Source of the DNA: Candidatus Omnitrophota bacterium
GTDB lineage: Bacteria; Omnitrophota; Omnitrophia; Omnitrophales; Aquincolibacteriaceae
Assembly (NCBI GenBank): GCA_003140935.1
Contig: PLLJ01000025.1
Span: forward strand, 1-41,105
Length of the DNA stretch: 41,105 nt
Direction: 5' to 3'
Part shown: in pieces, positions 1-41,105 of the stretch
How the letters are laid out: each line of letters opens with the position of its first letter
Numbering within the stretch: the first letter of the stretch is position 1
The notes under the pieces: model-generated
The model's input: only the letters and a program-made list of their open reading frames with translations
Database searches by the model: none
Told to the model about the DNA's origin: nothing
Position numbers and translations under genes: made by a program

Positions 1-607
1 CGATATCTTCACGCCCCTCGAGTTCTTTGATCCGTTGTTCTAAAAGTTCATGGATCTCTCGCGTGATCGCGATCTCTCGTTGGTATCGAAGGACGCCATA
101 AAAGGCTGCGGCCACGTCCTGGTAAAGAAGCTCCTTGGTCCGGATCCATGTATCCTTTTGTTGCTGCTTAAAACTTCCGGCGCCCGAGATCGCACCGACC
201 GCTTTAAAGCCTTGAAAGACAGGTTGTGAGATCGTAAATTGACGTTGCTTGATATTCGAATCAATTAAGGTACCTCCCGTGGCGGTTATCCCCGGGTTGT
301 TCTGCGTCTCACGGGTCATGACATAATCGATTTCCGGAAGAGCTTCACTTGCCGCGATGAACATCTGGGCATTGGCACGGGCAATGGCCTCTCTTTGGAT
401 CGCGACGGTATCGCTGACATCAAGCGCAAGCTTGAAACAATCTTCTAGAGTGAGTGGGGCGCCTTCGGACTGTGAATAAGGTTCGGCGGGATTTTGTTGC
501 GCCGGTTGCGCCGCGACACTTTCGGAGCGGGCCATAGGGCAACTTAAAAAACAAAGAGAAATGGCTAAAAATAAGGAAACGGATCGCAAGGAACGGTTAC
601 TTTTCAT
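1..607 (-). CDS. TolC-family outer-membrane efflux protein (N-terminal part, runs off left edge)
   Basis: About 202 residues are visible; the C-terminus lies beyond the left edge. The product starts MKSNRSLRSVSLFLAISLCF, a basic N-terminus and hydrophobic export signal. A TolC-like stretch follows: the segment APLTLEDCFKLALDVSDTVAIQ near residue 50 is the usual first helix of the OEP domain, then alanine-rich coiled-coil helices. The family forms trimeric outer-membrane channels for tripartite efflux or type I secretion. The ATG (607-605) lies inside the 3' end of the marR gene, giving an 11-bp overlap, so translation is probably coupled and marR leads the operon. Periplasmic adaptor and inner-membrane pump genes would be expected just left of the window. 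Family call is firm; substrate is unknown. Confidence 0.85.
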   Translation of the reverse strand, partial: MKSNRSLRSVSLFLAISLCFLSCPMARSESVAAQPAQQNPAEPYSQSEGAPLTLEDCFKLALDVSDTVAIQREAIARANAQMFIAASEALPEIDYVMTRETQNNPGITATGGTLIDSNIKQRQFTISQPVFQGFKAVGAISGAGSFKQQQKDTWIRTKELLYQDVAAAFYGVLRYQREIAITREIHELLEQRIKELEGREDI

Positions 608-1046
608 TTTTGGTACTCATCAGGAAATCATCCATGACCTTTGAGACCGTTGCATAGAAACGACTGATGATTTTGTGCTCTTTTTTATCGAATTGATCGT
701 AGGCTTTTAGAAGAAGGCCGAGACTCTGTCCCTGGATCTCCGCAATGATCTTTTCCCCTTTGGGGAGGATCTCCAACAAGATGACGCGCCGGTCTTCCAT
801 TTGGGGGACGCGTCTCAGACATTTTTTATCTTCAAGCCGGTCTGCTAGGTTCGTGACGGCGGGCTTGGTGATCTCAAGGCGGTCGCTGATCTCGGTCATC
901 GAAACGGTGCCGATTAACATCAATTGATAAAGAAGGGCGTACTGCGGGAGCGTCAGATCGACCCGGCCCAGTATCTGGGCGTACATGCGGGAGAACTTTG
1001 GGTGAAGTTCCCTGAAACTGGCTACAAACGTTTCCCTTTCGTTCAT
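597..1046 (-). CDS. MarR-family transcriptional regulator
   Basis: A 149-residue winged-helix regulator of typical MarR length. Visible landmarks are the dimerisation helix near the N-terminus (FRELHPKFSRMYAQILG), the recognition region TEISDRLEITKPAVTNLADRLEDK, and the wing RRVPQMEDRRVILLEI, where the D-R-R pattern is the MarR signature. The start MNERET is preferred over an upstream in-frame ATG because an AGGAGG ribosome site sits 7 nt before it. It is the first gene of an operon with the overlapping TolC-family gene, so it probably represses its own efflux system and is released by a small phenolic or antibiotic-like ligand. A perfect palindrome in its leader is the likely operator. Ligand cannot be told from the sequence. 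Confidence 0.92.
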   Translation of the reverse strand: MNERETFVASFRELHPKFSRMYAQILGRVDLTLPQYALLYQLMLIGTVSMTEISDRLEITKPAVTNLADRLEDKKCLRRVPQMEDRRVILLEILPKGEKIIAEIQGQSLGLLLKAYDQFDKKEHKIISRFYATVSKVMDDFLMSTKNEK

Positions 1047-1070
1047 GGTCGCGCCTCCTGAGCGCATGAG

Positions 1071-1091
1071 ATAGTTAACACTATTAACTAT
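1071..1091. promoter_or_regulatory. Likely MarR operator (inverted repeat)
   Basis: Perfect inverted repeat ATAGTTAA-CACTA-TTAACTAT, 8-bp arms with a 5-bp spacer, between the minus-strand promoter and the marR start. Size and AT-rich TAGTTAA-type half-sites fit known MarR operators. Position just downstream of the predicted start of transcription fits repression by blocking elongation or promoter clearance. Binding by this MarR is inferred. Confidence 0.7.
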
Positions 1092-1102
1092 TTATACATC
1101 GA

Positions 1103-1131
1103 AGTATATATCCCCAGAGCAAAAAAAGCAA
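1103..1131 (-). promoter_or_regulatory. Predicted sigma70 promoter of the marR-tolC operon
   Basis: Read on the minus strand: TTGCTT (1131-1126), a 17-bp spacer, and TATACT (1108-1103). Transcription would begin near 1096, just upstream of the palindromic operator at 1071-1091. Confidence 0.5.
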
Positions 1132-1151
1132 GGGGCAAACGAGATAATAAA

Positions 1152-1784
1152 TTAGCTAAAAAGGCGGGCTGCTAAAACGCCATTCAAAATGAATTGGACT
1201 GCGATCGCGGCGAGGATCAGGCCCATGAGGCGCCCCATGATCTTAAGAGCGATCGTGCTGAGCATTTTGGAGCGTACGGCCACAGTCCAGAGGATCAGGA
1301 GTGTAAGTGCCGAAACGACAAAGATTGTGCCTGCCAGGACCATGTGATTCCCGAAGGTTCCGGCCTTGTTTGAAAGAAGAATGACTGCAGTAATGGCGCC
1401 GGGGCCCGCGAGCATCGGGATTCCCATGGGAGTGATGGCGACATCGTGTTTATCGATACCTTCGGCTTTTTCTTCTTGGGTTTCCTTGAGTGCCGTGCGA
1501 CGCGCCTGCAACATATCGATGGCTACCAGGAGAAGAACAATGCCTCCGGCGATCTCAAAGGCCGGAAGCGTGATCCCGAACGCCGTGAGAAGCCGTTGTC
1601 CGAATAAAAAACTCAGGATCAGAATGCCGAATGTGATGAGAGAAGCGAGCTGGGCCATGCGGACCCGTTCCGGGCCCGTATTTTTCTCGGTCATGGCCAA
1701 AAAGGTGGGAATGAGCCCGACGGGATCTACAATGACAAAAAGGGAAGTGAATGAAAGGACGGCGAAATCAAGAGAGTTGATCAT
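1152..1784 (-). CDS. MarC-family integral membrane protein
   Basis: A 210-residue, six-helix membrane protein of the MarC (UPF0056) family. Typical features are the N-terminal segment LFVIVDPVGLIPTFLAMT with the conserved D-P-x-G, and the mid-protein GIPMLAGPGAITAVILL, matching the family's second P-G repeat half. MarC proteins sit in the inner membrane and were once thought to confer multiple antibiotic resistance; their true substrate is not established. No strong ribosome site is visible before the ATG. A promoter is seen upstream, so it is probably transcribed separately from marR. Family call is firm, function open. Confidence 0.9.
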   Translation of the reverse strand: MINSLDFAVLSFTSLFVIVDPVGLIPTFLAMTEKNTGPERVRMAQLASLITFGILILSFLFGQRLLTAFGITLPAFEIAGGIVLLLVAIDMLQARRTALKETQEEKAEGIDKHDVAITPMGIPMLAGPGAITAVILLSNKAGTFGNHMVLAGTIFVVSALTLLILWTVAVRSKMLSTIALKIMGRLMGLILAAIAVQFILNGVLAARLFS

Positions 1785-1823
1785 GGTATTAAGACATCGG
1801 CACAGGGCACAAGTGCCTTTACC

Positions 1824-1852
1824 CCATTAGAGAATAGGGTGAATTCTGTCAA
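1824..1852 (-). promoter_or_regulatory. Predicted sigma70 promoter of the MarC gene
   Basis: Minus strand TTGACA (1852-1847), a 17-bp spacer and TAATGG (1829-1824). The -35 box is perfect. The leader to the ATG at 1784 is about 35 nt. Confidence 0.5.
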
Positions 1853-1910
1853 CGATTGAGCCCAAAGAGTCGGGGAAACTTGGAGGGGAGAGCAGATTGT
1901 GGCATAATAC

Positions 1911-2083
1911 GTCGCCATGATTCTCCTTATGCGAAAAAACAGATTGGAAAACATGACAGCCCAAACTTTTTATTTCTTTTCCAAAATGGAAGTTTGGACA
2001 GCCCCAATTTCAACTCGGTTGAAATTGAAAAGTATTGGGACTGTCCAAGTCGCCATTCATGAAACAAAACAAGAGACTTGGAC
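1911..2083. repeat. Cluster of four palindromic repeat modules
   Basis: Four consecutive imperfect palindromes of about 35-45 bp. First, CATGATT (1916) to a degraded AAACATG arm near 1955. Second, CCAAACTT (1961-1968) with AAGTTTGG (1990-1997). Third, CCCAAT with inner CAATTTCAAC/GTTGAAATTG and outer ATTGGG (2003-2039). Fourth, GTCCAAGTC (2043-2051) with GACTTGGAC (2075-2083). Linkers between modules read GACAG or similar. The same modules recur at 5535, 6134, 10157, 17364, 17494, 17722 and inside the ABC-F gene at 19148. The last module runs to within 4 bp of the PEGA gene's ATG. No protein is encoded here. Confidence 0.8.
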
Positions 2084-2086
2084 GCC

Positions 2087-3543
2087 ATGATTATTTTCAG
2101 AAAGATCCTTTTTTATCTTTTTTTTGGGCTCTATCTTGTCCTGTGCCCGATGATTATCCTCTATGCCCTTGGCTATATCTTTACGCCCAAAGTCGAAGAG
2201 GGGTTTGCTAAAACGGGATTGATCCACATCGAGACACTCCCTCCGAATGCTTTTATTTCGATCGGGAATAAACGCTATCTCGAAAGGACACCCGCCACGA
2301 TCCGGAATCTTCTTTCCGGCCCATATGATGTGAAGATCCTTTTACATGGTCACAGGCCTTGGGAACGGGAGATCAAAGTGGAGCCGGGGAAGGCCGTCAA
2401 TCTTGAAAAGGTCCTATTGGTTCCTCAGAGCGTCAAGACCCGGATCTTAGCCGCCGAGTCCTTTGAAGATCTATTGCCTGTTCCGGGGACGCGTTACCTG
2501 CTTCTCAAAGGTGCAGGACATGCCGGGGATTTAAAGATATTTGACTGGAAAAGTGAAGTTCTCCGCTCGATTCTCCCGGAGGCGGCTCCTTTCAGGAATG
2601 CAAAACTCATCAAGGTTTTCAGGGTTAAGGAGAGCTCTTTTGTCATCCTGCAAGTGGAGACTCCCGAGGGCATGAAATTCCTGGGGTGTCAGCTCGATAA
2701 GGAGGAATCGGAAGTCAAGGACCTCTCGGGTCTTTTTGAAAAAGGAGAACCTTACGAGATCTTATGGGAGGGCGACCATCCCGACTATCTCTTCGCATGG
2801 CAGGGGCAGGACCTTTCGCGATTGGATCTGGAAAAAATGATAGCGCTTCCCGATTTTCTTTCAAAGATCCGAGGTTTCGGACTTTTCAAAAACAAAATTT
2901 ATGCTCTTTGCGGGTCCTCAATCGTTCGCTTAGGTTTTCACGCCAAAAAAGGGGAAGAGGTTCTTGTGGAAAAAGGCATTTTTCTTGAAAATCTTTTTAA
3001 AGATGCCGGAAGATACGAGATTGATTTTATTTCGAATAAAGCGGTCGTCTTTCGCGGAGAACGGGGAGAACTCTTCTCAAACGTGCTGCCTTATCGTTTC
3101 GTGGAGGAAGGGATACGAGGGTATCAGGCCGATACGGAGGGTCAAAAGATCGTGTTGTGGCAGAAGTCGCGGGTCGGCGTGCTGGATTTTGAAAGACCTG
3201 AGCGCAGAAAAGAGTTTTTTGAACGCGGGCCCGAGATGAATGGACTATTGAGAACGGACATGATATCCGCCAGGCTTATTTTGTTGATGATGCGGATTCC
3301 ATTCTTTTCTGTGATCAGGACCAAGTGTTCCTCTCTCGTATGGGCGAATATGGGATCCCTCCGGAGGGGATCGTCACGGTGCGGAAGGGGAGCGGGATCA
3401 TTTACGCCGAAAAGACCGGCAAACTTTATTATCTGGAATCCTCGCGAGGAGAGCTTATGGCGGCGGATATTCTTCCGGAAGGCGCCACTTTTTCCGGTAT
3501 GTTCAACGAGTTGGAGAAGGAAACTCGGGGGGCGGCGAAATGA
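2087..3543 (+). CDS. PEGA-domain membrane protein, frameshifted near 3235
   Basis: A single N-terminal membrane helix (ILFYLFFGLYLVLCPMIILYAL) is followed by a PEGA domain at about residues 45-115 (GLIHIETLPPNAFISIGN through LEKVLLVP), then a long beta-rich extracytoplasmic region with propeller-like repeats. The original frame is sensible to about 3235 (ERRKEFFERGPEMN). It then turns into low-quality sequence ending at 3604, while the next frame continues sensibly as WTIENGHDIRQAYFVDDADSI and stops at 3543, overlapping the next ATG as ATGA. One missing base near GAGATGAATGG explains this: a real inactivating change or an assembly error. The ATG at 2087 has no clear ribosome site; a TTG at 2078 is possible. 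PEGA proteins are thought to bind surface polysaccharide; the coupled GT2 supports a role in glycan export. Confidence 0.75.
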
Positions 3544-5180
3544 AATTCCGTTATTCGAGGCAGGGCCTGAGCAGAAAAGAAGCCTTGTTACAGCGATTCT
3601 TTGAAACACTCCCGGGCCTGGCCAGTTGGACCTTGATCTTGGGGTTGGTGGCACTATCGATCTGGGCGCCCTTGATCGCCGCGATCACTGTGATCGCTTT
3701 CATGTTGGCCTGGGTTTTGCGGCTTTTTTATCTGACGATCTTTCTTTTTCTTTCTTATTTCAGGCTTTCGATCGAGAAGGATACGGATTGGCTCGGGCGT
3801 ATCCGCGGGATGGACCGGTTCGATAATTACCTTGCAGAAACCCGGAAGGCGTGTCATGAGAAAGGCTGGGATCGACGGCTCTCTCATTGGCTGCATCGGA
3901 AAGATGTGGAAAGGCTGAAAAAATCAGGGAATATCCCGCCGCGATCATCGGAGATCTTCCAATTGGTCGTGATCCCCGTAATCAAAGAATCTCCGTCGGT
4001 GGTGGCGGCGAACGTCTTGAGCGTTGCCCAGAATAAGGCTTCGATCCGGCAAACGATCGTTGCGCTTGCGGTGGAAGCAAGGGCAGAGAGATCCGTAAGA
4101 GAAGGGATGGCGAAGATCGCGGATGAATATCGCGACCAGTTCATGGAGTTTCTTGTGGTGGAGCATCCGGATGGCCTTCCCGGCGAGGCACGCGTGAAAG
4201 GCGCTAACATAAGTTATGCCGCGAAAGCTGCGGCGAAGTATTTTGAGGAGCACAAAATCCCGTTCGAGAATGTGATCGTTTCCTGTTTTGATGCGGACAC
4301 GGTTGTGGGTCCCGACTACTTTGCCTGTCTGACCTATTGTTTCATGAATTGTCCCGATCGGCACCGGGCGAGTTTCCAGCCCATTCCTGTTTTTCACAAC
4401 AATATCTGGGAAGTCCCCGGGTTTGCGCGTGTTGTGGAGACGGGTTCTTCTTTTTTTCAGCTGATTGAAACCACAGATCCGAAAAGACTTGTGACTTTCT
4501 CAAGCCATAGCATGAGTTTTAAAGCACTCGTGGAAGTGGGGTATTGGTCCGCGGACATGATCTCAGAGGATTCAGGTATCTTTTGGAAATCCTATCTTTA
4601 TTTTGACGGACTATATCACGTGGTCCCGATGCCCATGACCCTGTCCATGGATATCGTGGATGCGGGTTCCTGGTGGGGGACCCTGGGGAGTCTTTACAAG
4701 CAAAAAAGGCGATGGGCGTGGGGTGTGGAGAATTTTCCGCTTGTAATGCGCGGGTTCTTGGCGAATAAAAAAATATCTTTTTACGACAAACTTCAGCATG
4801 GCTTCAAGCTTTTTGAGGGGCAAGTGACCTGGGCGGCCCTGCCGTTCCTGCTGACTTTTGTGGGATGGCTTCCCGCGATTTCCGCCGGGAACGAATTTTC
4901 GAATACCGTCCTTTATTACAATGCAGGCCGGTTTACTCAGGCTATCTTTGGACTCTCCACGATCGCTCTTTTAGGGACTATTATCATGAGTCTCAGGCTC
5001 CTTCCCGAGAAGAAGAAAAAGTTCTCACTTTTTTGGACGTTGATCCATGGTTTGGAGTGGTTCCTTGTCCCTTTTATCCTTGTTTTTCTGAGCGCTATGC
5101 CTGCTTTGGATGCCCAGACAAGGCTCATGTTCAATAGAAGAATGGAATTCTGGGTTTCAGACAAACGGAGGAATGTTTAG
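3540..5180 (+). CDS. Processive family 2 membrane glycosyltransferase
   Basis: A 546-residue protein with N-terminal membrane helices (about residues 28-70), a cytoplasmic GT2 catalytic domain and C-terminal helices (about 420-530). Catalytic motifs are visible in order: DADT near residue 250 (DxD, metal and UDP-sugar), SEDSG near 341 (the catalytic ED), and KQKRRWAWG near 387 (the QxxRW-type acceptor-holding motif of processive enzymes such as cellulose or chitin synthase). It probably polymerises and extrudes a surface polysaccharide. Its ATG overlaps the stop of the PEGA gene (ATGA), so the two are translationally coupled, and a terminator follows. The product sugar cannot be told. Confidence 0.85.
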   Translation: MKFRYSRQGLSRKEALLQRFFETLPGLASWTLILGLVALSIWAPLIAAITVIAFMLAWVLRLFYLTIFLFLSYFRLSIEKDTDWLGRIRGMDRFDNYLAETRKACHEKGWDRRLSHWLHRKDVERLKKSGNIPPRSSEIFQLVVIPVIKESPSVVAANVLSVAQNKASIRQTIVALAVEARAERSVREGMAKIADEYRDQFMEFLVVEHPDGLPGEARVKGANISYAAKAAAKYFEEHKIPFENVIVSCFDADTVVGPDYFACLTYCFMNCPDRHRASFQPIPVFHNNIWEVPGFARVVETGSSFFQLIETTDPKRLVTFSSHSMSFKALVEVGYWSADMISEDSGIFWKSYLYFDGLYHVVPMPMTLSMDIVDAGSWWGTLGSLYKQKRRWAWGVENFPLVMRGFLANKKISFYDKLQHGFKLFEGQVTWAALPFLLTFVGWLPAISAGNEFSNTVLYYNAGRFTQAIFGLSTIALLGTIIMSLRLLPEKKKKFSLFWTLIHGLEWFLVPFILVFLSAMPALDAQTRLMFNRRMEFWVSDKRRNV

Positions 5181-5186
5181 TCTGTA

Positions 5187-5229
5187 ACCCATTGATAATA
5201 AATAGATTAGGCCATTAATGGGTCTTTTT
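5187..5229 (+). terminator. Intrinsic terminator after the GT2 gene
   Basis: ACCCATT (5187-5193) pairs with AATGGGT (5217-5223), followed by CTTTTT. The 7-bp stem with a long AT-rich loop is modest, but it sits directly after the GT2 stop. Confidence 0.5.
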
Positions 5230-5281
5230 GTCTCAGTAAAATATTCCTGCAAGGAAGATTGGAAAAAAGGGCTTCACTTGT

Positions 5282-5310
5282 TTGACATGGAGTGTTTTCC
5301 ATCGTACACT
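5282..5310 (+). promoter_or_regulatory. Strong predicted sigma70 promoter
   Basis: Perfect TTGACA (5282-5287), an exact 17-bp spacer and TACACT (5305-5310). It is the best promoter match in the window, yet no gene starts for nearly 400 bp, which suggests a noncoding transcript or a long leader. Confidence 0.65.
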
Positions 5311-5316
5311 TCTTTT

Positions 5317-5492
5317 CAAGAAGTCGATAACAATAGTGAGGTGAAACCCGAAATAGCCCCGAAGTTCAAAAGGGTAGCATCGGAAGGTAGGGAGGCCTTC
5401 TGATGACGTGGAAAATAGATCAAAAACGTCTTTAGTTTTGAGTGATGGCCCGAAAGCGCGGGGTATTGCTTGGAACTCAAAGGCGTTTTTTT
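5317..5492 (+). ncRNA. Candidate small structured RNA, about 175 nt
   Basis: The segment lies between the strong promoter at 5282-5310 and a terminator-like hairpin in which TTTGAGT (5437-5443) pairs with ACTCAAA (5475-5481) before GGCG and seven Ts (5486-5492). It also holds a perfect early hairpin (ACTTCTT-TTC-AAGAAGT, 5309-5325) and GAAGG-loop-CCTTC with a GGGAGG loop near 5380-5400. It contains no convincing coding frame. It did not match what I know of 6S, tmRNA, SRP, RNase P or common riboswitches. The GGA-containing hairpin loop could suggest CsrA-type binding, but this is speculative. It could instead be an attenuating leader of the gene at 5695. Confidence 0.35.
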
Positions 5493-5534
5493 ATACCCAT
5501 TCAGAGTTAAAGAGAATCGTTCAAGCGATGGCGC

Positions 5535-5620
5535 AGTCCTGATCCTCATTTATTAAAAAAAACGGGTGATTAGGGCAGTCCTTGTCGGCCATTCAAAAAA
5601 TGAAAAAAAGACAAGGGCAG
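5535..5620. repeat. Palindromic repeat pair
   Basis: Two modules of the window-wide family. One is CCTGATC (5538-5544) with GATTAGG (5568-5574); its loop read on the minus strand (ACCCGTTTTTTTTAATAAATGA) resembles the CATGATT-type loop at 17405-17442. The other is CCTTGTC (5580-5586) with GACAAGG (5610-5616) around a CCATTC loop. Linkers are GCAGTC and GCAG. Confidence 0.7.
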
Positions 5621-5694
5621 TACCGCCTCACAAAAACCCGAGAATTTCCGGGCTGCGCCGCGGAAAAGTAGCGCAAAAAGGAGAATAAAAGGAT

Positions 5695-6000
5695 ATGAAG
5701 AGCAAACTAGTGATAAGTCTTTTAGTGATGACGACGATGCTTTGCCCGGCTTTTGCGTTTGCCACTGAACAGCGGGATCCCGGTGCCGTCGATGAAACGG
5801 TTGCCGCGGCGGAAGATGCGACGACCGGTGATATTGTGGGCGACGCCGTTCAAGAGGACGAACTCTACGCTCCGGCGACCGCGAAGGACATTAAGGCCGC
5901 AGCAAAGGAAGAAACCGATGAAGTAAAAGGAGAAGCTACAGAAGCCGTTGAAAACATCAAGGAAGACGAGCAGGAAGCGTCGAAAGAAGCAAAGATGTAA
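5695..6000 (+). CDS. Small acidic exported protein of unknown function
   Basis: 101 residues. The N-terminus MKSKLVISLLVMTTMLCPAF is a clear Sec signal peptide, probably cut after AFA near residue 23. The mature part is short, very rich in Ala, Glu, Asp and Lys, with no Cys, and its last 35 residues (KAAAKEETDEVKGEATEAVE and on) form a highly charged helix like LEA or apolipoprotein-type repeats. Such proteins can be soluble periplasmic stress or envelope-spacing proteins, but no family is recognised. A purine-rich ribosome site (AAAAAGGAG) lies about 11 nt before the ATG. It stands alone between two repeat clusters, and could be controlled by the upstream structured leader. Confidence 0.6.
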   Translation: MKSKLVISLLVMTTMLCPAFAFATEQRDPGAVDETVAAAEDATTGDIVGDAVQEDELYAPATAKDIKAAAKEETDEVKGEATEAVENIKEDEQEASKEAKM

Positions 6001-6133
6001 GACCTGCTTCCTGTCCGTGAGGACGGGGGCATGATCGCCTAAGACTCGGGGTTCCGGGAAACGGGAGAAAAGAGAAGGTAAGCCCGGCTAGTTTCGAAGC
6101 GGGCGGGCTAATCTGCGGTCCGAACCAAGCACT

Positions 6134-6215
6134 ATCCTTGTCTTGAATTTTAGTTCCTTAATGGATAACAAGGATTGCCCCAATTTCAACTTTGTTGAAA
6201 TTGAAAGGGATTGGG
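6134..6215. repeat. Palindromic repeat pair
   Basis: ATCCTTGT (6134-6141) pairs with ACAAGGAT (6168-6175), with TTAATGG near the right arm. It is followed by the CCCAATTTCAAC-type module (6179-6215) with inner CAATTTCAAC/GTTGAAATTG. The second module is almost identical to those at 2003-2039 and 17536-17572. The rest of 6001-6342 holds a short GC-rich hairpin near 6080-6115, the terC promoter and a strong hairpin. Confidence 0.75.
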
Positions 6216-6231
6216 ACTAATCCCGTCGGCG

Positions 6232-6260
6232 TTGCAGATTGTTTTTATTTAAGATAGTAT
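6232..6260 (+). promoter_or_regulatory. Predicted promoter of the TerC gene
   Basis: TTGCAG (6232-6237), a 17-bp spacer and TAGTAT (6255-6260). Transcription would begin near 6267, inside or at the edge of a perfect hairpin (6265-6296). Confidence 0.4.
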
Positions 6261-6264
6261 ATGC

Positions 6265-6296
6265 AAGAAGGCCGACCCTTCGGGGTCGGCCTTCTT
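6265..6296. promoter_or_regulatory. Perfect 14-bp hairpin with TTCG loop
   Basis: AAGAAGGCCGACCC, loop TTCG, then GGGTCGGCCTTCTT. It is exceptionally stable but has no T-run after it on the plus strand, so it is not a standard intrinsic terminator. On the minus strand no T-run follows either. It may cap and stabilise the 5' end of the terC transcript, or stop read-through from upstream. Confidence 0.5.
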
Positions 6297-6342
6297 GGTA
6301 TGTGGCAAGTGATGAATTTCAGGTCATAGAACCGGAGTTTTA

Positions 6343-7272
6343 ATGAACAATATCCTTGCTTGGTCTATTTTTGGCGTGGTGGTCCTCGTGATGCTCGCGC
6401 TGGATCTCGGCGTTTTTCACAGGCAGGAACACGAAGTGAAGATGAAAGAAGCGCTTATCTGGAGCGGGATCTGGATTGTAGTCGCACTTCTCTTTAATTG
6501 GGGGATCTATCTCGTCAAAGGCAAGGAGCTCGCGATGCAGTTCTTTGCCGGGTATGTTCTAGAGAGGACCCTGAGCTTTGACAATCTTTTCGTGTTTCTT
6601 CTGATCTTCGATTACTTTCAGCTGCCAAGAGTTCATCATCACAGGATCCTCTCACTGGGTATTCTGGGTGCCTTGGTGATGCGCGCGGGTTTCATCGGTT
6701 TTGGGATCGGGCTTTTAAACTATTTTAGCTGGATGATTTATGTGTTTGGCGCGATTCTTGTATGGACGGGTGCAAAAATGGCTTTCGAAAAGGACCAAAA
6801 AGTGGAGCCCGAAAAAAATGTTTTTTTGAGGATTTTTCGGCGCATGATGCCGATCTCGGACGTTTATGATGGATCGGAATTTTTTATCCGAAAGAACGGC
6901 CTGCTTTGCGCGACACCGCTCATGGTCATTATCATTCTTCTCGCATCATCCGACGTGATTTTCGCGGTGGATTCGATCCCCGCAGTTTTGGCGGTATCTA
7001 AAGACCCCTTTGTGGTTTACACCTCTAATATTTTTGCGGTGCTCGGGATGCGGGCCCTATTTTTTGCATTAGCGGAGCTCATGCGGCTTTTCCACCATCT
7101 TCGCTATGGTCTTTCGCTCATCCTGGTCTTGATCGGGATCAAGATGCTCTTGGCATCTTTTTCCCATGTCCCTACGTCGATCACGCTTGGAGCTATATTA
7201 TCTATCTTGGCGGCGTCGGTCGTTGCGTCTATACTTTGGCCCCAAAAATCGAGAGAGTGCAAAAACGGTTGA
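6343..7272 (+). CDS. TerC/Alx-family membrane protein
   Basis: 309 residues with about eight or nine membrane helices, typical for TerC/Alx. The family's acidic membrane motifs are present: RTLSFDNLFVFLLIF (about residues 76-90) and ASSDVIFAVDSIPAVLAVS (about 202-220). Members are implicated in manganese export or metallation of exported proteins, and in E. coli alx responds to high pH and Mn. A GGAG ribosome site lies about 7 nt before the ATG. I looked for the yybP-ykoY manganese riboswitch upstream and did not find it. The gene faces hppA and shares a bidirectional terminator with it. Confidence 0.9.
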   Translation: MNNILAWSIFGVVVLVMLALDLGVFHRQEHEVKMKEALIWSGIWIVVALLFNWGIYLVKGKELAMQFFAGYVLERTLSFDNLFVFLLIFDYFQLPRVHHHRILSLGILGALVMRAGFIGFGIGLLNYFSWMIYVFGAILVWTGAKMAFEKDQKVEPEKNVFLRIFRRMMPISDVYDGSEFFIRKNGLLCATPLMVIIILLASSDVIFAVDSIPAVLAVSKDPFVVYTSNIFAVLGMRALFFALAELMRLFHHLRYGLSLILVLIGIKMLLASFSHVPTSITLGAILSILAASVVASILWPQKSRECKNG

Positions 7273-7406
7273 GCGCTCGAGCCTCCTCAGAGAAGCTTTT
7301 ATCATTCCGTAAGGCGGACTGAGATTTATCCATGAGCATTTTCAAGATCGAGACCTCTTGCGCATGAAATCGTTGTAAAATTCATGGAGTGGCGGTAGCC
7401 ATTTAT

Positions 7407-7448
7407 AAAAAAAAGCGCAGGACGGCGGGCCGCCCTGCGCTTTTTTTT
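7407..7448. terminator. Bidirectional intrinsic terminator between terC-like gene and hppA
   Basis: A nearly perfect palindrome: eight As, GCGCAGG-a-CGGC, GG, GCCG-CCCTGCGC, eight Ts. It terminates both convergent transcripts, since each strand ends in a T-run. Confidence 0.9.
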
Positions 7449-7456
7449 ATTAATGT

Positions 7457-9940
7457 TTACTCTAAAACCAACGCTTTTGCCTCTGCCGGCGGAGTTGCCA
7501 GCCTCGGGATCCGCATCTTGTAAAAGGACCTCCAGACAAAAGACAGGCCTGCAATGAAAAAGGCCGCTCCGGTCATGCGGGTCGTTGCCGGGTTCATCTT
7601 GATCGCGATCTCGACGGCAAGCATGCCGAAGAGCGTCGAGAACTTGATGATCGGATTGAGAGACACCGACGTGGTGTCCTTGAAGGGATCTCCCACCGTG
7701 TCGCCGATGACGGTTGCGGCATGAAGCGGTGTGTTCTTCTCTCCCAAATCGACCTCAACAACTTTCTTTGCGTTATCCCACGAGCCGCCCGCGTTGGCCA
7801 TGAACATAGCCTGGAAAAGTCCGAAGGTGGCGATGGCAATGAGGTAGGCGATAAAGAAATAAGGGTCGAACATCGCAAAGGCGAGCGTGAGCATGAGCAG
7901 CCCGAGGAAAATATTCCACATCCCTTTTTGGGCGTACTCGGTACAGATCTGCACGACCTTGATCGAATCCGCGCGATCGGCTTCCTTCTTATTGAGATTC
8001 AAGTTTTTCTTGATGTACTCAACGGCGGAGTAGGCCCCGGTGGCCACGGCTTGAATGGAAGCGCCGCAGAACCAGAAGATCACAGCACCGCCGCACAGAA
8101 TTCCCAAGAGGATCGGCGCGGCCGTGAGGGACAGTCTTGCGTTTAACATCAGCTCTCCGATATTCGCGGGAACCAGTCCGCCCGCCGCGGCGGCGATTGC
8201 GCCCGCCTGGAGGTGTTGCTGGAGAAGCAGGATGATCGAAAAGATCATCGTCGTTGCGCCGGCGACAGCGGTCCCGATCAACACCGGTTTTGCGGTGGCC
8301 TTAAAGGTGTTGCCTGCCGAGTCATTGGCTTCAAGATAGTGTTTTCCCACTTTAAAATCGGGTTTAAAACCGAAATCTTTCTCGATCTCCTTCTCGATCC
8401 CGGGGATCGACTCAGTCTGGGCCAACTCAAAGATCGATTGGGCGTTATCCGTCACCGGGCCGTAGGAGTCCACCGCGATATTTACCGGGCCCATGCATAG
8501 AAAGCCGTAAGCCACGAGACCGAAAGCAAAAATCGAGGCGTGAGGCATGATGTGTTGAAGCCCCGTTCCCGAAATCAAGTAGGCTCCGAACATCAGGCCC
8601 GCGATGAGGATGCCCTTCCAAAAAGCCGAAAAGTATCCTGCCACGAGGCCCGAGAGGATCGTCAGCGATGCTCCGCCTTCGCGCGAAGCGGTTACGATCT
8701 CTTGAACATGCTTCGAGTGGGAGGAGGTGAAGACCTTGGTGAATTCCGGAATGAGGTAAGCCGCCAAAGTCCCGCAAGTGATGATCGAGGCAAGTTTCCA
8801 CCACAACGTCGGATCGGGAAGGTCGCCCACGAGCAGGTACGACATCCCGAACGAGGTGGAGATGCAGAGAGCCGAAGCGATCTTGATCAGGCGCGTGAGC
8901 GGCTCCTCGAAATCGAATTCTTTCAAGTCCTTGTACTTGCGTTCGGAGATAGCTTTGTTGATAAAGTACGAAATGCCCGACATGAAGTCCATCAAAAAGC
9001 GCATGGCAAAGATCCAGACGATGAGCTTTGCTTGAAGCGAGGGATCTTTTACCGCGAGGGTGATGAACGAAATAAGCGCGACGCCGGTAACGCCGTAGGT
9101 CTCAAAACCGTCGGCGGTCGGTCCCACCGAGTCGCCGGCATTATCGCCCGTGCAGTCGGCGATGACGCCGGGATTGCGCGGATCGTCCTCTTTAACGTTA
9201 AAGACGATCTTCATGAGGTCCGAGCCGATATCGGCGATCTTGGTGAAAATGCCGCCCGCGATCCTCAGAGCGCTCGCCGCTAGCGATTCTCCGATGGCAA
9301 ATCCCAAAAAGCAGTACCCGACGATATCGCGTGGCACGAAAAGCAGGATGATCACCATCATCACCAGCTCGACGGAGATCAGGAAAAGGCCGACGGACAT
9401 CCCAGAGCGCATGGGAATATTGACCACATCCCAAGGCTTTCCGCGCAGGGAGGCGAATGCGGTTCTCGCGTTGGCATAGGTGTTAACGCGTATTCCATAA
9501 TACGCCACCAGGGTGGACCCCGCCATACCCACGATCGAAAAAAAGAGGACCAACCCCAAGGTCGCTAGGGACTCGTGCTTGAGTCCCAGGAAGTAATAAC
9601 TCATCGCACATGCAATGATCGCGAACAGGATCGTAAGGAACTTCACCTGTTGCTTAAGGTAAGTTTGACAGGTTTGGAAGATCGTCTCCGCCACATCAAG
9701 CATCGACTTATGGGCGGGAAGAGCCTTCACATTAAAGAACTGGTAAAGGGATAAACCGACCGTCCCGAGGATCACCATCGCTCCGTAAAGAAGGATCTGG
9801 AAGCCCGAAAGACCGCCGAACATAGTGAAGTGCCCCTCATGGAGGTCCGGGATCTTCAGATCCGCTTCACCGGCCCATGCGGCGCCTTGCCACAGGCAAA
9901 ACATGCCTAAAAAAGAGAGTCGAGTAAAAAGTTTTTTCAT
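7457..9940 (-). CDS. hppA: Membrane-bound proton-translocating pyrophosphatase (divergent type)
   Basis: 827 residues, about 16 membrane helices plus a cleavable-looking signal sequence (MKKLFTRLSFLGMFCLWQGA, cut near AWA). It hydrolyses pyrophosphate and pumps ions across the inner membrane. Conserved parts: EDDPRNPGVIADCTGDNAGD (about 245-265), DNAQSIFELAQ, and GGSWDNAKK with GDTVGDPFKDT near the C-terminus. The usual DVGADLVGKVE loop reads DIGSDLMKIVF, one residue short and lacking the glutamate. Near residue 540, GNTFKATAK has lysine and alanine at the two positions that mark potassium-independent enzymes. This fits the divergent, Na+-regulated H+-pumping subgroup known from green sulfur and related bacteria; the assignment is inferred. 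Ribosome site TTGGAGA precedes the ATG. Confidence 0.93.
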   Translation of the reverse strand: MKKLFTRLSFLGMFCLWQGAAWAGEADLKIPDLHEGHFTMFGGLSGFQILLYGAMVILGTVGLSLYQFFNVKALPAHKSMLDVAETIFQTCQTYLKQQVKFLTILFAIIACAMSYYFLGLKHESLATLGLVLFFSIVGMAGSTLVAYYGIRVNTYANARTAFASLRGKPWDVVNIPMRSGMSVGLFLISVELVMMVIILLFVPRDIVGYCFLGFAIGESLAASALRIAGGIFTKIADIGSDLMKIVFNVKEDDPRNPGVIADCTGDNAGDSVGPTADGFETYGVTGVALISFITLAVKDPSLQAKLIVWIFAMRFLMDFMSGISYFINKAISERKYKDLKEFDFEEPLTRLIKIASALCISTSFGMSYLLVGDLPDPTLWWKLASIITCGTLAAYLIPEFTKVFTSSHSKHVQEIVTASREGGASLTILSGLVAGYFSAFWKGILIAGLMFGAYLISGTGLQHIMPHASIFAFGLVAYGFLCMGPVNIAVDSYGPVTDNAQSIFELAQTESIPGIEKEIEKDFGFKPDFKVGKHYLEANDSAGNTFKATAKPVLIGTAVAGATTMIFSIILLLQQHLQAGAIAAAAGGLVPANIGELMLNARLSLTAAPILLGILCGGAVIFWFCGASIQAVATGAYSAVEYIKKNLNLNKKEADRADSIKVVQICTEYAQKGMWNIFLGLLMLTLAFAMFDPYFFIAYLIAIATFGLFQAMFMANAGGSWDNAKKVVEVDLGEKNTPLHAATVIGDTVGDPFKDTTSVSLNPIIKFSTLFGMLAVEIAIKMNPATTRMTGAAFFIAGLSFVWRSFYKMRIPRLATPPAEAKALVLE

Positions 9941-10156
9941 ATGTCTCCAACTGAATTAATAACTCAAGTCTTGCAGATCTTCGATGGAATGACCAAGAAA
10001 CGCAGTGCCCAAGCTAATAATTATCTTTTATTGTTGAGGTTGAATAAGGTTCTTGAAGGATGTACAAGCTGAATGGGCACATATGATAGCGGAATGCCAT
10101 AAAAATACCACTCAAATCTTTGCCGCAACGGAAAAGCGGGATAAAGAAGGGGACAG

Positions 10157-10240
10157 GTCCAATGCTCCTATTAAAAGTTAAGGGTTCATTGGGTCAGTCC
10201 TCGTCAACCATTCATGAAATAGAATAAAAGACAAGGACAG
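10157..10240. repeat. Palindromic repeat pair
   Basis: CCAATG (10159-10164) pairs with CATTGG (10187-10192). Then CCTCGTC (10199-10205) pairs with GACAAGG (10230-10236), with a CCATTCATGAAAT loop very close to that of the module at 2043-2083. Linkers are GTCAGT and ACAG. The rest of the 9941-10247 gap holds the hppA leader and nothing else recognised. Confidence 0.75.
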
Positions 10241-10247
10241 GCATCTA

Positions 10248-10275
10248 TTGATTGTCTGTCCGTTTCTGCTATATT
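10248..10275 (+). promoter_or_regulatory. Predicted promoter of the APC permease gene
   Basis: TTGATT (10248-10253), a 16-bp spacer and TATATT (10270-10275). Transcription would begin at about 10282, only some 5 nt before the first plausible ATG at 10287, which implies a leaderless or near-leaderless message. Confidence 0.45.
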
Positions 10276-10286
10276 ACCAAGCTCTT

Positions 10287-12014
10287 ATGGCAATGATGAT
10301 CAAGCGGGTCGAAAGACCCCGCGAACTCAAGTGGTATCATGCCGGCGCCATGCTCTATGGCGACTGGGGAACTTCCAAAGCCTACGTCCTCGGGATCGCC
10401 TTTGCTTTGGCCGGTCACGCCTCATGGTTTTTTCTCGGGCTCATGTCGCTTTTCATGGTCCTGATCGGATTCTGCTATATGATCGTTTGTCGTATCTATC
10501 CCTGCGGCGGCGGCGTTTATTCCTCGGTCAAACACCGCTCTCAGACCTTAGCGGTGATCGGCGCGCTTCTTTTGATCGCGGATTATGTGGTGACCGTTTC
10601 CCTGAGCGTGCTTGACGCTTTCCATTATTTTAATGTTCCGAATCCGGAGCTCTGGGCGATCGTTGCGATCCTTTCGATCGGTACCATTAATTGGGTCGGC
10701 CCTTCCAAAGGCGGTGCGGTCGCCGCCGTGATCGCAACATTTGCATCCCTGACCGCGTTGACCCTTTTCGCCTTCACTGTGCCGAGTCTCTCGCATGTCC
10801 AGGTCACGATGCCGGTGGGCGGGTTTATGAAGAACTGGCCCGTCTTTGTCGGGATTGTTCTCGCTCTTTCGGGCGTGGAGGCTATCGCAAACATGACGGG
10901 TGTGATGGTGGAACCGGTTGCGAAAACCGCCCGGCGAGCGATCCTGCCCGTCCTGATCGAAGTTTCGCTTCTTACCTTCCTTTTAGGGATCGCCATGAAT
11001 GCGATCCCGGGTCTTAAAGGACACACGGAAGATATGTTACGCGCTTTGGGCGTTTATTACATTGGACCTTGGTTCGGGCAGATCATTTCGATCGCGTTCG
11101 GTTTTCTTCTTTTGTCGGCCGGAAATACGGCCATCTCCGATCTGGTCAGCATCCAGTTCGTGATGGCCAAGGACCGCGAATTACCGCCCATCTTTTACAA
11201 ACTTAACCGCTTTGGTATGCCATGGCTTGCGCTGATCATAGCAACGGTGTTGCCGGTCCTGGTGCTCATTTTGGAGAAAGATATCGTTCATTTGGCGGCA
11301 CTTTATGCGATCGGCGTGGTCGGCGCTATTGCTCTCAACCTCGGGACCTGCGCGACGAACTTTTCGATCCGGTTGAAACTTTGGGAACGCGTTCTTTTAA
11401 CCGTGGGCGGGGCGATCACTTTCTTCATCGAAATAACGATCGCGATCCAAAAACAGAACGCGCTTTTTTTCGTGATGACGATCGTGGGAGTGGGTCTCGC
11501 CCTCCGTTATGTGGCTAAGATGATCGCGCCGGTGGCGATGCCGGAATTGGCTTCCACGGTGAACTTGCTCACTGTGGCCGAGGCCAAAGAACTCACCTCG
11601 CTTTATAAAAGCTCCGCTTTTGTGGCCCTGAAGTCTTTCAATCCGGTGCTGCTTGAAGAGGCCGCCCTCCACGTGAAGGCGATGGGCGAAAGTTCGGTCT
11701 ACCTGGGCTACGTGGAAGAGACGCCCCCGTCGCCTGAACTTCCGACCGAAATGGAACCTTCGCGGGAATCCGTGGAGGTGCTCGCGCAGGCCCAAGAAGC
11801 GATGGAAAAACTCGGCATCACGGCAGTTCCGATCTGGCAGATAGGGGATAACCCCGGCCGTTTGATTGCGCGCGCGGCCCAGGAACTTGACGTCAAAACC
11901 GTTGCGATCGGCGCCACGAAGCGCAGCGCCCTGATCAGCCTTTTGCGCGGCGACGTGTTGCGGACGTTGGCTCATAGCCTTCGCAAAGAGTGCCATTTAT
12001 TGATTGTCGGTTAG
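10287..12014 (+). CDS. APC-superfamily permease with C-terminal UspA-like domain
   Basis: About 575 residues. The first 400 form about 12 membrane helices of the APC amino acid/polyamine superfamily, with the unwound-helix motif GDWGTSKAYVLG near residue 28 and PSKGGAVAAV and LALSGVEAIANMTGVMVEP typical of the family. From about residue 430 a cytoplasmic region ends in a universal-stress-type fold (AAQELDVKTVAIGATKRS then LRGDVLRTLAHS and LLIVG), where G-x-T and the following small residues resemble the ATP-binding loop. Such fusions occur in amino acid or potassium-linked transporters. ATG 10287 (then 10293, 10296) is chosen because the more upstream TTG lies inside the promoter; no ribosome site is seen. 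Substrate unknown. Confidence 0.85.
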   Translation: MAMMIKRVERPRELKWYHAGAMLYGDWGTSKAYVLGIAFALAGHASWFFLGLMSLFMVLIGFCYMIVCRIYPCGGGVYSSVKHRSQTLAVIGALLLIADYVVTVSLSVLDAFHYFNVPNPELWAIVAILSIGTINWVGPSKGGAVAAVIATFASLTALTLFAFTVPSLSHVQVTMPVGGFMKNWPVFVGIVLALSGVEAIANMTGVMVEPVAKTARRAILPVLIEVSLLTFLLGIAMNAIPGLKGHTEDMLRALGVYYIGPWFGQIISIAFGFLLLSAGNTAISDLVSIQFVMAKDRELPPIFYKLNRFGMPWLALIIATVLPVLVLILEKDIVHLAALYAIGVVGAIALNLGTCATNFSIRLKLWERVLLTVGGAITFFIEITIAIQKQNALFFVMTIVGVGLALRYVAKMIAPVAMPELASTVNLLTVAEAKELTSLYKSSAFVALKSFNPVLLEEAALHVKAMGESSVYLGYVEETPPSPELPTEMEPSRESVEVLAQAQEAMEKLGITAVPIWQIGDNPGRLIARAAQELDVKTVAIGATKRSALISLLRGDVLRTLAHSLRKECHLLIVG

Positions 12015-12083
12015 CCTTTTTTTGAGTATCCTGTCCGCGTAGTTTTGCCGTTCATCGGCCGTAAAATCCACAGGGAAGAGGAC

Positions 12084-12401
12084 ATGAAAACTTTCAAGAT
12101 CCTTACCATTTTTGCTATCCTGGTATTTTCGTTTTCTATGACCCTTCGCGCGGAGTGGTTCGACGGAGAGGTCCAGAAGATCGACATTAAGGCCAAAACG
12201 ATTACGATCAGCGAGATCGATCCGATCACGGATATTGAAGAGAAACAAGAGGTCCTGGTCGATGAAGCCACCGTTTTTTCGGGTGTCACCTCCCTTAAGG
12301 ACATCCGGGAGAACGACAACGTTACGATCGAAGCCCAATACGACGAGCCGACTGACGCCTGGAAAGCCCTTTCCGTCGAGGTCGCCGAGGCCGGTGCTTG
12401 A
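12084..12401 (+). CDS. Small exported OB-fold-like protein (DUF5666-like)
   Basis: 105 residues. MKTFKILTIFAILVFSFSMT is a Sec signal peptide cut near LRA. The mature part (WFDGEVQKIDIKAKTITISE to the end) is a compact beta-strand pattern of the type G-x-V-x-x-I-x-x-x-x-x-x-I-x-I, as in small DUF5666/OB-like periplasmic proteins; the same pattern appears at the C-terminus of the exported protein at 31528. A GGGAAGAGG ribosome site precedes the ATG. Its stop codon overlaps the next start (TTGA at 12398), suggesting coupling to the LacI-type gene. Function unknown. Confidence 0.6.
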   Translation: MKTFKILTIFAILVFSFSMTLRAEWFDGEVQKIDIKAKTITISEIDPITDIEEKQEVLVDEATVFSGVTSLKDIRENDNVTIEAQYDEPTDAWKALSVEVAEAGA

Positions 12402-13342
12402 AAATCCGGGCAACCGGCAAGGCTTCGCGATCCCGATCGCGACGTATCGCGGGGTTTTCCTTAAAAAAACACCGCAAAACCTTTGGTATTCTGACCACTC
12501 CCACTAAAGATATTTTCCACTCAAACTATCACCTCGGACTTCTTTCCGGGATCTTGTCCCGGATCAAAGCGGTCAAGGGCTGTTTCAAGATCGTCATGAT
12601 GCCCGCCAGGCCCTACGGAAGTTTGGATCAGATCCTCATGGAACATGGGTTGGACGGGCTTATGATCCTGACCTGGCGATGGATCCATCCCAAAATCGCG
12701 CAATTGATCGAAACTTCATTTCACACACGGGTGCTTGTCGTCAATGACCCGGTCCCCGATCTTCGAGTGAATAGCGTCCACGTCGATACGGATGCAGGCA
12801 TGGCGCAGGCGGTAACGTACCTTGTGAAAAAAGGTCGCCGTAAGATCGGGATGTTGCACGGGCCGTGGAAAGTTCCATTCAAGGTGGAACAGAAGAAGAT
12901 CCAAGTGCCTTTTGTCGATACCCAACTCAAGGTCCGCGGGTTCATCCGGGCGCTTAAGACACGACGTATCCTGTGCGATCCCGCCTGGCTCCGTTCAGGA
13001 GCGGCCAACAGCGAGGCGGAAGGTTATCGCGTGATGAAAAAGTGGCTGCGGGAAAAGAACTTGCCTGAGGCGATCGTCTGCGGGAACGATGACCTTGCGT
13101 TCGGAGCGTTAAAAGCTCTGAAAGAAGCCGGCAAATGTGTGCCCCGGGATATGGCGGTCATCGGATTCGACGACAACGAACGCGCGAAAAGTTTTTCGCC
13201 TCCGCTTACGACGGTTCGCCAGCCGCTTGTCCAAATGGGGAAAGATGCCGTGGGTATTCTGATCCGGCAGATGGAATGTCAAGCTTCCCGGCCTGTTTCA
13301 AAACAGTACCTTCCAAAACTTATCGTCCGTAAAACGGCCTGA
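12398..13342 (+). CDS. LacI-type ligand-sensing domain without a helix-turn-helix
   Basis: 314 residues. From FGILTTPTKDIFHSNYHLGL (about residue 29) to the C-terminus this is the periplasmic-binding-protein-like effector domain of LacI/GalR regulators: DGLMIL, NSVHVDTDAG, GRRKIGMLHGP, RGFIRAL, EAIVCGNDDLAFGALKAL, DMAVIGFDDNERAKSFSPPLTTVRQP are all family landmarks. The 50-60-residue DNA-binding HTH is missing, replaced by a short arginine/lysine-rich leader (GKASRSRSRRIAG). No HTH is encoded upstream in another frame, since the preceding gene fills that space. The start is a TTG overlapping the previous stop. It may be a truncated regulator or a cytoplasmic sugar sensor; the neighbouring glycerol genes suggest a carbon-source ligand. 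Confidence 0.75.
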   Translation: MKIRATGKASRSRSRRIAGFSLKKHRKTFGILTTPTKDIFHSNYHLGLLSGILSRIKAVKGCFKIVMMPARPYGSLDQILMEHGLDGLMILTWRWIHPKIAQLIETSFHTRVLVVNDPVPDLRVNSVHVDTDAGMAQAVTYLVKKGRRKIGMLHGPWKVPFKVEQKKIQVPFVDTQLKVRGFIRALKTRRILCDPAWLRSGAANSEAEGYRVMKKWLREKNLPEAIVCGNDDLAFGALKALKEAGKCVPRDMAVIGFDDNERAKSFSPPLTTVRQPLVQMGKDAVGILIRQMECQASRPVSKQYLPKLIVRKTA

Positions 13343-13354
13343 AAACCATCGCTT

Positions 13355-13381
13355 CACGGTCCACGCACCACGGTCCATGCA
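13355..13381. repeat. Short direct repeat CACGGTCCAYGCA
   Basis: Two copies, 13355-13367 and 13369-13381, differ at one base. They lie in the 150-bp gap before cdaA, which also contains related GTGG/CCAC-rich sequence. No function is evident. Confidence 0.35.
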
Positions 13382-13492
13382 GTTTTTCGTGGAACGCGGC
13401 TTATGGCCCGTGGCCCATTGCGTTTTAACAGTGCCTTTATTTAATCTCTCGTATTGCCGTAAATATCTGCGAGACTTTTTATAAGGAGAGAT

Positions 13493-14281
13493 ATGCTTAT
13501 TACGGTCATTGCCGTTGTCATCGCGCTCGGGTATTTTTTTTATCCCTTCAAACTCGCCGGGCTGAGGTCATTGCTCAAGTATCTCGCAGGGATCTTCTGC
13601 TTTTGGGCCGCACTTTTTTTTGCCGTTCCTTCCCTGGATGTTTCCTTTGTCTACCGGGCCGGGATCGTGCTTCTCATCATCGCAGGCGGACTGCTTTGTA
13701 CGGATATATTGATCTCGGGCGCGCTGTGGCTTACCGAAAGAACAGGCAATATTTTCCGGAAAACACCCCAACTTCCGCATTATCTTCTTGAGATCTGGTC
13801 GGCCATGGAACGGATGGCGTCGCGCAAAGTAGGTGCTCTGATCATCCTCCAGCGCAAACACCCTCTTCGTCCGCACATGAAGGGGGGAATGTCCTTTGAT
13901 GCGGAGATCAAATCCGAGATTCTTGTGCCGCTTTTTTTGACTTCATCGCCCGTTCATGACGGCGCACTGGTGGTCTATAAAGGTCGCATACAGACTGTCA
14001 AGGGGATCCTGCCTCTCGCATCGCTTTCCGATCTTTCGCCGAGTTTCGGCACACGCCACCGCGCGGCGATCGGGATCACGGAAAAAACAGACGCGATCGC
14101 GCTCGTCGTCTCCGAAGAACGCGGCCAGATCAGTGTGGCCTATCGGGGTTGTCTGGTCCACATTGCCGACCGTGCGGAATTTCTAAAGACCCTGCAATGG
14201 GTACTCAAAGGCCGGAACATCCTTCGCCTCAAGAACGCGAGTTTCATTGTCACGACCAAAGTGCTGGATGATCTGACGTGA
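13493..14281 (+). CDS. cdaA: Diadenylate cyclase, CdaA type (c-di-AMP synthesis)
   Basis: 262 residues. Two or three N-terminal membrane helices (about residues 3-80) are followed by a DAC domain. The catalytic motifs are intact: HDGA near residue 156 and GTRHRAA near 188, followed by VVSEERGQISVAYRG, as in active CdaA/DisA enzymes that join two ATP molecules into c-di-AMP. The membrane anchor and length match CdaA rather than DisA. The ATG has a good AAGGAGAG ribosome site. Its stop overlaps the glpK start (GTGA), so the second-messenger enzyme is translationally coupled to glycerol kinase. The usual partners cdaR and glmM are not adjacent. Confidence 0.92.
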   Translation: MLITVIAVVIALGYFFYPFKLAGLRSLLKYLAGIFCFWAALFFAVPSLDVSFVYRAGIVLLIIAGGLLCTDILISGALWLTERTGNIFRKTPQLPHYLLEIWSAMERMASRKVGALIILQRKHPLRPHMKGGMSFDAEIKSEILVPLFLTSSPVHDGALVVYKGRIQTVKGILPLASLSDLSPSFGTRHRAAIGITEKTDAIALVVSEERGQISVAYRGCLVHIADRAEFLKTLQWVLKGRNILRLKNASFIVTTKVLDDLT

Positions 14282-15759
14282 AGCGTTTCATTCTCGCGCT
14301 CGATCAGGGGACAACGGGTTCGCGGGCCATTCTCTTTGACGCGGCGGGCAGGACCGTCGCAAGCGCCTACCGTGAGTTCAAACAATATTTCCCGAAGCCG
14401 GGATGGGTAGAACACGACGCCCAGGAGATCTGGCGCTCCTGCGAGACCGTGATTCGCGAGACCGTCCGCAAAAGCAAGATCGCTCCCGGAGAGATCCTTG
14501 CCATCGGCATTACGAACCAGCGCGAGACCACCGTGATGTGGGACCGTGAGACCTCGAGGCCGGTCCATCGCGCCATCGTTTGGCAATGTCGCCGCACCTC
14601 AGATCTTTGCCACGCACTCAAAAAACACGAGCCCTGGATACATAAAAGAACGGGACTTGTGCTCGACCCTTATTTTTCAGGTACCAAAATTCGCTGGCTT
14701 CTCGATCATGTTCCGGGTCTTCGCCGAAGGGCGGTCCGGGGAAAGATCGCGTTTGGAACGATCGACAGCTGGCTGATCTGGAAACTCACGGGCGGACGTT
14801 CGCACGTGACCGATCTTACGAACGCCTCCCGCACGCTGTTGCTCAACATCAAAACAAAAAAGTGGGACCCGGAGCTTCTCAAGGCTTTTGGCGTTCCGGC
14901 TAAAGTGCTGCCGGGGCTTCAGCTTTCCGGGTCGATCTTCGGGACCACACAGAATATCGCCGGGCTTCCAGCGGGCATTCCGATTGCGGGAGTGATGGGG
15001 GACCAGCAGGCGGCGCTTTACGGTCAGGGCTGTTACGAAGCCGGCACCATCAAAAATACTTACGGCACGGGTTGTTTCATCATGCTGAACACCGGCAAAG
15101 AACTTGTCTATTCCAAAGAGGGGCTCCTCACAACGCTTGCAAGTGATTTCAAAGGCCGGCCCGTTTACGCGCTCGAAGGCGCCGTATTCATCGGGGGCGC
15201 AGTCGTTCAGTGGCTGCGGGATGGTCTCAAGGTCATCAAGAGTTCGGCGGAAACTGAAAAGGTGATCCGGGGTCTCCAAGATACAGGCGGGGTTTATGTC
15301 GTGCCGGCTTTCGTCGGGCTGGGGGCGCCTTATTGGAAAAGCGAAGCGCGCGGCCTTATCGCGGGGATCACCCGAGGGACCACGACGCCTCATTTGATCC
15401 GGGCGTGTCTTGAATCGATCGCTTATCAGAGCAAGGATGTTTTCGATATCATGCAAAAGGCGTTCGGCCGTCCGATCCATGAACTGAAAGTTGACGGCGG
15501 CGCTTGCAAGAACGATCTTCTCATGCAATTCCAGGCCGATATCTTGAATGCAAAGATCCTGCGGCCCAAAGTGATCGAGCTCACGGCCCGGGGGGTGGCG
15601 CACTTGGCCGGCGTGACCATGGGGCTTTGGAAAAAGAGCCATGATCTCAAACGACAGCACCGGATCGACCGGATCTTTACTCCGCACATGAGGAGTCGTG
15701 ACCGCGTGCGGCTTTATCAGGGATGGCTCAAAGCCGTTCAAAGAACCATGCTTCCATGA
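14278..15759 (+). CDS. glpK: Glycerol kinase
   Basis: 493 residues, full length for the FGGY carbohydrate kinase GlpK. It phosphorylates glycerol to glycerol 3-phosphate. Landmarks: ALDQGTTGSRAILFD near the start (phosphate-binding loop), QYFPKPGWVEHDAQEIW, TNQRETTVMWD, and the C-terminal KVDGGACKNDLLMQFQADIL, the conserved FGGY ATP-binding segment. The start is GTG, overlapping the cdaA stop by GTGA, and the stop overlaps the glpD ATG. No glycerol facilitator gene is visible in the window. Confidence 0.96.
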   Translation: MKRFILALDQGTTGSRAILFDAAGRTVASAYREFKQYFPKPGWVEHDAQEIWRSCETVIRETVRKSKIAPGEILAIGITNQRETTVMWDRETSRPVHRAIVWQCRRTSDLCHALKKHEPWIHKRTGLVLDPYFSGTKIRWLLDHVPGLRRRAVRGKIAFGTIDSWLIWKLTGGRSHVTDLTNASRTLLLNIKTKKWDPELLKAFGVPAKVLPGLQLSGSIFGTTQNIAGLPAGIPIAGVMGDQQAALYGQGCYEAGTIKNTYGTGCFIMLNTGKELVYSKEGLLTTLASDFKGRPVYALEGAVFIGGAVVQWLRDGLKVIKSSAETEKVIRGLQDTGGVYVVPAFVGLGAPYWKSEARGLIAGITRGTTTPHLIRACLESIAYQSKDVFDIMQKAFGRPIHELKVDGGACKNDLLMQFQADILNAKILRPKVIELTARGVAHLAGVTMGLWKKSHDLKRQHRIDRIFTPHMRSRDRVRLYQGWLKAVQRTMLP

Positions 15760-17246
15760 TCCGGGATATCGAGCGCTTCAAGAGGACGACCTACGACATT
15801 CTTGTGATCGGCGGAGGGATCAACGGAGCCGCGATCGCGCATCTTGCGGCCAAACGCGGCATGAAAGTGGCCCTGCTCGAAAAAGGTGATTTTGCGAGCG
15901 GTACCTCAAGCAAGTCGACCAAACTCATTCATGGCGGCATCCGCTATCTTGAAAATCTTGAGGTGGATCTTGTCTATGAATCCCTGAAAGAACGCCATAT
16001 CCAGCTCACGGCCGCGCCGCATCTGGTCAAGCCCTTGCCGTTCGTGATCCCGGTCTATGAAGGCGATAAGCGTCCTCTTTGGATGATGCAGTTCGGCGTT
16101 TTTCTCTATGATCTTCTGGCAGGCCGTTACCGGGTGAAGCCACGGAAAAATCTCACACGCGAAGAAGTGGTCCGTCTTGAGCCGGGCATTGAACAAAAAG
16201 GCCTGAAAGGCGGAGTGCTTTATTATGACGCGCAGATGGACGACGCGCGGCTTTGTCTCGAGAACGTTCTGATGGCCGACCACTATGGCGCTCACGTCGC
16301 CAATTATGCGAAAGTGGTTTCCTTCGTGAAGGAGAATGGCCGGGTCGCGGGCGTCAAAGCCAAAGACATGCTGGGGTCCCAAGAATTCGAGGTGCGCGCG
16401 AAGCGGGTCATTTGCGCGGCCGGGCCCTGGACGAATGAACTCCTGCGTCTGGATATTCCAGGCGCCCGGAAAAAGGTCCGCACGACCAAAGGCATTCATA
16501 TCGTTTACAAAGGGGAGATCTCTAAACACGCCATTTTAATCGGCTCTCAAAGTGACCGGCGCATTTTTTTCGTGATCCCCTGGATGGGGAATTCTCTGAT
16601 CGGTACGACGGACACGGACTATATTGCGAGTCCCGACGCCGTTAAAGTCGAAAAAGAGGATATGGATTACTTGATACGCGAATCCAAGCGCGTTTTCCCC
16701 GCACTTGATTTCAGCCCCGCGAAGATCCTCGCAACTTTCGCGGGCTTGAGGCCGCTTATCCGTAAGGGCGGCTCCGCGCGCAAGGTCTCGCGAAAACATC
16801 TTTTCTACGGTTCGAAGTCCGGCGTCCTCTTTGTGGTAGGGGGCAAGTACACGACTTACCGGAAAGTGGCCGAGGATTGCTTGAACCATATCCATAAGAT
16901 CTATGAAAAAGAAGAGTTTAAGGTCTATGGCAGCGGGGCGACCCCTGAAACTGCCGAGGTCGCGGCTGCGCGCTCCGGCCTCGAACGGGAGGTGATACAA
17001 TCGCTGATGGATCTTTACGGCGCCCGCTATCAAGATGTTCTGAAGCTCGTCGAAAAAGACCCCGTTCTCAAAGAGAAGGTTTTAGCTACGCCGCCCGTGA
17101 TCAAGGCCCAGTTCGTCTATTCCGTCGAGACCGAAATGGCCCGGACTGTGGAGGACATTACCGACCGCCGGCTTTCTCTTATCTTCCGGGGCCCCGTTTC
17201 CGCCTCAACCCTCGCCGCCATCTCGGCCGTCCTTCCCAAGAAATAA
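15756..17246 (+). CDS. glpD: FAD-dependent glycerol-3-phosphate dehydrogenase
   Basis: 496 residues. It oxidises glycerol 3-phosphate to dihydroxyacetone phosphate and passes electrons to quinone at the membrane. The FAD site is clear: DILVIGGGINGAAIAHLAAK near residue 20, then FASGTSSKSTKLIHGGIRYLE. FVIPWMGNSLIGTTDTDY and GLRPLIRKGG mark the substrate domain, and VVGGKYTTYRKVAED is the conserved C-terminal FAD contact. The start MIRDIERF at 15756 is preferred over the ATG at 15723 because it gives an ATGA overlap with glpK. Together the three genes form a tightly coupled operon. Confidence 0.95.
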   Translation: MIRDIERFKRTTYDILVIGGGINGAAIAHLAAKRGMKVALLEKGDFASGTSSKSTKLIHGGIRYLENLEVDLVYESLKERHIQLTAAPHLVKPLPFVIPVYEGDKRPLWMMQFGVFLYDLLAGRYRVKPRKNLTREEVVRLEPGIEQKGLKGGVLYYDAQMDDARLCLENVLMADHYGAHVANYAKVVSFVKENGRVAGVKAKDMLGSQEFEVRAKRVICAAGPWTNELLRLDIPGARKKVRTTKGIHIVYKGEISKHAILIGSQSDRRIFFVIPWMGNSLIGTTDTDYIASPDAVKVEKEDMDYLIRESKRVFPALDFSPAKILATFAGLRPLIRKGGSARKVSRKHLFYGSKSGVLFVVGGKYTTYRKVAEDCLNHIHKIYEKEEFKVYGSGATPETAEVAAARSGLEREVIQSLMDLYGARYQDVLKLVEKDPVLKEKVLATPPVIKAQFVYSVETEMARTVEDITDRRLSLIFRGPVSASTLAAISAVLPKK

Positions 17247-17285
17247 ACAATCCACGAACGAGCGAATTTCAACTCCAAGTATTTA

Positions 17286-17611
17286 CTTAAGAGAATGCTT
17301 CAGGGTTGAGCCTCGTCACCACTCGGGAATCCCCGGCGTGGATTCCCACGTTCGCCCTCCAGTCCTTGTCTTTTATTCATTCCCAGAATGGTGACAAGGA
17401 CTGCCATGATTACCCGTTGATTTTTAATTAATGAGAATCATGACTGTCCTCGCTCCTTCTCTTCGAGAAGTCCCTGCCCGCTCGTCCTTCTATCCTTGTC
17501 TTTCATTATTTTCTCTAATGGTTGACAAGGATTGCCCCAATTTCAGATTCTCTGAAATTGATAGGTATTGGGACTAGCGTGCCTCGTCTCAACCCTTCGC
17601 TTTCTCTTAAG
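17286..17611. repeat. Long inverted-repeat unit with nested palindromes
   Basis: A gene-free unit bounded by imperfect 24-bp inverted arms: 17286-17310 (CTTAAGAGAA to GGGTTGAG) and 17588-17611 (CTCAACCC to TTCTCTTAAG). Within lie GGGAATCC/GGATTCCC near 17325-17350, CCTTGTC (17364-17370) with GACAAGG (17393-17399), CATGATT (17405-17411) with AATCATG (17436-17442), CCTTGTC (17494-17500) with GACAAGG (17524-17530), and the CCCAATTTC-type module (17536-17572). It could fold as one long branched structure in RNA or single-stranded DNA. Confidence 0.7.
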
Positions 17612-17622
17612 GAGTGCGGAGG

Positions 17623-17827
17623 CGGGAAGTGTGTTAAGACGCGCTAAGGAGGCCGAGAGCCAGGGTTTCTCAGCGAGGCCGATGCTCGCGAGTGCAGCCA
17701 TGCCTCGGTGGGGCATGGCGCCCAAGTCTGTATTTTCTTTTCATTAATGGCGACTTGGACAGTCATGATTTCCAATTTATTATTAATTAAAAAGAATCAT
17801 GGCGACGTTGGCGCAACACACTTCCCG
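17623..17827. repeat. Second long inverted-repeat unit
   Basis: Perfect 13-bp arms CGGGAAGTGTGTT (17623-17635) and AACACACTTCCCG (17815-17827). Inside are CCATGCC/GGCATGG near 17698-17718, CCAAGTC (17722-17728) with GACTTGG (17752-17758), and CATGATT (17764-17770) with AATCATG (17795-17801). Together with the adjacent unit it fills nearly all of the 713-bp gap between glpD and the ABC-F gene. No protein is recognised in this gap. Confidence 0.7.
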
Positions 17828-17892
17828 GCGGAGCACTTGTTTTCCGAAAAACGACAGTCTGATGTAGAATTTTCCCTCCTCACACCTTCTCA

Positions 17893-17920
17893 TTGAGTTT
17901 GGGGGATTTTCTGGTAGGAT
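17893..17920 (+). promoter_or_regulatory. Predicted promoter of the ABC-F gene
   Basis: TTGAGT (17893-17898), a 16-bp spacer and TAGGAT (17915-17920), giving a leader of about 33 nt with AAGGA before the ATG at 17960. Confidence 0.4.
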
Positions 17921-17959
17921 ACGCGCTCCTTTCAATTCCTACAAACAAGGATCCGGGGC

Positions 17960-19666
17960 ATGATCTCAGCGAACGGCGTTACTTTACAATACGGGAAACG
18001 AATCCTTTTCGAGAACGTGAATATCATGTTTACGCCCGGGAACTGCTACGGCCTGATCGGAGCCAACGGTTCCGGGAAATCCACGTTCCTTAAGATCCTT
18101 GCGGGTCTGCTCGAGCCCAACGCCGGGTCCGTTGCCGCGGGAAAGAACGAGAGGATCTCGTTTTTGAAGCAAGACCAGTTCGCCTATGATGAGTTCACGG
18201 TGCTCTCGACCGTGATCATGGGCCATGAGCGTCTTTATAACATCATCAAGGAAAAAGACGAAATCTACGCGAAGCCCAATTTTTCGGACGCGGACGGCAT
18301 CCGCACCGCGGAACTGGAACATGAATTCGCGGACATGAACGGCTGGGATGCCGAACCCGAGGCGGCAAAGCTTCTGAGTCATCTCGGGATCCCGGACGCC
18401 ATGCATCAAGTCCTTATGAAACAGCTTGAGGCAAGTGAAAAGGTGCGCGTGCTTCTCGCGCAGGCGCTATTCGGGAACCCGGATGTCCTGCTCCTCGACG
18501 AACCGACGAACCACCTCGATGTCGAAACCTGCATGTGGCTCGAGGATTTTCTTTATGAATTCAAGAACACAGCCATCGTCGTGTCGCATGACCGTCATTT
18601 CCTAGACCGGGTCTGCACCCATATCGCGGATATCGACTACGGGAAGATCCAGCTTTTTACCGGGAACTTTTCCTTCTGGTCGGAATCCAGCCAGCTTGCG
18701 CTTCGCCAAAAAAGTGAAGCGAATAAGGACATCGAAGCCCGGCGCAAGGAACTCCAAGCTTTTATCGCACGGTTCAGCGCGAACGCGTCGAAGGCGCGGC
18801 AGGCCACGTCGCGCAAAAAACTCTTGGAAAAACTGACACTTGAGGATATCAAACCATCCTCCCGAAAATATCCCTATGTGGCGTTCAAACCGGAACGGGA
18901 TTCCGGCAACGACCTTTTGGAGATCGAAGGCCTGGAGAAGTCGATTGAAGGGGAGATTATGTTCACGGGCCTCAATCTCCGGGTGGACAAGGGCGACAAG
19001 ATCGCGTTCCTGGGGCCCTTGGACCGCGTCAAGACCACGCTTTTTCAGGTACTCATGGGCGAACTCGCGGCGGACAAGGGGACTTTCAAATGGGGGGCGT
19101 CCACGGCCCGGGCCTATTATCCCAAGGAGAACGGGAAATATTTTGAGACGGCCATGATTCACACTAAAAAATCGACGGGTAATCATGACCGTCCTGATCA
19201 TCATTCAGAAAATAAAATTGAGATCAAGGCGGATCTGAACCTGGTCGATTGGCTGCGCCAGTTCTCGAAAGAAACGGACGAGAACTTCATCCGTGGTTTT
19301 TTGGGGCGCATGCTTTTCTCGGGAGAAGAATCGCTTAAGAAAGCGTCGGTCCTCTCCGGAGGCGAACGGGTGCGTTGCATGCTCTCGCGCATGATGCTTG
19401 TCGGCGCGAACGTGCTGATCCTGGACGAACCGACCAACCACCTCGACCTGGAATCCATCTCCTCGCTCAATAAAGGCCTCGAGAATTTTGGCGGCACCGT
19501 GCTTTTTTCCTCGCACGACCATCAATTCGTCCAGACCGTGGCCAACCGCATCATTGAACTCACTCCGCGCGGCATGATCGATCGCCGGGACATCACCTTG
19601 GACGACTACCTCGCCGATCCCGGGCTCAAGGCCAAACGCGCCGCCCTTTACGCCAAGTCGGTCTGA
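17960..19666 (+). CDS. ABC-F family ATPase, YbiT-like, with in-frame repeat insertion
   Basis: 568 residues, two ABC domains and no membrane helices; ABC-F proteins act on the ribosome. Domain 1 has GANGSGKST (about 34-42), Walker B LLLDEPTNHLD and a signature degraded to LEASEK. Linker FIARFSANASKARQATSRKK matches YbiT. Domain 2 has an intact LSGGER signature and LILDEPTNHLD, but its Walker A reads GPLDRVKTT, lacking the usual G before K. So the composite ATP site of Walker A1 plus signature 2 is intact and the other is degenerate on both sides. About 27 extra residues at 397-424 (starting TAMIHTKKST) are encoded by a palindromic repeat pair and have no counterpart in E. coli YbiT. AAGGA lies before the ATG. 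Confidence 0.9.
   Translation: MISANGVTLQYGKRILFENVNIMFTPGNCYGLIGANGSGKSTFLKILAGLLEPNAGSVAAGKNERISFLKQDQFAYDEFTVLSTVIMGHERLYNIIKEKDEIYAKPNFSDADGIRTAELEHEFADMNGWDAEPEAAKLLSHLGIPDAMHQVLMKQLEASEKVRVLLAQALFGNPDVLLLDEPTNHLDVETCMWLEDFLYEFKNTAIVVSHDRHFLDRVCTHIADIDYGKIQLFTGNFSFWSESSQLALRQKSEANKDIEARRKELQAFIARFSANASKARQATSRKKLLEKLTLEDIKPSSRKYPYVAFKPERDSGNDLLEIEGLEKSIEGEIMFTGLNLRVDKGDKIAFLGPLDRVKTTLFQVLMGELAADKGTFKWGASTARAYYPKENGKYFETAMIHTKKSTGNHDRPDHHSENKIEIKADLNLVDWLRQFSKETDENFIRGFLGRMLFSGEESLKKASVLSGGERVRCMLSRMMLVGANVLILDEPTNHLDLESISSLNKGLENFGGTVLFSSHDHQFVQTVANRIIELTPRGMIDRRDITLDDYLADPGLKAKRAALYAKSV
19148..19229. repeat. Palindromic repeat pair inserted in frame in the ABC-F gene
   Basis: Module one: ACGG-c-CATGATT (19148-19159) pairs with AATCATG-a-CCGT (19181-19192). 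Its reverse complement shares CATGATTACCCGT and the following GATTTTT with the intergenic module at 17405-17442. Module two: CCTGATC (19193-19199) pairs with GATCAAGG (19222-19229), with an ATTCAGAAAATAAAATT loop like other intergenic copies. The length keeps the reading frame open. Confidence 0.8.
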
Positions 19667-19915
19667 GCGGATACCTCTAAGTTTTTGGCCGGAGTTTCCC
19701 ACATGAGCTGTATGATTTGCGATAGATCTTCTTTTGGAAAATACCATCCAGAAAACGCCCCCAATGCCGTATTTAAAGAGGGGAGTTCCATTGGACGGTG
19801 ACGTGTCCCTTGCGGTTTTTTTGTAAAGTTATCGCTTTTTAAAATGAGATCCATGGAAATCTATCGCTAAGAGGAAAATTTCGACCTGGAAAAATTCAGC
19901 GGGGGAGGTTTTTCA

Positions 19916-20308
19916 GTGAGTATTTTTAAGAAAACAATATTCTTTATTTTGGCCGGTTTTTTTGTGCTTGCGCAAGGTCTTCATGCGGAAGGAAGTAAAT
20001 ATACTCAAGAAGGTCTTTACGTGGAAGACAATCCCGCGAGCAAGCTGGGCCGGGGATTTGCCAATGTGGTCCTTTCGCCGGCGGAATATGTGGTCCAAAC
20101 CGCTAAATTGATGCAAAGTCACGACCCGCTTACGGCGTATTTCGGCGGCATCTTTCAGGGAACTTGCAAGATGGTAGAACGTATCGGGGGCGGGATTTAC
20201 GAGATAGTGACTTTTCCCGTGCCGATCCCCAAGAAATACCGGCCCCTGATGGATCCCCCGACGACAGCGGCGGCTTTGCAAGACAGCGGAATGTTAAGGG
20301 CCAACTGA
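19916..20308 (+). CDS. Exosortase-system-associated TIGR04073-like exported protein
   Basis: 130 residues, GTG start with a strong GGGGGAGG ribosome site 7 nt before it. A Sec signal peptide (FFILAGFFVLAQGLHA) is followed by a mature domain with the TIGR04073 pattern: KLGRGFANVVLSPAEYV near residue 42, DPLTAYFGGIFQGTCKMVERIGGGIYEIVTFPVPIPKKYRP near 70-112. This family is found in PVC-type bacteria with exosortase sorting systems; its exact role is not known. No exosortase gene is in the window. It is monocistronic and convergent with the glycosyltransferase cassette. Confidence 0.8.
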   Translation: MSIFKKTIFFILAGFFVLAQGLHAEGSKYTQEGLYVEDNPASKLGRGFANVVLSPAEYVVQTAKLMQSHDPLTAYFGGIFQGTCKMVERIGGGIYEIVTFPVPIPKKYRPLMDPPTTAAALQDSGMLRAN

Positions 20309-20352
20309 GCTATTCGCCCGTTCTTCTCCGCTTCAATTGTTTGGTATGGGAG

Positions 20353-21966
20353 CTAAGACGGTTTTTTTGATACCTCAATGACATAAAGAAGCGGCGTGTG
20401 ATCCCGCTCGACTTTATAGAGGATCTTGCCGGGGAAGAGCTTGTAACGCTCCCATCGGGTGGTGGATAAAAAAATGTCAGGGTCGTTATCGACCATTTCA
20501 AAGCGGTTCCGCAATTCCGGCGTTTTCTCCAGGTAATAAGCCGTTTGGAAAGGCTCCGAAGCATTCATGACCCGGATCTTCCTTTGAAGATCGGGATGGT
20601 AGTTTTTGATCACCCAGAGGATCCCTTCCCCGTAAGAATTCCCCCAATAATCCGTTTCGTATTTCTTTGAGCCTTCCGCCAATCCGCCCGCCAGAACACG
20701 GTTGAAGTAAACTGTCTCATAAGGATGAAGGCGCAGCATGTCAAGAACTGTCAGGCACAAGGAAAAAGCAACGACAGCACCCACGATGAACTTAATCCAA
20801 AGGGCTATTGGGGAGCGGAGGAATATTGCGAAGGAAATGCCCCCTAAAATGGCCAAAAGTGGGATCAAGAAAAGAAAGTGACGAAATCCGTCGAACTGCG
20901 GGGCATTAAAAAGGACCGCTCCCGAAACAGGAAAAACAAACGTAAAAATAAGTAAACCTATTAGGACCCGTTTTGCCGTTGGCTTCGGATTTCTGAACAT
21001 CCCCCAAACCGCTGATATTCCTCCGATGAAAAGGACTATCAAAAAGAATTCCGGGAGAGTTACGAAGATCGACTGGAGCAGATAGGATTTGGGGGCGTGA
21101 GAAAACCCATAGTACTTTCCGTCAAAAAGAACGGTCATATCGGGAGGATTGATATCCCACCGGGATGCCCTCATGGCCGCGATTACAGGATGGGTCAGAG
21201 GGTCGAGCTGCGCCCAGGGCCACCACACAAGCATAACAGGCCAGGCGATTGCCAAGATCCCCGCGAGGTTGAGGGCAAGAGCGCCCAAGATATTTGGGGT
21301 GGGAGCGGACGCAACGTCTTTATTCAGGGAGGCTTGACTCGCAAGCCAAGACAACCAGAGGATCGCCAAGCAAGGCAACAGAATAAAGATGCCGCTGATG
21401 CGGATCGCGAGCGTCAGCCCCAAGGGCAAGCCTATTCTGAGAAGATCCTTAAAAGAAAATTTGGGGAGGTTGTCATAGGTTGAGATCATGCCGTAGAGCG
21501 TCGTCAAAAGCATGGCACCGAAAGGAATGTCGACGGGATTGTTGAACATGTGACCGTAGAAAACGGGGTGAAGCAAAAGGAAAAGTGCGGCAAAAAATCC
21601 CGCAAGATAACCCCCGATATATCGCGCGATCCTGAAGCTCACAAAAACAGTCCAAAGTCCGAACAGGGCGTCTAACAAGTGTCTCGTTTCGAGTGCCCCC
21701 CACGGGAAAAGATGGCCCGCCAGTTGTGCGAGGGTGTCAAAAAATCCTCCGTAGAAAATAAGAAAATCATGTCGGACTGCGGACATATCGTTGAAAAAAG
21801 ACAGATACCATTTAAGGACAAGGTCGCCATAGGTTTGATGGTAGGCCTCATCCCAGGTGACCCCGTAATCGCGGAAGGTCTTACAAATGATCCCCAAGAC
21901 GAGAACGAAGAACGCCCCCAGAAGCCAGTTGGCTTTTTTTTCCGAAAAGAAAGCGTGATTTCCCAT
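20353..21966 (-). CDS. GT39/PMT-like membrane glycosyltransferase
   Basis: About 537 residues with roughly a dozen membrane helices. The N-terminal loop GVTWDEAYHQTYGD carries the D-E pair that in GT-C enzymes (PMT/ArnT) contacts the lipid-phosphate sugar and catalyses transfer. PVFYGHMFNNPVDIPFGAML and LALAIRISGIFILLP-type helices fit the GT39 fold. The C-terminal part (about 440-537) is an extracytoplasmic domain. The start MGNHAFFSEKK at 21966 is chosen because the more upstream frame overlaps the TPR gene and is not protein-like. It probably transfers a sugar from a polyprenyl-phosphate donor to a protein or glycan outside the inner membrane. It lies 31 bp after the TPR transferase gene. 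Confidence 0.8.
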   Translation of the reverse strand: MGNHAFFSEKKANWLLGAFFVLVLGIICKTFRDYGVTWDEAYHQTYGDLVLKWYLSFFNDMSAVRHDFLIFYGGFFDTLAQLAGHLFPWGALETRHLLDALFGLWTVFVSFRIARYIGGYLAGFFAALFLLLHPVFYGHMFNNPVDIPFGAMLLTTLYGMISTYDNLPKFSFKDLLRIGLPLGLTLAIRISGIFILLPCLAILWLSWLASQASLNKDVASAPTPNILGALALNLAGILAIAWPVMLVWWPWAQLDPLTHPVIAAMRASRWDINPPDMTVLFDGKYYGFSHAPKSYLLQSIFVTLPEFFLIVLFIGGISAVWGMFRNPKPTAKRVLIGLLIFTFVFPVSGAVLFNAPQFDGFRHFLFLIPLLAILGGISFAIFLRSPIALWIKFIVGAVVAFSLCLTVLDMLRLHPYETVYFNRVLAGGLAEGSKKYETDYWGNSYGEGILWVIKNYHPDLQRKIRVMNASEPFQTAYYLEKTPELRNRFEMVDNDPDIFLSTTRWERYKLFPGKILYKVERDHTPLLYVIEVSKKPS

Positions 21967-21997
21967 TATTTTAAAACCGCGAGAATAGCAGCGAGTG

Positions 21998-24031
21998 TCA
22001 TTTTTTCGGCCTGGATTTTTCAGACATGAAACCAAACGCAAGGCGGCGCAGATCTTGTTGGGCTTTGGGGTTTTTGGGGTCGCGACGAAGGATCTCGTTA
22101 TCGATCTCGATAGCCTCATCGATCCTTCCCTGGTTGGAGAGGAAAGACGCGAAATTGTTACGAAAGAGAATAAAATTCGGGTCGATCCGGATCGCCTCTT
22201 GGTAATGGTGTTCGGCTTCAGCGAGCCGGCCTTTGGACCCGAGAAGATTGGCAAGGTTGTTGTGGGCCATGGCGTGATTCGGATCGAGTTCAAGAGCTTT
22301 TGTGTACAAAGCAAGCGTTTCATCCGCACGGTCGAGCTTAGATAAAACGAGACCAAGATTGACATAGGCTTCGATGTATCCGGGGTCGAGGGCGATCGTT
22401 TCCCGGTACCAGCGGGCGGATTTTTCCAGCTCTCCTTTTTTTAGGAAGGCATTCCCAAGATTGAAATGGGCATCCACATTGCTGGGATTTATTTTAATGG
22501 CCTTAAGATAAGAGAGGATCGCTTCATCGACCCTGCCGAGTTCACTGAGCGTCAACCCGTAATTAACCTTGAAAGATGCGTCATTCGGCTGGAAGAGGAT
22601 CGCCTTTTCATAAAAGGATATAGCCTCTTTCGGTTGTCCCTGGGCTGCGAGTAGCCCTCCTAGATTATTATAGGGATCGGCAAAATCGGGCTTGAGACGG
22701 ATGCCCTCCTTAAAATGTTTTGTGGCCTCCTCAAGTTTTTGGGCCTGCAGCAGTTCCACTCCCAGGTTATTGTGCGCCATCCAGGCGCCCGGATTTTTTG
22801 AAAGCGTATCCCGCCATAAGGTCTCCAGATTTCTATAGATCCCGCATTGTTTCCAACTAAAAGCACCCAAAATGAGCAAGAGGACAATGCCGAGGACTTT
22901 TCTGGCTTGGGGGTGTTTTCCAAGAGCGGTTTGGGCTGTCGCGACCGCACAAGCGATCGGACCGATCGTGGCCAGATACTGGAAATGATCCGCTACAAAA
23001 GAGAAGCGCATGGGAAAAAAATCCCTGAAACCCAGCGCAGGGAAGAGAGTAACGAAGAACAAAGCGAGGCCCGTGAAAAGGCCACGCCCCCATCGCGACC
23101 GAAAGATCCATGACAAAGCAAGCAGGAAAGCAAAGGATAAGGGGAAAAACCACTGCCAGAGGGCTAAAGGATCGATCGTCCAGCGAGGATAAATAAACAT
23201 AAGGGTGGAAGGATGGGGCCAGAGGAGTTTTCCCAGGTAGAACCAAAGGGCCCGGCCCGCGATCAGGAAACGGTCCGCGAGTGTGAAGCCCCATTCGTTC
23301 GTTGCGATGGAAGTTATATGGCCGCTCTCAAAAGCCATCGTGATGGCGCCCAAGACCGCGGTCAAAGCAAAAAAAGGAACCAGCCGGGCGAGGTCCTTCC
23401 AAGGGAATCGAGCCTCTTTCCACCAAAGGACAAGCAATACCGCTGCGGGGAAAGTTCCCGTAACGGTTTTGCTGAGGATCGCCCCAAGAAAAAGGACCAA
23501 GGAAATAAAATACCAATGCCCGAGCCCCGTCTTTTCTTCTTTGAAACGGAGGTAAGAAAGAAATGCGGAAAGGTAGAAAAATCCGGAAAGGACATTTTTC
23601 CGTTCCGTGATCCAGGCCACGGATTCGACATTGACGGGATGAAGCAAGAAAAGGAGACAGGCGAACCATGCCCCCGGGACCTTAAGGCGTTCGAGAAGAC
23701 GCCAAACAAAGAGGCTGTTCAGAGCATGAAGGAGAACATTCACCACATGATAGCCAAGAGGATCAAGTCCTCCGAGATGGTAATTGATCCAGAGGCTTGT
23801 GAAGGTCATGGGATAGTATTGGACAAGCTGTTGGGGATGGAACCAGATCTCCCACAATCCCCGCAAGGATCTTAAGGCCATATTGCTTGTGACGTAGGCA
23901 TCATCGTCCCAAATGAAGCCCCCGCGAATGGCCGGCGAGTAGACCAGGAACGCAAGCCCCGCGAGTAGCCACAGCCGCCAGGAGATCTGTTTCAGGAACG
24001 TCCCTATTTCTTCGGCCCATTCATTTTTCAT
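21998..24031 (-). CDS. TMTC-like glycosyltransferase with TPR repeats
   Basis: 677 residues. N-terminal half: about ten membrane helices with an early acidic motif FIWDDDAYVTSN near residue 41 and LLFLLHPVNVESVAWITERKN near 125, matching bacterial relatives of the eukaryotic TMTC O-mannosyltransferases (GT105). C-terminal half from about residue 415: at least seven tetratricopeptide repeats of 34 residues (for example AHNNLGVELLQAQKLEEATK, ADPYNNLGGLLAAQGQPKEA), ending FGFMSEKSRPKK. TPRs would hold a protein acceptor. It sits between a sugar-phosphate synthase and a GT39-like enzyme in the same orientation. Confidence 0.82.
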   Translation of the reverse strand: MKNEWAEEIGTFLKQISWRLWLLAGLAFLVYSPAIRGGFIWDDDAYVTSNMALRSLRGLWEIWFHPQQLVQYYPMTFTSLWINYHLGGLDPLGYHVVNVLLHALNSLFVWRLLERLKVPGAWFACLLFLLHPVNVESVAWITERKNVLSGFFYLSAFLSYLRFKEEKTGLGHWYFISLVLFLGAILSKTVTGTFPAAVLLVLWWKEARFPWKDLARLVPFFALTAVLGAITMAFESGHITSIATNEWGFTLADRFLIAGRALWFYLGKLLWPHPSTLMFIYPRWTIDPLALWQWFFPLSFAFLLALSWIFRSRWGRGLFTGLALFFVTLFPALGFRDFFPMRFSFVADHFQYLATIGPIACAVATAQTALGKHPQARKVLGIVLLLILGAFSWKQCGIYRNLETLWRDTLSKNPGAWMAHNNLGVELLQAQKLEEATKHFKEGIRLKPDFADPYNNLGGLLAAQGQPKEAISFYEKAILFQPNDASFKVNYGLTLSELGRVDEAILSYLKAIKINPSNVDAHFNLGNAFLKKGELEKSARWYRETIALDPGYIEAYVNLGLVLSKLDRADETLALYTKALELDPNHAMAHNNLANLLGSKGRLAEAEHHYQEAIRIDPNFILFRNNFASFLSNQGRIDEAIEIDNEILRRDPKNPKAQQDLRRLAFGFMSEKSRPKK

Positions 24032-24095
24032 TTTTGATCAGCGTTCCATGATTGCTGGGAAAAAAGACGCCTCAAGTGTTCTTCCGATCAGGAGA

Positions 24096-24815
24096 TCAAA
24101 AGCGTTTGAAATGCCACTTCAAGATCGTCCACAGTATCACTATGCCGTCGCGCCAGTTTATTTTCTTCCCTTCCGTATAGAGCCGGGGCTTATAACGGAT
24201 GGGCACTTCAGCGATCTTATATCCGCATTTGATGCTTTTGCAAATGAGTTCGTTATCAAACTCAAATCCGTTAGCTTCCACGGGAATGGAGCATGCCAGC
24301 GAAGCGGTAAAGGCCTTGTAGCCGCCCTCGTAGTCCGTCATATTTGGGCCGTAAAGGAAATTGGTCAGCCGGATAATGATCCAATTGCCGATGAAATGTG
24401 AAAAAAAAGGAGCGCCGTTTTTTGAAAAAAAGCGCGGCGTTTCACAGAGAAACCGCGAGCCCATGACGAATTCCACAAAACCGCTCAGGATGGGTTGCAG
24501 GACCACCGGGTAATCCTCGGGGTTGTATTCCAGATCCGCATCCTGGATCAGAATAATATCTCCCGTGGCATGGCGAAGCCCCGTTTTGATGGCGGCCCCT
24601 TTGCCTTGATTGCGGTCATGAGAAAGTATCTGAATGCCGGAAATCTCCGAAAGTTTTTTGCGGGAACTGTCGCGCGAGCCGTCATCGATAACAATGATCT
24701 CTTTTTCCAAGCCATGGGGCAGAAGCGCTTGTTTCGCTTTCTCAAGGACTTCCTTGATCGTGCGTTCCTCATTGTAGACAGGAACCAGAATCGTGACTTT
24801 CTTGTATTTACTCAT
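24096..24815 (-). CDS. Polyprenyl-phosphate hexose synthase, GT2 (DPM1-like)
   Basis: 239 residues, cytoplasmic GT-A fold with no C-terminal membrane helices. Landmarks: VTILVPVYNEERTI, EIIVIDDGSRDSS, RNQGKGAAIKTGLRHATGD, IQDADLEYNPED (the DAD metal motif near residue 92), MGSRF, and a late EVPIRYKPR. These are features of dolichyl/polyprenyl-phosphate mannose or glucose synthases. It would make the lipid-linked sugar used by the two membrane transferases downstream, so the three genes form a coherent glycosylation operon. A perfect TATAAT lies upstream near 24874-24879 on the minus strand, though without a good -35. Confidence 0.9.
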   Translation of the reverse strand: MSKYKKVTILVPVYNEERTIKEVLEKAKQALLPHGLEKEIIVIDDGSRDSSRKKLSEISGIQILSHDRNQGKGAAIKTGLRHATGDIILIQDADLEYNPEDYPVVLQPILSGFVEFVMGSRFLCETPRFFSKNGAPFFSHFIGNWIIIRLTNFLYGPNMTDYEGGYKAFTASLACSIPVEANGFEFDNELICKSIKCGYKIAEVPIRYKPRLYTEGKKINWRDGIVILWTILKWHFKRF

Positions 24816-24925
24816 AGTCGAGATCTTTCAAACGAATGCATATGCCGTTGAATTTCTTGAAATGAACTAACGCTATTATACTTAGGTACAGCGAAATTTA
24901 TACACAGTTTAAAAAGATCAAATTT

Positions 24926-24954
24926 TTCATTGAAAGAAAGGAGAGAGGTATTAT
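24926..24954 (+). promoter_or_regulatory. Possible promoter of the GldA/GldG operon
   Basis: TTCATT (24926-24931), a 17-bp spacer and TATTAT (24949-24954), in the 232-bp divergent gap. The gap is otherwise AT-rich with no recognised feature, and the downstream ATG at 25048 has no clear ribosome site. Confidence 0.3.
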
Positions 24955-25047
24955 AGAATTCGCCCCGGTGGATCAGGATGGGCGGAAGGGGCATTTTCTA
25001 GTTTTAAGCGGACTTAATTTTAAATCTCATTTGACGATACCGTACCT

Positions 25048-25809
25048 ATGATCGATGTCCAGAATCTGACGATGAAATACGGTAGTTTTGTGGCTTTGGA
25101 CCGCATCTCTTTCCAGATGCAGGAAGGGGAGATCCTGGGTCTTTTGGGGCCCAACGGTGCGGGAAAGACCACCGCGATGAGGATCCTGACGACCTACCTT
25201 TGTCCCTCCTCCGGGACCGCCAAGATCGATCAATTCGATATTCTTCAAAATCCCATCGAAGTCCGGAAACAAATCGGTTATTTACCGGAGACTGCACCGC
25301 TTTATTCGGATATGCAGGTGGACGAGTATATCGCTTTTGTCGGGAACGCCCGAAAGATGAAGGGCAAACTCCTCGAGGACCGGACGAATTGGGTCAAGGA
25401 TGTATGTGGCATCAAAGAGGTCTGGAAGCACACGATCTCCGAACTTTCCAAAGGATACCGGCAGCGCGTCGGGTTGGCGCAAGCCCTGATCCACGATCCC
25501 AAGGTCCTGATCCTGGACGAACCCACATCGGGGCTGGACCCGCTTCAGATCATCGATATCCGTGAATTGATCAAAGGGTTGGCCCGGAAAAAGACCATCA
25601 TCTTCTCCACGCACATTCTCCAGGAAGTTGAGGCCATGGCCGACCGGATCGTTATTATTAATGAAGGGAAGATCGTGGCCCAGGGGACCCAGGCGGAGTT
25701 GACGGAGCAGGTCCGGAAACGGGGAGAATCCAAAACGGCGGAGACCCTGGAGGATGTTTTTATCGCTTTCTTAAGATCAAAGAGAGGGGCTAAAAAGCCG
25801 GCGCTATGA
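25048..25809 (+). CDS. ABC transporter ATP-binding protein, GldA-like
   Basis: 253 residues. Walker A GPNGAGKTT near residue 36, Q-loop IGYLPETAPLY, signature LSKGYRQRVGLAQALIHDP, Walker B VLILDEPTSGLDP and the switch STHIL are all intact, so this is an active ATPase. The family is the DrrA/CcmA-type with closest resemblance to GldA of the gliding-motility ABC exporter. Its stop overlaps the ATG of the permease gene (ATGA at 25806), so the two are one transporter. Despite the Gld name, such operons are widespread in non-gliding bacteria. Confidence 0.92.
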   Translation: MIDVQNLTMKYGSFVALDRISFQMQEGEILGLLGPNGAGKTTAMRILTTYLCPSSGTAKIDQFDILQNPIEVRKQIGYLPETAPLYSDMQVDEYIAFVGNARKMKGKLLEDRTNWVKDVCGIKEVWKHTISELSKGYRQRVGLAQALIHDPKVLILDEPTSGLDPLQIIDIRELIKGLARKKTIIFSTHILQEVEAMADRIVIINEGKIVAQGTQAELTEQVRKRGESKTAETLEDVFIAFLRSKRGAKKPAL

Positions 25810-28301
25810 TCAATTTCGGGGACCTTTTCACGATCTTTAAGCGGGAGAACAAAGCCTATTTCAACTCTCCGATCGCTTATATCTTTATCATTGTCTTCGT
25901 TCTTCTTGGAAACGGGCTTTTCATGACGCAGTTCTTCATCGCCGGCCGGGCCGATATGCGTCCGTTCTTCGGAACACTTCCCCTGATCCTGGCGGTTTTT
26001 CTTCCTGCGGTGACCATGCGGCTTTGGGCCGAGGAAAAGAAGGGGAACACGATGGAGCTTCTGCTGACCTTTCCTATGCGAACCCATGAGCTTGTGCTGG
26101 GGAAATTCGTTGCAAGCCTGGTCTTCTATTTTGTGGCATTGGCGTCGACCGTCATGATCCCGGTCATGCTCTTTTTTCTCGGAAAACCGGACCTCGGGGC
26201 CATGGCAAGCGCCTATATGGGAGCGGTCTTCCTCGGCGCGTTTTTTCTTGCCATAGGCATTTTTGTTTCGGGGATCGTCCGGGACCAAATCATCGCTTTC
26301 ATTTTGTCCATGATGGTCTGCTTTTCTCTTTATGTGGTCGGAACGGGATTTTTTGCTTCTGCCGTGGACGGCTGGGTCCCGGGGATGGGTTCTTTTTTGA
26401 GGAATTTTCTGGGAGTGACGCGCCACTTTGATTCTTTTGCCAGAGGGGTCGTGGACAACCGGGATGTCGTTTATTTCATGCTCGGATCGGCCATTTTTCT
26501 TACGCTGAACGGCTTTTGGCTGGAAGGACGCATGCGGCCCAAGGCAAAGGCCATTTTCACGACGGCGGCGCTGGTGTGCGCCGGGATCTTTTTGACAGCG
26601 AACTGGTTGCTGGCCGAGATCCCGCTCGGCCGTTTTGATATGACCCAAGGGCAGATCTATACGATCTCGCCATGGACGGAAAAACTTTTACAGGGGTTAA
26701 AAGCTCCCGTGACCGCGAAACTTTATATTTCTCCCTCCGAAAAAATGCCGACCGCATTGAAACCTTTGGAGCAGGAAATCGTGGACAAGCTGGATGAATT
26801 CCGCATCGCCGCGAAAGGAAAATTCCAATACAAGATCTTCCACATGGAGGCCGCAAACGTAACGGCGGAGGGCAAGCAGAAAGAGGATTCGCTGGAACAG
26901 CAACTTTCGGAGAAGGGGATCAAGCCTTTCCAGGTCCAGTCCATCCAGGCGGACGAGGTCGGAATGAATCTGGTCTACTCCGCCCTCAGCCTGGCTTATA
27001 AAGAAAAGCCCGAAGAGATCATCGGCCGCGTCATTCCCGACAACATTGCCGAGCTCGAGTATCTCATCATCTCGAGGATCTATCGCATGATGCTTCCCGA
27101 GCCTCCCCAGGTCGCGCTTATGGCGCCTTATAAAGAAAAGGAAATGGAGCCGGAGCTTAAACCTCTTGTGGACAAAATGGGCGGGAAGATCCCGGAAGGA
27201 TATAAGGAAGACAACTATGAGCTGCTGCCTATGGCGCTCGGCTATGCGGGATACAAGACTTCCCGGATCAAACTGACGGAGAAAGAGCCCATTCCGGAAA
27301 AGACGAAGACCTTGATCGTGGTCGATCCCAACAAGCTTGAAGAGCGGCAACGTTATGAGATCGACCGGTTCCTTGCGGGCGGGGGTTCTCTCTTTCTTGC
27401 CGTTCAGAACTACGAATATAACTATACGATATCAGGCAAAGAACTGACGGTCGGGGCTACGGAGAAAAGGCCCCAGATCAATCCTCTGATCGCAGGGTGG
27501 GGGTTCGAAGTGGACGATCAGATCCTGGTCGATGAGCAGAACGATGTTGTGAACGTCAGCGGTGCCGCGCGGCTTGGCCCTTATGAACTCTCCGTGCCCG
27601 TCAAGATCCCGATCCAGATCCTGGTGAACCAGACCGGTATGAATCCGGATGTTTCGATCACCTCGCGTCTTTCGCCGCTCTTTTATTTATGGGGGACGCG
27701 GTTGAAGTTGAATGATGCCAAGATCAAGTCCCAGGGGTTGAAAGTAGAAACGTTGCTTACATCGAGCAGGGATTCCTGGACGGTGCCTTTTAAATCCGAA
27801 AACCTGACCCCCAAAGACCTGAACCCTTTGGCGGATAGCCCTCACGGTCCTTTTCCTTTAGCGGTCATGGCGCAAGGGCTCTTTCAGGATCTTTACGCGG
27901 AAAAGCAGGTTCCTGCCTGGCCGCAATCGGCACCCGCAGGAACGGATTCCAAAGCGATCGAAACCCCTGAGCCTCAACCTCTCGAACCGCATCAGGGAAA
28001 AATGATCCTGATGGGGGCATCGTCCTTTTTTCAGAAACATCTGCTTCGCAACGGCGGCCATTTGACTTTTTTTCTGAATTGCGTGGATGCCCTGACGCTT
28101 GGGGATGAACTTGTCAGGATCCGTTCGAAGCAGCCCATTGAAAGAACGATCGATAGGATTTCTTCCGCCGCTAAAGTGATATGGCGTTTTGTGGTGACCC
28201 TTTTGGTTCCCATCGTCATCGCCTTTATCGGGATGATTAGAGGGATCTGGCGGAGGCGCTCGAAGCAAGCCTATCTGAAAATGCTGGCGCTTGTTGAATA
28301 G
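25806..28301 (+). CDS. ABC-2 permease fused to a GldG-type auxiliary domain
   Basis: 831 residues, a natural fusion of GldF and GldG. Residues 1-240 form six membrane helices of an ABC-2 permease, including AEEKKGNTMELLLTFPMRTHELVLGKF, the family signature. After another helix (about 253-272) comes the GldG extracytoplasmic domain: RFDMTQGQIYTISPWTEKLL, KLYISPSEKMP, IISRIYRMM, and LIVVDPNKLEERQRYEIDRFLAGGGSLFLAV. A final helix near 795-815 has a basic cytoplasmic tail. It works with the ATPase before it; the substrate is unknown, though a surface polymer or lipid is suspected. The following DUF4340 gene completes the usual three-gene set. Confidence 0.9.
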   Translation: MINFGDLFTIFKRENKAYFNSPIAYIFIIVFVLLGNGLFMTQFFIAGRADMRPFFGTLPLILAVFLPAVTMRLWAEEKKGNTMELLLTFPMRTHELVLGKFVASLVFYFVALASTVMIPVMLFFLGKPDLGAMASAYMGAVFLGAFFLAIGIFVSGIVRDQIIAFILSMMVCFSLYVVGTGFFASAVDGWVPGMGSFLRNFLGVTRHFDSFARGVVDNRDVVYFMLGSAIFLTLNGFWLEGRMRPKAKAIFTTAALVCAGIFLTANWLLAEIPLGRFDMTQGQIYTISPWTEKLLQGLKAPVTAKLYISPSEKMPTALKPLEQEIVDKLDEFRIAAKGKFQYKIFHMEAANVTAEGKQKEDSLEQQLSEKGIKPFQVQSIQADEVGMNLVYSALSLAYKEKPEEIIGRVIPDNIAELEYLIISRIYRMMLPEPPQVALMAPYKEKEMEPELKPLVDKMGGKIPEGYKEDNYELLPMALGYAGYKTSRIKLTEKEPIPEKTKTLIVVDPNKLEERQRYEIDRFLAGGGSLFLAVQNYEYNYTISGKELTVGATEKRPQINPLIAGWGFEVDDQILVDEQNDVVNVSGAARLGPYELSVPVKIPIQILVNQTGMNPDVSITSRLSPLFYLWGTRLKLNDAKIKSQGLKVETLLTSSRDSWTVPFKSENLTPKDLNPLADSPHGPFPLAVMAQGLFQDLYAEKQVPAWPQSAPAGTDSKAIETPEPQPLEPHQGKMILMGASSFFQKHLLRNGGHLTFFLNCVDALTLGDELVRIRSKQPIERTIDRISSAAKVIWRFVVTLLVPIVIAFIGMIRGIWRRRSKQAYLKMLALVE

Positions 28302-28322
28302 GGAAAAGAAAGAAGGCGCGAC

Positions 28323-29714
28323 GTGAAACTGAAACATCTTGTGATCTTTGGAGTTCTCCTTGCTCTGTTGGCCCTGGCTGTCGTCTTGAAGCAGCATCAG
28401 AAACCCGCCGAATTGACCACGGAAGAATACGTTCCCCTGAACCTTTCCTTTGACAGCGCCAAGGTTGCCCGGATCGAGATCGGAAAAGGGAAAAACCCGA
28501 AAGCTGTTGAGATCAAGAAAAACGAAGCCGGGGTCTGGGTCCTTCCGACGTTTTTTGGCGCCCGCGCGGATGAGAAAAAGATCCAGGACCTTTTCAAAGC
28601 CATCCCCGAAGCGAAAGGAGAACTCCGCGCCAAGGACAAGGCGCTTTTCGCGGATTTCGGACTCACGGAAGATAAAGCTTATCGGATCGGGTTTCTGGAT
28701 GGGGCAGGGAAACCCGTCTTCACGTTACTCCTCGGGCCTAAGATACCGCAGTATGCCTCCGTTTTTTTGAGAAAAGCGGATTCCGATCAGGTCTTTTACG
28801 CGGGGGCGGATCTTTTCGGCAGGATCGGGATTTATGATGACCCCGAGAAATCCTCGCCTAAAAGCGATACTTGGGCAAGTTTGATCCTGGCGGACCCGAA
28901 GTCGGACCAAGTGGATGAACTTGAGATCCAGCGTTCTACCGGAGGCAAGAAAATGACGGTCAGTCACGTACGCCGCGAGACCGATCCGAACGATCTTTCG
29001 AAAAAATGGTGGAAATACGAACGCGCGGGAGTGCCGTTCGCGCCGGATGCCGCCAAGATCAAACAATTTTTCAAAGTTCTTGGGACGAGCCCAGCCTCCA
29101 AGGCGCTGGATCCCAAAGCAAAAGATTATGGTTTTTCCGCGTCCAAGTGGCAGATGAAACTTCATCAAGACAATGGACAGGAGGTCCTTATCACGGCGGG
29201 CGCCGAAGATCCCGCGACGCAGGGGATTTTTATACAGGTCTCGAACGAACCTGTGGTGTTCTTGCTTCCGAAATATTACTTCAATAACCTTGACGTCGAT
29301 GACAGTAAATTCTTCGGTGAAAATCCTCTGGCGATCGATACCGAAAAGATCGAGAAGATCTTCGTTCACGCTCCGTCCGGAGAGGTCGCTTTTTCTCCGA
29401 AGACCGATAAGCGGGATGCCGTGAACCGTTATGTGAATAATTTAAAAGGGCTGCTTGTTTCCAAGCTTGTTTTTGATCCCTCGGCCAAGATCCAATCCAA
29501 ATCGGGGCAATTGAACTGGATCGAGATCAAAAAAGAAGGAGTTCCGGAAACTTTCTTTTTGGACGTCGAAGGAACGCCGTCCGGAGGAGGGAAGGAATAT
29601 CTGGCGGGGAAGCGGGACGGCACGCAACTTTTCCTAATTTCCGAGAGCTCCTTTAAAAATCTTTTCGGGGACTTGCGATCCCTTGAACCTCCTCCTGAGC
29701 CCGCAAAAACATAG
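28323..29714 (+). CDS. DUF4340 membrane-anchored protein
   Basis: 463 residues, GTG start with AGAAGG 6 nt before it. One N-terminal membrane helix (HLVIFGVLLALLALAVVLKQ) anchors a large extracytoplasmic domain with two similar halves. Each half has the DUF4340 pattern: V-A-R-I-E-I near 48 with GVWVLPTFFGARADEKKIQDL, and again KIEKIFVHAPSGEVAF near 345. The family nearly always follows GldA-GldFG genes, and is thought to be a periplasmic partner of that exporter. The gene ends 552 bp before the next gene; no strong terminator is seen. Confidence 0.88.
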   Translation: MKLKHLVIFGVLLALLALAVVLKQHQKPAELTTEEYVPLNLSFDSAKVARIEIGKGKNPKAVEIKKNEAGVWVLPTFFGARADEKKIQDLFKAIPEAKGELRAKDKALFADFGLTEDKAYRIGFLDGAGKPVFTLLLGPKIPQYASVFLRKADSDQVFYAGADLFGRIGIYDDPEKSSPKSDTWASLILADPKSDQVDELEIQRSTGGKKMTVSHVRRETDPNDLSKKWWKYERAGVPFAPDAAKIKQFFKVLGTSPASKALDPKAKDYGFSASKWQMKLHQDNGQEVLITAGAEDPATQGIFIQVSNEPVVFLLPKYYFNNLDVDDSKFFGENPLAIDTEKIEKIFVHAPSGEVAFSPKTDKRDAVNRYVNNLKGLLVSKLVFDPSAKIQSKSGQLNWIEIKKEGVPETFFLDVEGTPSGGGKEYLAGKRDGTQLFLISESSFKNLFGDLRSLEPPPEPAKT

Positions 29715-29912
29715 TCTTCCGAAAGTGGTCATTCTTCTTTTGACTCGCAAAAAAGTCCGCAACGTGGAGTCACGGTCGGATCCCAACGGATTTTATCGAA
29801 GTCGCCCCGGCACTGATCAAATATCGATTCAAACGGGGATTTTAGGACCGCATTGCAACAAATTCATCGGACCACGAAATATAGCAAAATATAGCATTGT
29901 ATTGGGAGGTCC

Positions 29913-29986
29913 TATAATCCGTTCGCGCTAAACGTTTTGCTTTAAAAGACGATAACCTTGACAGGGATTGTTAGTTCATGTAGTCT
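29913..29986 (+). promoter_or_regulatory. Candidate promoters of the riboswitch operon
   Basis: Two possibilities in the otherwise gene-free 29715-30014 stretch. A perfect TATAAT at 29913-29918 has only a weak -35. A perfect TTGACA at 29958-29963 has, 17 bp on, a weak TAGTCT (29981-29986), which would start transcription near 29993, about 25 nt before the aptamer. A short direct repeat AAATATAGC (about 29877-29895) precedes the first. Confidence 0.35.
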
Positions 29987-30014
29987 TCTACTAGGGTTAG
30001 AAGATTCAATTGAC

Positions 30015-30098
30015 ACGATGGTGTAAAGAGCAAACCTGGAGTGATCCAGGGACGCAAAACCATGCATCCTTGAAAGGAATGGCAGGTTGCCACCAAAA
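30015..30098 (+). promoter_or_regulatory. Cyclic di-GMP-I (GEMM) riboswitch aptamer
   Basis: All the conserved blocks are present in order. P1 is formed by TGGTG (30019-30023) and CACCA (30091-30095). GAGCAAACC leads into P2, a perfect CCTGGA-GTGA-TCCAGG hairpin whose GTGA loop is a GNRA tetraloop. Then comes the nearly invariant GGGACGCAAA, then P3 (CATCC to GGAATG), then the conserved GGTTGCC. This matches the Vibrio Vc2-type c-di-GMP aptamer. An intrinsic terminator follows at 30144-30180 and the regulated operon starts at 30267. ON or OFF logic cannot be decided by eye. Confidence 0.88.
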
Positions 30099-30143
30099 TG
30101 GAAATGAGATTTGATAGTGGAAAAAAATTCGATCAAGCGAGAA

Positions 30144-30180
30144 GCCAGGTAAAGCCAAGCTTTTGCCTGGCATTTTTTTT
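30144..30180 (+). terminator. Intrinsic terminator in the riboswitch expression platform
   Basis: GCCAGGTAAAG pairs with CTTTTGCCTGGC, followed by eight Ts at 30173-30180. It lies between the c-di-GMP aptamer and the first gene, so c-di-GMP probably decides read-through. Its CCAGG/CCTGG arms share sequence with aptamer helix P2, so strands could exchange partners. Confidence 0.75.
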
Positions 30181-30191
30181 GTTTTTGGTCG

Positions 30192-30208
30192 AAAGTGCCA
30201 GGCACTTT
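30192..30208. repeat. REP-like perfect palindrome before the transposase-derived gene
   Basis: AAAGTGCC-A-GGCACTTT, 8-bp perfect arms. Its core TGCCAGGCA is the reverse complement of the TGCCTGGCA in the terminator just upstream. Such GC-core palindromes commonly flank RAYT genes and are their recognition sites, so this may be bound by the protein encoded downstream. Confidence 0.5.
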
Positions 30209-30266
30209 TACAATACAGCGGGCCCATTTGCTCCGGTGGCCGTGAGGATCAAAGGAGGCAGGCGCG

Positions 30267-31535
30267 ATGCCTAGATTTCCAAGGATCCATTTAGAAGACG
30301 CGGTTTACTCCATCCAGATGGAAGGCCCGTCCGGCGAATCTATTTATAAAGACGCCGAGGATTATCAAAAATATTCAAGCATCCTCTCCCAGGCCAAACA
30401 AGAATTCGGCTTTAAACTTTTTTCCTATGCTCTCTTGCCCGACCGCATTCATCTGCTGATCGAACCCACAGAAGAACATTCGGTCTCCCAGATCATGCAG
30501 AAGATCACGCCGAACTACACCAAATACTATAATAGTAAGTACGGCCGCAAAGGCCATCTCTTCCCCAAACGCTTCCGTTCAGTCTATGTCGAGCGTACTG
30601 CCTATCTCCCCAAGCTTACGCGTTTCATCCATCTTCTTCCGGAACGCAACGGCGTCGCCGCGAGTTTCCGCGATTATCCTTATACGAGCTACGCGGCTTA
30701 CACGGCGAACGCGAAGGCATCCGTTCCGGTCGATGCGGCCGAGGTCATGGGGTCGCTTGGGACGACTACGGTCGAAGATCCCTATGAGCGTTACATGCTT
30801 TCCGCGGACGAACACGAAACGGAATTTCTTGAAAAGAAATTATCCCGCGGCTCTTTCCTCGGTTCGGAGGAGTTCACGGCGAAGGTCCGCCGGGAGATCG
30901 CTTTGCAAGCCGCGAAAAAAGAACAGGAAGTGCCCGCGGAAGAAGTCCTTGCGGAAGCGCCGGTTCTTTCGAGCCCGGTTCCCACGGCATTCGTTTCCCA
31001 TGGCAGTTGGAAAATGCGGCCGGTCATTCTTTCGGGAGCACTCTTCGCCGCCGTTGCGTTCAGCGTTTTTTCCGTGACCCTGAACCATCCAACGCTTCAA
31101 GTCGCTCCGGCCTCTAAAGCGGTCCAAGCGCAGGTCGCTCCGGTCTCCAAAATGATCGCGCGCGCGACGCCGCGCACATTCAAGACCCCGATCGAAGGCA
31201 TGATCTGGGAAGTCGAGATCTACACGGTCACCAAAGACGGGAACGCGCAGCCCATCAAGGACAAGATCCGTTTCAACGGGAAATCTTTCGAATCTTATTA
31301 TTTTTCGAGCCAGGGCTTCAGCCCTTCGAATTACACAGTGAGGGTCCGTGAGAACGGGGCCATCACCTGGGAAACGATGCAGAGGAACCCTAAGGGTCAG
31401 ATCATCAGCTGGCGCGGGGACCTGGAAGGAGATCAAATGGCCGGCGTTATGAGTTTTCAGTCAAATAACAAAAACGCTCAGGATTTTTCTTTCATGAGCA
31501 AAAAAGCGACCGTAGGAGCAATGCAAAATGGATAA
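30267..31535 (+). CDS. Transposase-derived (RAYT/IS200-like) domain fused to membrane anchor and extracytoplasmic domain
   Basis: 422 residues with an AAAGGAGG ribosome site. Residues 1-145 are a REP-associated tyrosine-transposase (Y1_Tnp) fold: FKLFSYALLPDRIHLLIEP, GRKGHLFPKRFRSVYVE, RFIHLLPERNGVAASFRDYP. The HUH motif reads R60-I-H62, losing the first His, and the catalytic Tyr (Y115 of E. coli TnpA-REP) is F120. Residues 165-215 keep the family's tail (DPYERYM, FLGSEEFTAKV). A membrane helix follows at about 252-272, then an extracytoplasmic beta-rich domain (IEGMIWEVEIYTVTKDGNAQ to SFQSNNK) like calycin-type small domains. So the catalytic centre is dead but DNA binding may persist, as in ToxR-like membrane regulators. 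Its end overlaps the next ATG by 8 bp. Function inferred. Confidence 0.8.
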   Translation: MPRFPRIHLEDAVYSIQMEGPSGESIYKDAEDYQKYSSILSQAKQEFGFKLFSYALLPDRIHLLIEPTEEHSVSQIMQKITPNYTKYYNSKYGRKGHLFPKRFRSVYVERTAYLPKLTRFIHLLPERNGVAASFRDYPYTSYAAYTANAKASVPVDAAEVMGSLGTTTVEDPYERYMLSADEHETEFLEKKLSRGSFLGSEEFTAKVRREIALQAAKKEQEVPAEEVLAEAPVLSSPVPTAFVSHGSWKMRPVILSGALFAAVAFSVFSVTLNHPTLQVAPASKAVQAQVAPVSKMIARATPRTFKTPIEGMIWEVEIYTVTKDGNAQPIKDKIRFNGKSFESYYFSSQGFSPSNYTVRVRENGAITWETMQRNPKGQIISWRGDLEGDQMAGVMSFQSNNKNAQDFSFMSKKATVGAMQNG

Positions 31536-32235
31536 ACGAAAGCATATTCTTTTAGGAGTTGGTTTGATCGCACTTACCGTGGTCTTTTACCCGGTGGTTC
31601 TTTGGGCCGCGACCGATGCCTCGGATACCACAGGCAGCACTTCCAACGAACCTTCGACCGCGTTGAGTCGATCGATTGAGGCTGGTAAAGCGGTGTCGAA
31701 ACGCGCGCTTTCCAGTAAGGCCAAGGAGGCGGACGCGGAGGCAGTGCAGACAAAGCCAACAAAGATTGAAAAAACAGAACCCACGGCTTTTCAAAAAAAA
31801 ATGGCGGCCATCGCACAAGGGGAAACGTCCAGTACGGAGAACACCCTTTCCGATTTTGCGACCCAGGCCTCACCCGCCGTAAAAAATGCGTCTACCGTCA
31901 AAAAAACTGATGCTGTAAAAAAAGCAGATGCCACAAAAGATCAGGAGGCCGAGGCGGAGAAAATTCCGATGGCTGAGATGACGACAAAGGGGACCGTCAC
32001 GGGCGTCAGCCCTCAGGGGTTTGCTTTGGAATATGGCATTGATAAAAAAGCCGGAAGCATGGAAATTTGGTTCAATTACAACGATGGCATAAAGTTTTCC
32101 GGCATGGGAAGCGCCGGGGAACTCGGAGAAGGCGACACGGTGTTCGTGGTCTATGACCAGGCGCCGAATAAGGTCCGGATCGTCAAGGAAATGACGCTTC
32201 TTAAGAAAAAACCGAAAGAAACAGAAGGAATGTAA
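31528..32235 (+). CDS. Exported Lys/Ala-rich protein with C-terminal OB-like domain
   Basis: 235 residues. MDKRKHILLGVGLIALTVVF is a signal peptide or membrane anchor, cut near LWA. Residues 30-150 are low-complexity, rich in Ala, Lys, Thr and Ser, and probably a flexible linker. The last 80 residues (TTKGTVTGVSPQGFALEYGI onward) form a compact beta domain resembling the exported protein at 12084-12401. AGGAG lies just before the ATG, which overlaps the previous gene. The stop is directly followed by the ATG of the giant protein, so all three are translated together. It could be a periplasmic chaperone or accessory of the giant protein, which is inference. Confidence 0.65.
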   Translation: MDKRKHILLGVGLIALTVVFYPVVLWAATDASDTTGSTSNEPSTALSRSIEAGKAVSKRALSSKAKEADAEAVQTKPTKIEKTEPTAFQKKMAAIAQGETSSTENTLSDFATQASPAVKNASTVKKTDAVKKADATKDQEAEAEKIPMAEMTTKGTVTGVSPQGFALEYGIDKKAGSMEIWFNYNDGIKFSGMGSAGELGEGDTVFVVYDQAPNKVRIVKEMTLLKKKPKETEGM

Positions 32236-35200
32236 ATGACCGGAGACGAAGGAATCAAAAACCGGAAGGCGGAAGGCGGAGGGCGAAAGGCGTCCGTTCT
32301 CGGACTTTTCGCGCTGATCGGGTTTTCCTTCATGCTTAACTTCTTCGTCCCTTCTGCCGAGGCGTCGCAGATCAAGCGCGTCATGCGCGGTACCGCCCAG
32401 TTCGATACGGTCGATGTGACGCAGTCCGTGACACTCCCCAATGAAGTGGATATGTCAAAATCCATCATTTTGATCACAAACACGGGCGTTGCAGCCAATG
32501 CCAATGATCAGAATTACTTTTTTACGGCCCAATTCGCGACCACCGGCAGCATCAACATCGACCGCGCGGGTGCTACGGTCGAAGCGAGCGTGGCTTGGGA
32601 AGTCATCGAGTTTGAAGACGGCGTTTCGGTTCAGCGCGGCGTTTCCAGTATGCAGTCGTCGGGGGCCGGCAGTTTAATAAAAACCATTTCCATCGCGAAC
32701 ATCGACAGGACGAAATCTGTCCCGATCGTCACGGTCCGCGCGGCCTATACCACCGCGAACCAGACGAATCAATTGCATCTGCTCCCCACGCTCCTCTCGG
32801 ACAACGGGACGCTACAACTTGAACGTAAAGTCGTTTCCGGAACCAAGGCGATCTCCATTGTCTGGCAGGTGATCACTTTTACGAAGGATGTGACGGTCCA
32901 AACAAATGCTTTTCTCATCCCGGCTGACTCGAACGGGGTCGATAACTATGATGAAGATTATGTGACCGCCGTCACCAATCCTCTTCTCTTCACTTATTTT
33001 GCGGGCGACACCGCGGTTGCCGGGGTCGACACTCAGGAATGGACCAGCGGTATCTACTGCGCCGCGAGCGCGGCGGGGGACTGCACGGGGGCTGCTTCCT
33101 ATCCCGCAGTGAGATTTTTCCGGTATAACAATGTCAATACCGTCGGTCACTCCGTCTACGGCCAATATTATCTTGTGGATTTTACCGATGACGCAAGTTT
33201 CGGCCAAGCGGGAAACACCACATGGGCCACGGGCGCTTCTAACCAGCTTACCATTGTTACGTTAGCCACCCGGACGATCGCGGCGCAGACCGCCAGCGTC
33301 AGCACCACCGGTATTACGGACACCACGCCGATCAGGATCCGGACGACGGCTAACCACGGATTCGCGACGAACGATGTGGTGACCATTAGCACAGCCGCCT
33401 ACGGCGGCCTGACGATCAATGGAACTTCCAATATCGGTATCACGAACACCGGTCCGATCAGGATCCGGACCACGGCCAATCACGGACTTTCGACCGGGGA
33501 TATTGTCACCATTTCCGGCACGACGACGGCGAATTACACGATCAACGGCACCACGAACACCGGTATCGCGAATTCCACTCCGATCAGGATCCAACTGACG
33601 GCCAACCATACTTTCAACACAGGCACCTATGTCACCATTTCCGGGTCTGCGATGACGACTTATACCATTGCCACGAAAGCGAATAACGGCATCGTGAACA
33701 CGACCCCGATCCGGCTGACACTCACGGCCAATCACCCTTATGCGACCAATGCCCAGGTCGTGATCAGCGGCGCCGGTATTGCGGCCCTGAACACAGTTTG
33801 GGGTGTCAATGCGGGGGCAGCCTGTCCGGCCCATGAGGGCTTAGCGACCCCGTGCGCCGCCAATCAAATAGAGTTACAGGGGAGTGTAGGGCTCGGCAAG
33901 GGCGGCGGCGGCAGCGTGGTGACGAATTTAAACAAAGATTATCAGATCAGAACAGGGGCATCCTGTCCAACCCATGACGGTTTACCGGCTACGTGTGCCG
34001 CCAATCAATTGGAGTTGCTTAACACTTACGCAAGCGGTCCGGACAACGGTGGAAACGTAGCGGCCCGTGTCAACGGGCGCTGGTATATCAAAACCACAGG
34101 GAACGCGACGGACTTTACTTTGGCGGATCCTGTCACTCAAGTGGATACCGTGGCAAGCGGCGTCGGCCTTGGCGGCTCGGTCACGGATGATGTTCCTACG
34201 GTGGTCAATAAAAGTTGGGCGATCAAAGCCGGGGCAGACTGTACCGCCCATGACACCTTGACGACCCCGTGTAGCGCCGCTGAATTTGAGTTGATCAACA
34301 GTACGAAAGCCGGTCCCGGAGGCGGCGGGACGGTGTCCGGTTCCACCCTTGCGGGTGTCAATAAACGCGCGGACGGCCAGACGATACGCATTAACACCAC
34401 CGCCAATCACGGACTTACCTCGGGAGATGTCGTCAATATTGATAATTGCGGGGATGTATCCCTTGACGGGGACTGGCCTGTCATCAATAACACGCTTACC
34501 TCCTTTTTCCTGGCCGGTTCGGATTCGGTCAATATTACCACGGATAACAGCGGTGGAACGGTGCAAAAGCCACAAGTAGGCTCCGCATTAACGGCGATCG
34601 TGCCCTCCAGGACCATCGATTGGATATCCACGCGCGCTCAAAGCGCTGCCGGTACTGCTAACCGCGGGGCCTACGCTCTGTCCATAGTCGGCTGGCTTCG
34701 TCACGACATAACGGCGCCTGACACCACCACGACGATCTATGAAACACTCCGCGGAATGGACGCCTCGACCGAGTCGAGCAAGAATATTTTTTATGTGACG
34801 GAACTCAGTCCGCTGACCCTAAAAACGCCGGACGGGGCTGAGACGGGCACTTTGGCGTGGGTCGTGGGGAGCACGTCTTATGTCACTTGGGTGAATTCCG
34901 CCGATGTGGCCGCCCATAACTGGGAGCTTCAGATGTCGACCAACAGCGGCGGTGCCTATGCGGATCTGACCACAGGCTGTATCAAACCTTCCGACCAATC
35001 GAATGTCGCGTGCACCAGCGCCGCGACCGGAATTCCGATAGATGCAGGGGAAGGGGTCCCAGGCAGAAGGACCGTAGGGTGGGTGGTCCCGGACAATATC
35101 GGGATCGCCACCAGGATCCGCATGGTCGATACGACTCTCTGCGCTCATGCCGCTTGTGCGGACAATACCACGAACAATAAACGGTACCGTGATTCATCCA

Positions 35201-38200
35201 ACGCTGACTTCGTGATCCGCGGGTCCATATCAAATATCGTTGCGTCCGACGCTGGCGGAGCCCTCAATGCTATCGGTGTCGGCGGTAATCCGCTCGGTGT
35301 TGGAAATACCGATCTCGCTCTGACTTGGTCTCATACGGGAAGTATCGGAACCGTTACTATTGAACTCTGTCCTACCGGAGATGCAGGTTGCACGGGTGCT
35401 GTGACGATCAAAACCGGCGTTTCAGGCACCGGCGGTGCTTGCAATGCCGCTTGTACGGCATGGACGGTTCCCAATAATGTGTCCACCACGGCCAAGATCC
35501 GTGTCCGTGAAACAGTGCCGCCCACAGGAACCACGGTTGCAGACGTGAGTCCTGTGTTCGAGATCCGGCCCAGGATCAACGTTCTAAAACCGGACGTAAG
35601 CTCTACATGGGTGCGCGGTCAAGGGCAGAGTCCGACGCCGACGAACGGCGTAATTCGGTGGTGCACGGCTGGAACGGTCGGCAACGTGGACATCAAGTAT
35701 TCCAGCGACGGCGGCAACACCTATTCAGACTTGGTGGCTCACCCAGACCAAGTGATTGCGAATACGGCGGGGGTGAGTGATGGGTTGGGCGCTCAAGGTT
35801 GCGGGGCGGCTGAAAACGCGTATCACTACAATTGGACGCTTCCGGGGAATCTTGTCGTGAGCGCGGGCAGTTCCATGATCAAGGTCGTCAAGAACGGGGA
35901 TACCCAAGAGCTTGTCATGAAAGAATCCGCTCTTTTTACCACCAAGGCTTCCGTTCAGTTGGATACCCCGGCGACCTCCACTGTTTTGCGGTACCAGCAA
36001 TCGACCCCTATTGCGTGGAGCAGTCCGGGCGGCGGATTGGGAACCGTGAAACTGATGTATTGCAACGGTTATGTGGCCAACGGCTGCCAAAATACTCCGG
36101 GAGACGCGGACTGGATCCAGATCACCGATCCGACATCCGCCACGAATTTGGCCTCGGGCGCTTCGCCATGGTCCTGGAATGTTCAGGCGCCCGTGGGTAC
36201 GGATGTGGGTCTTTTGGTCGCCGATATGACCAGCCCCACGCTCATTTGGCATAATCTCGGTCCCTACACGGTCAAGGCCTGGTTCAGCGTAGCGGAACCT
36301 CATTCGGGCGAGGTGCTTCGCATCGGTGGCGCGAAAACCATTTCCTGGACGGATCACGGCCAGGGCGCTCAGGATGTTTATATTTGCATCGATTCCAATA
36401 ATGATGGCGCTTGCGAGTACTATCTTGTCAATTCGGCGGGAGTGGTCCAGGCGAGTACCCAGCAATACAGCGATTGGTCTCCTCCGAACGGCGGAGCGAC
36501 GGTCCTCAAAGATGATATTCCGCGATGCGCTTCCTGCCGTGTCCGTGTGTATAAACCCGGCGACGATCCGGTCGACCAGACGGGAACTTTCGGAAAATCG
36601 GACCTTTTCTCGATCAAGGGGAATATCACCGGCGCCGCGATCGGAGGCACGGGACCTTACCTGGTCGGACAGAGCGTCACGGTTTCGTGGACTTCCGCAC
36701 CCAACACCAACTGGACCACGGTGCGTCTGAGTTATTCTAAGAACGGGACCACTTGGACGGATTTCGCATCCTCCGGGTCAGGATGCACGACGACGATGGC
36801 GGCCAATACGGGCTCCTGCAGTTGGACGGTTCCTAACGACGTGAACATCGTTTCGGAAGGCGCTTCAAGGATCCGGGTCCAGGACGATGCGGACGCCACG
36901 AATACAAGTTCCACGTCGAATCTTTACACGGTGAGGGCCACTTTGGCGCTCGGTGCGCTGACGGGATCCCCTTGGAAGATCGGCACGGCCCATGATATTT
37001 CCTGGACCAAGACCGGAGACACCGCGATCACGACGGTCAACCTCAAGTATTCGCTTAACGGAGGCACGAGCTACGACTATTTGATCAAATCCCTGGGCGC
37101 CGGGCTGAGTCCTTATACCTGGTGCGTCGGGAAAAATGACGGTTGCAGCGGGACCACGCAGGGCCAGAACGCGAACGATCCTCTTTTGGTGATCGGGGCG
37201 GCTGACAAAAATGTGACGGTCAAGATCATGATCGAAGATGCGAATAATACCAAGGCCAACGGCGGGACCTATAGCGAGTCTTCGAACATCACCATCCAAA
37301 AGGATTACTCGACGGTGAAGGTGGGAGGACTTTCAAGCGGCGCCGTTCTTTATGTCGGAGACTCCAATCCGGGCGGTTTGTCCGGGCCCGACAGCATCAC
37401 GTGGACGACACTTGGGGATTCGACGAGCAAAGTTTTCCTGGCGTATCAAACAAGCGGTTACACGTTTCCGACGAATAATATAGAAGACACGCCGGGCAAG
37501 AACGATGTCGGCGCCTACCATTTGTGGACCGTGCCTGACAGTATCGGAAATGCGGTAAAGATCCGGATCAAGAATGCCTCCTATCCCACGGACATCTATG
37601 CGGATTCCGGGACTTTTGTCATCAAAGGAAAGATCACGGCTTCGTTCCCGGACGGCAGTACGACTTTGGTGGTCGGAACGGACGTGACGGGCGGCATTCA
37701 ATATGTGAAATATGGAACTCTCGGGAACCTTGAGATCATTTACAATCATAACGGGTATACGACCGTGATCACGCCCGGCGCATCGCCTGGTCCCGAGGGA
37801 ACGAGCGCGGCGACCTCGTTCGCGTGGACGGTCGCGGCCACCGATTCCAATGGCGGGAATGTGATCGATACCAGCGGCACGAAGTACAGCAAGTTCAAGC
37901 TAACCGGCCTTACGGACAAAGGGAATACGGACCTTGAAGCCACGGTCGAAACGCCGCTTTTTCAGATCCGCGGTGATCTTTATGACGGCACGGATTCCAA
38001 ACTCCTCAAGGAGCCGGGAGGCGGGGAAGTTTACGCGATCGGCGGGACGACCCAATACATCCGGTGGAAAGCGCGCGGTAATCTCGGAAATCTGAAAATG
38101 AGTTTGGACACGAACGCAGGAAAGGGCGTCGATAATACCACCGACACCAGCGATGATTATACCACCTCGATCCGGCGGCCCGACAGCAAGTGCGGCACGC

Positions 38201-41105
38201 CGCCGTGCTACGCGTCATCGGTGCCGTATACCGGGGACGGGACGGACGGGCAAGGTTATTATTATCTTGAATGGATCGTTCCGAATCTCGTGACTTCCAA
38301 AGCGAGGATCCGCGTCGAGAGCATCGCCAACGCTTACGATTATACGAATCCGACCAAGGCCATGGCGACTTATGCCGCGACCAGCTCGAACAATTTCTGG
38401 ATCCGGCCGACCGTTACCGTGGTGTCTCCGAACGGGGTGCAGACGCCTCATTGGAAAACGGGTGAGACCGCGAAAACGATCACGGTCAATTCCACCGGCG
38501 ACGCGAAACTCGACGTTTGGGTTTGTTATAACAATGCCTCGGGCGCTTGGCCCGATTGCACGAGTAAATACGTGGTCACGTCCGCCCAGCAGGTGAGCGC
38601 GGGGAATACCAATCTCTCATGGGATGTCCCGGCTGGGTTCAGTACGGATAATGCCATTATCCATGCGCAGTGGACGGACCAGGCTACGATCTCGGATGAA
38701 TCGAATGCCATATTCATGATCAAACCTGTCCTCACTCTCACGAAACCTGTCGACAATACCACGCAATTTGTCGTCGGAGCCTCCACCTACTCATCGGCGA
38801 TCGCATGGAACGCACCGAATGGGACATCTCCTAACATCGATATTTTGCTTTCGACGGACGGAGGCGGCACTTATCCAGTCACGATCCAATCGAATTATCC
38901 TGTCGGGAACGGCAACGCCGACTGGACCCTCGATGAGACGACTTACAATTCCCTTATCACAAAAACGGCCAAGATCAAGATCCAAAAACACGGAGACACC
39001 AACGTTTTGAGCGAATCCACCCAGAGTTTTTACATCAAGGGCGCGTTTTCCAATGTTTATGTCAAAGTGAACGCCGGCGATGCGGATCCTTCGACTCCGA
39101 TCGATCTTCCGATCGCGACTACGCGCTACATCACCTGGGAATACACCGGGAACATGGGGACGGTCAACGTCTATTACGCCACGGATGCCGACCAGGCACC
39201 TCCGACCTGGCTCCCCGTCTCCGGGGCAGGGACGTGTGTAGGTAGTGTTTCCATTGGTTCAAGCGGGAGCGGCAACTGTACCTGGACGGTCCCCAACGCG
39301 CCTTCCGCGAACGTGAAAGTAAAGATCGCGAACGTCACCAACACCAATTGGCCGGACGTGAGCAATGTGAGCTCGGGACTTGCCAGTATCATCGGCAGCA
39401 TCTCTGACGTCTGTGTGTTGTCGGGCACGAATTGCGCGAGCGATAATGCGGGGGCTTCCATGGATGTCGCTGGCAGCAAGGTGATCCGTTGGAAGCCGAA
39501 CGGCGCTATATCACTTTTTGATATTGAATACCGCGTAGGGGGAGGAAGCTGGAGCGCGACGCCGATCACGGGAACCAATGGCGTGGCCGGGTCGGTGAAC
39601 GGAAATTACAAGGAATGGACCTGGACAAGTATCCCGGACACTATTTCCAATGACGTGGATTTCCGGGTCGAGGACCACAGTAACCCGAGCAAGGTGAGCT
39701 GTACCAGCGATGATGCGGGCTGCAATACTTCACGGTTCCAGCAGTCCGTCACCAATATTTACGGTTATATCCTCAAGGGCCAATTGAGCATTGTTTCTCC
39801 GATCGTGACGGATGTGCGTACGATCGGCTCGACGCCGAGCCCGTCGATCCGCTGGAGTAAATATGGAAGCATCGGGGACCTGAAGATCGAGTACTCGACG
39901 ACCGGCAGCTTCACGGCGCAGGATTACACGGACGGGAACGTGTTCATGATCGTGAACAATTATGCTTCAGGCAGCGACGGCAATAATGATTACGCATGGC
40001 AGACGGGTGTCATTGGCGCCAATCGCAAGATCTCGGATACGAGCGCGATCCGGATCACGAATTTGAGCGCCCCTGTGGGCACCGAGTTGGATAAGACGAG
40101 CGCTCTCTTCAAGATCCGCCCCTCGATCAATTCCCTGGACAATCCGACGGGTTCGACGGTTTGGTTCGCAACGGACACCGACACCGTGAATCAAACCATC
40201 AACTGGACGAATAATAGCGGCACGAAATCAGGAGGGGTGGCACCGACCTGTATCGTGGAGTATTCGACGAACGGAACGGATTATTACACCGTAACGGGCG
40301 GCACGGCCGTGGCTTGCGGCCAGGGGTCGCACAGCCTGACGTGGTCTCCGATGGCGGACTTGAGGAACGCGACGGTGCGCGTGCGTGTTTCCTATAATGA
40401 TTACCCCTCGATCAATCTGGAATCCGGCCAGTTCACGGTCCGTCCGAAAGTTGTGGTGACGCCGACTCCGGACGGGAGCACGAAATTGGCAGTGGGTCAG
40501 ACGTATAACAATCTGATCAAGTGGACTTATTCGGGGACTACGACCAACCACACAGTCGAGATCCGTTATGACACGGGAGCGAACACATTCCCCTCGAATC
40601 AGGTGATCGCGACGGGTGTTGCCGCGAACTTGGGCGCGACGGGTGTGACGTGGACGAATGTCCCTGACATCATCGGTTCGAATGTGAAGGTCCGGGTGTT
40701 CGATCTGGGTTTTACGGCCGCAGCAGGTGATTCCCCAGCCTTTACAGTCGTCGGAGGCATCATCTTCGGCTCTCCGCAAAGCAGTAGTACGAATGTGACG
40801 GCGAGTACGGCGATGGATATCAATTGGACTTATACCGGGACGACCCCGAACTTTGATATTTATTACAGTAAAGCGACGACCCCGAGCGCATTCCCGAGCT
40901 CGGACTGGACCCGCATCGCACAGAACGTGGGGTCGGGGACTTATTGCGCGGCAGGGAGTTGTACTTATAACTGGGCGGTCACGGGTCTGAATGATGATAC
41001 GGTGACGAACACGGCGGGTTTTTACGTGAACAACACTCTGGACTCGGCGAATTCACTTTATGCGTCAAGCCAGGGAACTCAGTTCAAGCGGGGTGCGGAT
41101 GTCAG
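32236..41105 (+). CDS. Giant repeat-rich exported surface protein (partial, runs off right edge)
   Basis: The frame is open for at least 2,956 residues with no stop. A basic leader (NRKAEGGGRKAS) and hydrophobic core end in PSAEA, a signal peptidase site. An N-terminal domain (about 45-345) is followed by four 42-residue repeats at exact 126-bp spacing, resembling the E1-FCCH-type fold (TANHGLSTGDIVTISG). Three Cys-pair, glycine-ended repeats (about 520-700) and one more FCCH-like copy come next. From about residue 860 come about 17 Ig-like units of 100-140 residues. Each has an I-x-W strand, a Y-S-x-D-G-G-type turn, W-x-V-P-D, then K-I-R-V and F-x-I-(K/R), as in Ser/Thr-rich Kre9/KNH-like domains. 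It is rich in Thr, Ser and Asn with few Lys. Likely a c-di-GMP-controlled adhesin; no anchor is visible. Confidence 0.85.
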   Translation, partial: MTGDEGIKNRKAEGGGRKASVLGLFALIGFSFMLNFFVPSAEASQIKRVMRGTAQFDTVDVTQSVTLPNEVDMSKSIILITNTGVAANANDQNYFFTAQFATTGSINIDRAGATVEASVAWEVIEFEDGVSVQRGVSSMQSSGAGSLIKTISIANIDRTKSVPIVTVRAAYTTANQTNQLHLLPTLLSDNGTLQLERKVVSGTKAISIVWQVITFTKDVTVQTNAFLIPADSNGVDNYDEDYVTAVTNPLLFTYFAGDTAVAGVDTQEWTSGIYCAASAAGDCTGAASYPAVRFFRYNNVNTVGHSVYGQYYLVDFTDDASFGQAGNTTWATGASNQLTIVTLATRTIAAQTASVSTTGITDTTPIRIRTTANHGFATNDVVTISTAAYGGLTINGTSNIGITNTGPIRIRTTANHGLSTGDIVTISGTTTANYTINGTTNTGIANSTPIRIQLTANHTFNTGTYVTISGSAMTTYTIATKANNGIVNTTPIRLTLTANHPYATNAQVVISGAGIAALNTVWGVNAGAACPAHEGLATPCAANQIELQGSVGLGKGGGGSVVTNLNKDYQIRTGASCPTHDGLPATCAANQLELLNTYASGPDNGGNVAARVNGRWYIKTTGNATDFTLADPVTQVDTVASGVGLGGSVTDDVPTVVNKSWAIKAGADCTAHDTLTTPCSAAEFELINSTKAGPGGGGTVSGSTLAGVNKRADGQTIRINTTANHGLTSGDVVNIDNCGDVSLDGDWPVINNTLTSFFLAGSDSVNITTDNSGGTVQKPQVGSALTAIVPSRTIDWISTRAQSAAGTANRGAYALSIVGWLRHDITAPDTTTTIYETLRGMDASTESSKNIFYVTELSPLTLKTPDGAETGTLAWVVGSTSYVTWVNSADVAAHNWELQMSTNSGGAYADLTTGCIKPSDQSNVACTSAATGIPIDAGEGVPGRRTVGWVVPDNIGIATRIRMVDTTLCAHAACADNTTNNKRYRDSSNADFVIRGSISNIVASDAGGALNAIGVGGNPLGVGNTDLALTWSHTGSIGTVTIELCPTGDAGCTGAVTIKTGVSGTGGACNAACTAWTVPNNVSTTAKIRVRETVPPTGTTVADVSPVFEIRPRINVLKPDVSSTWVRGQGQSPTPTNGVIRWCTAGTVGNVDIKYSSDGGNTYSDLVAHPDQVIANTAGVSDGLGAQGCGAAENAYHYNWTLPGNLVVSAGSSMIKVVKNGDTQELVMKESALFTTKASVQLDTPATSTVLRYQQSTPIAWSSPGGGLGTVKLMYCNGYVANGCQNTPGDADWIQITDPTSATNLASGASPWSWNVQAPVGTDVGLLVADMTSPTLIWHNLGPYTVKAWFSVAEPHSGEVLRIGGAKTISWTDHGQGAQDVYICIDSNNDGACEYYLVNSAGVVQASTQQYSDWSPPNGGATVLKDDIPRCASCRVRVYKPGDDPVDQTGTFGKSDLFSIKGNITGAAIGGTGPYLVGQSVTVSWTSAPNTNWTTVRLSYSKNGTTWTDFASSGSGCTTTMAANTGSCSWTVPNDVNIVSEGASRIRVQDDADATNTSSTSNLYTVRATLALGALTGSPWKIGTAHDISWTKTGDTAITTVNLKYSLNGGTSYDYLIKSLGAGLSPYTWCVGKNDGCSGTTQGQNANDPLLVIGAADKNVTVKIMIEDANNTKANGGTYSESSNITIQKDYSTVKVGGLSSGAVLYVGDSNPGGLSGPDSITWTTLGDSTSKVFLAYQTSGYTFPTNNIEDTPGKNDVGAYHLWTVPDSIGNAVKIRIKNASYPTDIYADSGTFVIKGKITASFPDGSTTLVVGTDVTGGIQYVKYGTLGNLEIIYNHNGYTTVITPGASPGPEGTSAATSFAWTVAATDSNGGNVIDTSGTKYSKFKLTGLTDKGNTDLEATVETPLFQIRGDLYDGTDSKLLKEPGGGEVYAIGGTTQYIRWKARGNLGNLKMSLDTNAGKGVDNTTDTSDDYTTSIRRPDSKCGTPPCYASSVPYTGDGTDGQGYYYLEWIVPNLVTSKARIRVESIANAYDYTNPTKAMATYAATSSNNFWIRPTVTVVSPNGVQTPHWKTGETAKTITVNSTGDAKLDVWVCYNNASGAWPDCTSKYVVTSAQQVSAGNTNLSWDVPAGFSTDNAIIHAQWTDQATISDESNAIFMIKPVLTLTKPVDNTTQFVVGASTYSSAIAWNAPNGTSPNIDILLSTDGGGTYPVTIQSNYPVGNGNADWTLDETTYNSLITKTAKIKIQKHGDTNVLSESTQSFYIKGAFSNVYVKVNAGDADPSTPIDLPIATTRYITWEYTGNMGTVNVYYATDADQAPPTWLPVSGAGTCVGSVSIGSSGSGNCTWTVPNAPSANVKVKIANVTNTNWPDVSNVSSGLASIIGSISDVCVLSGTNCASDNAGASMDVAGSKVIRWKPNGAISLFDIEYRVGGGSWSATPITGTNGVAGSVNGNYKEWTWTSIPDTISNDVDFRVEDHSNPSKVSCTSDDAGCNTSRFQQSVTNIYGYILKGQLSIVSPIVTDVRTIGSTPSPSIRWSKYGSIGDLKIEYSTTGSFTAQDYTDGNVFMIVNNYASGSDGNNDYAWQTGVIGANRKISDTSAIRITNLSAPVGTELDKTSALFKIRPSINSLDNPTGSTVWFATDTDTVNQTINWTNNSGTKSGGVAPTCIVEYSTNGTDYYTVTGGTAVACGQGSHSLTWSPMADLRNATVRVRVSYNDYPSINLESGQFTVRPKVVVTPTPDGSTKLAVGQTYNNLIKWTYSGTTTNHTVEIRYDTGANTFPSNQVIATGVAANLGATGVTWTNVPDIIGSNVKVRVFDLGFTAAAGDSPAFTVVGGIIFGSPQSSSTNVTASTAMDINWTYTGTTPNFDIYYSKATTPSAFPSSDWTRIAQNVGSGTYCAAGSCTYNWAVTGLNDDTVTNTAGFYVNNTLDSANSLYASSQGTQFKRGADV
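33310..33813 (+). repeat. Four tandem 126-bp repeats inside the giant gene
   Basis: The repeated GI(T/A/V)N(T/S) start occurs at 33310, 33436, 33562 and 33688, exactly 126 bp apart. At the DNA level CCGATCAGGATCCG recurs in the first units and degrades to CCGATCCGGCTG in the fourth, as expected of a decaying tandem duplication. A related, unlinked copy begins near 34381. Confidence 0.85.
34815..41105 (+). repeat. Array of about 17 Ig-like domain repeats in the giant gene
   Basis: Unit borders, marked by F-x-I-(R/K) or equivalents, lie near 35213, 35560, 35940, 36268, 36610, 36925, 37290, 37615, 37966, 38395, 38712, 39030, 39385, 39766, 40110, 40434 and 40741. Units are 102-143 residues long and differ strongly in DNA sequence, so this is an old array rather than a recent expansion. 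Confidence 0.7.

Follow-up and report, generated by a model that had tools for sequence, protein, structure and literature searches.

The analyzed DNA of Candidatus Omnitrophota (41,105 nt, referred to here as the window) contains an operon which we consider, with a probability of roughly 0.6, to be a conserved attachment locus of this phylum, combining a cyclic-dinucleotide riboswitch, an exapted RAYT that binds an element of its own leader, and a giant secreted protein. The control system looks real and so far undescribed, and it probably serves cell attachment. Dozens of genera share this arrangement and its leader motif, which are found beside pilus genes. In the mechanism that we propose, (i) a GEMM-I riboswitch would sense a second messenger and an intrinsic terminator would decide on read-through into the operon, (ii) the product of gene 1 would be an exapted RAYT, with its Y1 domain in the cytoplasm, one transmembrane (TM) helix as an anchor and a further domain in the periplasm, (iii) this protein most likely binds AAAGTGCCAGGCA in its own leader, as a DNA or RNA hairpin, which would adjust the expression of the operon or hold the giant mRNA at the membrane, and (iv) the giant secreted repeat protein, encoded beside the type IV pilus/F-type ATPase machinery, probably works together with it.

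A GEMM-I aptamer with a GNRA tetraloop had been postulated at this site in the sequence-only reading, and a covariance-model scan bore this out. Using cmscan, we obtained a significant match to RF01051 (GEMM-I; c-di-GMP-I) at positions 30019-30094 of the forward strand (55.6 bits, E 2.4e-8; the Rfam gathering cut-off is 35 bits), with an intact core and a P1b loop of the sequence GUGA. The same aptamer scored 60.5 bits with our own covariance model R1. It is the single match to RF01051 in the whole 2.4 Mb genome. The aptamer carries AAAGAGCAAACC, in which a position comparison with Vc2 places an A, not the G typical of c-di-GMP aptamers, at the equivalent of G20 (G20A). GEMM-I aptamers with G20A bind 3′,3′-cGAMP (PMC6274999). 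The genome also encodes an FHA-GGDEF protein of the Hypr type (G000:C53:1525-2025; signature GHLVGS); of the GGDEF proteins examined in this genome, it is the single one that has Ser at the position of the Hypr signature. Related GGDEF proteins of the genomes G027, G010 and G030 have Asp, not Ser, at this position, and no Ser-type GGDEF was found among the loci examined in G249, the other genome with a clear A20. Since the A20 aptamer and the Ser-type GGDEF occur in one genome, which is suggestive, the ligand in the window may be 3′,3′-cGAMP instead of c-di-GMP. Most other aptamers of the operon family have G20 where the position is readable, and the operon of the window may represent a change of second-messenger specificity within the lineage (G20 to A20). 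Another cyclic dinucleotide system of the window is a DisA-type diadenylate cyclase with a DAC domain (13493-14281). Elsewhere in the Omnitrophota, GEMM-I aptamers were seen in tandem (G018:C30:12759 and 12872; G011:C257), and the genome G048 contains 15 copies.

A homologue search in 384 genomes of the phylum yielded about 45 near-full-length members of the gene 1 family. All 45 loci examined have a GEMM-I match, which in 43 of them precedes gene 1 by 91-804 nt in the same orientation; in the other two, G174 and G229, the aptamer does not precede this gene. The covariance model used here, built from 34 aptamers of the phylum (4 of them from the gene 1 family), matches 45/45 loci, with five weak matches of 22-28 bits. 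Outside this set, 17 of 19 further named contigs also have an aptamer match, and L205, one of the two contigs without it, falls outside the gene 1 family in the tree. Twenty further RAYT genes from the phylum served as controls and have no strong aptamer beside them, and none lies directly upstream of the RAYT gene in 31 outgroup loci. Comparison with relatives further revealed that the genes stay together, as had been anticipated: wherever the contig of one of the 45 loci extends far enough, gene 1 is followed by the giant ORF, with or without the small exported gene in between, and a few loci have extra genes inserted. Almost all full-length members in the named scan are from Candidatus Omnitrophota, the exceptions being one contig with a Planctomycetales label and one with a Lokiarchaeota label, both possibly misbinned; the latter (L204, MBAA01000064.1) carries a family member together with an aptamer and is likely a misbinned Omnitrophota sequence. 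The distribution of the operon is patchy, since neither a full-length gene 1 nor an aptamer match was found in the congeners G001-G005. Several relatives have, inside or just before the operon, an MNT-like nucleotidyltransferase gene accompanied by another small gene that resembles HEPN genes by eye, e.g. the loci of G143, G249 and G121 (L117, L127 and L146, respectively).

The terminator predicted earlier behind the aptamer was also confirmed. A pattern scan combined with folding located it at positions 30144-30180 of the forward strand, with the stem at 30144-30171 and a tail of eight T residues, and an intrinsic terminator is present in 43/43 leaders that have the aptamer upstream of gene 1. 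It is the presumed expression platform, through which the riboswitch would switch the operon. A duplex permutation test detected no locus-specific pairing of the aptamer with a terminator arm of the kind that an antiterminator would form (p 0.52), and single-sequence folding of the leader gave mixed results in this respect, so that the sign of the switch is not predictable from either approach.

Gene 1 (30267-31535, forward strand) encodes a protein of 422 aa, whose similarity to transposases is confined to the N-terminus (Pfam Y1_Tnp, PF01797; E 4e-10). Its AF2 model (pLDDT 83) consists of a Y1 fold (residues 1-220), a TM helix (251-273) and a C-terminal beta-barrel (313-413), and the best Foldseek match is 4ER8, a RAYT bound to a REP hairpin. 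The match, the helix and the fold together support the claim of the sequence-only reading that the first gene of the operon encodes a transposase-derived membrane protein. The Y1 domain is expected to be cytoplasmic and the C-terminal domain periplasmic. Alignments revealed that the catalytic motifs are mutated in the window (HUH to RIH, and the catalytic Tyr to Phe). Loss of catalytic residues was observed in 26/45 members of the family, compared with 1/20 control RAYTs (Fisher p 4e-5); it is not universal, as the HUH motif and Tyr are both intact in 19/45 members (19/20 in the other RAYTs of the phylum). The family forms a single clade in the tree (support 100/99) and all of its members have a TM segment. 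These comparisons show an ex-transposase family in which, judging from the aligned sequences, the catalytic residues have been lost repeatedly and the fold has been kept.

Just 3′ of the terminator, usually about 3-13 nt past the last T-run, lies the conserved element AAAGTGCCAGGCA (in the window at 30192-30208, forward strand), which in the window is located inside the palindrome AAAGTGCCAGGCACTTT and is proposed to be the operator of the gene 1 protein. It is present without mismatches in 23/43 leaders and with ≤2 mismatches in 40/43, compared with 0.6% (≤2 mismatches) for dinucleotide-shuffled leaders. Exact copies of AAAGTGCCAGGCA number 32 in 31 genomes: 29 of these lie between the aptamer and gene 1, a 30th (in G071) is placed just 5′ of the aptamer, and the remaining two (in G072 and G315) were discounted, being located in unrelated coding genes without an aptamer. 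The element is not conserved around control RAYT genes, and the core of the palindrome occurs only once in the 2.4 Mb genome of the window. Its variant CCACG accompanies 6/6 proteins without the C-terminal domain (type B) and 0/37 proteins that carry it (type A), an association reflecting few events, since five of the six type B proteins are near relatives in the tree. In the target sites of RAYTs, a short hairpin is preceded on its 5′ side by a guide tetranucleotide (PMC6006769). The leader element is likewise composed of a tetranucleotide and a hairpin, its tetranucleotide being AAAG where RAYT sites have GT[AG]G.

We infer binding of the gene 1 protein to AAAGTGCCAGGCA from the fold of the protein, the single-copy nature of the site and the difference of the site between protein subtypes; the element would then amount to a REP-like site present in one copy, next to the gene of a RAYT-derived protein. 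The feedback role that the sequence-only reading had ascribed to the first gene is plausible to this extent, given that in 43 genomes the leader of this RAYT-derived gene contains a dedicated REP-like element, and it depends on the predicted binding. It is possible, and we propose it tentatively, that the former transposase now acts as a regulator anchored in the membrane, which reads a private REP-like hairpin, present in one copy in the leader of its own operon, and couples events in the envelope to the expression or placement of the mRNA of the giant protein. Two other identities of the palindrome were rejected: (i) a sigma-54 site (TGGCAC), a reading for which by inspection neither the spacing nor a TTGC box is present and which the variants of type B do not match, and (ii) an ordinary REP of another RAYT, as the genome has no other RAYT match and the palindrome is in one copy.

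Three further explanations of gene 1 and its element were considered. The riboswitch might control a giant adhesin whose operon also encodes, as gene 1, a protein needed for the structure or assembly of the pilus or secretion apparatus, with the Y1 domain kept as a scaffold without any function on nucleic acids and the element serving some other factor. The frequent loss of catalytic residues and the presence of stand-alone paralogues of the C-terminal domain beside secretin and TPR genes (in the genome of the window, such a free-standing paralogue is located in the secretin cluster) fit this explanation, which we nevertheless regard as rather unlikely, because the element is a specific feature of gene 1 family leaders, adjoins the RAYT-derived gene, has the form of a RAYT site and differs with the protein subtype. 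Less probable still is a protein-free RNA switch, in which the element re-pairs with the 3′ arm of the terminator after read-through. Visual comparison shows TGCCTGGCA and TGCCAGGCA of the window to be complementary, and a crude test found complementarity of at least 6 nt between the element and this arm in 13/43 leaders, a proportion that led us to discard such pairing as a universal feature; moreover, the terminator stem varies among the loci while the element is fixed, and the element is transcribed only after the termination decision. Finally, a RAYT element may by chance have acquired the promoter of an adhesin operon, the flanking palindrome being a functionless relic. The RAYT-like N-terminal domain and the members with intact HUH and Tyr would agree with such an origin, but the conservation observed here already speaks against it, as do the single deep clade, the position fixed across many families of the phylum, the TM segment common to all members and a genome without multi-copy REPs, and we consider it highly improbable.

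The downstream part of the operon agrees with the earlier description of three overlapping or abutting genes, the giant one being the last. Gene 2 (31528-32235, forward strand) overlaps gene 1 by 8 nt and encodes a small exported protein without a Pfam match, whose C-terminal domain contains the conserved motif GxVxGxxxxxxxxxY...GDxVxVxY. By inspection, a similar protein is encoded at the equivalent place in most type A loci. The giant ORF (32236-41105, forward strand) begins right after the stop codon of gene 2 and is still open at 41103, the contig (C43) ending at 41105, so that 2956 aa are available. As indicated by the ORF, the alignment of N-termini and the repeats, the protein comprises an N-terminal signal anchor and a 'QIKRV..G' domain, followed by Ig/Kre9-like repeats. 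A fold search with the N-terminal domain (model pLDDT 65) gave no match under 0.001. Complete giant proteins of relatives have 4,111-10,669 aa. In the same genome, contig C52 starts within a giant ORF, the repeats of which resemble those of the window; there is no overlap between the contig ends, and C43 probably joins C52, which would bring the protein to at least about 6,150 aa. The signal anchor, the Ig/Kre9-like repeats and the neighboring genes suggest a surface adhesin.

The giant ORF of C52 is followed by genes for F-ATPase subunits, PilB and PilC. The same succession was found in all six other genomes whose retrieved sequence extends far enough past the giant ORF (G057, G182, G199, G224, G242 and G279); the contig of G160 ends 2.4 kb past this ORF, with no marker gene. 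Upstream of the riboswitch, many genomes contain genes for a secretin, TPR proteins and paralogues of the gene 1 C-terminal domain. This type IV pilus neighborhood fits the surface or attachment role previously assigned to the giant protein, a putative adhesin. PilB contains an MshEN domain in 6/6 examined cases, and also a PilZ domain in G000 and G199; a PilB with both domains is encoded at L239:14715-16895. MshEN domains are widespread among pilus ATPases, and some copies do not bind c-di-GMP. Because PilB carries MshEN/PilZ, a cyclic dinucleotide may act on the pilus motor as well. Just upstream of the riboswitch, the window contains, at 25048-29714, ABC-2 type transporter genes and an ABC_transp_aux/DUF4340 pair, which, by resemblance only, may constitute a gliding-type or export module.

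Several components of the locus have counterparts in known systems. Giant ORFs and the co-location of F-ATPase and type IVa pilus genes have been described in the Omnitrophota (Seymour et al. 2023, PMC10066038), where adhesion was proposed for the giant proteins, which are characterized as poorly understood; in a term search, that paper was found to mention neither riboswitches nor c-di-GMP nor transposases. The 'symbiotic' F-type ATPase/type-4a pilus loci of that study are from the same phylum and have the same types of neighbor genes as the operon of the window, a likeness at the level of gene content, which for the window also involves the probable C43-C52 join. Here, in contrast, the giant ORF, the ATPase and the pilus genes form one locus with its control region.

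With the RAYT/TnpA-REP systems (PMC6006769; PDB 4ER8), gene 1 shares the fold and a nearby short palindrome placed after a conserved tetranucleotide; it differs in that the protein of the window lacks the catalytic residues and has a TM anchor and a periplasmic domain, and in that the genome has a single-copy site instead of dispersed REPs. The family exemplifies a transposase that has repeatedly lost catalysis and retained its fold and a nearby cognate-like site. The GEMM-Ib riboswitches for 3′,3′-cGAMP and the Hypr GGDEF proteins of Geobacter (PMC8835794, PMC6274999) likewise combine A20 with a Ser-type GGDEF, but most relatives of the operon have G20, and the genome of the window has one GEMM-I aptamer, not many. 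As in the cap gene of Bacillus thuringiensis (PMC4933901) and in Clostridioides difficile (PMC6200980), where GEMM-I controls adhesins or pili, the riboswitch of the window is located 5′ of genes with a probable surface or attachment function. In the locus described here, unlike in those systems, the first gene codes for a membrane protein derived from a transposase and has a REP-like element of its own in the leader, and the operon leads to a giant protein in an uncultured phylum, which brings giant proteins, their control element, the pilus/ATPase neighbors and a domesticated transposase together as one unit that can be tested across the phylum.

Follow-up and report, generated by a model that had tools for sequence, protein, structure and literature searches.

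What would a bacterium gain from a transposase domain that has lost the residues for cutting DNA and is joined to a membrane helix? This question is raised by an open reading frame in an uncultured bacterial phylum, Candidatus Omnitrophota, located at positions 30267–31535 (+) of contig PLLJ01000025.1 (assembly GCA_003140935.1). The stretch of DNA analysed (the window) comprises positions 1–41,105 of this contig. From the sequence alone, an initial annotation had described the encoded protein as a catalytically dead RAYT/IS200 transposase domain fused to a membrane helix and an external domain. It proposed that the protein cannot cut DNA but may still bind a REP-like hairpin while sensing something outside, as a one-component membrane regulator analogous to ToxR or CadC, for which it knew of no described case.

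We first asked whether the annotated architecture is real. The features of the locus are as follows, with binding and function inferred from sequence and predicted structure.

30019..30094 (+), c-di-GMP-I riboswitch aptamer (RF01051)
30144..30180 (+), intrinsic terminator, with an 11-pair stem at 30144–30171 and a U-run
30192..30208 (+), AAAGTGCCAGGCACTTT hairpin, putative binding site of the protein
30251..30258 (+), Shine-Dalgarno sequence AAAGGAGG
30267..31535 (+), membrane-anchored RAYT-derived protein, 422 aa
30267..30716 (+), Y1/RAYT domain (about residues 1–150), with R60 at 30444–30446, H62 at 30450–30452 and F120 at 30624–30626
31023..31079 (+), transmembrane (TM) helix, residues 253–271
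31200..31514 (+), predicted extracytoplasmic 8-stranded beta-barrel domain, residues 312–416
31528..32235 (+), small exported/membrane protein, in the same operon position as the ~150 aa proteins of relatives
32236..41103 (+), giant repetitive surface protein, open at the contig end (>2956 aa)

The coordinates, frame and length of the reading frame were correct, and the sequence before the ATG provides a good Shine-Dalgarno match. Pfam Y1_Tnp matched residues 31–122 (E = 4.4e-10), whereas the NCBIfam model REP_Tyr_transpos scored 49 bits, below its curated cut-off of 80. An AlphaFold model, built with a 26-sequence family alignment, was confident over the Y1 domain and the barrel (pLDDT mostly above 90, about 94 in the barrel) and low in the linker regions 232–256 and 276–305. 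A helical linker lies between the Y1 domain and the TM helix. The best Foldseek hit in the PDB was 4er8, TnpAREP bound to a REP hairpin (TMt 0.72, E 1.5e-6), followed by the IS608/ISDra2 transposases, so the N-terminal part does have a predicted Y1 fold of the TnpAREP type. Alignment confirmed R60-I-H62 in place of the HxH (HUH) motif and F120 in place of the tyrosine, and showed that the metal-ligand Asn of the class signature Y---NP (PMC6006769) is also lost (L124). The protein is therefore RAYT-derived but not a functional RAYT, and it should not cut DNA, although this is inferred from sequence. It is the only Y1_Tnp gene in its 2.4 Mb genome.

The TM helix was assigned by hydropathy rather than by a trained predictor, with a maximum of 2.16 at residues 253–271 and a helix at 257–272 in the model. 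More positive charge lies before than after the TM segment in 33 of 55 family members, against 10 the other way, so the orientation is N-in/C-out. The C-terminal domain folds confidently as an 8-stranded barrel, with a weak likeness to calycin-type and related barrels such as the NHBA C-terminal domain, nitrophorin and factor H binding protein. The same domain occurs as stand-alone proteins with N-terminal signal sequences encoded in neighbouring genes, which supports an extracytoplasmic location; the outer domain is almost certainly outside. The initial observation is thus confirmed.

To establish whether the protein is a one-off, we searched for relatives. A scan of genome contigs with the single sequence found nothing. 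A profile of the first four full-length homologues, searched in 384 genomes of the phylum, found about 40 full-length proteins and a further group that shares the Y1–TM arrangement but has another C-terminus. A GTDB scan with a degenerate pattern found 41 loci, mostly in Candidatus Omnitrophota, with no TM member certain outside it; one locus (L148) is named Planctomycetales in its record but has the same riboswitch leader. The 56 Y1–TM proteins retained, which are the best-scoring members under one profile and come from MAGs that are often fragmented, form one clade (100/99) against 15 ordinary RAYTs, a small outgroup sample.

Of the 56 proteins, 33 have lost one to three of the catalytic residues, with at least 10 changes on the tree, while 23 keep both histidines and the tyrosine, as do 14 of the 15 ordinary RAYTs. 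Intact homologues of the same Y1–TM architecture had been named beforehand as evidence that would refute the initial interpretation, which by the letter of that test is partly refuted; their presence removes catalytic death as the defining trait, though not the idea of a membrane regulator. The fold/binding positions R3, R6, S74, Y84, K86, G96 and R102, as well as S141, are invariant in the 33 dead members. The dN/dS values (Nei–Gojobori) for pairs of dead Y1 domains were 0.06–0.09, compared with 0.07 for an intact pair. The domain is under strong purifying selection and is therefore kept for something other than cutting. A chance reading frame or pseudogene was ruled out by the intact frame, the good start, the purifying selection and the 56 homologues. 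A role in a defence system found no support, as PADLOC gave no hit for the protein.

We next examined the setting of the gene, which the initial annotation had missed apart from the palindrome. The c-di-GMP-I aptamer scored 55.6 bits (gathering score 35) and is the only one found in this genome at that threshold; together with the terminator, it constitutes an aptamer with an expression platform. A riboswitch was found upstream of 47 of 56 family members and of 0 of 5 ordinary RAYT controls, and a hairpin followed by a T-run precedes the gene in 52 of 56. The terminator stem is often CCAGGC...GCCTGG, and its 3' arm (TGCCTGGCA in the window) is the exact reverse complement of TGCCAGGCA in the motif; TGCCTG is present in 25 of 52 terminators, which may reflect extra pairing or a second binding site.

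The palindrome at 30192–30208 is exact and folds as a DNA hairpin (−5.6 kcal/mol). It belongs to a conserved GTGCCAGGCAC hairpin motif that is far beyond chance, its core lying upstream of 53 of 56 family genes against 1 of 56 shuffled sequences. The core lies 22 nt from the start of the U-run in the window and 20–24 nt from it in 48 of 56 loci, 45 of these at 21–23 nt, even in GC-rich lineages with unrelated terminator stems. In contrast, the distance from the motif to the start codon varies from 23 to 276 nt. The fixed spacing could in part be inherited, since all loci are orthologous. It is kept beside intact (22 of 23) and non-intact (26 of 33) members alike.

The 13-mer AAGTGCCWGGCAC occurs only once in the 2.4 Mb genome of the window (G000), which rules out a dispersed REP regulon there. 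In one motif scan, every copy in 6 of the 7 genomes with hits lay within about 400 bp of the gene, and in the seventh (G143) about 0.65 kb upstream. In most genomes with a family member, the 13-mer occurs only at this locus. The exceptions are three genomes of one family, f43 (G208, G270 and G339), and the genome G042, where it is dispersed like a REP (up to 14 forward sites); several f43 genomes also carry 14–20 c-di-GMP-I riboswitches.

Downstream, the small exported protein and the giant ORF follow in the same orientation, and a giant-family ORF lies near the gene in 49 of 56 loci. Where contigs allow, the giant ORF is 4,111 to 10,669 aa long, and it is open beyond 12,641 aa in one case. 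In the window, it runs off the contig end after 2,956 aa, and a matching giant C-terminal part opens contig C52 of the same genome (positions 1–8838). The gene is therefore probably split by assembly and at least about 6,000 aa long, a join that is likely but inferred. Also on C52 (L139:6008–10162), a stand-alone, signal-peptide copy of the barrel domain clusters with a secretin, a TPR protein and, on the other strand, a relative of the small exported protein; a stand-alone barrel in such a cluster was also seen in the genome G117. By hand count, 29 of 49 genomes with a strong giant C-terminal hit also have the Y1–TM protein, or 30 with a contig-edge fragment, whereas 19–20 of the 49, several of them fragmented, show no such protein. 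The stretches retrieved as leaders of giant genes in genomes without the protein were still inside the giant repeats or at contig ends.

Taken together, the analysis establishes the family, the domain architecture at the level of sequence and predicted structure, the constraint on the Y1 domain, and a conserved module of riboswitch, terminator, hairpin at fixed spacing, Y1(RAYT)–TM–barrel protein, small exported protein and giant surface protein. Binding of the hairpin, its cleavage or loss of cleavage, regulation and sensing are inferences from these data. We consider it about as likely as not (probability roughly 0.5) that the protein is a membrane-tethered, transposase-derived autoregulator. 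RAYTs bind folded single-stranded hairpins next to a short tag (PMC8266576). A polymerase pausing on a U-run covers roughly the next 18–20 bp. A site 19 nt past the first U (the AAA of AAAGTGCC), with the core G at 22 ± 1 nt, would put a bound protein at the front edge of such a polymerase. There it would alter read-through into the giant operon, as a roadblock or anti-termination factor acting on top of the c-di-GMP switch. In this view, the outer barrel would report a state of the envelope, perhaps of the secretin-linked apparatus whose gene cluster carries stand-alone copies of the same barrel, and so close a feedback loop on giant-protein production; catalysis would not be needed for this job and would decay repeatedly. 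However, the site lies inside the transcribed leader, so binding to DNA is not proven over binding to RNA, and the intact triad in 23 of 56 members means that cutting may matter in some lineages. More tentatively still, and somewhat less likely than not, the module may be a phylum-wide regulatory device in which a transposase-derived, membrane-embedded protein binds a hairpin placed one polymerase length beyond a c-di-GMP-controlled terminator and would thereby integrate an envelope signal with c-di-GMP to decide read-through into giant surface-protein genes.

The initial interpretation is partly supported by these results. The fusion is real and conserved, and a cognate-looking hairpin lies beside the gene in almost every relative. 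The riboswitch, the terminator, the giant gene and the fixed spacing, on the other hand, point to a role at the protein's own leader rather than to a ToxR-type promoter activator. As in ToxR/CadC-type regulators, a cytoplasmic domain, one TM helix and an outer domain are present in one chain, and the charge bias and signal-peptide paralogues of the outer domain fit this arrangement, with nucleic-acid binding itself inferred. The cytoplasmic domain, however, has a Y1 fold instead of a winged helix-turn-helix, and the site sits after a terminator in the protein's own leader, not at a distant promoter.

Compared with TnpAREP and other RAYTs (REP-associated tyrosine transposases; class 2 of Quentin et al., 2018, PMC6006769; E. 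coli TnpAREP, PDB 4er8, PMC8266576), the protein shares the Y1/HUH fold, RAYT signature residues, a hairpin site next to its own gene and single-copy presence. It differs in the added TM helix and predicted extracytoplasmic barrel, in the loss of catalytic residues in 33 of 56 members, in a site usually confined to its own leader instead of dispersed REPs, and in its fixed place under a riboswitch; the text of PMC6006769 contains no mention of membrane segments. c-di-GMP-I riboswitch operons for surface proteins likewise have an aptamer and terminator ahead of an operon for an extracellular protein, but here a site-bearing spacer and a membrane Y1 protein are added between switch and structural gene. 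Giant ORFs above 20 kb, with proposed adhesion roles, are common and poorly understood in Omnitrophota (Seymour et al., 2023, PMC10066038); that paper's text mentions no riboswitch, c-di-GMP or transposase, and the regulatory head found here appears unreported there. Literature searches for membrane-anchored or inactive HUH/IS200 regulators found no described case, in a collection from which subscription papers were mostly missing. Domesticated RAYTs have long been kept by bacteria without a clear host function. A family with a fixed genomic address, a fixed cis site and repeated loss of catalysis makes the question of what a non-cutting RAYT does directly testable. It also gives a first regulatory handle on the giant genes of Omnitrophota, and suggests a membrane protein that may read both a second messenger's riboswitch leader and the cell envelope.

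The main alternative, which we consider possible but unlikely, is that the Y1 domain binds the motif as an RNA hairpin in the 5' leader and tethers the very long giant-gene mRNA to the membrane, or represses its translation, to couple synthesis with export. The main motif copy lies downstream of the terminator, inside the mRNA, in nearly all loci, the leader RNA folds the hairpin, and changes in the core often keep G-U pairs, with one subclade swapping GTGC/GCAC for GTAC/GTAC. However, covariation gave the hairpin only weak support: 62 of 2000 shuffles reached the observed number of Watson-Crick pairs, 314 of 2000 when G-U was counted, and the outer AAA/TTT is not paired. Pair conservation thus does not decide between DNA and RNA. 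Fixed spacing to the U-run but not to the start codon fits the transcribing polymerase better than translation, and RAYTs are known DNA-hairpin binders (PMC8266576). DNA binding is also the better fit for a short-type subclade that lacks the barrel (loci L133, L135, L136, L123, L125 and L132), in which a second motif copy lies upstream of the aptamer. These loci carry the variant site GTRCCACGYA, with one copy on each side of the riboswitch–terminator, so site and protein type seem to co-vary. At a further locus (L131, on contig C20 of genome G122), two tandem copies of the short-type module occur, each with its own riboswitch.

Slightly less likely still is a relic, in which a RAYT's own flanking REP-like sites persist by descent and the protein now binds nothing and only holds its outer barrel at the membrane, in a structural or secretion role. 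RAYT genes are typically flanked by their own REPs (PMC6006769), one ordinary RAYT in the phylum also has a similar GCGCCAGGCAC hairpin upstream, and motif copies are not dispersed in most genomes. Against this stand the strong purifying selection on the dead Y1 domain, the full conservation of its basic/fold residues, and the retention of the motif and its spacing across a phylum at about 30% protein identity. A membrane-tethered nickase, still cutting single-stranded DNA at the leader in lineages with the full triad and with the dead members as derived regulators, is very unlikely: although 23 of 56 members keep the triad, tandem motif copies are common in that part of the tree and copies are dispersed like REPs in f43, tandem copies also occur beside dead members, most genomes with intact members (G071, G148, G149 and G162) show no dispersed copies, and dead members are under equal constraint.

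Other neighbours of these genes were also recorded. A HEPN-nucleotidyltransferase (MNT-type) toxin-antitoxin-like pair lies next to the module in G143 (L087:9861–10584), with the same clusters in genomes G249 and G121. A group I intron match (63.7 bits) was found upstream of an ordinary RAYT gene (L243:169–368). In the window itself, positions 25048–29714, directly upstream and on the same strand, encode an ABC transporter with GldG-like ABC_transp_aux and DUF4340 proteins.
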